Positions 1 to 64,000 of a stretch of DNA of 64,000 nt are shown here, in pieces. Where the stretch lies: NCBI GenBank assembly GCA_963924555.1, contig OZ004584.1, positions 9,019,327 to 9,083,326 on the forward strand, read 5' to 3'. A model generated the notes under the pieces. The model ran no database searches, was not told the origin of the DNA, and worked only from the letters and a program-made list of their open reading frames with translations. The DNA is from Crambe crambe (Eukaryota > Porifera > Demospongiae > Poecilosclerida > Crambeidae). The number at the start of each line of letters is the position of its first letter. The first letter of the stretch is position 1. The translations under genes were made by a program, and so were the position numbers.

Positions 1-1385
1 TTTCTTTTGATCGTCTGTTCTTCTCTTCTCCATCAAGTCTGAGTAAAACTCTGATTGGTCTTTCTTTTGTGTTTTGATGTCAATTCCAGCCAAGTGGCCA
101 CGACCAAAAAATTGAGCCTGATGCCTAGACTTATAGCTAATGTGACACGTAAGGACAATTATTAGACTAGCTGATGGCCACACACACACACACATTACAT
201 TGGGTTGAAGTCAGTAGAAGTGTCTTCTCCAGTGTCCCAGTCAAATACAAATTTACGGTCAGCCAAACGACGCATCTTTCTACGTTTTTTGTCTGCTCCC
301 AAGTAACGAGACTAAAGGTGGGGAAATTTCTGAAAGAAATCATCATTTTTGCAAATACATACCTTAATAGCATCCATTTCCTTCTCCTTGTCCTTGAGTA
401 GGAGATTTTCTTCACGTAATTTCTCTCTCTCCTCATCTCGTCCCTCCCACCGTCTTCTACTGTTAGTATTCTGCCCACTAGCATCTTCTAGGTACTTTTG
501 CCGAGCAGCTCTTTCTTCCTCCTCCACTTTCTTAAGAGCAGCCACTTCCTCTTTCCTCCTCTTCAGTGCAAGAGCAGCTCTTTCCTCTTTGGTCAGAAAC
601 ACTGGCTAGAGGATTGCACACAAAATTTCATCCTAGTAGTCAAGAGAGCTCACATTTACCTTAGATTGCTTTTCTTCTCTTTCTTGCTTTGCAGCAATCA
701 TCTCTTCCAATGATAGTGGCTACGTGTTGTAATAATACTACTGAGCAGAACTAGAGAGTGTAGTATTACCTGTTTTTTTGGTTTAACAGCTTCATCAGTC
801 TCATCCTCAGAATTATAATCTCTTCTCCTTTCCTTACTTTGAGACCTTCTCTCTCTACTTTGACCTCTTCTCTCCTTACTGCGAGATCTATTTCTGCTAC
901 GAGACCTCCTCCTGTCCCTACTGCGAGATCTCCTGTCCCTGCTGCGAGACCTCCTGTCCCTGCTGCGAGACCTTCTGTCTCTACTGCGAGACCTCCTGTC
1001 CCTGCTAGATCTTCCATTCCTGCTGCGAGACCTCCTGTCCCTGCTGCGAGATCTTCTATCTCTGCTGAAAGACCTCCTTTCTCTTTTATCTTCACTGTGT
1101 GATCTCTTTTCTCTGCTACGAGACCTTTCTCTACTGCAAGATCTCCTACCTCTATTACTGTAACGAGGTGATCTTGATCTGTGCCTAACACAGAATGAAC
1201 TTTTGTGTTAATAATGGCTATTTGTCACAATAGTATTTACCTTTCCTTGGGACTCCGAGATCTGTGTCTCCTTCGGCTGGAGTTAGGACTCCTGGACCTA
1301 TGTCAAACTAGTTAAATTACTGCTTCTGTATCGATGATTTATTATACCTGGACCTCCTCCTATGGCTCTTATCTGTTCCTCCCAT
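1..1385 (-). CDS. DDX23: DDX23/PRP28-like spliceosomal DEAD-box helicase, N-terminal part (7 exons, continues off the left edge)
   Basis: Seen: start codon at 1385-1383. Exons 1348-1385, 1241-1297, 770-1184, 660-719, 363-605, 199-311 and 1-136 keep one frame, with GT donors and AG acceptors on the minus strand. The first three exons encode an arginine/serine-rich region (many RSRS/RDRR runs). Next comes [12 protein letters not shown], then [15 protein letters not shown], then a charged coiled-coil region, then [14 protein letters not shown] and [13 protein letters not shown]. The last exon has [13 protein letters not shown] and LMEKRR. Order and wording match human DDX23 (RS domain, SLEELLAKKK, FVFEWDASEDTS, GRGFIAGIDLK, GDLMEKRR). 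Known: DDX23 is the U5 snRNP ATPase that helps exchange U1 for U6 at the 5' splice site. The helicase core lies outside the window. Exon borders are my reading; the two ends of exon 7 are the least certain. Confidence 0.93.
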
Positions 1386-1448
1386 GATAGGAGTGCTTTG
1401 CTAGCTAGCTCACCAAACGATGCGCTTTAATAAGAAATTCCAGGCGCA
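1386..1448. promoter_or_regulatory. Shared divergent promoter region between DDX23 and PGAP3 start codons
   Basis: Only 63 bp separate the DDX23 start codon (minus) from the PGAP3 start codon (plus). Both 5' UTRs and the core promoter must fit here or overlap the coding exons. No TATA box or Inr is obvious; CTAGCTAGCT is the only marked palindrome. A bidirectional promoter is inferred from the geometry alone. Confidence 0.55.
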
Positions 1449-2852
1449 ATGTTTTTGGTCAGCTTTCTTGTGGTTCAGTGTGTTGTACTCAAATTCTGTA
1501 TCTGTAGTTGGGGAGATCGCAGCTACGAGTTTAGATCTTGTGTGAGCGACTGTGATGCAGTGAATTGTACTGGCTCTGGTGTCGAGGAACGGTTGCCCTG
1601 GGTACTTAGGTTGTTGAGATGGAGCTGTGGGGAGGAGTGTCAATATCAGTGCATGTGGCAAGTAACCAGTGAGGACGTTCGACTGAATAGACCTGTTAAG
1701 CAGTTCTTTGGAAAGGTTGGAAACAGTATTGCACTTACCTATAACAGATTGCTTAGTTTTGGATTTTGTGCAGTGGCCTTTTGTGAGAGTGTTTGGTGTG
1801 CAGGAGCCAGCATCGGCAATCTTTTCTGCTTTCAATGGGATCAGTGTTGCAATTGGATTCAGGAAATTCCGTCAACAAGTTCCCAAGGTCTATCCATATC
1901 ATTATGTCTTACTATTCCAGTTCTTGGTAAGTCGAAACGATGCAAACAGGCAAACAGGCAACTTGCACACCTAACAGGTGAATGTGCATGCATGGATTTG
2001 GTCAACCATCTTTCACTCGAGGGATTTGTACTGGACAGAAAGACTGGATTATTTCAGTGCTGCTTCACTCATTGTGACAGGAATTGTAGTGCAGTTTGTG
2101 AGGTGATATTAGGTATTTCATTTATTATTATATCCACAACTATACATCATTTATCTTGTGCAGAATATCAGGTCCCACTGCCTTGAAGTGGTAGGTTATT
2201 GGCATTAGGATGACTGATGTTTATTCCACTAAATCTACAGGCATCTGGTGTATGCTTTAGTGTGGACAGGGCTGTTTTGTTGCCATGTTGCTTATCTCTC
2301 CTTGTTCCGTTTTGACTATGGCTATAACATTGCAGCAAGTGTGCTCTGTGGTAAGTGTTGGTGGACAAGTAACAGTATACATTGTTGATAAAGTGCTTTG
2401 CAGGTGTAATGTACAGTATAGTGTGGGTCATATGGTGCATCAAGGTGATTGTGATGCTATCAGTATTCTCAATATATCATTTTACTTTGATCTTCCACTC
2501 CTACTATATTAAATACTTTTGAGTCGAGCAGAACAGACGAGAACGACCTTATGTATGGAAATGTATCGTTACTGTGGTTGCCACTTCTTGCTTTGTTTTG
2601 CTTGAGGTAAGGCGACACAATTAAGGCTATCGTTACATATGTGTATGGCAGGTGCTGGACTTTGCTCCATTGTGGTGGACCTTTGATGCACATTCTCTGT
2701 GGCATCTTTCCACCATCCCACTGCCTCTGATATGGTACAGGTTAGCACAAAATTTAATTTTATATGATTATGGAATTTATGATGTTTGTATCAGTTTTTT
2801 GATAGATGATGCAAATTATGAAGTCAAGGACATGAAAAGGAAACAAGTTTAA
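1449..2852 (+). CDS. PGAP3: PGAP3/Per1-like GPI-anchor lipid remodelling protein (9 exons)
   Basis: Seen: exons 1449-1715, 1774-1926, 1978-2102, 2164-2190, 2241-2350, 2404-2444, 2532-2606, 2652-2740 and 2795-2852 join in frame to 314 residues (human PGAP3 has 320). An N-terminal hydrophobic signal segment is followed by a Cys-rich lumenal part (SCVSDCDAVNC, CGEECQYQCMW). Multiple membrane spans then carry VQEPASAIFS, AWIWSTIFHSRD, FRFDYGYN and DFAPLWWTFDAHSLWHLSTIP, all hallmarks of PGAP3. Introns are about 50-90 bp. Known: PGAP3 is a Golgi multi-pass protein of the CREST superfamily needed to remove the sn-2 fatty acid of GPI anchors during remodelling. The conserved His and Asp residues (IFHSRD, DAHSLWH) are present, so the gene looks intact. 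The C-terminus lacks a clear ER-retrieval signal. Confidence 0.95.
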
Positions 2853-2910
2853 AAGAACTGCATCATGTCCACTACGTTATTGATAAGAGCATTATTTATG
2901 TGAATAGCTA

Positions 2911-3653
2911 CTACTTTGGTCTCTTTACATTTTTCTGGAATTGGCCTTCATTAGTGATATTTCCAGGAGGAGTGTAATTGGCTACTACATAAGATTGATT
3001 TCCCCTGCTCACTTTGGCCGAACCCATATGGGTTGTGTCTGCCCACACCATTTGTGTAAAGTGGCCTGTTCCTCCTCTGAATCCTGGTTGGTTGAAATCG
3101 TAGTTTGATATCTCTTGATACCACATATTTGCTACTTCATCAGCTGTCAGTTCTGGACCACTCTTGTAGGCAAGATTTTGACCCATTCCTTGGTGGTTTC
3201 CATGCTGCAGTTGACCACTCTGAGCTAGGTGATTAGCCCATTCTTTGGCCTTTGCAGCAGCTGAAGATGACCACTTGAGAGGGGGGCTTCCATGACGTGC
3301 CCGTAGTCTGTTATGGGAAGCTAGCAGTGATTGACCAAAGTTCCCTATGCAACCAATAATATTAAAGAAAGATATTATCTTAAGTCCACAAAAGGAGAAG
3401 AAAACAACAACAAAAAACAACAAAATATTAGCTATATAGCTAACGTATTTATGGGAAGCTAGCAGTGATTGACCAAAGTTCCCTATGCAACCAATAATAT
3501 TAAAGAAAGATATTATCTTAAGTCCACAAAAGGAGAAGAAAACAACAACAAAAAACAACAAAATATTAGCTATATAGCTAACGTATTAATAAATCGAACT
3601 GCATCAATTAGCTTACCTGTTCCAGCAGATTGCTTTCCATTGCAACAACCCAT
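2911..3653 (-). CDS. GLIPR2/GAPR-1-like CAP-domain protein (2 exons)
   Basis: Seen: exon 1 (3617-3653) encodes MGCCNGKQSAGT and exon 2 (2911-3344) the rest, 156 residues in all (human GLIPR2 has 154). Gly2 with Cys3/Cys4 is a likely N-myristoylation plus palmitoylation signal, and there is no signal peptide, as in GAPR-1. The CAP domain shows SHNRLRARHG, GQNLAY, MWYQEISNYDF, GGTGHFTQMVW and VANYTPPGNITNEG. Known: GAPR-1 binds the cytosolic face of Golgi membranes and interacts with Beclin-1. Odd: of the four CAP cavity residues, a His (H60 or H63), Glu90 and His107 are present, but the Glu of the GENL motif is Gln68. The intron carries a 138-bp tandem duplication that includes the start of exon 2. 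The stop lies 58 bp from the convergent PGAP3 stop. Confidence 0.92.
3313..3588. repeat. 138-bp perfect or near-perfect tandem duplication in the CAP gene
   Basis: The segment starting ATGGGAAGCTAGCAGTG at 3313 recurs at 3451, a spacing of 138 bp (46 codons). It ends in TAACGTATT in each copy. It covers the first 32 bases of exon 2, the splice acceptor and the adjacent intron, so the gene has two identical acceptors. Confidence 0.9.
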
Positions 3654-3793
3654 GGTAATTAAACTGATGTTCTGCGCCTACAATCTCGATCTCGGACTTA
3701 AAAGGGAACGAAACGGAAGCGAAAAAAATATTTTTTTTAATAATAAGTAATAATTTTTTAATGTTCATGCATGACTTCCGCACCAAAAAAAAA

Positions 3794-6307
3794 TTAGTTT
3801 GCAACAAAACATTCATAAAAACGAGGGACGAAAGTGTTGACAAAGTTCTCTTCTTTCGGACAAGCTTTCCTAGCAAAGAACTCCACAGTGTAGCAAAAGA
3901 GCATGATTGACATACCAAGGTGCAATGAGAAGTGAAGAAAATAGTTCCAACCAATACTTTGAGAAGATGGCTTGAGGAAAAACAATAAAGCTGGACATAA
4001 TATTAAAAATGATGAGAGCATTTGATATAGATGATAGTATGACCTTACCACCAAAAGTGCCAAACTGAACCAGCAGCACAGGCATGACAAATCGCACGGG
4101 AGCCCACAGCACATACTCGTGATAAACTCCAGAGATCAGGATGGTAGGAATCACTGCTACTTTATTGTAGATTTTACTATTGAATAGCTGATAGATAAAA
4201 TAGCTGACAGCACCACAAAGTGTTGTATTCATTATTACGACTAACATCTTTCAAGTCTTGATAAATGTATGCCTTTATCCAGTCATGTACCACCAAGTTC
4301 CACTTGCGGTAAAACTGGGAAAATGATGTACACGTCCACCAGTTCTGCAAGTACAAAATTTATGAAACTGTCACGAGAAATTTGGTCCCCCATCAATAAA
4401 AGGTTCTGAAGAGAAATACAGTCCCCTCAGAGAAATACACCTTTGTGCATGCGCTCATAATAAGCAAGACCTATATAATACATTAATATTCAATTGTGCA
4501 TCTTAATATATGACCAGGCCACCAAAAAGAGAGGTGTAATTGTAGGCAATGAACCATGCTGCTCATAATATGTGCAAGGACCACCTCTATATACACAGGG
4601 GATCATTCTTAGGAACATACAGACCCCGATGTCAAGGGGGGGTCCATTTTTTGGGAGGTGCTGATTTCTGCACGGGACTACTGTGCATGAACACACATTA
4701 TCTATGTAAGCAGACGGTGTCCAGGGGACCACTATTGCATGACATAAACAACAAGGATAGCATAAAATCTTACAGAATAGAATTCTCGATCAGCAAAACA
4801 TAAGAGTTCACCAAATAAATTGTGCCAGGAATGAAGAAAGAAGTAGCCAGCCATAAAGTGCAGCATTAACCCCCAGAGTGTGCAGGATAAGAAGGTCTCT
4901 GCAAATTTCTTGCCACTTTAACAGGAAAAATAAATGAAAATGACAAATCCAACCTATACAGAGTAATGACATCCACCTGCCATCAAAAGCTCCACTGAAT
5001 ATTTCTTTGGTAACAATGGTGACGAATGTAACAGAGATAATACACTAAAAAGGCACAAATAATATTTCAATTAGCAGATCAGACTGTTAAAGTGGTACAC
5101 ATACATACCTTCACTAAGTGAGCAAAGACGCGAAGTATACGAACTTTTGGAATTCTGGACAGAGATCAGAGGGTTCATCACTAGCACACAAGTTGACTCA
5201 CCACCCCACCTTGGATAATGGTCTCTGTAAAGGAGGGTGGGCGCAAAGAGGAAGTAAAGGTACTGAGAGAAAGAGCCGACTTGAGGAGACATCTGTCCAG
5301 CATACCACTCTGCTGGTCCAAACTCGTCATCTTTGCTCCATGGATATAGCACCTTGTATGCATTTTCTCGTACGAAAGAGATGCTTTTCATGGTAAACCT
5401 AAGCTATATTTATATAATCTAATGATCTAAGATACTACAAAATGTGAGAAAAAGGTCACCTCTTCTATAGAAAGAACGAGAGCTGGCACAGGAGGAAGGT
5501 TGAAGTTAACTATTGTAGTAACCACTAGAATATGACCAATGATGTTGTAACAGATAAAGAACAGAAGGAAGCTAACATCAACTGCCAATCCAAAGTGGGA
5601 ATGAGCAGAAATCCAAATCTGACAAAATGGATTATAACTATGGTCATAAATAAATAAATTATCATAGGAGAGTGCACCTTAAAGACTGGATATACCAACA
5701 AAGACATTATTTGCAGAGGGATCCATACTGCGATTGCAGTAAGCTGCTGCTCTGCAGGACCAAATCCAATGCTGTAGTAAGCCACATCTACATAAGGTCT
5801 TTGGAAGAAGATTGCTGATTTAATAACTAAAATACCATTGCTAACTCACTTTCCAGCTTCCACAGTATCTTTGAGGAGTGAATAGAGTATGCCGGTTATG
5901 ACCATAACTATGAAAGCATGATATAGAGATTGAATATTTTCATCTCGACTAGACAGCTCACTGCAGTGAAATGCAGACATAAAAGAATTGCAGCATTAGT
6001 CTGCTCAAGTTACGTTAAAATTGAATCCCTTGGACGAAAAATACGCTTCCTCTTTTGAGGAACTTTACTTTCAGATCTATGTGTTATGACAATACATACG
6101 TACAAGAGCAAAAGAAAAAGAATATCACATACTTTTCCTTATCAGAAGAATAGTTATCACCACCCATGTATCCATTAACTCCATTCTCATCTTCTACCCT
6201 ACCTTCCTTCTAGATTTACCATGAACAATCATCAATCAGTATTAAAATGGGACATCACTCACTCTGCAGTGAGAATTTGCAGCAATCTGTCTCTTTCGTT
6301 CAATCAT
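3794..6307 (-). CDS. Sterol O-acyltransferase (ACAT/SOAT), MBOAT family (13 exons)
   Basis: Seen: 13 in-frame exons on the minus strand: 6263-6307, 6133-6209, 6014-6067, 5850-5960, 5678-5798, 5460-5618, 5210-5403, 5109-5154, 4977-5044, 4774-4915, 4246-4344, 4049-4187, 3794-3990. They give about 483 residues (human SOAT1 has 550). Diagnostic strings are SLYHAFIVM, SFVREN, YLYFLFAPTLLYRDHYP, FLHSWHNLFGELL, WNLVVHDW, GVYHEYVLW and CYTVEFFARKACP. His395 in VYHEY is the MBOAT catalytic histidine. Known: SOAT makes cholesteryl or steryl esters from sterol and acyl-CoA in the ER membrane. Odd: the family FYxDWWN motif reads FYSNWWT. The first exon start (ATG at 6307) is uncertain; an acceptor-like CAG about 40 bp upstream would allow a further 5' exon. 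The 3' end lies about 140 bp from the CAP gene start. Confidence 0.9.
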
Positions 6308-6559
6308 CGCAACCAACTTTGCATGCGGCGTATTAACGCACACCTGACTTTGCTCAGATCAGATCAGCTCAGCTCAGATATAATTGCATTCCTCTAGCCA
6401 GCCTTGCTTTGTGCTTATCTAGCCTCAAGATCAGCTCGATAGAGTTGACTTGGCTCGGTTAAAGAATGCATCGGACAGAAGCGAGTGGGAGTGAGCGAGG
6501 GTAGTTGCTCGTCTCGCTGGGCTCCAAGCATAGGGGGCTAGGTCAAACAGTGTCAAACT
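6308..6559. other. Upstream region of SOAT, no gene seen
   Basis: It contains short direct repeats of GATCAGCTC/GCTCAGATCAGATC (6355-6440). A further SOAT 5' exon or its promoter should lie here, but no TATA box or start codon could be fixed. Confidence 0.4.
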
Positions 6560-6850
6560 CCAGCTCCTCTATGGATGCCAACAAGGCATGCAGGTTATAG
6601 TGACTTGCTCTCCTCTTATTGAGAGATCACACTCAATATTTAGAGTTCCTGTTATAGCCAAATTAGGATCAATTGAATAACCATTCCTTAAAAATGTCAT
6701 CACAGAATAGGGCTCCCCTATGGAGGCCAACAAAGGAGGTGTGGTCTCCCCATCAGGCATGCAGGTTCGCATAAACTATAATGGTTAGTTCTCCTCTTAT
6801 CGAGTGTTCACACTCAATTCCTGGTGTAGCCAAAATAGGATAAATTGTGT
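6560..6850. repeat. Two diverged copies of a unit of about 150-190 bp
   Basis: Shared blocks recur in order: CTCCTCTATGGATGCCAACA near 6565 against CTCCCCTATGGAGGCCAACA near 6713; GGCATGCAGGTT; TCTCCTCTTAT; ACACTCAAT; and GTAGCCAAA/ATAGCCAAA with TAGGATAAATTG. Low-copy degenerate repeat; no coding capacity. Confidence 0.55.
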
Positions 6851-6982
6851 AAACAAACATGTCAGAAGGTAGTTGCCCCAACCAAACTGTCCAACTTAAA
6901 ATAAAGCAGCTTTGTAGATGCTGGTGGAAGTAGGGATGTGGTTTGGTTGCTTTGGTAAGAGTAATGCACAGAGCTCTAGCAC

Positions 6983-7653
6983 TAGCCTCGTTCCCAGGCC
7001 TTCCTCTCTCACGTACCGCACGGGAGGAAGAGAAGAAGAAAAAGAAGAAAAATAAGCGAGAGGAAGGCCTGGTACATCTTATCACGTGAGTGACGTCAAG
7101 GGTAGAGAGGAGGTAGAGAGGACTTTAATTGCGCGTGGGCATGTTTTACTCTGCAGCATGACCATGCCTACGCCTTCTGACAGGACCATCAAACAGATCA
7201 GACCGTCTTCGCGATCGTAAGTTTGAATGCTTCAATTTGTCCTAGGCCTACTGGAGCAGTCTGTGACATCTAGGATGGTGAAGATCAGGAGTAGACCCAG
7301 CTAACTATCTAGCTACTACTAGTTAGCTACGTAACAAAAAAGCTAGCTATCTACATCGCATGCTAGACTGTGTACTTAAATCAGCTATCTATTTCGTGTA
7401 GAAGTCTAAAGTCTGCTCCATCTAAATCGCTTCAGTCCTTCCAGGGTAAAGTGCGGAAGAGATCGCGTGGGCGCTTGTTTTCTGACGTCATGAGTTAGCG
7501 TGTATATCGCCCACGCTCATTAAATATCACGCTGTTTGTGACGTCACTCACGTGATAAGATGTACCAGGCCTTCCTCTCGCTTATTTTTCTTCTTTTCTT
7601 CTTCTCTTCCTCCCGTGCGGTACGTGAGAGAGGAAGGCCTGGGAACGAGGCTA
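6983..7653. mobile_element. Non-autonomous Mutator-like (MULE-type) MITE, 671 bp, with 115-bp terminal inverted repeats
   Basis: Seen: the left terminus 6983-7098 starts TAGCCTCGTTCCCAGGCC. Its reverse complement closes the element at 7539-7653, with one A/T-run length difference. Both ends are flanked by the 9-bp direct repeat CTCTAGCAC (6974-6982 and 7654-7662). The interior has no ORF of note. Known: 9-bp target-site duplications with long inverted termini are typical of Mutator-like elements. The family call is an inference because no transposase is present. Confidence 0.8.
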
Positions 7654-7662
7654 CTCTAGCAC

Positions 7663-8001
7663 TACGACTGGACACAAACCTAGTCAGTGAACACAAATCA
7701 GAGGCACAAAACTCTTTGTTCCTGTACTTTTTTTGTATATTCCTTGCACCCCTTTTTGGAACAATTCATTCTTTAGAAGGAAGTGTAAAAGGAAGAATTT
7801 GTACATTTTTTTCCCTCCAAAAAACAACAACAAACAAACAAACAAAAAACAACAACAAACAGTTACATACAAGAATACATACCTGTGATGTACAATAATT
7901 ATGACCTCTGATAACCAGTCACCATGTACTGGTGAGTGAACTAATGATATCAATAAAACATCATTTATACAATCATAGGGCATACTCTAAATGAAAATTC
8001 G
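7663..8001. other. Intergenic, with an A/C-rich low-complexity tract
   Basis: CAACAACAAACAAACAAAC-type low complexity lies at 7815-7862. No supported gene. Confidence 0.5.
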
Positions 8002-8429
8002 TTAATTAAAAGAGTTGGCACCATTGAGTTTAATTCTGGATTTAAATAAATGAACTGATGTTGTCACAAGCTGGCTCAAATATTTAATGGTCGGCTCAAT
8101 GCTAATATCAGGAATATCAGTAATGCCTGGGAGCTTCAGGTAGTCGAAAACTTTCATCATGTCATCTTCATCATCATCACTGCTGTCATCTTCATACACA
8201 AGCACTTCACAACCTGGTACTCTTATTGCAGTATGTGTGAGGTGTCCCCATATCCAAAATTTGCTGTCTCCTATGGTTTTATGTCTTTTTTCCAAAGTGA
8301 CTCTGCCAAACAATGGACTTCTCTGACAAGTACAACAGCAACCTCTTTCTTGATCCGTATCAGCATAAGATTCTTTCAAATAAATACTATTCACCCACTG
8401 CATTGGAGGAACATGTTGGACCCTATAAA
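8002..8429 (-). CDS. Unrecognised coding exon, probably the last exon of a gene or a remnant
   Basis: Seen: an open frame of 142 codons ends in TAA at 8004-8002. It begins after a good acceptor (AG at 8431-8430) and reads YRVQHVPPMQWVNSIYL, CCCTCQRSPLFGRV, FWIWGHLTH, an acidic stretch EDDSSDDDEDD, then FDYLKLPGITDIPDISIE. Amino-acid use is protein-like, and the frame stays open across the acceptor without an obvious repeat origin. The CCxCxxC cluster could bind metal. I do not recognise the family. No upstream exon was found in 8430-8890, which holds mobile DNA, so the gene may be broken or the donor exon further away. Confidence 0.45.
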
Positions 8430-8889
8430 CTGATACATTTCAAAGTTTTATACAGTGTAAATGGAAGGACCCATAAAACTTAGTCCTAAGAGAATATGCC
8501 ATTTCCCAATGAGAAAAGTGAGGGTGCGGTAAGATGGTGGACTGTTAATGGTTAGCTATACCAAAAGATGATTTACATGTATGGCCTGACAGTGCAATTC
8601 CTATTACTTTGAAAGGACCACCATTGTGATCACTATCAACCCAGGCCTGTAGGAAGCAAAATTTTAATGGTCAGGCCAGGATGTGGGTATGGCATGGTCA
8701 AGTGAAATGGGTGTGGCTACACAATAATACTCACTAGGGCTGCATAAATTATGCTGGTGAACATTTTATAGGGAGCAGTGACTGGCAACTTGCTGATTCC
8801 CTTTTGACATGCATGACATTATGCACCAAGGGTGCATTGAGTCGCAAAGTGGTGAGAGGGCCAATGTATACATAAAGAAAAAAAAAATT
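8430..8889. other. Intergenic, no gene seen
   Basis: It contains TTTGACATGCATGACAT (8803-8822), a motif seen again near 10720 and 10795. No supported ORF. Confidence 0.4.
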
Positions 8890-9160
8890 TATTCTAAATA
8901 AAAAAGAGAGGGATGGCTGTGTGCGGTTCAAAAAAGTTCAGCAACAAGAGAGTGAACTTCAGTCAAGTAACCCCTTACCCATCACCAACTACGAGCCAAC
9001 TATTCCTACTTCACTCCCATGATGAGATATAAAGGGAGTGAAGTAGGAAGTTACCTCGTAGTTGGTGATGGATAAGGGGTTACTTGACTGAAGTTCACTC
9101 TCTTATTGCTGAACTTTTTTGAACCGCACACAGCCATCTCCTACAATAAATATTTTTCCT
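8890..9160. mobile_element. Foldback (palindromic) MITE, copy 1
   Basis: Two arms of about 115 bp are reverse complements around a centre near 9014. The left arm reads GATGGCTGTGTGCGGTTC, then AGAGTGAACTTCAGTCAAG, then TTCCTACTTCACTCCC, and the right arm mirrors it. A second copy lies at 15245-15520. It sits at the outer end of a larger inverted repeat. Confidence 0.75.
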
Positions 9161-10522
9161 TTACATGTTCATTATCTTTTTTGGTGTAATGTTCATTATT
9201 AAATTTTCATCATAGGCAACTGGATGCTATCAAAAGTTAAAGTTCACGTATTGTAGCTCATCATAATATTGTATGAGCCGAAATGAATCTGATCTGGAAG
9301 ATCTATAGAGATTTTTCATCATGTGATCTTTACGGACATGTACGGAAGTCAGACGGAAGTTATACAGATTGTTTAAGAGTATACGGAAAATATTGGTGTA
9401 CAAGCGAATAGGCAGTTATATAGTGAAATCAGCCAGTTGCTAATATAAAGATATATCCTTGGTACTCCTATATAGCTTGACAAGAACTAGAGCATTTGTT
9501 TACCACTTCTGTACAGAGCTGCTATTAGTCTTGCGGGCCAGACTCGATTCTTTCCTTTTTCTTGGGGGCGGGGGAAAGAAAGAGTCTGGCCAAACTGCAT
9601 TGGACGTTTCGTTTGTGCCGACTCAGCATCATAGGGGTAGCGCGGGCGTTGCGTTTTGACTATGACGTACCATGACGAAACATTGACAGCTGGCCAATAG
9701 AAAAATTAACCGCTACTGTGACGTATATTTCGTGGCATAGTACAAACGAAACGTCCAATGCAGTTTGGCCAAGAAAAAGGAAAGAATCGAGTCTGGCCCG
9801 CGAGACTAAGCTGCTATATATATCAGCTGTACAGGAAGCGGGGTAAATCGATCGCACGTGACCTGTGACATCAAATGAAAAAACTTATAATAAGATTGCC
9901 ATTGACCTAATTTTGTATAAGGCCTTTACTGATATGTACCTGATATACTGTTGCATCAAGGGTTGATCCATAACCAGATTAGTGCCTAGGGTTTATGCTC
10001 TGAGCATCGAGAGACCAAGAAAGCTAATTAATGACAGCAGTTGCGAGGTCAAGGTCCAAGAATCACGTGTACGGGGCGGGGCATAAAATGTCTGCCTCGT
10101 TGTAGGTTGAAAGCTAACAAGTAAAATGACATGCCATTTTTGAACATGTCTATTTAAAGGTAAAGGATTATAGCGCAGTCATTTCTGAGTAGATTGGTAT
10201 AAGAATTATAGCATTTGAATGAACCATTTCTGAAATAAGTTGTTTGAACCATTTCTGAAATAAGTTGTTTGATGTATGATGATGATGATGAATGACCAGA
10301 TGAAAATGGCGATTTTGTAAAATGTTGCTTTGTTCTCTGCTCTTCATATTTGAGTCCTAGCACATTGAAGGCGTTCTGTCTTCAAGTTAGGAGTTGCTGA
10401 CTGCAGGAGGTAAGCTTAAGTATTCTGGAGTTATGAAAGAAAATATTAAGTACTACTCCAATGGAGCATCCGTGCCATCCCTACTTGTACTTAGAGAGTA
10501 CTATCGTACTCTCTGATAATGA
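9143..10522. repeat. Left arm of a large inverted repeat (partner at 14441-15255)
   Basis: Blocks such as GCAACTGGATGCTATCAAAG (9213), GCATCAAGGGTTGATC (9953) and the ATGATGATGATG region (10277) occur in reverse complement and reverse order in 14441-15255. The arm ends at AGAGAGTACTATCGTACTCTC near 10495-10515, itself a small palindrome. This arm carries an insertion of about 560 bp (about 9314-9873) that the partner lacks. Confidence 0.75.
9526..9808. mobile_element. Second Mutator-like MITE, 283 bp, nested in the inverted-repeat arm
   Basis: The terminal inverted repeats begin TAGTCTYGCGGGCCAGACTC and extend through TTCTTTCCTTTTTCTTGG. Further inverted blocks (CTGCATTGGACGTTTCGTTT) continue inward. 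A 9-bp direct repeat AGCTGCTAT flanks both ends (9517-9525 and 9809-9817). No ORF. It is a different family from the 6983-7653 element but has the same duplication length and the same TAG start. Confidence 0.75.
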
Positions 10523-10959
10523 CATAGTGTAAATGTTGTACATGGTAGGCTCTGTCAGCATATGTCTATTTACTACTAAAGTATCAATTTATATTTCAGA
10601 GTCTACACTAGTTGCATGCCCTCTCGCTGCTTCGTGGCTTGATGCCCTTGCATGTGCACAGCCAGTCAGCATTGAGCAACAGCATTTTAAGTAATGTAAA
10701 AGATGCCATCTCAACATGCATGACATGATGAATAACGTGCACACAGCTGCAACATCAGTATTTTAACTAAAATAAAAAGTTTTGCTGATTCCATTTTGAC
10801 ATGCATGACATGATGAATAACATGTAGCTACATGCAGCCAGTCAGCATTGACTTAGCAACATGTCTTGATTCGGTGGAATGGACTAGTGGAATGGAATAT
10901 TGGAATGGTGGAATGCTTCAGAGGGCATACCTTATCAAGATCATCCAGCACATTATTCA
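10523..10959. other. Intergenic between inverted-repeat arm and inner foldback, no gene
   Basis: Short duplicated blocks (TGACATGCATGACATGATGA at 10717 and 10797; CAGCCAGTCAGCATTGA at 10650 and 10837) suggest old local duplication. Confidence 0.45.
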
Positions 10960-11780
10960 GCTTGGGTGTCTAGATTCAGCGGATTGGTGGAATGGGTATA
11001 CTGGAATCTAAGATTTAGATTATTAATACACGTTCTGACCTTGGCTTCCATGTTCTATATTGCTAAATCTGTGCAACAATTGTACCAATTCAGATGCAGG
11101 AATCTATAGCATGCATCAGTGTAATGCAGTTAAAGGTGGATGTAGCAGAATATAACCATGAAAAAAATTGCTTTTGCAGAGAGGGTTGGAGTGCACAAGA
11201 GGAGACGTGATCATGTTGATCACCTGTTACTACTATGGATGTTTGCTGAGTAACATATCTACGTATCACTTGAAGGTAGCTAGTAGGCCTGTAGATTGGA
11301 ACAGTGGAATGAATACTGGACTATAATATGATCTAGCTAGTAGCTAGCTAGCTATTAGGCCTATAATTCTTAGATTATTGCTCAACACTTATTATACTCA
11401 AAAAAATGATGCCAGCATTATTTATTCAGGCCTAGCAGCGCTAGCTACCTTCAAGTGATATGTAGATATGTGTCAGCAAACATCAGGAAACTAGAGTAGT
11501 AGCTAGTAACAGGTGATCAACATGATCATGTCTCCTCTTGTGTTGTGCACTCCAACCCTCTGTGAATAGCAATTTTTTCATGGTTCACAAAGCTGCTACA
11601 TCCACTTTAACTGCATCACACTGATGCATGTTATAGATTCCTGCATCTGAATTGATACAATTGTTGCTAGCAATCACAGATTTAATACCCATGACACGAC
11701 ATGTGTTAATAATCAAAATCTCAGATTCCAGTATTCCATTCCATTCCACCAATCCACTGAATCTAGACACCCACATCTAG
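10960..11780. mobile_element. Inner foldback element of about 820 bp
   Basis: The left arm (about 10965-11290: GGTGTCTAGATTCAG, TTCAGATGCAGGAATCTATA, CTCCAACCCTCT in complement, TATCACTTGAAGGTAGCTAG) is repeated in reverse complement at about 11447-11778, with about 150 bp between arms. The arms are about 85-90% alike by eye. Small open frames at 10900-11109 (+) and 11585-11776 (-) are the same sequence read from the two arms and are not genes. Confidence 0.7.
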
Positions 11781-12889
11781 GTCAACACTTTTAGGATACT
11801 GAAAGAAAACATGCCTGAAGCTTTTCTGGGAAAGAAATTGAGCCTGAGCCTGAAGCTTCTAGCACTAGCAGTAATGTTATGTCTTTTAAGTATATCAAAA
11901 CTCGGTAGATATCAAAGCATTATGGGCATGCAGTGTGCTTGAGAATTTAGTTGAGTGAGCCCTAATGGTATCGGGTCAAAGGTTTAAAAGTGGTCAGGCC
12001 ATGGCCTGACTGGCCTGACTGGTTGCTACGGGCCTGCAACCCACTCCCTCCGAGTCCCACTCTTCACTGCACTGAATTCCCCCACATGTACCAAGTTCTT
12101 CCCACTGCACTGAATTCCCTCAGATGCACCATTGATTACAAATCCCCAGTCTTTCAGACAGCAGTGACATGACTGAAGATGCTAGGTAAGGAGCTATATT
12201 CTGTTCCCACCACAGTGAACCTCATGCAAACCAATACATTGCAGTTTTGAAAGAATGAACAATGAAAAATATAAACTTCTTGGTATGACTGATTGACAGG
12301 GGCACTTGAAGCTAAGCAAAAGTCTTGTCTCCTTTTTGCTCTGCTAGTATGTAAAGAGTAGCTTGTATGTGCAGTTTATTATACTGTCATATTATTTGCT
12401 TAGGCAATTTTATTTATTTACAGAATTTGTATTTCTTGGGCATGCCATTTGACAGTGTGTTGCTTGACATATTGTGGAAGATGGACTATTTACAGCCAGC
12501 TAGAAGAAAAGGGCAGAGCTGAACATGATGGTGTGTGGACACCATAACACATTTCAATATAACAATTTATTTTTTGCAGTGTGGTGGCTGACTCTAGTGG
12601 TCAAGAACAACACTGACTCCACTTTTAGTACACGAATAAAAGTAAAAGTTTCCACAAGTAACACTGGTCAACTGACTGAAGAGAAAACACAAAATACAAA
12701 ATGATATGGTAAGGCATGGCATTTGAAACCAATAATGTCATACAGCAATAGCAGAATAAATTTCCTTGTGGTAAGTTGGGCAAGGATGAAATTTGCAGAG
12801 CTAATTAAACGAAGCTCACCACATATTTGTGGTGGACCTTCTATCTTCAAAGGACCTAGCTAATGTTTAACTGGCATCTGAAATGGACC
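11781..12889. other. 1.1 kb with no supported gene
   Basis: No ORF with protein-like content, no repeats beyond a short GGCCTGACT duplication (12001-12022). Nothing else seen. Confidence 0.4.
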
Positions 12890-13405
12890 ACCCATTAGTC
12901 TTAAGTAATGTTGGGATGTGGTCTCATTGGTCCCAATTAATGATGGGATCTGTTCCCATTGGTCGAAATATATATGGGACTTGGTTCAATTGGTCCAAAG
13001 TAAAGTTGGGACCTGTCCTTTTGGTCCCAAGTAGATATGGGACCTGGTCCCATTGGTACCAAGTAATGTTTGGACCTGGTCCCATTGGTCCCAAGTAACG
13101 TTGGAACATGGTCCCATTGGTCCCAAGTAATATTGGCACCTGGTCCAAAGTAAAGTTGGGACCTGGTCCCATTGGTGCCTTGTCCCATTGGTTTAAATTA
13201 ACATTGGAACCTGGTCCCATTGGTACAAAGTAAAGTTGGGACCAGGAGAATTGGTGTCATATAAATATGGGACCTGGTCCAATTTGTCCAAAGTAACGTT
13301 GGGACCTAGTCTTATTTGTCCAAAGTAGATATGGGACCTAGTCCCATTGGTCCCAAATAACGTTGGGACCAGGTCATACTTAGCCAAAGTAACTTGGGAC
13401 CAGGT
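12890..13405. repeat. 32-bp minisatellite, about 16 diverged copies
   Basis: The unit is roughly GGACCTGGTCCCATTGGTCC followed by CAAGTAACGTTG. Copies differ by substitutions and small losses. The unit contains the near-palindrome GGGACC-T-GGTCCC, so each copy can form a small hairpin. The open frames through it (MGPGSN-type repeats) are artefacts of the repeat. Confidence 0.85.
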
Positions 13406-13556
13406 CTACTGGTAGGATATCCCATGTGGTGTGGCTTGGGATCCATGCTGGTGGGTTTGCTCCACCTGAAGGCTGATTTGGCTCTAGCTCATAATTAGAT
13501 GGTATGTGATGCCCCACCTATGCCTGAACACACAACTTGGCAGTTTGATATTGACT

Positions 13557-13870
13557 GCAATAAAAACTTGCATCTATTCAGGAACAGCCTTGAGTTTACA
13601 CGGATTTTGTTGGACAACCAACTTGCGATCCTCACAATCTCATCCTCACTATTGAGACATATGATTGCCATCATACCTAATTTCAATAATCACACCCATA
13701 TTACCAAACTACTTCACTCAGGGCCCATGAGGTGCATTGAAATTCACATCAAAAAGAATTATTCCAGTGAAAAAGGCGCTTGAATGCCACATTAATATTC
13801 ATGTGGCTATTCAAATACAATGGGCCCCATCAGAGCGGCATTGAACACCCTTTGGATTATAATTGGAACA
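13557..13870. repeat. Dispersed duplicated segment, copy A
   Basis: GCAATAAAAACTTGCATC, TATTCAGGAACAGCC, CATACCTAATTTCAATAATC, CAAATACAATGGGCCCCATC and GGCATTGAACACCCTTTGG occur here and again, in the same order, at 14128-14415. Parts recur at 18047-18260 and 18650-18740. Origin not recognised; possibly an old transposon or gene fragment. Confidence 0.7.
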
Positions 13871-14127
13871 TCAGTCATATTTCCATACAATGCACAAACC
13901 AAGTATACTGGCATAGCCTTCTAAGTTTGCTAGAAATCTGTTGGTCAGTTATCACTTGATTACCAAACCCTGAGGCTTCCAGTCAAAGCACTGTTGATAA
14001 GACAGTGAAGCCTGTTGATAAGACAGCACAACACTATGTTGACCTCATGTGTTGATGAGCTGTTGAGGTCAAAGCTAGTTCTAGTGAGCTGACCTTGGCT
14101 ATACTGTGGCCAGGATGCCTGGGATGC

Positions 14128-14284
14128 TGCAATAAAAACCTTCATCTATTCAGGAACGGCCTCAAGTTTACACAGACTTAGATTGGAGATTGGACAACCC
14201 ACTCATCCTCACTAAAGGAGACATGCTTATCATACCTAATTTCAATAATCACACCCATATCAGCAAACTACTTCACTGGGCACT

Positions 14285-14320
<36 letters not shown>

Positions 14321-14415
14321 CTAGGGAAAAAGGTGCTTGAATGGGATTTTGATATTCACGTGGATATTCAAATACAATGGGCCCCATCAGAGTGGCATTG
14401 AACACCCTTTGGTGA
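14128..14415. repeat. Dispersed duplicated segment, copy B
   Basis: Same block order as 13557-13870 with about 85% identity by eye. It is interrupted by a run of G where copy A reads AGGGCCCATGAGG. Confidence 0.7.
14285..14320 (+). repeat. Homopolymer of 36 G
   Basis: An uninterrupted run of 36 G follows CACT. Length in homopolymers of this size is unreliable in sequencing. Confidence 0.8.
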
Positions 14416-14440
14416 ATCGATATGCTATTGGCTACCCATA

Positions 14441-15255
14441 TCAGAGAGTACAATAGTACTCTCTAAGTAGGGATGGCACGGATGCTCCATTGGAGTAGTA
14501 CTTGATATTTTCTTTCATAACTCCAGAATACTTATCTCCTGCAGTCAGCAACTCCTAACTTGAAGACAGAACACCTTCAACATGCTAGGACTCAAGTATG
14601 AAGAGCAGAGAACAAAGCAGTATCATTTTACGACTTCAAAAATCGCCGTTTTCATCTGGTCGTTCATTATCATCATCATCATCAAACAGCATATTTCAGA
14701 AATGGTTCATTCAAATGCTATAATTCTTATACCAATCTACTCAGAAATGACTGCGCTATAATCCTTTACCTTTAAATCGACATGTTCAAAAATAGCATGT
14801 CATTTTCCAACTTGTTAGCTTTCAACCTACGACGAGGCAGACATTTTTATGCCCCACCCCGTAACACGCAATTCTTGGACTTCGACCTTGCAACTGACTA
14901 GTGAATCTGTCATTAGCTTTCTCCGAGGCTTTCTCTCTTGGTGTTGGTCTCTCGATGCTCAGAGCGTAAACCCTAGGCACTAGTCTGGTTATGAATCAAC
15001 CCTTGATGCAACAGTATATCAGGTACATATCAGTAAAGGCCTTAAAAATTATATACAAAATTATGTCAACGGCAATCTTATTATAAACTGTATAGATCTT
15101 CCAGATCAGTCGGCTCATACAATATTATGATGAAATCTGCAATAAACTACATAGCTACAATACATGAACTTTAACTTTGATAGCATCCAGTTGCCTGTAA
15201 TAGAACATTACATCAAAAAAGATGATGAACAAGTAAAGGAAAAAATATTTATTCT
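14441..15255. repeat. Right arm of the large inverted repeat
   Basis: Reverse complement of 9143-10522 without the insertion of about 560 bp. It begins with TCAGAGAGTACAATAGTACT and ends next to the second foldback MITE. Confidence 0.75.
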
Positions 15256-15520
15256 AAATAAAAAAGAGAAGTAGGGATGGCTGTGTGTGGTTCAAAAAAG
15301 TTTAACAACAAGAGAGTGAACTTCAGTCAAGTAACTCCTTACCCATCACAACTACGAGGTAACTATTCCTACTTCACTCCCTTTATATCTCATCATGGGA
15401 GTGAAGTAGGAATAGTTGGCTCGTAGTTGGTGATGGGTAAGGGGTTACTTGACTGAAGTTCACTCTCTTGTTGCTGAACTTTTTTGAACCGCACACAGCC
15501 ATCTCTACTTCTCTTTTTTA
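15245..15520. mobile_element. Foldback MITE, copy 2
   Basis: Same palindromic arms as 8890-9160 (GATGGCTGTGTGTGGTTC ... GAACCGCACACAGCCATC). Its centre reads TTCACTCCCTTTATATCTC. It caps the outer end of the right inverted-repeat arm. Confidence 0.75.
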
Positions 15521-15562
15521 TTTATTACATCTAAGATGATTATGAATCAGGATTAGAGACAT

Positions 15563-15851
15563 GCAAATTATGCTTTTTTTCTTCCCTATTATGCTATGCT
15601 CCAATGCCAGAACCCCTGTCCTATTATGCTTAACAAATATGCCTATTATGCTTAAAAAATTGGTAAGAGAATTAATAAGTGATGGTTTATTGTAGCATAA
15701 TTGCAGCCTCTTTTAGTCATCCATCATAATTTTATCAGCAGCAAGTTAGTTTGCTGGAACATTTAGTACAGAAAACAGCAGCAGAAGACAGTTGTAATAA
15801 CATGGCCGGAGGCACTGCTATGGCTGGTACAGCCATGGCCGTACCACCATT

Positions 15852-15887
<36 letters not shown>

Positions 15888-16233
15888 AATTTAAATAATT
15901 ATTGACTTATAAGTTAGTACATGGTATTGCCTGGATCATACCAGATTGAAATTGATATTGAACTTACTGGAGGGAATTCCCCAGACCCTCCAGATGGTAG
16001 CTATGGCTGTACCACTATGGCTCCGGCTCTGAATAATAGTTTTTTTTTTGTTGCCACCACCAATTATGTAGGTGGCTACTCTAATTCAGCAGTTTATACA
16101 AAGGAACTCAAGAATCGACATCAATACCTCCATATCTGCCAACTCCTGGAAGTAAAAATCCCCTATTATGCCAGCATTGTGCTGGCATTAAGGTTCAACC
16201 CATTATGCCCAAAACTATGACAGCATAATTTGC
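15563..16233. mobile_element. Candidate small transposon remnant with 12-bp inverted ends
   Basis: GCAAATTATGCT at 15563 is matched by AGCATAATTTGC ending at 16233. Internal CCTATTATGC motifs recur (15588, 15620, 15640, 16150). No clear target-site duplication, so the boundary call is weak. Confidence 0.35.
15856..15886 (+). repeat. (GT)n microsatellite
   Basis: About 15 GT dinucleotides. Confidence 0.9.
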
Positions 16234-16423
16234 TAATCAGGATACCTGACTAAACCTTTGACCTCACGCTCTTTGGTTTCCTTAGGGATCCCCTGCACTG
16301 CAACCTGTGTGAGTCAGATGATATGCCTATAGTGACGAGAATATACATGTCATGGTACAGCCAGGTGTTAGTCTAAGCAGATAACATTAACCCCAGGCAT
16401 TAAGAGAGAGTAAAGTGCCATAG

Positions 16424-17986
16424 GGGTCATTCCATTTCAAATCAACGAAAGATAAAACGTGACCCCTTCAGATTTTTGTAAAATTTGGTGAGGTCAGAGT
16501 ACTTATAGAGTATTGCAGCCACACCAAATTTCAGCTCCATCCATCGAGTATTCTTGGACTTGTGGTAATTTGAAAGTTATCATTTTGGTGACATTTTTGA
16601 TAAATTAGGTTTACTTTACTTCCTGCAACTTCAGTAATTTTTATCATGGAGATTTGAGTCTAGTACCATCTTGAAGCTCTTTTGACGCCCTTTCCGATGA
16701 TGAGTAAATATAAAAGCAATTATGAAACTGAAAGTAAATTATGGCGGACTGACCCTTTGACCTTTGTTATATCAAAAAATGCTGCTTCAATTTCAAAATT
16801 TTTTCAAGTGTAACTTAGTCTCATGGACTTGTTTCACTTCCCCAAGTTTCAATTTGGGATTGCTTTGGGATCATGAGATATCGGTGAAAATGTCCTTAAA
16901 ATGGTGTCTTTTCTATGATCTCTGATATTTAAAGACCCCTAACTTTGTTGGTAGTCATGCTATAGATGTGACTTTTGTATCATTTTGAAGCTCTTTGAAT
17001 GCTCTTATAGGTGGGGTACCCTGCACAAGTATTTCAAAACTAAAAGGTTAAAGTACAATGTGTGACCTTTGACCTTTGTTGGAATTCCATACTTACAAAA
17101 TTTTTTTGGCCTTTGTTACCTCTATGCCTCAGATATTCATTCTACCTAATTTCTAATTGCTTCATTTAGCTAGAGCTTACAGCAAATCACCAAGTACTTT
17201 CTTGTTATGTAATTAGCTACATGCAATTCTTCAAACTTACAATAAATCACCAATTATTGTTGTGGCTGTTGGCAATCAAGAGTTAGGTGATTGAATTGTT
17301 TATTGAAGGACTGAAGAGCAACTAACAAGTGTGAGAAAGTAGGTTGCTATGCTTCTATACAGCAAAGGTTAAAGGTCAAATGATGTACATTAACCCTTAA
17401 TCTCCAAAATGACACTGCATGATACTCCCGGATCCCTGAAAGAGCATTCAAAGAGCTTCAAAATGAGATAAATATTATCATGAGGTCTTTAGATATCAGA
17501 GATCACACAAAAGATACCATTTTAAGGACCTTTTTGCGATATCTCATGATCCCAAAGCAATCCCAAATTGAAACTTAAGGAGGTTAAACAAGTCCATGAG
17601 ATTAAGTTACAGTTGAAAAAAATTCGAAATTGAAGCAGCGGTTTTTTTGAAATAACAAAGGTCAAAGGTCACAGCTCACCATTATTCACTTTCAGTTTCA
17701 CAATTGTTCTATATTTATTCATCATCTGAAAGGGCATCAAAAGAGCTTCAAGATGGTACTAGACCCAAATCTCCATGTTAAAAATTACTGAGGTTGCAGG
17801 AATTAGAGTAAACCTAATTTATCCAAAATGGTGATTTTCAAACCACCACAAGTACAAGAATACTTATGGATGGAGCTGAAATTTGGTGTGGCTACAATAC
17901 TCTATAAGTACTCTGACCTCACCAAATTTGACAAAAATCTGGAGGGGTCACGTTTTATCTTTCGTTGATTTGAAATGGAATGACCC
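16424..17986. mobile_element. 1,563-bp palindromic transposable element with very long inverted arms
   Basis: Seen: both ends start GGGTCATTCCATTTCAAATC on opposite strands. Inverted homology continues inward for about 700 bp on each side through blocks such as GAGGTCAGAGTACTTATAGA, GGGATTGCTTTGGGATCATG and CTTTGACCTTTGTTAT. A 4-bp direct repeat ATAG flanks both ends (16420-16423 and 17987-17990). No transposase ORF. The arms diverge toward the centre (about 17150-17250). Confidence 0.75.
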
Positions 17987-17990
17987 ATAG

Positions 17991-18883
17991 AGGTGGTTTT
18001 CATTTGCCACTAAAGTGGCTTTGCTACAGTTGTAATTATATCACACTATGGAGCACTCATTGGAATATCAGTCATATTTCCATACACTGCAAACCCAGTA
18101 TACTGGCACAGCCTTCTAGAGAGGGGAAGGGAAAAGGGAATCAGTTTACTAGAAATCAGTTGGCAGCACACTGGTCAGTTATCACTCGATTACCCAACCC
18201 TGCGGCTTCTAGTCAAAGCACTGTCTTATCAACAGCATACAGCTCATCAACACTATCTCGAGTGTGGTTGACCTCAAGGGAACCTTCACTCTACTATGCC
18301 ATTTCTGTGATTAGCCAACAACATGAGATGGTAGAAGGGGCTTTTCCCCCTCAAATCAAGTTTAGAAGGTGACAGTTATAAAGGTGATGAGGCACGATAA
18401 ATTTTACGATTGGCAGTGACAGCATTGGCAGACATGTAGACCTGGTCTCTAGATATCCAGTTAGCCTTACTTATCCATGGCTGACTATAGCATGCAGTCT
18501 CATCACATGCACCTATCACAAGAGATGGTGCCTACCCCAAAGTTGCCCCATCTGTGCCACTATTTTGTAATGTTCAGGAACATGATACTTGTACCACTGG
18601 ACAGCATTCCACACACTAATTAAGGTTGCAGCCAATGAGTACATTTGGAACATCTATTCAGGAACAGCCTCAGGTTTACACAGATTTTGAATCTTTCATT
18701 GGACAACCTACTTGCAATCCTCACAACTTACAATCGTCTTTGCAATCTTGCAATCCTCTCCTAACTATGGGTTTCCCGAAGGAGACACGGTAGAGCTAGA
18801 GGTGGGCTCTGGCATCCATGGGTCAAATGTCAGGTCAAAGGTCAGACCATAATGCTGACGCGTATAGAGTCATAGAGCAGAGC
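17991..18883. repeat. Degenerate repeat-derived region
   Basis: 18061-18230 repeats 13870-13990 (CATATTTCCATACA, CCAGTATACTGGC, GTCAGTTATCACT, CAAAGCACTG). 18650-18740 repeats the TATTCAGGAACAGCCTC block. The open frame at 17980-18372 crosses the element boundary and repeat, so it is not called a gene. Confidence 0.55.
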
Positions 18884-18890
18884 TATAAAA
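18884..18890 (+). promoter_or_regulatory. TATA box upstream of the nuclease-like gene
   Basis: CTATAAAAGG in a GC-mixed context lies about 560 bp before the ATG at 19453. Two donor-like sites downstream (GTAAGTCT at 19002, GTAAGTAT at 19219) and an acceptor-like CTAATAG just before the ATG suggest a transcript with spliced 5' leader exons. Inferred. Confidence 0.45.
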
Positions 18891-19452
18891 GGCCTTCTCT
18901 GCTTCCACTAGGGAGAACCATTTATTTGCCTGCTGCGGCACTGTTCCCTCTTCAGCTCGTTGCCGTTTCGTCTGCTCTCTGCCTTCTTCCCGTTAACTGG
19001 TAAGTCTACCGATAAAGTCTGTTCCTTGGCTGGTAGTTAAGCGAGAGCTATGTTCTTTTTGAGAATTACTTGCTACTCGTCTGTCAAATTTTTCATTCTG
19101 CAGGCAGAGCTGTAGCCCTTCTTTTTATCTGTCACCGAGTCTCCTGCCTGCTGTGGCTCCTATTTGCCCGCGTGGGACTGTTCCCTCGCGCTCGCCCTGT
19201 TGTCAGTCTCCTGAGCCGTAAGTATTCAACTGTAGCTAGATACAAGCTAAAAGTGAGTGTTCAACTGTAGCTAGATAAACAAGCTACACTACAACTAACA
19301 GGCAAAACCTGCTAGATACTCTTGAATTAAGGGGTGGTAGGGGTAGGGTTTTCACTGCCTTTGTATTGCAGTAGTCTTGCAACATGAAATTCCTTTCAAA
19401 GGACTTGGTGTCTTGTTGCAAGATCACTAAATCATGTTTTCACTAATAGACA

Positions 19453-20577
19453 ATGAGTGAAGTAAAGCTTGCTGAAGTTGTGGGGTCAGGACAATCAAAA
19501 GTACATCTTAATGAAGCTACTCGAGAGATTAATGCAGTGATTATTGAGGTGCTTCGTTTAAATTTGTATTCCGTTAAGCTGGAAGGGTATGAAAGGAATT
19601 TATTTACGAAGAGTTTTTCTTTTAGTGATGCTCCAAAGAATTTTACTGACAAACCAACTCTAGCACCTGCGAATTGCTTGCAAGATCTGATTGAGCTTAG
19701 TGTACTCGATATTGCCACTTTGGAAACTGAGTTGAAAATGCTCTTAGGACCAATCACAGCATTTTTGGAATCATATACGTTTGACAGTAAGTCGGAAAGA
19801 CCTGATGCAATTTTTTTACAGTATTTTTTCAAGTTTTTTTTGGAGCTACCAATTGCATCTTTCAGAGAGGTATACTTCAGAGAAAAAAAAAGGGAAAGTT
19901 GTAAACATAAGGTACTTGGTGTAATTGATGTTGTTGCTGGCAGACGAGAAAATGGAAAGAAACCAAGTGTCACTGTTTCTATTGATGGGAGCAGCTACGA
20001 AAAAATAATTTTGGGATCAATATGTGAAGCAAAAAATATCACGGTGAGGTTATCTGGTCATTTAGAAGACTCCAGAACTCCAGAGGATGCAGATATAAAA
20101 AGTATTTATCAACCAATAACGGAATTGTGTGCCCTATCAGAACTCTGCACATATGCAGACAATGGGGTACCATTAGTCAACATATATGCTAGCAGGCATA
20201 CATACAGGCCCTTTCTATATTTCAAATATTGCGATGTTTTACTAACTACGCGAACTCCTATCACATACGTTCGTACAGATAAAAAAGCATTCGACATTCA
20301 TGGATTGGTATTTTTAAAACTATTATTCTTATTCGATCGGCACCCGTTCAAGAAACAGAATTTGGAAAAGATTACCAAGAGCATGTGGGAGGGCTCAAAA
20401 AATGGTGAGAGGATATACGATGGGGTTTGGCTCAGTACCGAAGCTCCCGGTACGGAGGATGCTTCCAGAGACCCCAACATTATGCCTTTTGAAGCTTTGA
20501 CTGCAAGAGAAATAGTAAAACGCAGAACCACATCGTCACACGACTTCCCTCCCCCCCAAAAATGGAAAGAAAATTAG
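19453..20577 (+). CDS. Intronless 374-residue protein, possible PD-(D/E)XK nuclease-like domain
   Basis: Seen: a single uninterrupted ORF from ATG 19453 to TAG, 374 residues, despite several poly-T/poly-A runs that would readily gain frameshifts. The N-terminal third is helical and Leu-rich. The middle has a predicted strand with Asp159 (GVIDVVAGRRE), a strand pair, then Glu192-Ala-Lys194 (CEAKN), then a helix containing Gln220 (YQPITELCALSEL). This D...ExK...Q order is what PD-(D/E)XK nucleases show, so the fold is suggested but not proven. The C-terminus is basic and Pro-rich (PPPQKWKEN). I do not recognise the family by sequence. It is intronless beside multi-exon genes and next to transposons, so it could be element-derived or part of an expanded lineage-specific family. 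It converges on the hAT remnant, with 85 bp between them. Confidence 0.6.
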   Translation: MSEVKLAEVVGSGQSKVHLNEATREINAVIIEVLRLNLYSVKLEGYERNLFTKSFSFSDAPKNFTDKPTLAPANCLQDLIELSVLDIATLETELKMLLGPITAFLESYTFDSKSERPDAIFLQYFFKFFLELPIASFREVYFREKKRESCKHKVLGVIDVVAGRRENGKKPSVTVSIDGSSYEKIILGSICEAKNITVRLSGHLEDSRTPEDADIKSIYQPITELCALSELCTYADNGVPLVNIYASRHTYRPFLYFKYCDVLLTTRTPITYVRTDKKAFDIHGLVFLKLLFLFDRHPFKKQNLEKITKSMWEGSKNGERIYDGVWLSTEAPGTEDASRDPNIMPFEALTAREIVKRRTTSSHDFPPPQKWKEN

Positions 20578-20662
20578 AGAACTGTGTAACGGAAAGAAAA
20601 TTAAAGAACTGTATTTGTCGTATAACAATTTCAAACACGACTATTATGTGATGTTCCTAATG

Positions 20663-21973
20663 CTATTTAGATATATGAATCTTACAAGAAGACACTACAG
20701 CCAAATTCAAGCGGTGGCAGTGAACAAATGTTGCCATAGGAGCCTGCTCTTGAATTATGGCCCGACAGCCTTTCCTTGCCCCGGACATATTTGAACCACC
20801 ATCATAACACTGACCACGCAAGTCAGAAAGAGACAAACAAGAACTATTGATATACTTTAAGATTTGTTCTGCTAATACCTCACCTGTAATTCTCTCTACT
20901 GCAAGGAAATCTATGAATACTTCCTTTATATCATCTGATACAAAACGTATAGAGAAGGATAGTTGTTCTTTGTTGCTAGTGTCTGTAACTTCATCAGCTA
21001 TGATGGAAAAAAATTTAGCTTTACATGCTTCTTCCATGATGTCTGAGCGGATTTGGTCACCAATAACTGTGATCAGCTCGTTCTGGATTGTTTTGGAAGT
21101 GTATTTTGCATTTTTTGGTGCATTATGTAGGTGATTTCTCAAAATTTCATCAGTTTCTGCACGAAAGCGATCAAGTTCTGCAAAGTTACCTTGGTTACCA
21201 TGACTCGCAGACTCATCTTCCCAAATAATGGCATCATCCCGATGACCACGGAGAGCAAGTCCTTGCCTTCCACAGAGCATGACTATCTTCAGCAATGATT
21301 CGATGACCTTCTGATTGGTCTCTAAAATCTTTCTTGCTTCCATATTCAGCTTTGTGTGTACTGCTTTAGAAGGATTGCGATGACGAGCCAAGAATTCACT
21401 CATCTGAACCATTGCTGTTACATGGTATTCAAGCTTAGCATGCGTGTGCATTTTCTGTGAACGATTTGCCCAGGAGTTGAAAGGCTTTTTTACAAACTGA
21501 CCTCGACTTTGACCACCAATCATTGGTGGAGCAAACAGAGCACATGCCCGACAAAACACACCATCTGCAAACTTACTGTAGTGGAGCCATGGATATTGTC
21601 TCAACCATTCTGGTTGGAACTGGCGAAAAGTCTTGGAGCCAGGTTGTTTGCTACGTGGATAGACCATTGGATTAGGGTCAGTTTCAGACATCAGGATCAA
21701 GTACTTATGATCTCGACTAGTACTATGTAGATTAAAATTATTATGAAGAAGTCTTCCGATGTCATGAATACCAAATAGGTCATCACCATCATAATCATCA
21801 TCATCACGAGAACTTGAAGGATCTGATGAATACCAATTATGATTCTTGTATATTAAACTCCAAAAATTAGCTAATCTTACCATCATGAGTTGTATCAAAA
21901 GCGTGAACATCTGAATCATCAATTTCAGTATGTTCAGCTACTTCCACACAAATAGACTGAGGGACACTAGCAC
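20663..21973 (-). pseudogene. Truncated hAT-superfamily transposase (ZMYM/TTF zinc-finger type)
   Basis: Seen: a main exon 21822-20663 and an upstream exon 21973-21881 joined by an intron of 58 bp; the 5' end is incomplete. It encodes an acidic N-terminus (DDDDYDGDD), then a TTF-type zinc finger (WLHYSKFADGVFCRACALF). The first part of the hAT RNase-H-like core follows, with IADEVTD and CYDGGSNMSG carrying two catalytic Asp residues, then HCHRLNLAVV. Known: complete hAT transposases continue with a helical insertion, the third catalytic Glu and a C-terminal dimerisation domain; none is present. After VVSS there is a donor-like GTAAGATT (20685-20684 on minus), so the next exon may have been lost by deletion or insertion. 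Unlikely to be active. Confidence 0.8.
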
Positions 21974-22307
21974 CTAGTGTAAAATATTTATTTTATCCAT
22001 AGCTATTTACCTATGTCATATATACCACTATTCATCTGTTTGGTTTTCTTCTGGAAGAATACAGTTACTGCTGTCTGTCACTTCATGATTGATAGTAGCT
22101 AGTGCGCATGCCTATGCACCGTACTTTGACCCCACATGCAATGTAGCTATATTAGTAAATAGCAGCTTCGTTATTCGTTATTTAAAGCGCTAGCTCTTCT
22201 AATCTTAGCATCTTGGGCTCAGTCTGGCCGCTGTAACTCTACAATTGAAGTGTCTGTTGAAAGGGGGTTTCCGTGGAAACCTAGAAACCCCTCTAAATCC
22301 GCCACTG
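20663..22307 (-). mobile_element. Remnant of a hAT transposon, 5' end preserved
   Basis: Upstream of the transposase, CAGTGGCGGATTTAGAGGGG (minus strand, 22307 downward) has the CAGTGGCGGA form common at hAT termini. The opposite terminus was not found near 20577-20662. The terminal repeat assignment is an inference. Confidence 0.45.
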
Positions 22308-22479
22308 ACTGAATATGAGGGTGAACTAGGATATGATAGCTGTAACCCCCCTCCCAAAGGCTTGTGATGTGCAAGTTACTTGCCTTCTGTCTATTAAATG
22401 ACAGGGCCCTAGAACTTTGCTCATTGTCCCCCCAGCTGTATCCCTGAAAGTAGTTTGAACATTTCGATCAATCCATCAA

Positions 22480-23352
22480 TCTCTTTGGCTGCAGCTTTAA
22501 CCCCTCGGTTCCTTAATTGATAAATACCTTTCTCTCACCCTAGTGTACATAAAAACACAGTCTCTTCAAATTCCCTCTCGTATGAAAGGATCTCTTGAAG
22601 TTTGAAAGTTTAGATCTATCCATTGCACTAAAATCAATCTCCTCAGCAGCAGCTTTAACCCCTTGGCTCCAAAATAGATACATACCTTTCTCTCGACCTA
22701 GTGTACATAAGAACGTAATCCTTCCAAATTCCCTCTCGTATCTTGTAGTTTATACGTCTCGATGAATTGAAAACAATCTCCTGTGAAGCATATTTAACCC
22801 CTTGGGTCCTAAATTGATAATTACTTTTTTTCAACCTAGTTTACATATTAACACAATCCCTCCAAATTCCCTCTTGTATGAAAGGATCTCTTACAGTTTA
22901 AACGTTTCGATGAATCCATTACACTAAAATCAATCTCCTTTGCCACAGCTTTAACCCCATGGTTCCTAAATTGATATATACAAACTAGTTTACATAAGAA
23001 CACAATCCCTTCAAATTCCCTCTTGTATGGAAGGATCTCTTGCAGTTTAAACGTTTCGATGAATCCATTGCACTGAAATCAATCTCCTCTGCCGCTGCTT
23101 TAACCCCTTGGCTCCTTGATTAATACATACCTTTTCTCTCACCCAAGTTTACATGAGAACACAAATTCCCTCATGTATGCAAGGATCTGTTGCAGTTTGA
23201 ATGTTTCGATCAGTCCATTGGACTGAAATCAATCTCCTCGGCTCGAGATTTAACCCCAATCGATACATACTTTCCTCTAAACCTATAGTTTACATAAGAA
23301 CACAATCCCTCCTAATTTCATCTTGTATTTAAAGATCTCTTGTAGTTTAAAC
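22480..23352. repeat. Tandem repeat of about 150 bp, six diverged copies
   Basis: TTTAACCCC ... TTGGCTCC/GGTTCC, then CATACCTTTCTCTC, then AGTTTACATAAGAACACAA, then AAATTCCCTCTTGTATG, then AAGGATCTCTTGCAGTTTA and CAATCTCCT. The TTTAACCCC marker occurs near 22497, 22656, 22794, 22950, 23099 and 23250. Confidence 0.85.
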
Positions 23353-23490
23353 CATAAATAACCAAAACATGCATAACCATGAATAACCAAGGATAACCAT
23401 TGATAACCAACCACGAATAACCATGGATAACCATGAATAACCATGAATAACCAACAGCAGCATAACCATGAATAACCATGGATACCAATT
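23353..23490 (+). repeat. ATAACCATG/ATAACCA short tandem repeat
   Basis: About a dozen imperfect copies of (G)AATAACCATG. Confidence 0.8.
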
Positions 23491-23499
23491 AAATGGCTA

Positions 23500-26400
23500 T
23501 AACCATTAACAATCTAGCTATAGTAATTAAACTTGCTATAGCCAATGTGCCTACGCTTGGACCATCAAAAAAGGAAACATCAGCCCATTTAGACTGCCAT
23601 TCGGTACTTACAGCACGGTAAGACCATCAGAAATGTAAAATATTGGCTATGGAAAGATATCAGCTATAGCTACCATAGCTACTGTTGGACGAAATAAGCC
23701 ACGATATAAATAGATAAACCAACAGTTGGGGTCTTGAAGAGGTTTTCTCCACTCGAGGCTGCTCTCCAGGCGCTTCCATCTTCCCGAATGAAAGTTTCAC
23801 TCAGGTAGGGATAATCCCATGGCACTTGTGGGGCTCGACTAACTTTAACATAGACATAGACGGTAAAAGGGATAGTTGTACCTGTATAATATAGAAATTC
23901 TCTTTTTGCTCATAACGTCCTTGTTATTATGTCTACACAGATTTTTTTATATCAATACATTGTTCTCTGTATGTACTTTCTGATCATATGTGATATCGAT
24001 AACTTTTAAAAATACATCCACCTATAACACAATATATTCTTTCGATCAAAACTTTTGAAATATAAAGAGAATGCAAAAGATTTCTATATAATAGCATTGC
24101 CACTTATGTATGCTTACTTCGGCCATAACGATAATTTTGAAAATATTCCAACTTACATATAGATGATGAATTCATACTATCATAACTTTTGAAATATCAA
24201 GTGTATACAGATAATATCAATATCATAGCATTGCTCTTTGTGTAAGCTTTCTGGTCGTATGCTTACTTTGTCCATACCGACAATTTTTAAAATATATGGT
24301 AATGGGTCCAACCTATCTATAACTGATGAATTGCCACTATCATGACTTTTGAAATATTTAATTATAAGGTGGTTTTTGCTAACTACAGTTGGAACGGCTA
24401 TGGAAACACAACAGCTACAGGTATTTAGACTACGAATGGACAAGAAATTGAATTCAAAAAATGTCAAGTGCGAATGGACAAGGTTCAACATGCAATGCAC
24501 CCGATTTCTGCTGATGGCTAATCAGCAAGGCTGATTACGTATCAGAAGAGTTGGGTTTGCTATAATCATCTACTGAAGTGTGTAGATCAACTCGAATCAG
24601 CTACGAAAGTAAGTGTAGCTATAGCTAAAGATTCCATTCCCAACCTCGCGTCCACCTTCTGCGTAACTTTAACAAACTGGTTACGACATTTCAACAAACT
24701 GGCAATAGCCAATGTAACTTACTACGTCAGAAATTGCTATAGCTATTTAGACTGGCATTTAACAAACTGGCTATAGCCACGAACTTATGGTTGGAAAAAA
24801 GATTTAGCTTGACACGAGGCTTATCTTACGGTTCTTCCATCCTCTTTCTCCTTGGTGGTTTGATTCGAGGCTGATCTCCTGGTGCTTCCATCTCCCTGGC
24901 TGAATTGATGGCTCCAGACCAAGTGGCTAAGAATAAAAACAGCTCCAGCCTGCCACAGTGAAAATTGTCTAACTAAAACACTTACTGATCATTAGTTGTA
25001 CATAGATGGTTGTACATAGATGAATAAACGATAAATAATCACAAGTTAACAACAAAATAACTACACAGATGATGATTGATATAGCTAGATATGGGAAACA
25101 GGGTTATGGTCTTCAGATAGATTTTCCAAATCACGAGGGAGCTCACATAGGCCTACTGCATTCAAAGACAAGATGTAAATTGTACCAAAACAGTCTGCAC
25201 AATCGATATTCGGATAGGGAACTACGGTAGAGCCATCCAGTTAGAAGATTCATATCCAGCTAGAAGATTGAGTCGACTATTGTGTGATAGGAGAAGGAAT
25301 GTACACACAACGAAAATGTGATTTTTGCTAAGACTGGAAACATCAGTGTACCTACAGTTGGAATGGCTATGGAAACAGCTACAGCTATTTTGACTGCCGT
25401 GGATTGATAAACTGTATAACCGACCAAAATGGGGTGGGAAACTGTCATGACGAATGGACAAGAAATTCTGTGTGAATGGACAAGGTTCAACATGCAATGC
25501 ACCCAATTTCTGCTGATGGCTAATCAGCAAGGCTGATTACGTATCAGAAGAGTTGGGTTTGCTATCATCATCTACTGAAGTGTGTGATTAACTCGAATCA
25601 GCTACGAAGGTAAGATTGCGTGTGTAGCTATAGCTAAAAATTCCATTTCCAACCTCATGTCCACCTTCTGCATAACTTTAACAAACTGGTTATGACATTT
25701 CAACAAACTGGCTATAGCCAATGTAACTCACCTAGGTCAGAAATGGAAACATCAGCTATAGCTATTTAGACTGCCATTTAACAAACTGGCTATAGCCACG
25801 AAGGGGTGAAAGAGGATTTATATCATGGTGCTTCCATCTTCAAGAAGAGGCTTTCTCGAGGCTGATCTCCATCTCCCTGGGTCTCAGCCAGTCGATGCTC
25901 CATAACTAACCAATGAGCTGGGAGTGGCTAGTGGCTAAGAACAATAGGGCTACGAAACAGCTCCACAGTGACAATTGTTCTGAAGTAGCTAACTATACAG
26001 ATAAAGTCATAAATAATGATAATAATGAATACAAATTAACAACAAAATAACTACACAGAATAATTGATATAGATATAGGAAAGCTGTAGCAGGGCTAGGA
26101 TCTCGAAATCCGATTTCGAGGTAGGCCTACTGCATTCAAATTGGACCAAAACAGTGGGAGTCGAGGGTCGATATTCGGATAGAAAGCTGTCGTAAAACTA
26201 TAATAGAGCGAAGATTCATATCCAGCTAAAAGATTGAGTCGACGATTGATATTCAGATAGACACAATAAATATAAGGTGATTTTTGCTAAGACTGGAAAC
26301 ATCAGTGTACCTACAGTTGGAATGGCTATGGAAACACAACTGTTACAGGTAGTTAGACTGCCACAGATTAACAAACTAGCTATATGCTATAACCACAAAC

Positions 26401-26850
26401 CTACAGTTGGAAATCAGAAATGGAAACATCAGCCATAACAATTCAGACTGCCATTCAACAAAAGGCTATAACCATAGCGAATAATCCATTAACAAACCAA
26501 TGTACCTAGGGTCGGACAATCAAAAATGGAAAAATAAGCTACATGGCATATTTAGACTGACATTAATTTGGATATAACTATTTAACAATCTAGCTATAGC
26601 CATTAACAAACTGGCTATAGCCTCAGCCATGAAAATACCATTTAGACTGCCATTTGGTACCTACGGTATAGTAGGACCAACAGAAATGGAAACATCAGTT
26701 ATCAGCTATAGCTACCATACTGTTGGACCATCAAAAATGGAAACAAGCCTCTATTTAGATCAAACTGGATATAAAACTACAGTTTGGAGGTTTTGTCCAC
26801 TTGAGGCTGCTCTCCAGGCACTTCTATCTTCCTAGGCGGCCCCGAATGAA
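23500..26850. repeat. Degenerate tandem repeat with a period of about 1 kb
   Basis: A marker block (GAGGCTGCTCTCCAGGCGCT with TCCATCTTCC) recurs near 23755, 24865, 25850 and 26805. Between markers the same order returns: GCTATAGC-rich stretch, AACAAACTGGCTATAGCC, AACATGCAATGCACCC, CTGATGGCTAATCAGCAAGG (24511 and 25515). No gene supported. The small open frames at 24180-24534 and 25222-25530 are the repeat itself. Confidence 0.65.
23930..24370. repeat. AACTTTTGAAATAT-type tandem repeat, copy set 1
   Basis: CATAACTTTTGAAATAT plus TAGCATTGC, TGTAAGCTTTCTG and CTTACTTTGTCCAT recur about every 130-170 bp. The same family occurs at 28980-29575. Confidence 0.6.
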
Positions 26851-26859
26851 AGTTACAGG

Positions 26860-27620
26860 AGGTTATCGGAGGTTACTGCAGGTTACTAGGTTACCAGAGG
26901 TTACTGTAGTTACAGGAGGTTACTGCAGGTTACCAGAGGTTACTGCAGGTTACAGGAAGTTACAGGAGGTTACAGGAGGTTACAGGAGGTTACCGGAGGT
27001 TACTGCAGGTTACAGGAGGTTACAGGAGGTTATTGCAGGTTACAGGAGGTTACTGCAGGCTACAGGAGGTTACCAGAGGTTACTGCAGGTTACAGGAGGT
27101 TAACAGAGGTTATTGCGGGTTACAGTAGGTTACTAGAGGATACTGTACCAGAGGTCACTGCAGGTTACAGGAAGTTACTGCAGGTTAGGAGGTTACTGGT
27201 TACTGCAGGTTACTGCAGGTTACAGTAGGTTACTGGAGGTTACAGGAGGTTACTGCAGGTTATAGGAGGTTATTACAGTAGGTTACTGCAGGTTACAGAA
27301 GATCACTGCAGGTTACAAGATGTCATCAGAGGTTACTGCAGGTTACAGGAGATTACAGGAGGTTACAAGAGGTTACAGGAGGTTACAGGAGGTTACAGGA
27401 GGTTACCAGAGGTTACTGCAGGTTACTGGAGGCTACAGGAGGTTACAGGAGGTTACAAGAGGTTACTGCAGGTTACAGGAGGCTACAAGAGGTTACCAGA
27501 GGTTACTGCAGGTTACAGTAGGTTACCAGAGGTTACTGCAGGTTACAGGAGGTTACAGAGGTTACTGCAGGTTACAGGAGGTTACTGCAGGTTACAGGAG
27601 GTTACTGGAGGTAACTACAG
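26860..27620 (+). repeat. 10-bp minisatellite, unit AGGTTACAGG and variants
   Basis: About 70 imperfect copies of GGTTACAGGA/GGTTACTGCA/GGTTACCAGA. The long open frames through it (26801-27103, 27320-27727) repeat GYRRLQEVT-like strings and come from the 10-bp period, not from a gene. The array resumes at 27894-27960 after a MITE insertion. Confidence 0.9.
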
Positions 27621-27893
27621 CAGGGGCGGCACAACAGGTGCTGCTGGTACGGCTTTTGCCGTACCACTTTTATAACTGGTCAGGCAGAGCCGTACCAGTT
27701 CCACAGTGGATTTATGCACCACAATGAAACAGGAGAGGCTAGATCATGCTTTACACTGAAGCTATGAGAGAATTTCCTTCATGTAAAGATAACAGATGTG
27801 ACATTTTTGAAAACTTATAATGCTCAAAATTAGGCCAGAAATGATCATATTTAGGGGAGCCGTACCACGTTTCAAGTGGTTGTGCCGCCCCTG
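27621..27893. mobile_element. hAT-like MITE, 273 bp, inserted in the 10-bp array
   Basis: CAGGGGCGGCACAAC at the left end is inverted at the right end (GTTGTGCCGCCCCTG, ending at 27893). The CAGGGGCGGC start suits hAT elements. TACAG flanks both sides (5 bp). hAT elements normally duplicate 8 bp, but the host array is itself repetitive, so the true length is unclear. Internal GGTACGGC/GCCGTACC pairs add secondary structure. Confidence 0.6.
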
Positions 27894-28049
27894 TACAGGT
27901 TACAGGAGGTTACTGCAGGTTACAGGTTATTTGAGGTTACAGGAGGTTAATGCAGGTTTGCCTGTATTAAAGGGGTGAATACAGGCAACCATTGTATTTT
28001 AAATTAATATCAGATGGCTGCATTGTTGGAGTTCCTACACAGCAACCTG

Positions 28050-28300
28050 TGTATCCACATCAGCTATAAAAACCATGTTAGCTACAGCAACTGATGGGTC
28101 CATATTAACTTCAGCAGCCGGTGGATCCACATCAGCTATAGCAACTGGTGGGTCATTAACTACAGCAACCGGTGGGTCCACGACAGCCACGACAACTGGT
28201 GGACCCACATCTGCTATGTCTATTGGTGAACCTACTTCAGCTGGTGGATCCACAATAGCTGCAGTAACTGGTGAACCCACATCTGAACCTAGCTACTTTG
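28050..28300 (+). repeat. Coding-like minisatellite of about 30 bp (Ser/Thr/Gly/Ala repeats)
   Basis: The unit is roughly GGTGGATCCACATCAGCTAT plus AGCAACT. In frame +1 it reads SAIATGGS-type repeats for 77 codons without a stop. It may be the low-complexity part of the PHD-like gene next to it or simply a satellite. Confidence 0.5.
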
Positions 28301-28477
28301 ACTGATAAAGAAGTGTACATGGTTTGTGGTTTTGGAGAGGAAGACGAAGAAGGAAACAAGTGGGTGGAACGTATTCAATGCTTCATCGACTGGACACACA
28401 TTAGGTGTCTCCCAGAAAAATATCCCTTTCGGCATACAGACCCAGATTTCATTTGTCCCGTCTGTTTGAAAAGCTAA
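28300..28477 (+). CDS. PHD-finger-like C-terminal exon
   Basis: Seen: a frame ending at TAA 28477 reads VYMVCGFGEEDE, WVERIQCFIDWTHIRCL and FICPVCLKS. The C...C..DW.H..C...CP.C spacing with the aromatic residue before H matches the second half of a PHD zinc finger (WVQC..C..WYH..CL....FxCPxC); the first Cys pair is incomplete. An acceptor-like AAAG lies at about 28305-28308. PHD fingers read histone tails and also occur at the C-terminus of some transposon proteins. No full upstream gene could be joined, so this may be a remnant. Confidence 0.5.
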
Positions 28478-28979
28478 TAGCACAAATCAGTTTTTCTCGT
28501 ACACGTCACACTATAATATGGTTGTAGTCTATGCCAACAGCCTAATGACTATGTGATGTTATGAGGTGGGGGAAGGAGGGGCCAGAACATAACGTCACTA
28601 CAATGTCATGTTTTCCAAAAATAGTTTGGAGACACCTGCTAAAGTGGTGTGGCTACATTGGAAACTTGCGATTGGAAACTTGCCTCATTATTGGATGGTT
28701 AATAGACACTTGCCTCATGATACACCATTCCTATATAACAAGGGCTGCATCATAGGAGTTCCTAGCTACATCATAAAATACAAAAAACATTGGAAACTTG
28801 CCTTGCGATTGGGTGGAAAAAGATACTTCCTGCATTGTCGGAGTTCCTTAGCCAAGGACGGTACTTTGCCCCAGTCTGCATAGGTCGTAACCCCCGTAGC
28901 CGGTTACAAGCGATTAATTTCATACCTCAAACCAAGCCAGTCATGCCATTTCTACTAACTTTAAAAGAAATTTTCCTTT
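28478..28979. other. Intergenic, no gene seen
   Basis: Imperfect direct repeats of TTGGAAACTTGCC (28660, 28672, 28790) only. Confidence 0.4.
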
Positions 28980-29575
28980 CGCTCATAATGTTTTTATTAT
29001 AAATTTATACAGATAATTCTGATATCCTCTCTGTGTGTATTTCACACATTTAATTTGTGGATATCGATACCCACCTATAACGCAATACTTTCATTCGCTC
29101 AAAACTTTTGAAATATAAAGAAAATACAAAAGATTTCTATATAACATCATTGCCCTCTGTTTAAGCTATTAATATGCTTAGTTTGGCCATACCTATAATT
29201 TCGAAAATATATCAATAGGTCTTCAAAGTAACTGATGACGAATTCATACTATCATAACTTTTGAAACATCAATCGTATACAGATAATTTCTATAGCATAG
29301 CATTGCTCTTTATGTAAGCTTTCTGTTCATGTACTTACTTTGTCCATTCAGACAATTTTCAAAATACATGGTAAAGGGTCGTCGAATTTCTAACCTACAG
29401 ATAACTGATGGTGACTTCTGGCTATCATAACTTTTGAAATATCAAGTGTATGCATATAATTTTGATATCATAGCATTGTTCTCTGTGTAAGCTTTCTGTC
29501 GATATGCATATTTTGTCCATATCAACAAAGTTCAACTATTCAGAACAGTCTCTTCACTATTAACTTTCGAAATAT
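28980..29575. repeat. AACTTTTGAAATAT-type tandem repeat, copy set 2
   Basis: Same family as 23930-24370, about four diverged units of 140-170 bp (markers AACTTTTGAAATAT near 29104, 29258, 29429, 29565). Confidence 0.6.
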
Positions 29576-29660
29576 TCACCCACATTTTGTTGAATTTTTC
29601 TTAACACACATAGTTAAGACAATTGCGCATGTCAATTGCCAACTACGCATATTTTTCTAA

Positions 29661-30680
29661 TTGATGCCCACCATGTCTAATTGATGCCCACCATGTCTAA
29701 TTGATGCCCACCATGTCTAATTGATGCCCACCATGTCTAATTGATGCCCACCATGTCTAATTGATGCCCACCATGTCTAATTGATGCCCACCATGTCTAA
29801 TTGATGCCCACCATGTCTAATTGATGCCCACCATGTCTAATTGATGCCCACCATGTCTAATTGATGCCCACCATGTCTAATTGATGCCCACCATGTCTAA
29901 TTGATGCCCACCATGTCTAATTGATGCCCACCATGTCTAATTGATGCCCACCATGTCTAATTGATGCCCACCATGTCTAATTGATGCCCACCATGTCTAA
30001 TTGATGCCCACCATGTCTAATTGATGCCCACCATGTCTAATTGATGCCCACCATGTCTAATTGATGCCCACCATGTCTAATTGATGCCCACCATGTCTAA
30101 TTGATGCCCACCATGTCTAATTGATGCCCACCATGTCTAATTGATGCCCACCATGTCTAATTGATGCCCACCATGTCTAATTGATGCCCACCATGTCTAA
30201 TTGATGCCCACCATGTCTAATTGATGCCCACCATGTCTAATTGATGCCCACCATGTCTAATTGATGCCCACCATGTCTAATTGATGCCCACCATGTCTAA
30301 TTGATGCCCACCATGTCTAATTGATGCCCACCATGTCTAATTGATGCCCACCATGTCTAATTGATGCCCACCATGTCTAATTGATGCCCACCATGTCTAA
30401 TTGATGCCCACCATGTCTAATTGATGCCCACCATGTCTAATTGATGCCCACCATGTCTAATTGATGCCCACCATGTCTAATTGATGCCCACCATGTCTAA
30501 TTGATGCCCACCATGTCTAATTGATGCCCACCATGTCTAATTGATGCCCACCATGTCTAATTGATGCCCACCATGTCTAATTGATGCCCACCATGTCTAA
30601 TTGATGCCCACCATGTCTAATTGATGCCCACCATGTCTAATTGATGCCCACCATGTCTAATTGATGCCCACCATGTCTAA
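29661..30680 (+). repeat. 20-bp satellite, 51 perfect tandem copies
   Basis: The unit TTGATGCCCACCATGTCTAA is repeated 51 times with no variant seen over 1,020 bp. It ends at TTGATGGCTAGGG, where it joins three CTAGGG-type units and then the first 8,795-bp subtelomeric unit. There are no spacers, so it is not a CRISPR array. Confidence 0.97.
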
Positions 30681-30685
30681 TTGAT

Positions 30686-30706
30686 GGCTAGGGCTAGGGC
30701 TAGGGG
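30686..30706 (+). repeat. Short interstitial CTAGGG tract at the proximal edge of the macrosatellite
   Basis: GGCTAGGGCTAGGGCTAGGG precedes copy 1, against a single CTAGGGG at the two internal junctions. Same hexamer and orientation as the terminal array. Confidence 0.85.
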
Positions 30707-30905
30707 CATGGAGAAGGATCCCTCACCATCCCTCATATATATAATATGATCCCTTATATTCATATACTTGAGTGTTTTATCCCTCAAATTCGCAAATTTG
30801 AGTCTTTTTTCCCCTTATGGTCATATACTTGGAGGATTTTACCCTTAAGTCAACCTCAACTTCATGGATAAATCTTATCTCGATTTAGGGGTAAAATATC
30901 CATGA

Positions 30906-31290
30906 GGTTAGGTTTCTTTAACCTGGGTTGAGGTTTCCAGAGGTAAAATAGCCATGAGGTTATGTATTGTTAACCTGGGTTGAGGTTTCCAGAGGTAAAA
31001 TAGCCATGAGGTTATGTCCTGTTAACCTGGGTTGAGGTTTCCAGAGGTAAAATAGCCATGAGGTTATGTCTTGTTAACCTGGGTTGAGGTTTCCAGAGGT
31101 AAAATAGCCATGAGGTTATGTCCTGTTAACCTGGGTTGAGGTTTCCAGAGGTAAAATAGCCATGAGGTTATGTCTTGTTAACCTGGGTTGAGGTTTCCAG
31201 AGGTAAAATAGCCATGAGGTTATCCAACGTTAACCTGGGTTGAGGTTTTCAGAGGTAAAATAGCCATGAGGTTTTGTTTCGTTAACAGGG
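30906..31290 (+). repeat. 52-bp repeat array inside unit (copy 1; also in copies 2 and 3)
   Basis: The unit contains GGGTTGAGGTTTCCAGAGG, then TAAAATAGCCATGAGGTTAT, then a variable GTCTTGTTAACCT. GTTAAC is palindromic. About seven copies. Confidence 0.9.
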
Positions 31291-31324
31291 GTTGAGGTAA
31301 AGTATCCATGAGGTTAGTTAAGTA

Positions 31325-31585
31325 TTTATGAAGTCCCTCAAGTCACGGTAATGCACAGTAGATGTCCCTCAAGTCTATTCCTACACTTTGAAGTATTACC
31401 AAGTACACTTAAGTCCCTCAAGTATAGATAAAGACATTCAAAGTCCCTCAAGGCCAGATAGAGATTACGGAAGTCCCTCAAGTCATGGTAATGCACAGTA
31501 GATGTCCCTCAAGTCTATTCCTACACTTTGAAGTATTACGAAGTACACTTAAGTCCCTCAAGTCCATGCATCCGTAGCGCAGGCT
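31325..31585 (+). repeat. AAGTCCCTCAAG repeat block
   Basis: AAGTCCCTCAAGTC alternates with GGTAATGCACAGTAGATG and CTATTCCTACACTTTGAAG. A composite of about 160 bp is present nearly twice. Recurs at 33530-33685. Confidence 0.85.
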
Positions 31586-31631
31586 GAAGGGGAAGTGCAC
31601 GCCGTAGCCAGCCATATGACACACTCAGTAG

Positions 31632-32021
31632 ATGTCCACCAGTCAACCTACCAACAGGCCGGCAACACTGAAAAGACTGTCGAAACGTAAGTCATTTACA
31701 GTCTGCACACACACTAGTTCAACTCACGTTGTACCATTCAGATACAAGAAGTTGTGGCCACGCCTTCCCAAAGCACATCAAACTCCACCCCCAGCAAAAA
31801 AGAGACGACTCTATTCCGAAGAAGAATACTCAATCCTAAAGAGATATTTCGACATTGGCGGAGAGAGGTCTAAAGTGGCAAAACTTTCTGAGTGTGCAGA
31901 TTTCCTTAGAGAGTACCAGAGAGATATGCAGTTTGAGGGGAAGGACACAGGACAAGATCAAAAACATGATAAAGCAGAGCAAGTGACAGCAAACCAACAG
32001 TTCTTTTTATTTAAAATGTAA
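31632..32021 (+). CDS. 129-residue ORF of the subtelomeric unit, copy 1
   Basis: Seen: ATG 31632 to TAA 32021. Basic N-terminus (LKRLSKRKSF), NLS-like PAKKRR, then RLYSEEEYSILKRYFDIGG and LSECADFLREYQRDMQF, then a charged tail. The RLYSEEEY...L...F and SEC motifs resemble the short C-terminal module R-x-W(Y)-S/T-EEE...L...F...EC seen in some invertebrate transposon-associated proteins; this likeness is from memory and weak. A possible 50-bp intron (GTAAGTCA at 31689 to TTCAG before 31741) would break the frame, so the unspliced reading is preferred. It is the only non-repetitive, protein-like segment in the unit. Whether it is expressed is unknown. Confidence 0.45.
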   Translation: MSTSQPTNRPATLKRLSKRKSFTVCTHTSSTHVVPFRYKKLWPRLPKAHQTPPPAKKRRLYSEEEYSILKRYFDIGGERSKVAKLSECADFLREYQRDMQFEGKDTGQDQKHDKAEQVTANQQFFLFKM

Positions 32022-32485
32022 TCAATCATTCTCACAAAAAACAGTACTAATGTAATCAATCATTCTCACAATTTCTTTCTATTTCTAATCAAGTCTCACA
32101 ATTCAAATTTTTCCTCTAGAAATTTAGATACTTTTTGCTGGACATCCCTCCTAGCTATACACTTATCTTTCCCTCCCGGCTTGCACGTCTCGGTGAATAT
32201 CCTTCATGGATCCTTCCTGGATATTCTGGGACTTTGAAATTTCAGATACTTCTAGGAGGACAATTGGTGGCCCCCATGGATTCTGAGAGGACAATTGGTG
32301 ACCCCCATGGATTCTGGGAGGACAATTGGTGACCCCCATGGGCCAGATATATCATCCCTCCTAGCTATGACCTTACCTTTCCCTCCTGGCTTGCACATCT
32401 CAGTGAATATCCTTCATGGTTTCGTATTCGATCCTTCCTGGATATTCTGGGACTTTGAAATTTCAGCTCCTTCTTGGAGGATCCA

Positions 32486-33500
32486 GAGGTAAAATAGCCA
32501 TGAGGTTATGTCTTGTTAACCTGGGTTGAGGTTTCCAGAGGTAAAATAGCCATGAAGTTATCCATCGTTAACTTGGGTTGAGGTTTCCAGAGGTAAAATA
32601 GCCATGAGGTTATGTCTTGTTAACCTGGGTTGAGGTTTCCAGAGGTAAAATAGCCATGAGGTTATCCAACGTTAACCTGGGTTGAGGTTTCCAGAGGTAA
32701 AATAGCCATGAGGTTATGTCTTGTTAATCTGGGTTGAGGTTTCCAGAGGTAAAATAGCCATGAGGTTATGTCTTGTTAACCTGGGTTGAAGTTTCCAGAG
32801 GTAAAATAGCCATGAGGTTATGTCTTGTTAATCTGGGTTGAGGTTTCCAGAGGTAAAATAGCCATGAGGTTATCCAATGTTAACCTGGGTTGAGGTTTCC
32901 AGAGGTAAAATAGCCATGAGGTTATGTCTTGTTAACCTGGGTTGAGGTTTCCAGAGGTAAAATAGCCATGAGGTTATCCAACGTTAACCTGGGTTGAGGT
33001 TTCCAGAGGTAAAATAGCCATGAGGTTATGTCTTGTTAACCTGGGTTGAGGTAAAATAGCCATGAGGTTATCCAACGTTAACCTGGGTTGAGGTTTCCAG
33101 AGGTAAAATAGCCATGAGGTTATGTCTTGTTAATCTGGGTTGAGGTTTCCAGAGGTAAAATAGCCATGAGGTTATCCAATGTTAACCTGGGTTGAGGTTT
33201 CCAGAGGTAAAATAGCCATGAGGTTATGTCTTGTTAACCTGGGTTGAGGTTTCCAGAGGTAAAATAGCCATGAGGTTATCCAACGTTAACCTGGGTTGAG
33301 GTTTCCAGAGGTAAAATAGCCATGAGGTTATGTCTTGTTAACCTGGGTTGAGGTAAAATAGCCATGAGGTTATCCAACGTTAACCTGGGTTGAGGTTATC
33401 AGAGGTAAAATAGCCATGAGGTTATGTCTTGTTAACCTGGGTTGAGGTTTTCAGAGGTAAAATAGCCATGAGGTTTTGTTTCGTTAACAGGGGTTGAGGT
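32486..33500 (+). repeat. 52-bp array with higher-order structure (copy 1)
   Basis: Units with GTCTTGTTAACCT alternate with units carrying TCCAACGTTAACCT (A-B order). Short 42-bp units lacking TTTCCAGAGG occur near 33045 and 33350. A higher-order block of about 300 bp (32821 to about 33124) is repeated from 33125. Confidence 0.8.
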
Positions 33501-33683
33501 AAAGTATCCATGAGGTTAGTTAAGTATTTATGAAGTCCCTCAAGTCATGGTAATGCACAGTAGATGTCCCTCAAGTCTATTCCTACATTTGGAAGTATTA
33601 CCAAGTACACTTAAGTCCCTCAAGTCCATGCAAAGTCCCTAAAGGCCTGATAGAGATTACAAAAGTCCCTCAAGTCATGGTAA

Positions 33684-33965
33684 TGCACAAGAAGTTGTGG
33701 CCACGCCTTCCCAAAGCACATCAAACTCCACCCCTCAACCACCAGCAAGTGTATAGCTAGGAGGGATGTCCAGCCAAAAGTATCTAAATTTCTAGTCCTA
33801 ATCGAGAGGAAAAATTTTTTATAATTGAATTGTGAGACTTGATTTTAAATATAAAGAAATTGTGAGAATGATTGATTACATTAGAACTGTTTTTTGTGAG
33901 AATGATTGATTAGTCGAAATATCTCTTTAGGATTGAGTATTCTTCTTCGGAATAGAGTCGTCTCT
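33684..33965. pseudogene. Rearranged, partly inverted fragment of the unit ORF region
   Basis: 33688-33732 repeats the ORF segment AAGAAGTTGTGGCCACGCC (+). 33745-33965 is then the reverse complement of the ORF middle and its 3' flank (GTCGTCTC, TCTTCTTCGGAATAGAG, CTTTAGGATTGAGTATTC, GTGAGAATGATTGATTA). Present in all three units. Confidence 0.8.
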
Positions 33966-33969
33966 TTTT

Positions 33970-35765
33970 TATCTTTCCCTCCCGGCTTGCACGTCTCGGT
34001 GAATATCCTTCATGGATCCTTCCTGGATATTCTGGGACCTTGAAATTTCAGATACTTCTAGGAGGACAATTGGTGGCCCCCATGGATTCTGAGAGGACAA
34101 TTGGTGACCCCCATGGGCCAGATATATCATCCCTCCTAGCTATGACCTTACCTTGCACATCTCAGTGGATATCCTTCATGGTTTCGTATTCGATCCTTCC
34201 TGGATATTCTGGGACTTTGAAATTTCAGCTCCTTCTTGGAGGACAATTGGTGGCCCCCATGGATTCTTGGAGGACAATTGGTGGCCCCCATGGATCCTGA
34301 GAGGACAATTGGTGACCCCCATGGATTCTGGGAGGACAATTGGTGACCCCCATGGGCCAGATATATCATCCCTCCTAGCTATGACCTTACCTTTCCCTCC
34401 TGGCTTGCACATCTCAGTGAATATCCTTCATGGTTTCGTATTCGATCCTTCCTGGATATTCTGGGACTTTGAAATTTCAGCTCCTTCTTGGAGGACAATT
34501 GGTGGCCCCCATGGATTCTTGGAGGACAATTGGTGGCCCCCATGGATCCTGAGAGGACAATTGGTGACCCCCATGGATTCTGGGAGGACAATTGGTGACC
34601 CCCCATGGGCCAGATATATCATCCCTCCTAGCTATGACCTTACCTTTCCCTCCTGGCTTGCACATCTCAGTGAATATCCTTCATGGTTTCGTATTCGATC
34701 CTTCCTGGATATTCTGGGACTTTGAAATTTCAGCTCCTTCTTGGAGGACAATTGGTGGCCCCCATGGATTCTTGGAGGACAATTGGTGGCCCCCATGGAT
34801 CCTGAGAGGACAATTGGTGACCCCCATCATCCCTCCTAGCTATGACCTTACCTTTCCCTCCTGGCTTGCACATCTCAGTGAATATCCTTCATGGTTTCAT
34901 ATTCGATCCTTCCTGGATATTCTGGGACTTTGAAATTTCAGCTCCTTCTTGGAGGACAATTGGTGGCCCCCATGGATTCTTGGAGGACAATTGGTGGCCC
35001 CCATGGATCCTGAGAAGACAATTGGTGACCCCCATGGATTCTGGGAGGACAATTGGTGATCCCCCATGGGCCAGATATATCATCCCTCCTAGCTATGACC
35101 TTACCTTTCCCTCCTGGCTTGCACGTCTCAGTGAATATCCTTCATGGTTTCGTATTCGATCCTTCCTGGATATTCTGGGACTTTGAAATTTCAGATACTT
35201 CTAGGAGGACAATTGGTGGCCCCCATGGATTCTGAGAGGACAATTGGTGACCAGATATATCATCCCTCCTAGCTATGACCTTACCTTTCCCTCCTGGCTT
35301 GCATATCTCAGTGAATATCCTTCATGGTTTCGTATTCGATCCTTCCTGGATATTCTGGGACTTTGAAATTTCAGCTCCTTCTTGGAGGACAATTGGTGGC
35401 CCCCATGGATTCTTGGAGGACAATTGGTGGCCCCCATGGATCCTGAGAGGACAATTGGTGACCCCCATGGATTCTGGGAGGACAATTGGTGATCCCCCAT
35501 GGGCCAGATATATCATCCCTCCTAGCTATGACCTTACCTTTCCCTCCTGGCTTGCACATCTCAGTGAATATCCTTCATGGTTTCGTATTCGATCCTTCCT
35601 GCATATTCTGGGACTTTGAAATTTCAGATACTTCTAGGAGGACAATTGGTGGCCCCCATGGATTCTGAGAGGACAATTGGTGACCAGATATATCATCCCT
35701 CCTAGCTATGACCTTACCTTTCCCTCCTGGCTTGCACGTCTCAGTGAATATCCTTCATGGTTTCA
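33970..35765 (+). repeat. Array of 180-254-bp units built on GACAATTGGTGG sub-repeats
   Basis: Each unit has TATGACCTTACCTTTCCCTC, then TATCCTTCATGGTTTCG, then CTTCCTGGATATTCTGGGAC, followed by two to four sub-repeats of about 33 bp (GAGGACAATTGGTGGCCCCC). Unit length varies with the number of sub-repeats. The long open frames here (such as 34153-34725) are by-products. Confidence 0.9.
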
Positions 35766-36015
35766 TAGAAGGGATGACTAGGGCTAGATGCAACTCGGAA
35801 GGGATGACTAGAGCTAGATTCAACTTGGAAGGGATGTCTAGGGCTAGATGCAACTTGGAAGGGATGTCTAGGGCTAAATGCAACTCAGAAGGGATGACTA
35901 GGGCTAGATGCAACTCGGAAGGGATGACTAGGGCTAGATGCAACTCGGAAGGGATGACTAGGGCTAGATGCAACTTGGAAGGGATGATTAGGGCAAGATG
36001 CAACTCGGAAGGGCT
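35766..36015 (+). repeat. 30-bp repeat containing CTAGGGCTAG
   Basis: About eight copies of GAAGGGATGACTAGGGCTAG plus ATGCAACTCG. The unit embeds a telomere-like CTAGGGCTAG. Open on both strands because the period is a multiple of 3. Confidence 0.9.
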
Positions 36016-36024
36016 AGATTTCAA

Positions 36025-36475
36025 AGTATATAACCTACATGGCTAAATTAGGTGCCCCGGGTTAATACAGGTTGAGGTTATAAACCTACATGGCTAAATT
36101 AGGTGCCCCCGGGTTAATACAGGTTGAGGTTATAAACCTACATGGCTAAATTAGGTGCCCCCGGGTTAATACAGGTTGAGGTTATAAACCTACATGGCTA
36201 AATTAGGTGCCCCCGGGTTAATACAGGTTGAGGTTATAAACCTACATGGCTAAATTAGGTGCCCCCGGGTTAATACAGGTTGAGGTTATAAACCTACATG
36301 GCTAAATTAGGTGCCCCCGGGTTAATACAGGTTGAGGTTATAAACCTACATGGCTAAATTAGGTGCCCCCGGGTTAATACAGGTTGAGGTTATAAACCTA
36401 CATGGCTAAATTAGGTGCCCCCGGGTTAATACAGGTTGAGGTTATAAACCTACATGGCTAAATTAGGTGCCCCTG
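36025..36475 (+). repeat. Second 52-bp repeat family
   Basis: About nine near-identical copies of ACCTACATGGCTAAATTAGG, then TGCCCCCGGGTTAATACAGG, then TTGAGGTTATAA. Confidence 0.92.
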
Positions 36476-36509
36476 GGTTAAGACCTCAACCTACAGGTTA
36501 AGGAGATAA

Positions 36510-38760
36510 GCCCTCAGATTTCTTCAGGTTTCTTCAGGTTAGGTTCAGGTTAGGTTAGGTTGAGGTTAGAGGTCCAAATCGGCCCGAAGGGCATATGTAC
36601 ACCCCCTAGGGGATCTCTATGGCACATGGGGGCAGGGTTAGCTGTCCTGGGGGCAATTTCATCTGGATTACCACGAAATTATCCCTCATGCTTCTCAGGT
36701 TATCCCTCCTGACTGTTTTCCACCCATTCAGGTTTCTTCAGGTTTCTTCAGGTTAGGTTAGGTTGAGGTTAGGTTGAGGTTAGAGGTCCAAATCGGCCCT
36801 AAGGGCATATGTACACCCCCTAGGGGATCTCTATGGTACATGAGGGCAGGGTTAGCTGTCCTGGGGGCATTTTCATCCGGACTACCACGAGGTTATCCCC
36901 CATGCCTCTCGGGTTATCCCTCCTGACTGTTTTCCACCCATTCAGGTTTCTTCAGGTTTCTTCAGGTTTCTTCAGGTTAGGTTAGGTTGAGGTTAGGTTG
37001 AGGTTAGAGGTCCAAATCGGCCTGAAGGGCATATGTACACCCCCTAGGGGATCTCTATGGAACATGAGGGCAGGGTTAGCTGTCCTGGGGGCATTTTCAT
37101 CCGGACTACCACGAAGTTATCCCTCATGCTTCTCAGGTTATCCCTCCTGACTGTTTTCCACCCATTCAGGTTTCTTCAGGTTTCTTCAGGTTTCTTCAGG
37201 TTAGGTTAGGTTGAGGTTAGGTTGAGGTTAGAGGTCCAAATCGGCCCTAAGGGCATATGTACACCCCCTAGGGGATCTCTATGGCACATGGGAGCAGGGT
37301 TAGCTGTCCTGGGGGCAATTTCATCTGGATTACCACGAAATTATCCCTCATGCTTCTCAGGTTATCCCTCCTGACTGTTTTCCACCCATTCAGGTTTCTT
37401 CAGGTTTCTTCAGGTTAGGTTAGGTTGAGGTTAGGTTGAGGTTAGAGGTCCAAATCGGCCCTAAGGGCATATGTACACCCCCTAGGGGATCTCTATGGCA
37501 CATGGGGGCAGGGTTAGCTGTCCTGGGGGCAATTTCATCTGGATTACCACGAAATTATCCCTCATGCTTCTCAGGTTATCCCTCCTGACTGTTTTCCACC
37601 CATTCAGGTTTCTTCAGGTTTCTTCAGGTTTCTTCAGGTTAGGTTAGGTTGAGGTTAGGTTGAGGTTAGAGGTCCAAATCGGCCCTAAGGGCATATGTAC
37701 ACCCCCTAGGGGATCTCTATGGTACATGAGGGCAGGGTTAGCTGTCCTGGGGGCATTTTCATCCGGACTACCACGAGGTTATCCCCCATGCCTCTCGGGT
37801 TATCCCTCCTGACTGTTTTCCACCCTTTCAGGTTTCTTCAGGTTTCTTCAGGTTTCTTCAGGTTAGGTTAGGTTGAGGTTAGGTTGAGGTTAGAGGTCCA
37901 AATCGGCCTGAAGGGCATATGTACACCCCCTAGGGGATCTCTATGGCACATGAGGGCAGGATTAGCTGTCCTGGGGGCATTTTCATCCGGACTACCACGA
38001 GGTTATCCCTCATGCTTCTCAGGTTATCCCTCCTGACTGTTTTCCACCCATTCAGGTTTCTTCAGGTTTCTTCAGGTTTCTTCAGGTTAGGTTAGGTTGA
38101 GGTTAGGTTGAGGTTAGAGGTCCAAATCGGCCCTAAGGGCATATGTACACCCCCTAGGGGATCTCTATGGCACATGGGGGCAGGGTTAGCTGTCCTGGGG
38201 GCAATTTCATCTGGATTACCACGAAATTATCCCTCATGCTTCTCAGGTTATCCCTCCTGACTGTTTTCCACCCATTCAGGTTTCTTCAGGTTTCTTCAGG
38301 TTAGGTTAGGTTGAGGTTAGGTTGAGGTTAGAGGTCCAAATCGGCCCTAAGGGCATATGTACACCCCCTAGGGGATCTCTATGGCACATGGGGGCAGGGT
38401 TAGCTGTCCTGGGGGCAATTTCATCTGGATTACCACGAAATTATCCCTCATGCTTCTCAGGTTATCCCTCCTGACTGTTTTCCACCCATTCAGGTTTCTT
38501 CAGGTTTCTTCAGGTTTCTTCAGGTTAGGTTAGGTTGAGGTTAGGTTGAGGTTAGAGGTCCAAATCGGCCCTAAGGGCATATGTACACCCCCTAGGGGAT
38601 CTCTATGGTACATGAGGGCAGGGTTAACTGTCCTGGGGGCATTTTCATCTGGATTACCACGAAATTATCCCTCATGCTTCTCAGGTTATCCCTCCTGACT
38701 GTTTTCCACCCATTCAGGTTTCTTCAGGTTAGGTTCAGGTTAGGTTAGGTTGAGGTTAGA
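36510..38760 (+). repeat. 215-223-bp repeat with TTAGG-like tracts
   Basis: Ten full copies, marked by GAGGTCCAAATCGGCC near 36569, 36783, 37006, 37228, 37445, 37669, 37893, 38116, 38332 and 38555. Each opens with two or three TTTCTTCAGG, then GGTTAGGTTAGGTTGAGGTT. Length varies with the number of TTTCTTCAGG units. Confidence 0.92.
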
Positions 38761-39494
38761 GGTCAAAATCGGCCCGAAGGGCAAATGTACACCCCCTGGG
38801 GGATCTATAGTGCTCATGGGGGCAAGGTTAAATGTCCTGGGGGGATTTTATTCAGAGGTTATCCCCCATGCTTCTCAGGTTATCCCTCCTGACTGTTTTC
38901 TACCCATTCATGGCTATTTTTGGGGCCCCCTAGGTTTGATCAGGTTTGATCAGGTTTGATTATTGGTCGAAAACGACCATGGGGGCCTCGAATTTAGCCG
39001 TGAGGGCATTTTTTTAGTCCTAAGGGACGTTTTTTTAGCCATTAGGGCTCGATATTATCCATGAGGGATGCCATGAGGGCCTTGCTCAAAAGAAAATTGT
39101 AGTTTATCCCCCAAGGTTGGTAACCTGACCCCTGTGGCATCAAAACCCATCCCTCAACTCAAAATAAGACCAGTTTTTAGTCCTAAGGGCCGGGTTATGT
39201 TGCCACGAGGGATAACCGGGTGCTCATGAGGGCAAGGTTAAGGTAGCTTTAGGGATATTTCCCTCATGCTACCGAACCTGGCCCCCATGCTTATCAGGTT
39301 TGCCCTCAGGCTCGAAACCTAACCTCAGGTTAAACCTGAGGTTTCTTCAGTTTTCTTTAAATCCCTAGTTTTCGAGATCGATTTTGCCCTCAAGGGCCAA
39401 GGTTTCTCGGCATGGGGGCGATTTTTAGCCCTAAGGGAACCTAGGTTTCTTTAGGTTAGGTGAGGCAAAACCTCAGGCATCCCCGACTCCATAG

Positions 39495-42400
39495 CTAGGG
39501 GCATGGAGAAGGATCCCTCACCATCCCTCATATATATAATATGATCCCTTATATTCATATACTTGAGTGTTTTATCCCTCAAATTCGCAAATTTGAGTCT
39601 TTTTTCCCCTTATGGTCATATACTTGGAGGATTTTACCCTTAAGTCAACCTCAACTTCATGGATAAATCTTATCTCGATTTAGGGGTAAAATATCCATGA
39701 GGTTAGGTTTCTTTAACCTGGGTTGAGGTTTCCAGAGGTAAAATAGCCATGAGGTTATGTATTGTTAACCTGGGTTGAGGTTTCCAGAGGTAAAATAGCC
39801 ATGAGGTTATGTCCTGTTAACCTGGGTTGAGGTTTCCAGAGGTAAAATAGCCATGAGGTTATGTCTTGTTAACCTGGGTTGAGGTTTCCAGAGGTAAAAT
39901 AGCCATGAGGTTATGTCCTGTTAACCTGGGTTGAGGTTTCCAGAGGTAAAATAGCCATGAGGTTATGTCTTGTTAACCTGGGTTGAGGTTTCCAGAGGTA
40001 AAATAGCCATGAGGTTATCCAACGTTAACCTGGGTTGAGGTTTTCAGAGGTAAAATAGCCATGAGGTTTTGTTTCGTTAACAGGGGTTGAGGTAAAGTAT
40101 CCATGAGGTTAGTTAAGTATTTATGAAGTCCCTCAAGTCACGGTAATGCACAGTAGATGTCCCTCAAGTCTATTCCTACACTTTGAAGTATTACCAAGTA
40201 CACTTAAGTCCCTCAAGTATAGATAAAGACATTCAAAGTCCCTCAAGGCCAGATAGAGATTACGGAAGTCCCTCAAGTCATGGTAATGCACAGTAGATGT
40301 CCCTCAAGTCTATTCCTACACTTTGAAGTATTACGAAGTACACTTAAGTCCCTCAAGTCCATGCATCCGTAGCGCAGGCTGAAGGGGAAGTGCACGCCGT
40401 AGCCAGCCATATGACACACTCAGTAGATGTCCACCAGTCAACCTACCAACAGGCCGGCAACACTGAAAAGACTGTCGAAACGTAAGTCATTTACAGTCTG
40501 CACACACACTAGTTCAACTCACGTTGTACCATTCAGATACAAGAAGTTGTGGCCACGCCTTCCCAAAGCACATCAAACTCCACCCCCAGCAAAAAAGAGA
40601 CGACTCTATTCCGAAGAAGAATACTCAATCCTAAAGAGATATTTCGACATTGGCGGAGAGAGGTCTAAAGTGGCAAAACTTTCTGAGTGTGCAGATTTCC
40701 TTAGAGAGTACCAGAGAGATATGCAGTTTGAGGGGAAGGACACAGGACAAGATCAAAAACATGATAAAGCAGAGCAAGTGACAGCAAACCAACAGTTCTT
40801 TTTATTTAAAATGTAATCAATCATTCTCACAAAAAACAGTACTAATGTAATCAATCATTCTCACAATTTCTTTCTATTTCTAATCAAGTCTCACAATTCA
40901 AATTTTTCCTCTAGAAATTTAGATACTTTTTGCTGGACATCCCTCCTAGCTATACACTTATCTTTCCCTCCCGGCTTGCACGTCTCGGTGAATATCCTTC
41001 ATGGATCCTTCCTGGATATTCTGGGACTTTGAAATTTCAGATACTTCTAGGAGGACAATTGGTGGCCCCCATGGATTCTGAGAGGACAATTGGTGACCCC
41101 CATGGATTCTGGGAGGACAATTGGTGACCCCCATGGGCCAGATATATCATCCCTCCTAGCTATGACCTTACCTTTCCCTCCTGGCTTGCACATCTCAGTG
41201 AATATCCTTCATGGTTTCGTATTCGATCCTTCCTGGATATTCTGGGACTTTGAAATTTCAGCTCCTTCTTGGAGGATCCAGAGGTAAAATAGCCATGAGG
41301 TTATGTCTTGTTAACCTGGGTTGAGGTTTCCAGAGGTAAAATAGCCATGAAGTTATCCATCGTTAACTTGGGTTGAGGTTTCCAGAGGTAAAATAGCCAT
41401 GAGGTTATGTCTTGTTAACCTGGGTTGAGGTTTCCAGAGGTAAAATAGCCATGAGGTTATCCAACGTTAACCTGGGTTGAGGTTTCCAGAGGTAAAATAG
41501 CCATGAGGTTATGTCTTGTTAATCTGGGTTGAGGTTTCCAGAGGTAAAATAGCCATGAGGTTATGTCTTGTTAACCTGGGTTGAAGTTTCCAGAGGTAAA
41601 ATAGCCATGAGGTTATGTCTTGTTAATCTGGGTTGAGGTTTCCAGAGGTAAAATAGCCATGAGGTTATCCAATGTTAACCTGGGTTGAGGTTTCCAGAGG
41701 TAAAATAGCCATGAGGTTATGTCTTGTTAACCTGGGTTGAGGTTTCCAGAGGTAAAATAGCCATGAGGTTATCCAACGTTAACCTGGGTTGAGGTTTCCA
41801 GAGGTAAAATAGCCATGAGGTTATGTCTTGTTAACCTGGGTTGAGGTAAAATAGCCATGAGGTTATCCAACGTTAACCTGGGTTGAGGTTTCCAGAGGTA
41901 AAATAGCCATGAGGTTATGTCTTGTTAATCTGGGTTGAGGTTTCCAGAGGTAAAATAGCCATGAGGTTATCCAATGTTAACCTGGGTTGAGGTTTCCAGA
42001 GGTAAAATAGCCATGAGGTTATGTCTTGTTAACCTGGGTTGAGGTTTCCAGAGGTAAAATAGCCATGAGGTTATCCAACGTTAACCTGGGTTGAGGTTTC
42101 CAGAGGTAAAATAGCCATGAGGTTATGTCTTGTTAACCTGGGTTGAGGTAAAATAGCCATGAGGTTATCCAACGTTAACCTGGGTTGAGGTTATCAGAGG
42201 TAAAATAGCCATGAGGTTATGTCTTGTTAACCTGGGTTGAGGTTTTCAGAGGTAAAATAGCCATGAGGTTTTGTTTCGTTAACAGGGGTTGAGGTAAAGT
42301 ATCCATGAGGTTAGTTAAGTATTTATGAAGTCCCTCAAGTCATGGTAATGCACAGTAGATGTCCCTCAAGTCTATTCCTACATTTGGAAGTATTACCAAG

Positions 42401-45400
42401 TACACTTAAGTCCCTCAAGTCCATGCAAAGTCCCTAAAGGCCTGATAGAGATTACAAAAGTCCCTCAAGTCATGGTAATGCACAAGAAGTTGTGGCCACG
42501 CCTTCCCAAAGCACATCAAACTCCACCCCTCAACCACCAGCAAGTGTATAGCTAGGAGGGATGTCCAGCCAAAAGTATCTAAATTTCTAGTCCTAATCGA
42601 GAGGAAAAATTTTTTATAATTGAATTGTGAGACTTGATTTTAAATATAAAGAAATTGTGAGAATGATTGATTACATTAGAACTGTTTTTTGTGAGAATGA
42701 TTGATTAGTCGAAATATCTCTTTAGGATTGAGTATTCTTCTTCGGAATAGAGTCGTCTCTTTTTTATCTTTCCCTCCCGGCTTGCACGTCTCGGTGAATA
42801 TCCTTCATGGATCCTTCCTGGATATTCTGGGACCTTGAAATTTCAGATACTTCTAGGAGGACAATTGGTGGCCCCCATGGATTCTGAGAGGACAATTGGT
42901 GACCCCCATGGGCCAGATATATCATCCCTCCTAGCTATGACCTTACCTTGCACATCTCAGTGGATATCCTTCATGGTTTCGTATTCGATCCTTCCTGGAT
43001 ATTCTGGGACTTTGAAATTTCAGCTCCTTCTTGGAGGACAATTGGTGGCCCCCATGGATTCTTGGAGGACAATTGGTGGCCCCCATGGATCCTGAGAGGA
43101 CAATTGGTGACCCCCATGGATTCTGGGAGGACAATTGGTGACCCCCATGGGCCAGATATATCATCCCTCCTAGCTATGACCTTACCTTTCCCTCCTGGCT
43201 TGCACATCTCAGTGAATATCCTTCATGGTTTCGTATTCGATCCTTCCTGGATATTCTGGGACTTTGAAATTTCAGCTCCTTCTTGGAGGACAATTGGTGG
43301 CCCCCATGGATTCTTGGAGGACAATTGGTGGCCCCCATGGATCCTGAGAGGACAATTGGTGACCCCCATGGATTCTGGGAGGACAATTGGTGACCCCCCA
43401 TGGGCCAGATATATCATCCCTCCTAGCTATGACCTTACCTTTCCCTCCTGGCTTGCACATCTCAGTGAATATCCTTCATGGTTTCGTATTCGATCCTTCC
43501 TGGATATTCTGGGACTTTGAAATTTCAGCTCCTTCTTGGAGGACAATTGGTGGCCCCCATGGATTCTTGGAGGACAATTGGTGGCCCCCATGGATCCTGA
43601 GAGGACAATTGGTGACCCCCATCATCCCTCCTAGCTATGACCTTACCTTTCCCTCCTGGCTTGCACATCTCAGTGAATATCCTTCATGGTTTCATATTCG
43701 ATCCTTCCTGGATATTCTGGGACTTTGAAATTTCAGCTCCTTCTTGGAGGACAATTGGTGGCCCCCATGGATTCTTGGAGGACAATTGGTGGCCCCCATG
43801 GATCCTGAGAGGACAATTGGTGACCCCCATGGATTCTGGGAGGACAATTGGTGATCCCCCATGGGCCAGATATATCATCCCTCCTAGCTATGACCTTACC
43901 TTTCCCTCCTGGCTTGCACGTCTCAGTGAATATCCTTCATGGTTTCGTATTCGATCCTTCCTGGATATTCTGGGACTTTGAAATTTCAGATACTTCTAGG
44001 AGGACAATTGGTGGCCCCCATGGATTCTGAGAGGACAATTGGTGACCAGATATATCATCCCTCCTAGCTATGACCTTACCTTTCCCTCCTGGCTTGCATA
44101 TCTCAGTGAATATCCTTCATGGTTTCGTATTCGATCCTTCCTGGATATTCTGGGACTTTGAAATTTCAGCTCCTTCTTGGAGGACAATTGGTGGCCCCCA
44201 TGGATTCTTGGAGGACAATTGGTGGCCCCCATGGATCCTGAGAGGACAATTGGTGACCCCCATGGATTCTGGGAGGACAATTGGTGATCCCCCATGGGCC
44301 AGATATATCATCCCTCCTAGCTATGACCTTACCTTTCCCTCCTGGCTTGCACATCTCAGTGAATATCCTTCATGGTTTCGTATTCGATCCTTCCTGCATA
44401 TTCTGGGACTTTGAAATTTCAGATACTTCTAGGAGGACAATTGGTGGCCCCCATGGATTCTGAGAGGACAATTGGTGACCAGATATATCATCCCTCCTAG
44501 CTATGACCTTACCTTTCCCTCCTGGCTTGCACGTCTCAGTGAATATCCTTCATGGTTTCATAGAAGGGATGACTAGGGCTAGATGCAACTCGGAAGGGAT
44601 GACTAGAGCTAGATTCAACTTGGAAGGGATGTCTAGGGCTAGATGCAACTTGGAAGGGATGTCTAGGGCTAAATGCAACTCAGAAGGGATGACTAGGGCT
44701 AGATGCAACTCGGAAGGGATGACTAGGGCTAGATGCAACTCGGAAGGGATGACTAGGGCTAGATGCAACTTGGAAGGGATGATTAGGGCAAGATGCAACT
44801 CGGAAGGGCTAGATTTCAAAGTATATAACCTACATGGCTAAATTAGGTGCCCCGGGTTAATACAGGTTGAGGTTATAAACCTACATGGCTAAATTAGGTG
44901 CCCCCGGGTTAATACAGGTTGAGGTTATAAACCTACATGGCTAAATTAGGTGCCCCCGGGTTAATACAGGTTGAGGTTATAAACCTACATGGCTAAATTA
45001 GGTGCCCCCGGGTTAATACAGGTTGAGGTTATAAACCTACATGGCTAAATTAGGTGCCCCCGGGTTAATACAGGTTGAGGTTATAAACCTACATGGCTAA
45101 ATTAGGTGCCCCCGGGTTAATACAGGTTGAGGTTATAAACCTACATGGCTAAATTAGGTGCCCCCGGGTTAATACAGGTTGAGGTTATAAACCTACATGG
45201 CTAAATTAGGTGCCCCCGGGTTAATACAGGTTGAGGTTATAAACCTACATGGCTAAATTAGGTGCCCCTGGGTTAAGACCTCAACCTACAGGTTAAGGAG
45301 ATAAGCCCTCAGATTTCTTCAGGTTTCTTCAGGTTAGGTTCAGGTTAGGTTAGGTTGAGGTTAGAGGTCCAAATCGGCCCGAAGGGCATATGTACACCCC

Positions 45401-48289
45401 CTAGGGGATCTCTATGGCACATGGGGGCAGGGTTAGCTGTCCTGGGGGCAATTTCATCTGGATTACCACGAAATTATCCCTCATGCTTCTCAGGTTATCC
45501 CTCCTGACTGTTTTCCACCCATTCAGGTTTCTTCAGGTTTCTTCAGGTTAGGTTAGGTTGAGGTTAGGTTGAGGTTAGAGGTCCAAATCGGCCCTAAGGG
45601 CATATGTACACCCCCTAGGGGATCTCTATGGTACATGAGGGCAGGGTTAGCTGTCCTGGGGGCATTTTCATCCGGACTACCACGAGGTTATCCCCCATGC
45701 CTCTCGGGTTATCCCTCCTGACTGTTTTCCACCCATTCAGGTTTCTTCAGGTTTCTTCAGGTTTCTTCAGGTTAGGTTAGGTTGAGGTTAGGTTGAGGTT
45801 AGAGGTCCAAATCGGCCTGAAGGGCATATGTACACCCCCTAGGGGATCTCTATGGAACATGAGGGCAGGGTTAGCTGTCCTGGGGGCATTTTCATCCGGA
45901 CTACCACGAAGTTATCCCTCATGCTTCTCAGGTTATCCCTCCTGACTGTTTTCCACCCATTCAGGTTTCTTCAGGTTTCTTCAGGTTTCTTCAGGTTAGG
46001 TTAGGTTGAGGTTAGGTTGAGGTTAGAGGTCCAAATCGGCCCTAAGGGCATATGTACACCCCCTAGGGGATCTCTATGGCACATGGGAGCAGGGTTAGCT
46101 GTCCTGGGGGCAATTTCATCTGGATTACCACGAAATTATCCCTCATGCTTCTCAGGTTATCCCTCCTGACTGTTTTCCACCCATTCAGGTTTCTTCAGGT
46201 TTCTTCAGGTTAGGTTAGGTTGAGGTTAGGTTGAGGTTAGAGGTCCAAATCGGCCCTAAGGGCATATGTACACCCCCTAGGGGATCTCTATGGCACATGG
46301 GGGCAGGGTTAGCTGTCCTGGGGGCAATTTCATCTGGATTACCACGAAATTATCCCTCATGCTTCTCAGGTTATCCCTCCTGACTGTTTTCCACCCATTC
46401 AGGTTTCTTCAGGTTTCTTCAGGTTTCTTCAGGTTAGGTTAGGTTGAGGTTAGGTTGAGGTTAGAGGTCCAAATCGGCCCTAAGGGCATATGTACACCCC
46501 CTAGGGGATCTCTATGGTACATGAGGGCAGGGTTAGCTGTCCTGGGGGCATTTTCATCCGGACTACCACGAGGTTATCCCCCATGCCTCTCGGGTTATCC
46601 CTCCTGACTGTTTTCCACCCTTTCAGGTTTCTTCAGGTTTCTTCAGGTTTCTTCAGGTTAGGTTAGGTTGAGGTTAGGTTGAGGTTAGAGGTCCAAATCG
46701 GCCTGAAGGGCATATGTACACCCCCTAGGGGATCTCTATGGCACATGAGGGCAGGATTAGCTGTCCTGGGGGCATTTTCATCCGGACTACCACGAGGTTA
46801 TCCCTCATGCTTCTCAGGTTATCCCTCCTGACTGTTTTCCACCCATTCAGGTTTCTTCAGGTTTCTTCAGGTTTCTTCAGGTTAGGTTAGGTTGAGGTTA
46901 GGTTGAGGTTAGAGGTCCAAATCGGCCCTAAGGGCATATGTACACCCCCTAGGGGATCTCTATGGCACATGGGGGCAGGGTTAGCTGTCCTGGGGGCAAT
47001 TTCATCTGGATTACCACGAAATTATCCCTCATGCTTCTCAGGTTATCCCTCCTGACTGTTTTCCACCCATTCAGGTTTCTTCAGGTTTCTTCAGGTTAGG
47101 TTAGGTTGAGGTTAGGTTGAGGTTAGAGGTCCAAATCGGCCCTAAGGGCATATGTACACCCCCTAGGGGATCTCTATGGCACATGGGGGCAGGGTTAGCT
47201 GTCCTGGGGGCAATTTCATCTGGATTACCACGAAATTATCCCTCATGCTTCTCAGGTTATCCCTCCTGACTGTTTTCCACCCATTCAGGTTTCTTCAGGT
47301 TTCTTCAGGTTTCTTCAGGTTAGGTTAGGTTGAGGTTAGGTTGAGGTTAGAGGTCCAAATCGGCCCTAAGGGCATATGTACACCCCCTAGGGGATCTCTA
47401 TGGTACATGAGGGCAGGGTTAACTGTCCTGGGGGCATTTTCATCTGGATTACCACGAAATTATCCCTCATGCTTCTCAGGTTATCCCTCCTGACTGTTTT
47501 CCACCCATTCAGGTTTCTTCAGGTTAGGTTCAGGTTAGGTTAGGTTGAGGTTAGAGGTCAAAATCGGCCCGAAGGGCAAATGTACACCCCCTGGGGGATC
47601 TATAGTGCTCATGGGGGCAAGGTTAAATGTCCTGGGGGGATTTTATTCAGAGGTTATCCCCCATGCTTCTCAGGTTATCCCTCCTGACTGTTTTCTACCC
47701 ATTCATGGCTATTTTTGGGGCCCCCTAGGTTTGATCAGGTTTGATCAGGTTTGATTATTGGTCGAAAACGACCATGGGGGCCTCGAATTTAGCCGTGAGG
47801 GCATTTTTTTAGTCCTAAGGGACGTTTTTTTAGCCATTAGGGCTCGATATTATCCATGAGGGATGCCATGAGGGCCTTGCTCAAAAGAAAATTGTAGTTT
47901 ATCCCCCAAGGTTGGTAACCTGACCCCTGTGGCATCAAAACCCATCCCTCAACTCAAAATAAGACCAGTTTTTAGTCCTAAGGGCCGGGTTATGTTGCCA
48001 CGAGGGATAACCGGGTGCTCATGAGGGCAAGGTTAAGGTAGCTTTAGGGATATTTCCCTCATGCTACCGAACCTGGCCCCCATGCTTATCAGGTTTGCCC
48101 TCAGGCTCGAAACCTAACCTCAGGTTAAACCTGAGGTTTCTTCAGTTTTCTTTAAATCCCTAGTTTTCGAGATCGATTTTGCCCTCAAGGGCCAAGGTTT
48201 CTCGGCATGGGGGCGATTTTTAGCCCTAAGGGAACCTAGGTTTCTTTAGGTTAGGTGAGGCAAAACCTCAGGCATCCCCGACTCCATAG
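39495..48289 (+). repeat. Subtelomeric macrosatellite unit, copy 2 (8,795 bp)
   Basis: Exact offset of 8,795 bp from copy 1 throughout (for example the ORF start moves from 31632 to 40427). The junction with copy 1 reads CCATAG|CTAGGGGCATGG, so a single telomere-like hexamer separates the copies. Confidence 0.95.
40427..40816 (+). CDS. 129-residue ORF of the subtelomeric unit, copy 2
   Basis: Identical protein to the copy at 31632-32021, with the same start, flanks and downstream ATCAATCATTCTCAC duplication. Identity follows from recent duplication of the whole unit and is not by itself evidence of selection. Confidence 0.45.
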   Translation: MSTSQPTNRPATLKRLSKRKSFTVCTHTSSTHVVPFRYKKLWPRLPKAHQTPPPAKKRRLYSEEEYSILKRYFDIGGERSKVAKLSECADFLREYQRDMQFEGKDTGQDQKHDKAEQVTANQQFFLFKM

Positions 48290-51200
48290 CTAGGGGCATG
48301 GAGAAGGATCCCTCACCATCCCTCATATATATAATATGATCCCTTATATTCATATACTTGAGTGTTTTATCCCTCAAATTCGCAAATTTGAGTCTTTTTT
48401 CCCCTTATGGTCATATACTTGGAGGATTTTACCCTTAAGTCAACCTCAACTTCATGGATAAATCTTATCTCGATTTAGGGGTAAAATATCCATGAGGTTA
48501 GGTTTCTTTAACCTGGGTTGAGGTTTCCAGAGGTAAAATAGCCATGAGGTTATGTATTGTTAACCTGGGTTGAGGTTTCCAGAGGTAAAATAGCCATGAG
48601 GTTATGTCCTGTTAACCTGGGTTGAGGTTTCCAGAGGTAAAATAGCCATGAGGTTATGTCTTGTTAACCTGGGTTGAGGTTTCCAGAGGTAAAATAGCCA
48701 TGAGGTTATGTCCTGTTAACCTGGGTTGAGGTTTCCAGAGGTAAAATAGCCATGAGGTTATGTCTTGTTAACCTGGGTTGAGGTTTCCAGAGGTAAAATA
48801 GCCATGAGGTTATCCAACGTTAACCTGGGTTGAGGTTTTCAGAGGTAAAATAGCCATGAGGTTTTGTTTCGTTAACAGGGGTTGAGGTAAAGTATCCATG
48901 AGGTTAGTTAAGTATTTATGAAGTCCCTCAAGTCACGGTAATGCACAGTAGATGTCCCTCAAGTCTATTCCTACACTTTGAAGTATTACCAAGTACACTT
49001 AAGTCCCTCAAGTATAGATAAAGACATTCAAAGTCCCTCAAGGCCAGATAGAGATTACGGAAGTCCCTCAAGTCATGGTAATGCACAGTAGATGTCCCTC
49101 AAGTCTATTCCTACACTTTGAAGTATTACGAAGTACACTTAAGTCCCTCAAGTCCATGCATCCGTAGCGCAGGCTGAAGGGGAAGTGCACGCCGTAGCCA
49201 GCCATATGACACACTCAGTAGATGTCCACCAGTCAACCTACCAACAGGCCGGCAACACTGAAAAGACTGTCGAAACGTAAGTCATTTACAGTCTGCACAC
49301 ACACTAGTTCAACTCACGTTGTACCATTCAGATACAAGAAGTTGTGGCCACGCCTTCCCAAAGCACATCAAACTCCACCCCCAGCAAAAAAGAGACGACT
49401 CTATTCCGAAGAAGAATACTCAATCCTAAAGAGATATTTCGACATTGGCGGAGAGAGGTCTAAAGTGGCAAAACTTTCTGAGTGTGCAGATTTCCTTAGA
49501 GAGTACCAGAGAGATATGCAGTTTGAGGGGAAGGACACAGGACAAGATCAAAAACATGATAAAGCAGAGCAAGTGACAGCAAACCAACAGTTCTTTTTAT
49601 TTAAAATGTAATCAATCATTCTCACAAAAAACAGTACTAATGTAATCAATCATTCTCACAATTTCTTTCTATTTCTAATCAAGTCTCACAATTCAAATTT
49701 TTCCTCTAGAAATTTAGATACTTTTTGCTGGACATCCCTCCTAGCTATACACTTATCTTTCCCTCCCGGCTTGCACGTCTCGGTGAATATCCTTCATGGA
49801 TCCTTCCTGGATATTCTGGGACTTTGAAATTTCAGATACTTCTAGGAGGACAATTGGTGGCCCCCATGGATTCTGAGAGGACAATTGGTGACCCCCATGG
49901 ATTCTGGGAGGACAATTGGTGACCCCCATGGGCCAGATATATCATCCCTCCTAGCTATGACCTTACCTTTCCCTCCTGGCTTGCACATCTCAGTGAATAT
50001 CCTTCATGGTTTCGTATTCGATCCTTCCTGGATATTCTGGGACTTTGAAATTTCAGCTCCTTCTTGGAGGATCCAGAGGTAAAATAGCCATGAGGTTATG
50101 TCTTGTTAACCTGGGTTGAGGTTTCCAGAGGTAAAATAGCCATGAAGTTATCCATCGTTAACTTGGGTTGAGGTTTCCAGAGGTAAAATAGCCATGAGGT
50201 TATGTCTTGTTAACCTGGGTTGAGGTTTCCAGAGGTAAAATAGCCATGAGGTTATCCAACGTTAACCTGGGTTGAGGTTTCCAGAGGTAAAATAGCCATG
50301 AGGTTATGTCTTGTTAATCTGGGTTGAGGTTTCCAGAGGTAAAATAGCCATGAGGTTATGTCTTGTTAACCTGGGTTGAAGTTTCCAGAGGTAAAATAGC
50401 CATGAGGTTATGTCTTGTTAATCTGGGTTGAGGTTTCCAGAGGTAAAATAGCCATGAGGTTATCCAATGTTAACCTGGGTTGAGGTTTCCAGAGGTAAAA
50501 TAGCCATGAGGTTATGTCTTGTTAACCTGGGTTGAGGTTTCCAGAGGTAAAATAGCCATGAGGTTATCCAACGTTAACCTGGGTTGAGGTTTCCAGAGGT
50601 AAAATAGCCATGAGGTTATGTCTTGTTAACCTGGGTTGAGGTAAAATAGCCATGAGGTTATCCAACGTTAACCTGGGTTGAGGTTTCCAGAGGTAAAATA
50701 GCCATGAGGTTATGTCTTGTTAATCTGGGTTGAGGTTTCCAGAGGTAAAATAGCCATGAGGTTATCCAATGTTAACCTGGGTTGAGGTTTCCAGAGGTAA
50801 AATAGCCATGAGGTTATGTCTTGTTAACCTGGGTTGAGGTTTCCAGAGGTAAAATAGCCATGAGGTTATCCAACGTTAACCTGGGTTGAGGTTTCCAGAG
50901 GTAAAATAGCCATGAGGTTATGTCTTGTTAACCTGGGTTGAGGTAAAATAGCCATGAGGTTATCCAACGTTAACCTGGGTTGAGGTTATCAGAGGTAAAA
51001 TAGCCATGAGGTTATGTCTTGTTAACCTGGGTTGAGGTTTTCAGAGGTAAAATAGCCATGAGGTTTTGTTTCGTTAACAGGGGTTGAGGTAAAGTATCCA
51101 TGAGGTTAGTTAAGTATTTATGAAGTCCCTCAAGTCATGGTAATGCACAGTAGATGTCCCTCAAGTCTATTCCTACATTTGGAAGTATTACCAAGTACAC

Positions 51201-54200
51201 TTAAGTCCCTCAAGTCCATGCAAAGTCCCTAAAGGCCTGATAGAGATTACAAAAGTCCCTCAAGTCATGGTAATGCACAAGAAGTTGTGGCCACGCCTTC
51301 CCAAAGCACATCAAACTCCACCCCTCAACCACCAGCAAGTGTATAGCTAGGAGGGATGTCCAGCCAAAAGTATCTAAATTTCTAGTCCTAATCGAGAGGA
51401 AAAATTTTTTATAATTGAATTGTGAGACTTGATTTTAAATATAAAGAAATTGTGAGAATGATTGATTACATTAGAACTGTTTTTTGTGAGAATGATTGAT
51501 TAGTCGAAATATCTCTTTAGGATTGAGTATTCTTCTTCGGAATAGAGTCGTCTCTTTTTTATCTTTCCCTCCCGGCTTGCACGTCTCGGTGAATATCCTT
51601 CATGGATCCTTCCTGGATATTCTGGGACCTTGAAATTTCAGATACTTCTAGGAGGACAATTGGTGGCCCCCATGGATTCTGAGAGGACAATTGGTGACCC
51701 CCATGGGCCAGATATATCATCCCTCCTAGCTATGACCTTACCTTGCACATCTCAGTGGATATCCTTCATGGTTTCGTATTCGATCCTTCCTGGATATTCT
51801 GGGACTTTGAAATTTCAGCTCCTTCTTGGAGGACAATTGGTGGCCCCCATGGATTCTTGGAGGACAATTGGTGGCCCCCATGGATCCTGAGAGGACAATT
51901 GGTGACCCCCATGGATTCTGGGAGGACAATTGGTGACCCCCATGGGCCAGATATATCATCCCTCCTAGCTATGACCTTACCTTTCCCTCCTGGCTTGCAC
52001 ATCTCAGTGAATATCCTTCATGGTTTCGTATTCGATCCTTCCTGGATATTCTGGGACTTTGAAATTTCAGCTCCTTCTTGGAGGACAATTGGTGGCCCCC
52101 ATGGATTCTTGGAGGACAATTGGTGGCCCCCATGGATCCTGAGAGGACAATTGGTGACCCCCATGGATTCTGGGAGGACAATTGGTGACCCCCCATGGGC
52201 CAGATATATCATCCCTCCTAGCTATGACCTTACCTTTCCCTCCTGGCTTGCACATCTCAGTGAATATCCTTCATGGTTTCGTATTCGATCCTTCCTGGAT
52301 ATTCTGGGACTTTGAAATTTCAGCTCCTTCTTGGAGGACAATTGGTGGCCCCCATGGATTCTTGGAGGACAATTGGTGGCCCCCATGGATCCTGAGAGGA
52401 CAATTGGTGACCCCCATCATCCCTCCTAGCTATGACCTTACCTTTCCCTCCTGGCTTGCACATCTCAGTGAATATCCTTCATGGTTTCATATTCGATCCT
52501 TCCTGGATATTCTGGGACTTTGAAATTTCAGCTCCTTCTTGGAGGACAATTGGTGGCCCCCATGGATTCTTGGAGGACAATTGGTGGCCCCCATGGATCC
52601 TGAGAGGACAATTGGTGACCCCCATGGATTCTGGGAGGACAATTGGTGATCCCCCATGGGCCAGATATATCATCCCTCCTAGCTATGACCTTACCTTTCC
52701 CTCCTGGCTTGCACGTCTCAGTGAATATCCTTCATGGTTTCGTATTCGATCCTTCCTGGATATTCTGGGACTTTGAAATTTCAGATACTTCTAGGAGGAC
52801 AATTGGTGGCCCCCATGGATTCTGAGAGGACAATTGGTGACCAGATATATCATCCCTCCTAGCTATGACCTTACCTTTCCCTCCTGGCTTGCATATCTCA
52901 GTGAATATCCTTCATGGTTTCGTATTCGATCCTTCCTGGATATTCTGGGACTTTGAAATTTCAGCTCCTTCTTGGAGGACAATTGGTGGCCCCCATGGAT
53001 TCTTGGAGGACAATTGGTGGCCCCCATGGATCCTGAGAGGACAATTGGTGACCCCCATGGATTCTGGGAGGACAATTGGTGATCCCCCATGGGCCAGATA
53101 TATCATCCCTCCTAGCTATGACCTTACCTTTCCCTCCTGGCTTGCACATCTCAGTGAATATCCTTCATGGTTTCGTATTCGATCCTTCCTGCATATTCTG
53201 GGACTTTGAAATTTCAGATACTTCTAGGAGGACAATTGGTGGCCCCCATGGATTCTGAGAGGACAATTGGTGACCAGATATATCATCCCTCCTAGCTATG
53301 ACCTTACCTTTCCCTCCTGGCTTGCACGTCTCAGTGAATATCCTTCATGGTTTCATAGAAGGGATGACTAGGGCTAGATGCAACTCGGAAGGGATGACTA
53401 GAGCTAGATTCAACTTGGAAGGGATGTCTAGGGCTAGATGCAACTTGGAAGGGATGTCTAGGGCTAAATGCAACTCAGAAGGGATGACTAGGGCTAGATG
53501 CAACTCGGAAGGGATGACTAGGGCTAGATGCAACTCGGAAGGGATGACTAGGGCTAGATGCAACTTGGAAGGGATGATTAGGGCAAGATGCAACTCGGAA
53601 GGGCTAGATTTCAAAGTATATAACCTACATGGCTAAATTAGGTGCCCCGGGTTAATACAGGTTGAGGTTATAAACCTACATGGCTAAATTAGGTGCCCCC
53701 GGGTTAATACAGGTTGAGGTTATAAACCTACATGGCTAAATTAGGTGCCCCCGGGTTAATACAGGTTGAGGTTATAAACCTACATGGCTAAATTAGGTGC
53801 CCCCGGGTTAATACAGGTTGAGGTTATAAACCTACATGGCTAAATTAGGTGCCCCCGGGTTAATACAGGTTGAGGTTATAAACCTACATGGCTAAATTAG
53901 GTGCCCCCGGGTTAATACAGGTTGAGGTTATAAACCTACATGGCTAAATTAGGTGCCCCCGGGTTAATACAGGTTGAGGTTATAAACCTACATGGCTAAA
54001 TTAGGTGCCCCCGGGTTAATACAGGTTGAGGTTATAAACCTACATGGCTAAATTAGGTGCCCCTGGGTTAAGACCTCAACCTACAGGTTAAGGAGATAAG
54101 CCCTCAGATTTCTTCAGGTTTCTTCAGGTTAGGTTCAGGTTAGGTTAGGTTGAGGTTAGAGGTCCAAATCGGCCCGAAGGGCATATGTACACCCCCTAGG

Positions 54201-57084
54201 GGATCTCTATGGCACATGGGGGCAGGGTTAGCTGTCCTGGGGGCAATTTCATCTGGATTACCACGAAATTATCCCTCATGCTTCTCAGGTTATCCCTCCT
54301 GACTGTTTTCCACCCATTCAGGTTTCTTCAGGTTTCTTCAGGTTAGGTTAGGTTGAGGTTAGGTTGAGGTTAGAGGTCCAAATCGGCCCTAAGGGCATAT
54401 GTACACCCCCTAGGGGATCTCTATGGTACATGAGGGCAGGGTTAGCTGTCCTGGGGGCATTTTCATCCGGACTACCACGAGGTTATCCCCCATGCCTCTC
54501 GGGTTATCCCTCCTGACTGTTTTCCACCCATTCAGGTTTCTTCAGGTTTCTTCAGGTTTCTTCAGGTTAGGTTAGGTTGAGGTTAGGTTGAGGTTAGAGG
54601 TCCAAATCGGCCTGAAGGGCATATGTACACCCCCTAGGGGATCTCTATGGAACATGAGGGCAGGGTTAGCTGTCCTGGGGGCATTTTCATCCGGACTACC
54701 ACGAAGTTATCCCTCATGCTTCTCAGGTTATCCCTCCTGACTGTTTTCCACCCATTCAGGTTTCTTCAGGTTTCTTCAGGTTTCTTCAGGTTAGGTTAGG
54801 TTGAGGTTAGGTTGAGGTTAGAGGTCCAAATCGGCCCTAAGGGCATATGTACACCCCCTAGGGGATCTCTATGGCACATGGGAGCAGGGTTAGCTGTCCT
54901 GGGGGCAATTTCATCTGGATTACCACGAAATTATCCCTCATGCTTCTCAGGTTATCCCTCCTGACTGTTTTCCACCCATTCAGGTTTCTTCAGGTTTCTT
55001 CAGGTTAGGTTAGGTTGAGGTTAGGTTGAGGTTAGAGGTCCAAATCGGCCCTAAGGGCATATGTACACCCCCTAGGGGATCTCTATGGCACATGGGGGCA
55101 GGGTTAGCTGTCCTGGGGGCAATTTCATCTGGATTACCACGAAATTATCCCTCATGCTTCTCAGGTTATCCCTCCTGACTGTTTTCCACCCATTCAGGTT
55201 TCTTCAGGTTTCTTCAGGTTTCTTCAGGTTAGGTTAGGTTGAGGTTAGGTTGAGGTTAGAGGTCCAAATCGGCCCTAAGGGCATATGTACACCCCCTAGG
55301 GGATCTCTATGGTACATGAGGGCAGGGTTAGCTGTCCTGGGGGCATTTTCATCCGGACTACCACGAGGTTATCCCCCATGCCTCTCGGGTTATCCCTCCT
55401 GACTGTTTTCCACCCTTTCAGGTTTCTTCAGGTTTCTTCAGGTTTCTTCAGGTTAGGTTAGGTTGAGGTTAGGTTGAGGTTAGAGGTCCAAATCGGCCTG
55501 AAGGGCATATGTACACCCCCTAGGGGATCTCTATGGCACATGAGGGCAGGATTAGCTGTCCTGGGGGCATTTTCATCCGGACTACCACGAGGTTATCCCT
55601 CATGCTTCTCAGGTTATCCCTCCTGACTGTTTTCCACCCATTCAGGTTTCTTCAGGTTTCTTCAGGTTTCTTCAGGTTAGGTTAGGTTGAGGTTAGGTTG
55701 AGGTTAGAGGTCCAAATCGGCCCTAAGGGCATATGTACACCCCCTAGGGGATCTCTATGGCACATGGGGGCAGGGTTAGCTGTCCTGGGGGCAATTTCAT
55801 CTGGATTACCACGAAATTATCCCTCATGCTTCTCAGGTTATCCCTCCTGACTGTTTTCCACCCATTCAGGTTTCTTCAGGTTTCTTCAGGTTAGGTTAGG
55901 TTGAGGTTAGGTTGAGGTTAGAGGTCCAAATCGGCCCTAAGGGCATATGTACACCCCCTAGGGGATCTCTATGGCACATGGGGGCAGGGTTAGCTGTCCT
56001 GGGGGCAATTTCATCTGGATTACCACGAAATTATCCCTCATGCTTCTCAGGTTATCCCTCCTGACTGTTTTCCACCCATTCAGGTTTCTTCAGGTTTCTT
56101 CAGGTTTCTTCAGGTTAGGTTAGGTTGAGGTTAGGTTGAGGTTAGAGGTCCAAATCGGCCCTAAGGGCATATGTACACCCCCTAGGGGATCTCTATGGTA
56201 CATGAGGGCAGGGTTAACTGTCCTGGGGGCATTTTCATCTGGATTACCACGAAATTATCCCTCATGCTTCTCAGGTTATCCCTCCTGACTGTTTTCCACC
56301 CATTCAGGTTTCTTCAGGTTAGGTTCAGGTTAGGTTAGGTTGAGGTTAGAGGTCAAAATCGGCCCGAAGGGCAAATGTACACCCCCTGGGGGATCTATAG
56401 TGCTCATGGGGGCAAGGTTAAATGTCCTGGGGGGATTTTATTCAGAGGTTATCCCCCATGCTTCTCAGGTTATCCCTCCTGACTGTTTTCTACCCATTCA
56501 TGGCTATTTTTGGGGCCCCCTAGGTTTGATCAGGTTTGATCAGGTTTGATTATTGGTCGAAAACGACCATGGGGGCCTCGAATTTAGCCGTGAGGGCATT
56601 TTTTTAGTCCTAAGGGACGTTTTTTTAGCCATTAGGGCTCGATATTATCCATGAGGGATGCCATGAGGGCCTTGCTCAAAAGAAAATTGTAGTTTATCCC
56701 CCAAGGTTGGTAACCTGACCCCTGTGGCATCAAAACCCATCCCTCAACTCAAAATAAGACCAGTTTTTAGTCCTAAGGGCCGGGTTATGTTGCCACGAGG
56801 GATAACCGGGTGCTCATGAGGGCAAGGTTAAGGTAGCTTTAGGGATATTTCCCTCATGCTACCGAACCTGGCCCCCATGCTTATCAGGTTTGCCCTCAGG
56901 CTCGAAACCTAACCTCAGGTTAAACCTGAGGTTTCTTCAGTTTTCTTTAAATCCCTAGTTTTCGAGATCGATTTTGCCCTCAAGGGCCAAGGTTTCTCGG
57001 CATGGGGGCGATTTTTAGCCCTAAGGGAACCTAGGTTTCTTTAGGTTAGGTGAGGCAAAACCTCAGGCATCCCCGACTCCATAG
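48290..57084 (+). repeat. Subtelomeric macrosatellite unit, copy 3 (8,795 bp), joined to the terminal array
   Basis: Same offset again; identical to copy 2 as far as read. It ends CCATAG exactly as the others do and runs into (CTAGGG)n, so the terminal array begins at the position where another unit would have started. Confidence 0.95.
49222..49611 (+). CDS. 129-residue ORF of the subtelomeric unit, copy 3
   Basis: Identical protein to the copies at 31632 and 40427. This copy is about 7.5 kb from the terminal CTAGGG array, so any transcript would be subject to telomere position effects if they exist in this organism. Confidence 0.45.
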   Translation: MSTSQPTNRPATLKRLSKRKSFTVCTHTSSTHVVPFRYKKLWPRLPKAHQTPPPAKKRRLYSEEEYSILKRYFDIGGERSKVAKLSECADFLREYQRDMQFEGKDTGQDQKHDKAEQVTANQQFFLFKM

Positions 57085-60000
57085 CTAGGGCTAGGGCTAG
57101 GGCTAGGGCTAGGGCTAGGGCTAGGGCTAGGGCTAGGGCTAGGGCTAGGGCTAGGGCTAGGGCTAGGGCTAGGGCTAGGGCTAGGGCTAGGGCTAGGGCT
57201 AGGGCTAGGGCTAGGGCTAGGGCTAGGGCTAGGGCTAGGGCTAGGGCTAGGGCTAGGGCTAGGGCTAGGGCTAGGGCTAGGGCTAGGGCTAGGGCTAGGG
57301 CTAGGGCTAGGGCTAGGGCTAGGGCTAGGGCTAGGGCTAGGGCTAGGGCTAGGGCTAGGGCTAGGGCTAGGGCTAGGGCTAGGGCTAGGGCTAGGGCTAG
57401 GGCTAGGGCTAGGGCTAGGGCTAGGGCTAGGGCTAGGGCTAGGGCTAGGGCTAGGGCTAGGGCTAGGGCTAGGGCTAGGGCTAGGGCTAGGGCTAGGGCT
57501 AGGGCTAGGGCTAGGGCTAGGGCTAGGGCTAGGGCTAGGGCTAGGGCTAGGGCTAGGGCTAGGGCTAGGGCTAGGGCTAGGGCTAGGGCTAGGGCTAGGG
57601 CTAGGGCTAGGGCTAGGGCTAGGGCTAGGGCTAGGGCTAGGGCTAGGGCTAGGGCTAGGGCTAGGGCTAGGGCTAGGGCTAGGGCTAGGGCTAGGGCTAG
57701 GGCTAGGGCTAGGGCTAGGGCTAGGGCTAGGGCTAGGGCTAGGGCTAGGGCTAGGGCTAGGGCTAGGGCTAGGGCTAGGGCTAGGGCTAGGGCTAGGGCT
57801 AGGGCTAGGGCTAGGGCTAGGGCTAGGGCTAGGGCTAGGGCTAGGGCTAGGGCTAGGGCTAGGGCTAGGGCTAGGGCTAGGGCTAGGGCTAGGGCTAGGG
57901 CTAGGGCTAGGGCTAGGGCTAGGGCTAGGGCTAGGGCTAGGGCTAGGGCTAGGGCTAGGGCTAGGGCTAGGGCTAGGGCTAGGGCTAGGGCTAGGGCTAG
58001 GGCTAGGGCTAGGGCTAGGGCTAGGGCTAGGGCTAGGGCTAGGGCTAGGGCTAGGGCTAGGGCTAGGGCTAGGGCTAGGGCTAGGGCTAGGGCTAGGGCT
58101 AGGGCTAGGGCTAGGGCTAGGGCTAGGGCTAGGGCTAGGGCTAGGGCTAGGGCTAGGGCTAGGGCTAGGGCTAGGGCTAGGGCTAGGGCTAGGGCTAGGG
58201 CTAGGGCTAGGGCTAGGGCTAGGGCTAGGGCTAGGGCTAGGGCTAGGGCTAGGGCTAGGGCTAGGGCTAGGGCTAGGGCTAGGGCTAGGGCTAGGGCTAG
58301 GGCTAGGGCTAGGGCTAGGGCTAGGGCTAGGGCTAGGGCTAGGGCTAGGGCTAGGGCTAGGGCTAGGGCTAGGGCTAGGGCTAGGGCTAGGGCTAGGGCT
58401 AGGGCTAGGGCTAGGGCTAGGGCTAGGGCTAGGGCTAGGGCTAGGGCTAGGGCTAGGGCTAGGGCTAGGGCTAGGGCTAGGGCTAGGGCTAGGGCTAGGG
58501 CTAGGGCTAGGGCTAGGGCTAGGGCTAGGGCTAGGGCTAGGGCTAGGGCTAGGGCTAGGGCTAGGGCTAGGGCTAGGGCTAGGGCTAGGGCTAGGGCTAG
58601 GGCTAGGGCTAGGGCTAGGGCTAGGGCTAGGGCTAGGGCTAGGGCTAGGGCTAGGGCTAGGGCTAGGGCTAGGGCTAGGGCTAGGGCTAGGGCTAGGGCT
58701 AGGGCTAGGGCTAGGGCTAGGGCTAGGGCTAGGGCTAGGGCTAGGGCTAGGGCTAGGGCTAGGGCTAGGGCTAGGGCTAGGGCTAGGGCTAGGGCTAGGG
58801 CTAGGGCTAGGGCTAGGGCTAGGGCTAGGGCTAGGGCTAGGGCTAGGGCTAGGGCTAGGGCTAGGGCTAGGGCTAGGGCTAGGGCTAGGGCTAGGGCTAG
58901 GGCTAGGGCTAGGGCTAGGGCTAGGGCTAGGGCTAGGGCTAGGGCTAGGGCTAGGGCTAGGGCTAGGGCTAGGGCTAGGGCTAGGGCTAGGGCTAGGGCT
59001 AGGGCTAGGGCTAGGGCTAGGGCTAGGGCTAGGGCTAGGGCTAGGGCTAGGGCTAGGGCTAGGGCTAGGGCTAGGGCTAGGGCTAGGGCTAGGGCTAGGG
59101 CTAGGGCTAGGGCTAGGGCTAGGGCTAGGGCTAGGGCTAGGGCTAGGGCTAGGGCTAGGGCTAGGGCTAGGGCTAGGGCTAGGGCTAGGGCTAGGGCTAG
59201 GGCTAGGGCTAGGGCTAGGGCTAGGGCTAGGGCTAGGGCTAGGGCTAGGGCTAGGGCTAGGGCTAGGGCTAGGGCTAGGGCTAGGGCTAGGGCTAGGGCT
59301 AGGGCTAGGGCTAGGGCTAGGGCTAGGGCTAGGGCTAGGGCTAGGGCTAGGGCTAGGGCTAGGGCTAGGGCTAGGGCTAGGGCTAGGGCTAGGGCTAGGG
59401 CTAGGGCTAGGGCTAGGGCTAGGGCTAGGGCTAGGGCTAGGGCTAGGGCTAGGGCTAGGGCTAGGGCTAGGGCTAGGGCTAGGGCTAGGGCTAGGGCTAG
59501 GGCTAGGGCTAGGGCTAGGGCTAGGGCTAGGGCTAGGGCTAGGGCTAGGGCTAGGGCTAGGGCTAGGGCTAGGGCTAGGGCTAGGGCTAGGGCTAGGGCT
59601 AGGGCTAGGGCTAGGGCTAGGGCTAGGGCTAGGGCTAGGGCTAGGGCTAGGGCTAGGGCTAGGGCTAGGGCTAGGGCTAGGGCTAGGGCTAGGGCTAGGG
59701 CTAGGGCTAGGGCTAGGGCTAGGGCTAGGGCTAGGGCTAGGGCTAGGGCTAGGGCTAGGGCTAGGGCTAGGGCTAGGGCTAGGGCTAGGGCTAGGGCTAG
59801 GGCTAGGGCTAGGGCTAGGGCTAGGGCTAGGGCTAGGGCTAGGGCTAGGGCTAGGGCTAGGGCTAGGGCTAGGGCTAGGGCTAGGGCTAGGGCTAGGGCT
59901 AGGGCTAGGGCTAGGGCTAGGGCTAGGGCTAGGGCTAGGGCTAGGGCTAGGGCTAGGGCTAGGGCTAGGGCTAGGGCTAGGGCTAGGGCTAGGGCTAGGG

Positions 60001-63000
60001 CTAGGGCTAGGGCTAGGGCTAGGGCTAGGGCTAGGGCTAGGGCTAGGGCTAGGGCTAGGGCTAGGGCTAGGGCTAGGGCTAGGGCTAGGGCTAGGGCTAG
60101 GGCTAGGGCTAGGGCTAGGGCTAGGGCTAGGGCTAGGGCTAGGGCTAGGGCTAGGGCTAGGGCTAGGGCTAGGGCTAGGGCTAGGGCTAGGGCTAGGGCT
60201 AGGGCTAGGGCTAGGGCTAGGGCTAGGGCTAGGGCTAGGGCTAGGGCTAGGGCTAGGGCTAGGGCTAGGGCTAGGGCTAGGGCTAGGGCTAGGGCTAGGG
60301 CTAGGGCTAGGGCTAGGGCTAGGGCTAGGGCTAGGGCTAGGGCTAGGGCTAGGGCTAGGGCTAGGGCTAGGGCTAGGGCTAGGGCTAGGGCTAGGGCTAG
60401 GGCTAGGGCTAGGGCTAGGGCTAGGGCTAGGGCTAGGGCTAGGGCTAGGGCTAGGGCTAGGGCTAGGGCTAGGGCTAGGGCTAGGGCTAGGGCTAGGGCT
60501 AGGGCTAGGGCTAGGGCTAGGGCTAGGGCTAGGGCTAGGGCTAGGGCTAGGGCTAGGGCTAGGGCTAGGGCTAGGGCTAGGGCTAGGGCTAGGGCTAGGG
60601 CTAGGGCTAGGGCTAGGGCTAGGGCTAGGGCTAGGGCTAGGGCTAGGGCTAGGGCTAGGGCTAGGGCTAGGGCTAGGGCTAGGGCTAGGGCTAGGGCTAG
60701 GGCTAGGGCTAGGGCTAGGGCTAGGGCTAGGGCTAGGGCTAGGGCTAGGGCTAGGGCTAGGGCTAGGGCTAGGGCTAGGGCTAGGGCTAGGGCTAGGGCT
60801 AGGGCTAGGGCTAGGGCTAGGGCTAGGGCTAGGGCTAGGGCTAGGGCTAGGGCTAGGGCTAGGGCTAGGGCTAGGGCTAGGGCTAGGGCTAGGGCTAGGG
60901 CTAGGGCTAGGGCTAGGGCTAGGGCTAGGGCTAGGGCTAGGGCTAGGGCTAGGGCTAGGGCTAGGGCTAGGGCTAGGGCTAGGGCTAGGGCTAGGGCTAG
61001 GGCTAGGGCTAGGGCTAGGGCTAGGGCTAGGGCTAGGGCTAGGGCTAGGGCTAGGGCTAGGGCTAGGGCTAGGGCTAGGGCTAGGGCTAGGGCTAGGGCT
61101 AGGGCTAGGGCTAGGGCTAGGGCTAGGGCTAGGGCTAGGGCTAGGGCTAGGGCTAGGGCTAGGGCTAGGGCTAGGGCTAGGGCTAGGGCTAGGGCTAGGG
61201 CTAGGGCTAGGGCTAGGGCTAGGGCTAGGGCTAGGGCTAGGGCTAGGGCTAGGGCTAGGGCTAGGGCTAGGGCTAGGGCTAGGGCTAGGGCTAGGGCTAG
61301 GGCTAGGGCTAGGGCTAGGGCTAGGGCTAGGGCTAGGGCTAGGGCTAGGGCTAGGGCTAGGGCTAGGGCTAGGGCTAGGGCTAGGGCTAGGGCTAGGGCT
61401 AGGGCTAGGGCTAGGGCTAGGGCTAGGGCTAGGGCTAGGGCTAGGGCTAGGGCTAGGGCTAGGGCTAGGGCTAGGGCTAGGGCTAGGGCTAGGGCTAGGG
61501 CTAGGGCTAGGGCTAGGGCTAGGGCTAGGGCTAGGGCTAGGGCTAGGGCTAGGGCTAGGGCTAGGGCTAGGGCTAGGGCTAGGGCTAGGGCTAGGGCTAG
61601 GGCTAGGGCTAGGGCTAGGGCTAGGGCTAGGGCTAGGGCTAGGGCTAGGGCTAGGGCTAGGGCTAGGGCTAGGGCTAGGGCTAGGGCTAGGGCTAGGGCT
61701 AGGGCTAGGGCTAGGGCTAGGGCTAGGGCTAGGGCTAGGGCTAGGGCTAGGGCTAGGGCTAGGGCTAGGGCTAGGGCTAGGGCTAGGGCTAGGGCTAGGG
61801 CTAGGGCTAGGGCTAGGGCTAGGGCTAGGGCTAGGGCTAGGGCTAGGGCTAGGGCTAGGGCTAGGGCTAGGGCTAGGGCTAGGGCTAGGGCTAGGGCTAG
61901 GGCTAGGGCTAGGGCTAGGGCTAGGGCTAGGGCTAGGGCTAGGGCTAGGGCTAGGGCTAGGGCTAGGGCTAGGGCTAGGGCTAGGGCTAGGGCTAGGGCT
62001 AGGGCTAGGGCTAGGGCTAGGGCTAGGGCTAGGGCTAGGGCTAGGGCTAGGGCTAGGGCTAGGGCTAGGGCTAGGGCTAGGGCTAGGGCTAGGGCTAGGG
62101 CTAGGGCTAGGGCTAGGGCTAGGGCTAGGGCTAGGGCTAGGGCTAGGGCTAGGGCTAGGGCTAGGGCTAGGGCTAGGGCTAGGGCTAGGGCTAGGGCTAG
62201 GGCTAGGGCTAGGGCTAGGGCTAGGGCTAGGGCTAGGGCTAGGGCTAGGGCTAGGGCTAGGGCTAGGGCTAGGGCTAGGGCTAGGGCTAGGGCTAGGGCT
62301 AGGGCTAGGGCTAGGGCTAGGGCTAGGGCTAGGGCTAGGGCTAGGGCTAGGGCTAGGGCTAGGGCTAGGGCTAGGGCTAGGGCTAGGGCTAGGGCTAGGG
62401 CTAGGGCTAGGGCTAGGGCTAGGGCTAGGGCTAGGGCTAGGGCTAGGGCTAGGGCTAGGGCTAGGGCTAGGGCTAGGGCTAGGGCTAGGGCTAGGGCTAG
62501 GGCTAGGGCTAGGGCTAGGGCTAGGGCTAGGGCTAGGGCTAGGGCTAGGGCTAGGGCTAGGGCTAGGGCTAGGGCTAGGGCTAGGGCTAGGGCTAGGGCT
62601 AGGGCTAGGGCTAGGGCTAGGGCTAGGGCTAGGGCTAGGGCTAGGGCTAGGGCTAGGGCTAGGGCTAGGGCTAGGGCTAGGGCTAGGGCTAGGGCTAGGG
62701 CTAGGGCTAGGGCTAGGGCTAGGGCTAGGGCTAGGGCTAGGGCTAGGGCTAGGGCTAGGGCTAGGGCTAGGGCTAGGGCTAGGGCTAGGGCTAGGGCTAG
62801 GGCTAGGGCTAGGGCTAGGGCTAGGGCTAGGGCTAGGGCTAGGGCTAGGGCTAGGGCTAGGGCTAGGGCTAGGGCTAGGGCTAGGGCTAGGGCTAGGGCT
62901 AGGGCTAGGGCTAGGGCTAGGGCTAGGGCTAGGCTAGGGCTAGGGCTAGGGCTAGGGCTAGGGCTAGGGCTAGGGCTAGGGCTAGGGCTAGGGCTAGGGC

Positions 63001-63990
63001 TAGGGCTAGGCTAGGGCTAGGGCTAGGGCTAGGGCTAGGGCTAGGGCTAGGGCTAGGGCTAGGGCTAGGGCTAGGGCTAGGGCTAGGGCTAGGGCTAGGG
63101 CTAGGGCTAGGGCTAGGGCTAGGGCTAGGGCTAGGGCTAGGGCTAGGGCTAGGGCTAGGGCTAGGGCTAGGGCTAGGGCTAGGGCTAGGGCTAGGGCTAG
63201 GGCTAGGGCTAGGGCTAGGGCTAGGGCTAGGGCTAGGGCTAGGGCTAGGGCTAGGGCTAGGGCTAGGGCTAGGGCTAGGGCTAGGGCTAGGGCTAGGGCT
63301 AGGGCTAGGGCTAGGGCTAGGGCTAGGGCTAGGGCTAGGGCTAGGGCTAGGGCTAGGGCTAGGGCTAGGGCTAGGGCTAGGGCTAGGGCTAGGGCTAGGG
63401 CTAGGGCTAGGGCTAGGGCTAGGGCTAGGGCTAGGGCTAGGGCTAGGGCTAGGGCTAGGGCTAGGGCTAGGGCTAGGGCTAGGGCTAGGGCTAGGGCTAG
63501 GGCTAGGGCTAGGGCTAGGGCTAGGGCTAGGGCTAGGGCTAGGGCTAGGGGCTAGGGCTAGGGCTAGGGCTAGGGCTAGGGCTAGGGCTAGGGCTAGGGC
63601 TAGGGCTAGGGCTAGGGCTAGGGCTAGGGCTAGGGCTAGGGCTAGGGCTAGGGCTAGGGCTAGGGCTAGGGCTAGGGCTAGGGCTAGGGCTAGGGCTAGG
63701 GCTAGGGCTAGGGCTAGGGCTAGGGCTAGGGCTAGGGCTAGGGCTAGGGCTAGGGCTAGGGCTAGGGCTAGGGCTAGGGCTAGGGCTAGGGCTAGGGCTA
63801 GGGCTAGGGCTAGGGCTAGGGCTAGGGCTAGGGCTAGGGCTAGGGCTAGGGGCTAGGGCTAGGGCTAGGGGCTAGGGCTAGGGCTAGGGCTAGGGCTAGG
63901 GCTAGGGCTAGGGCTAGGGCTAGGGCTAGGGCTAGGGCTAGGGCTAGGGCTAGGGCTAGGAGCTAGGGCTAGGAGGCTAGGGGCTAGAGC
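57085..63990 (+). repeat. (CTAGGG)n terminal array, about 6.9 kb, probable telomere
   Basis: Starts directly after CCATAG of macrosatellite copy 3 and runs to the window end with the G-rich strand 5'->3' toward the end, the orientation expected at a right chromosome end. It is perfect to about 62930, roughly 970 units. After that, occasional units lose or gain one G (62933, 63009, 63550, 63850, 63870). The last 45 bases are irregular (AGGAGCTAGGG, GCTAGAGCTAGTATAAGA). TTAGGG is the usual animal telomere; CTAGGG is a one-base variant. A satellite rather than a telomere remains possible. Confidence 0.85.
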
Positions 63991-64000
63991 TAGTATAAGA

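What the first reader, a model, noticed from the sequence alone, without database searches (positions are those of the whole stretch)
57085..63990. Possible non-canonical animal telomere made of CTAGGG
About 970 perfect CTAGGG units, correctly oriented and running to the end of the sequence, follow a subtelomere-like array. TTAGGG is the usual animal telomere. A whole telomere of CTAGGG would require a changed telomerase RNA template and telomere-binding proteins that accept a C. Known: CTAGGG occurs as a variant inside human telomeres and can form a G-quadruplex with G-C-G-C tetrads. Each junction here also contains the palindrome CTAG, so G-strand overhangs could pair with each other.
Basis: partly seen in the sequence, partly recalled or inferred. 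Interest (0 to 1): 0.92.

Follow-up and report, generated by a model that had tools for sequence, protein, structure and literature searches.

The report
Sponge chromosomes capped with CTAGGG repeats
The chromosome ends of the Mediterranean sponge Crambe crambe are made of CTAGGG repeats instead of the usual animal TTAGGG, which most likely means that the RNA copied to build its chromosome caps has changed by one letter.

Summary
The window is the right end of a 9,083,326-bp contig. Contig sizes match the published assembly of Crambe crambe, a demosponge. The array is 974 perfect CTAGGG units, then near-perfect repeats to 63,955 and a noisy last 45 bases.

Of the 36 ends of the 18 chromosome-scale contigs, 28 finish in correctly oriented CTAGGG. 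Three more hold their own array behind a head-to-head junction, making 31. (TTAGGG)3 occurs in only 3 tracts of the held 143 Mb. Fourteen arrays hold 14,044 CTAGGG units and 2 TTAGGG units. A 20-bp subtelomeric satellite is capped by CTAGGG at six phases, and one chromosome carries a full array on a 16-nt stub of a subtelomeric element, as templated addition to broken ends would leave.

TERT exons and two POT1-domain genes are present. The telomerase RNA was not found, so the changed template is inferred. Sponges are reported to have TTAGGG. My literature searches showed no CTAGGG telomere. Verdict: real; a new variant of the telomerase-type telomere.

The parts
57085..62928 (+). telomere: 974 perfect CTAGGG units, G-strand towards the contig end
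   Evidence: contig end
62929..63955 (+). telomere, near-perfect part: runs of 12, 90, 50, 3 and 14 CTAGGG units separated by 1-5 bases
63956..64000 (+). degraded last bases of the contig, probably the noisy end of the outermost reads (inference)
   Evidence: in 14 arrays 31 of 55 interrupting fragments lie in the outermost tenth
48290..57084 (.). subtelomeric unit B, copy 3, 8,795 bp, directly inside the telomere
39495..48289 (.). subtelomeric unit B, copy 2, identical to copy 3
30700..39494 (.). subtelomeric unit B, copy 1, one mismatch to copies 2 and 3
30688..30705 (+). interstitial (CTAGGG)3 at the junction of the class A subtelomere and the first B unit; reads as the remnant of an older chromosome end (inference)
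29656..30686 (.). 20-bp satellite (51.5 copies) of the class A subtelomere; its relatives on other chromosomes are capped directly by CTAGGG
25332..30639 (.). class A subtelomeric region, related to DNA near the telomere at seven other left ends

Best explanation
The array is the telomere of chromosome 4 of the sponge Crambe crambe, and CTAGGG has replaced TTAGGG as the telomeric repeat of this genome. Shown: it is terminal and correctly oriented at 31 of 36 assembled ends, almost uniform, TTAGGG is nearly absent, and it sits directly on several different non-telomeric breakpoints. Inferred: telomerase makes it by copying an RNA template such as 5'-CUAGCCCUAG-3', one base per repeat different from the usual animal 5'-CUAACCCUAA-3', and POT1-like and other end-binding proteins tolerate or require the C at position 1.
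For: Contig-terminal arrays in the right orientation at 15 of 18 left and 13 of 18 right ends, plus three own arrays behind head-to-head junctions. Forty thousand (CTAGGG)4 word matches (19,099 + 21,790, overlapping) against 5 matches of (TTAGGG)3. 14,044 CTAGGG units in 14 arrays with 55 interrupting fragments, 47 of them in the innermost or outermost tenth, and 2 TTAGGG units. The 20-bp satellite is capped at six phases in nine junctions (read by eye). C17 left carries an array on a 16-nt stub of unit B. TERT RNA-binding domain over cut-off at one locus, all ten solved-structure matches of its first exon are TERT. Two POT1 domains over cut-off. Subtelomeres shared between chromosomes next to the arrays.
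Against: The telomerase RNA was not found: RF00024 gave 0, and 55 of 74 places with one template lettering gave no convincing candidate. TERT was not shown to be intact: the first TRBD match has one TAG inside, probably an intron; catalytic motifs A, B' and C were not seen in the 6.3 kb read; TERT_C matches are below cut-off and lie 35 and 72 kb away. The TRF family was not found, in a search that rang nowhere. Five of 36 ends show no array in what was read. No raw reads, FISH or Bal31.
Confidence: 0.87

Rival explanations
1. CTAGGG is terminal but is kept by recombination (ALT-like copying of a variant that spread to the ends), with telomerase lost or silent.
For: The telomerase RNA was not found and the TERT gene was not shown to be intact. 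Subtelomeric blocks are shared between chromosomes, so ends do exchange DNA.
Against: Arrays sit directly on at least six different phases of a satellite and on a 16-nt stub, which asks for addition to non-telomeric DNA. Uniformity is near total, whereas PMC3919612 describes ALT lines with a large range of variants (abstract). A TERT RNA-binding domain and two POT1 domains are present.
Confidence: 0.07
2. CTAGGG is a subterminal satellite; the real telomere is a different repeat beyond the last assembled base.
For: The assembly stops inside the arrays at 28 ends, so the very last bases of the chromosomes are not proven. The last 45 bases of the window are not clean repeat.
Against: No second repeat appears at the outer edge of the 28 ends; the interruptions there are mostly extra or missing G or C. 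The printed coverage is 459-fold HiFi, so an outer repeat should have been caught at some end. (TTAGGG)3 exists in only 3 tracts.
Confidence: 0.04
3. Base-calling or consensus artefact: the real sequence is TTAGGG.
For: Telomeric repeats are known to be miscalled by some nanopore base-callers (recalled, not searched).
Against: The data are PacBio HiFi with QV 58.1. The same hexamer is seen on both orientations. The same assembly reads TTAGGG in 3 interior tracts and inside one array, and CTAGGG also as a short interior tract.
Confidence: 0.01

Closest known systems
Canonical animal telomere (TTAGGG)n made by telomerase, stated for three sponge species in PMC5793068 (citing Sakai 2007; passages seen)
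   Same: Terminal hexamer array with GGG, right orientation, kilobases long; TERT RNA-binding domain and POT1 domains in the genome
   Different: Position 1 is C in place of T in all but a trace of the units
(CTAGGG)n variant inside human telomeres (PMC3919612, passages; Mendez-Bermudez 2009 only as cited there)
   Same: The same hexamer; there it is one of the position-1 variants that telomerase can produce, and it diminishes TRF1 and TRF2 binding
   Different: In humans a minor variant among TTAGGG; here the main repeat of the assembled telomeres
Other one-base telomere changes, such as nematode TTAGGC (PMC10844300 and PMC12134996, passages)
   Same: A lineage departs from TTAGGG by one base of the hexamer
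   Different: Position 6 in nematodes, position 1 here; no kinship of the two changes implied
Yeast Y' subtelomeric elements (recalled, no call)
   Same: Near-identical tandem subtelomeric units shared between ends, with a short telomeric tract at one junction
   Different: No sequence kinship tested; no helicase identified; the B|B junctions in the window carry no tract longer than one CTAGGG

Membership tests
telomerase-type eukaryotic telomere | short tandem G-rich repeat at the ends of most chromosomes, G-strand towards the end | tested here: met
   28 of 36 ends directly, 31 of 36 with arrays behind junctions
telomerase-type eukaryotic telomere | uniform unit, as from one template | tested here: met
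   14,044 units, 55 interrupting fragments in 14 arrays
telomerase-type eukaryotic telomere | repeats added directly to non-telomeric ends | tested here: met
   six satellite phases in nine junctions and a 16-nt stub of unit B, read by eye from printed junctions; the enzyme itself is inferred
telomerase-type eukaryotic telomere | TERT gene | tested here: inconclusive
   RNA-binding domain over cut-off; motif 1/2 exon by eye, its search weak; catalytic motifs A, B', C not seen in 6.3 kb; TERT_C below cut-off
telomerase-type eukaryotic telomere | telomerase RNA with matching template | tested here: inconclusive
   RF00024 gave 0, a model made from vertebrates; 55 of 74 places with one template lettering gave nothing above controls that reads as a telomerase RNA
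telomerase-type eukaryotic telomere | Bal31-sensitive terminal location and TRAP activity | not testable with these tools
   needs bench work
canonical animal TTAGGG telomere | TTAGGG is the terminal repeat | tested here: not met
   2 TTAGGG among 14,044 CTAGGG units; (TTAGGG)3 in 3 tracts of the genome
shelterin-type end protection | POT1 and TRF proteins | tested here: inconclusive
   two POT1 domains over cut-off; TRF 0, in a search that rang nowhere

The most novel reading that the evidence does not exclude
A sponge lineage fixed a one-base change in its telomerase RNA and rebuilt its end protection around it: its telomere proteins now require the C, and the self-complementary CTAG of every unit, or G-quadruplexes with G-C-G-C tetrads, take part in capping. 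What is a weakly TRF-bound variant in human telomeres would then be the normal telomere of an animal.
Probability: 0.25. Interest if true: 0.8.

Novelty: new variant of a known kind. Interest (0 to 1): 0.64.

Why it matters
TTAGGG is generally taken as the ancestral animal telomere (general knowledge), and a review states that three sponge species have exclusively TTAGGG (PMC5793068, passages). CTAGGG is known from human telomeres as a variant that diminishes TRF1 and TRF2 binding, and altered template repeats are described there as detrimental (PMC3919612, passages). An animal whose assembled telomeres are CTAGGG is a natural experiment on how a lineage survives such a switch, and makes the co-evolution of telomerase RNA, TERT, POT1 and double-strand binding proteins directly testable. 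In practice, TTAGGG probes and telomere finders will miss the telomeres of this species and perhaps of its relatives.

Tried and rejected
Telomerase RNA. RF00024 over the genome found 0, with 27 of 286 first-look candidates scored (after unanswered tries 32, 35, 40, 43). Pattern DCTAGCCCTAGCD gave 74 places, reversed control 12. I fetched 55 of the 74; left out were a 13-copy tandem on C12, a close pair on C8 and four of five members of a repeat on C14. Rfam at E up to 5 gave 7 matches in the 55, none of them a telomerase RNA. A home-made pseudoknot scan put the best candidate (33) below the best antisense control (36). A search for helices around the template gave one outlier, a 22-bp inverted repeat at C11:399154, which I read by eye as a transposon-like element. 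Pattern DCTAGCCCTAGD gave 346 places (reversed control 29), 100 of them listed, many in a subtelomeric 30-bp satellite; not followed. Other template letterings and lengths were not searched.

TERT completeness. The RVT_1 search was swamped by other reverse transcriptases (150 scored of 801 candidates). TERT_C gave only matches below cut-off.

Organism. The 18S rRNA search failed; the mitochondrial genes and printed assembly statistics served instead.

Rejected: base-call artefact, subterminal satellite (see rivals). Relatives could not be tested: I had no search over other sponge genomes, so the age of the switch is open.

Full report
Observation. The tract is real. One search finds 974 perfect CTAGGG units at 57,085-62,928, then runs of 12, 90, 50, 3 and 14 units to 63,955, and a degraded last 45 bases. 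The window lies at G000:C6:9019327-9083326 and the contig ends at 9,083,326, so the array is terminal in the assembly. It contains no TTAGGG.

Organism. Contig 119 is 19,532 bases and carries cox1 with seven TGA codons inside the frame; by eye it also holds nad6, nad3, nad4L and nad1, in an order I recall from demosponges. The genome note of Crambe crambe (PMC12166358; abstract, passages and section 5 seen) gives a longest scaffold of 9,683,886, an N50 of 7,656,483 and an N90 of 6,535,638 bases, 18 chromosomes and a 19.53-kb mitochondrial genome. These three lengths are exactly contigs C3, C11 and C19 here. The window should be the end of its chromosome 4 (9.08 Mb), since C6 is the only one of the 18 large contigs of that length. 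The held copy has 143,139,886 bases in 119 contigs against 143,197,480 bases in 124 scaffolds in print, so a little is missing.

Genome-wide test. I read both ends of the 18 chromosome-scale contigs (C1, C3, C5, C6, C8-C21). In the outermost 1,000 bases, 15 of 18 left ends are CCCTAG and 13 of 18 right ends CTAGGG, at 95-100% of the bases. Three more ends (C1 left, C10 right, C12 left) hold an own, correctly oriented array joined head to head to another array with other DNA beyond; the junction was read through at C12, while C1 and C10 were sampled in 100-base pieces. That makes 31 of 36. C1 right, C13 right, C17 right, C21 right (1 kb read each) and C15 left (10 kb read) showed no array. C1 right stops inside shared subtelomeric sequence, which fits an unfinished end; for the other four I have no explanation beyond incompleteness. 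Starts of 15 of the 101 smaller contigs were read and none begins with the repeat; their other ends were not read. Genome-wide, (CTAGGG)4 has 19,099 + 21,790 overlapping matches, (TTAGGG)3 has 5, in 3 tracts.

Array anatomy. I tokenised 14 arrays: 13 left ends fetched at 10 kb and the window. They measure 4.8-8.6 kb and hold 14,044 CTAGGG units with 55 interrupting fragments, some of which are only the cut last unit or boundary pieces. Of the 55, 16 lie in the innermost tenth and 31 in the outermost tenth. TTAGGG appears as two units in the inner half of C13 left. ATAGGG appears three times. Assembled lengths are lower bounds, since assemblies stop where reads stop (inference).

Evidence for direct addition. 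A 20-bp satellite lies under many of the arrays. In nine junctions, read by eye, it is cut and capped at six phases: CTA|GGG in C5, C11, C14 and C19 left; CATA|GGG in C17 left; TTGA|GGGG in C10 left; TTG|GGGG in the outer piece at C12; GATGC|CTAGGG in C18 left; GATGG|CTAGGG at the interior tract of the window, 30,688-30,705. Shared bases leave some cuts uncertain by one to three positions, and the four CTA|GGG cases may share ancestry, so I count phases, not events. C17 left is the most telling: satellite, a short CTAGGG tract, 16 nt of unit B, then a full array. The simplest reading is that unit B was joined to an old end, broke off, and the stub was capped anew. I take this as templated addition to broken ends; the step from sequence to telomerase is inference.

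Subtelomere. From 30,700 to 57,084 the window holds three 8,795-bp units; copies 2 and 3 are identical and copy 1 differs at one base. Unit B starts directly inside the telomere at C6 and C8 left, a shortened unit does so at C9 left, and a piece lies 2.9 kb inside at C13 left. The other class (window about 25.3-30.6 kb) is related to DNA near the telomere at C5, C10, C11, C14, C17, C18 and C19 left. C3 and C16 left showed no match over 200 bases to the window in that comparison.

Machinery. The Pfam TERT RNA-binding domain matches at one locus, C6:7555175-7555665, with 57.9 and 34.6 bits against a cut-off of 25, one TAG inside the first match, and no control genome ringing. All ten solved-structure matches of the first exon are TERT (best E 5e-4). 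An RT motif 1/2-like exon follows by eye, but its own search is weak: Internalin B ranks first (E 0.6) and TERT has E 0.76. Motifs A, B' and C were not seen in the 6.3 kb read. TERT_C matches below its cut-off (27) at 24.5 and 24.6 bits, 35 and 72 kb away on the same strand, in DNA about 86% identical between the two places over 378 and 273 bases; one of 14 control genomes rang below the cut-off too. I cannot say whether the gene is intact. Two POT1 domains pass the cut-off of 29, at 93.9 and 49.2 bits. The TRF family gave nothing, in a search that rang nowhere. The telomerase RNA was not found. PMC8480181 (passages and one section seen) reports telomerase RNAs in three sponges with an animal-type core, so one is expected here.

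Mechanism. Most likely telomerase reads a template changed at one base per repeat, such as 5'-CUAGCCCUAG-3' in place of 5'-CUAACCCUAA-3', and so adds CTAGGG. Near-total uniformity, the spread over 31 ends and the capping of unrelated breakpoints point to a template rather than to mutation of existing repeats. PMC3919612 reports that telomerase misincorporates at position 1 and that CTAGGG diminishes TRF1 and TRF2 binding (passages): a route by which the variant can appear, and a reason to expect adaptation of binding proteins. Self-pairing of CTAG and G-C-G-C quadruplexes were not tested.

Against known cases. PMC5793068 (passages) states that three sponge species have exclusively TTAGGG, citing Sakai 2007, and that telomerase activity was measured in two sponges. 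Searches: CTAGGG with telomere (58 papers, 40 listed); CTAGGG with sponge (15 of 15 listed); other letterings (208 papers, 30 listed); Crambe crambe with telomer (10 of 10 listed); motif surveys (42 papers, 20 listed); sponge telomeres (47 papers, 12 listed). None of the listings shows a CTAGGG telomere; I read only a few of these papers, in passages. The TeloBase paper text lacks CTAGGG, but its database and other online motif lists were out of reach, and an entry there is possible.

Verdict. It is a new variant of a known kind, not a new kind of chromosome end.

Noticed in passing
L020 (C12:1-10000) 7,629-7,790; C1 between 18.1 and 20.0 kb; C10 between 8,724.5 and 8,725.9 kb: Head-to-head telomere-telomere junctions, (CTAGGG)n meeting (CCCTAG)m, with other DNA beyond. 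The C12 junction is about 150 bp of mixed CCTAGG, which looks like a consensus blend, so an artefact is likelier than a real end fusion.
   Followed up: partly
30700-57084: Three 8,795-bp subtelomeric units with one mismatch in all, shared with other chromosome ends, Y'-like in layout. Each holds an identical 129-aa frame (31632, 40427, 49222); the copy tested has no Pfam match.
   Followed up: partly
L025 (C17:1-10000) 5834-5855: A 16-nt stub of unit B inside the inner part of the C17 left telomere, as if a broken end had been capped anew.
   Followed up: yes
36514-38910 and 45309-47525: A repeat of about 224 bp inside unit B is full of AGGTT/TTAGG runs; the window holds 169 TTAGG, none of them in the telomere. 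Chance or old degenerate telomere-like DNA.
   Followed up: no
35768-36013 and 44563-44808: A 30-bp satellite whose unit carries ACTAGGGCTAGA, a short telomere-like word that recurs in subtelomeric satellites of C1 and C3.
   Followed up: no
C6:7482697-7482834 and C6:7520328-7520462 (L122, L121): Two copies of a TERT C-terminal-like exon, about 86% identical in DNA, downstream of the TERT RNA-binding exons: a possible local duplication of part of TERT.
   Followed up: partly
C20:502097-502486 and C21:151856-152215: Two POT1-domain genes of unequal score (93.9 and 49.2 bits); one could have adapted to the new repeat.
   Followed up: no
2911-3585 (-): CAP (cysteine-rich secretory) domain frame that spans an exact 138-bp tandem duplication at 3311-3587.
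   Followed up: no
20663-21937 (-): Frame with a DUF4371 domain, by recall of a hAT-type transposase.
   Followed up: no
14285-14320: A run of 36 G.
   Followed up: no
L084 (C11:398804-399266): A 22-bp inverted repeat with about 67 bp between its arms, around a CTAGCCCTAGC word; by eye a small transposon-like element.
   Followed up: partly
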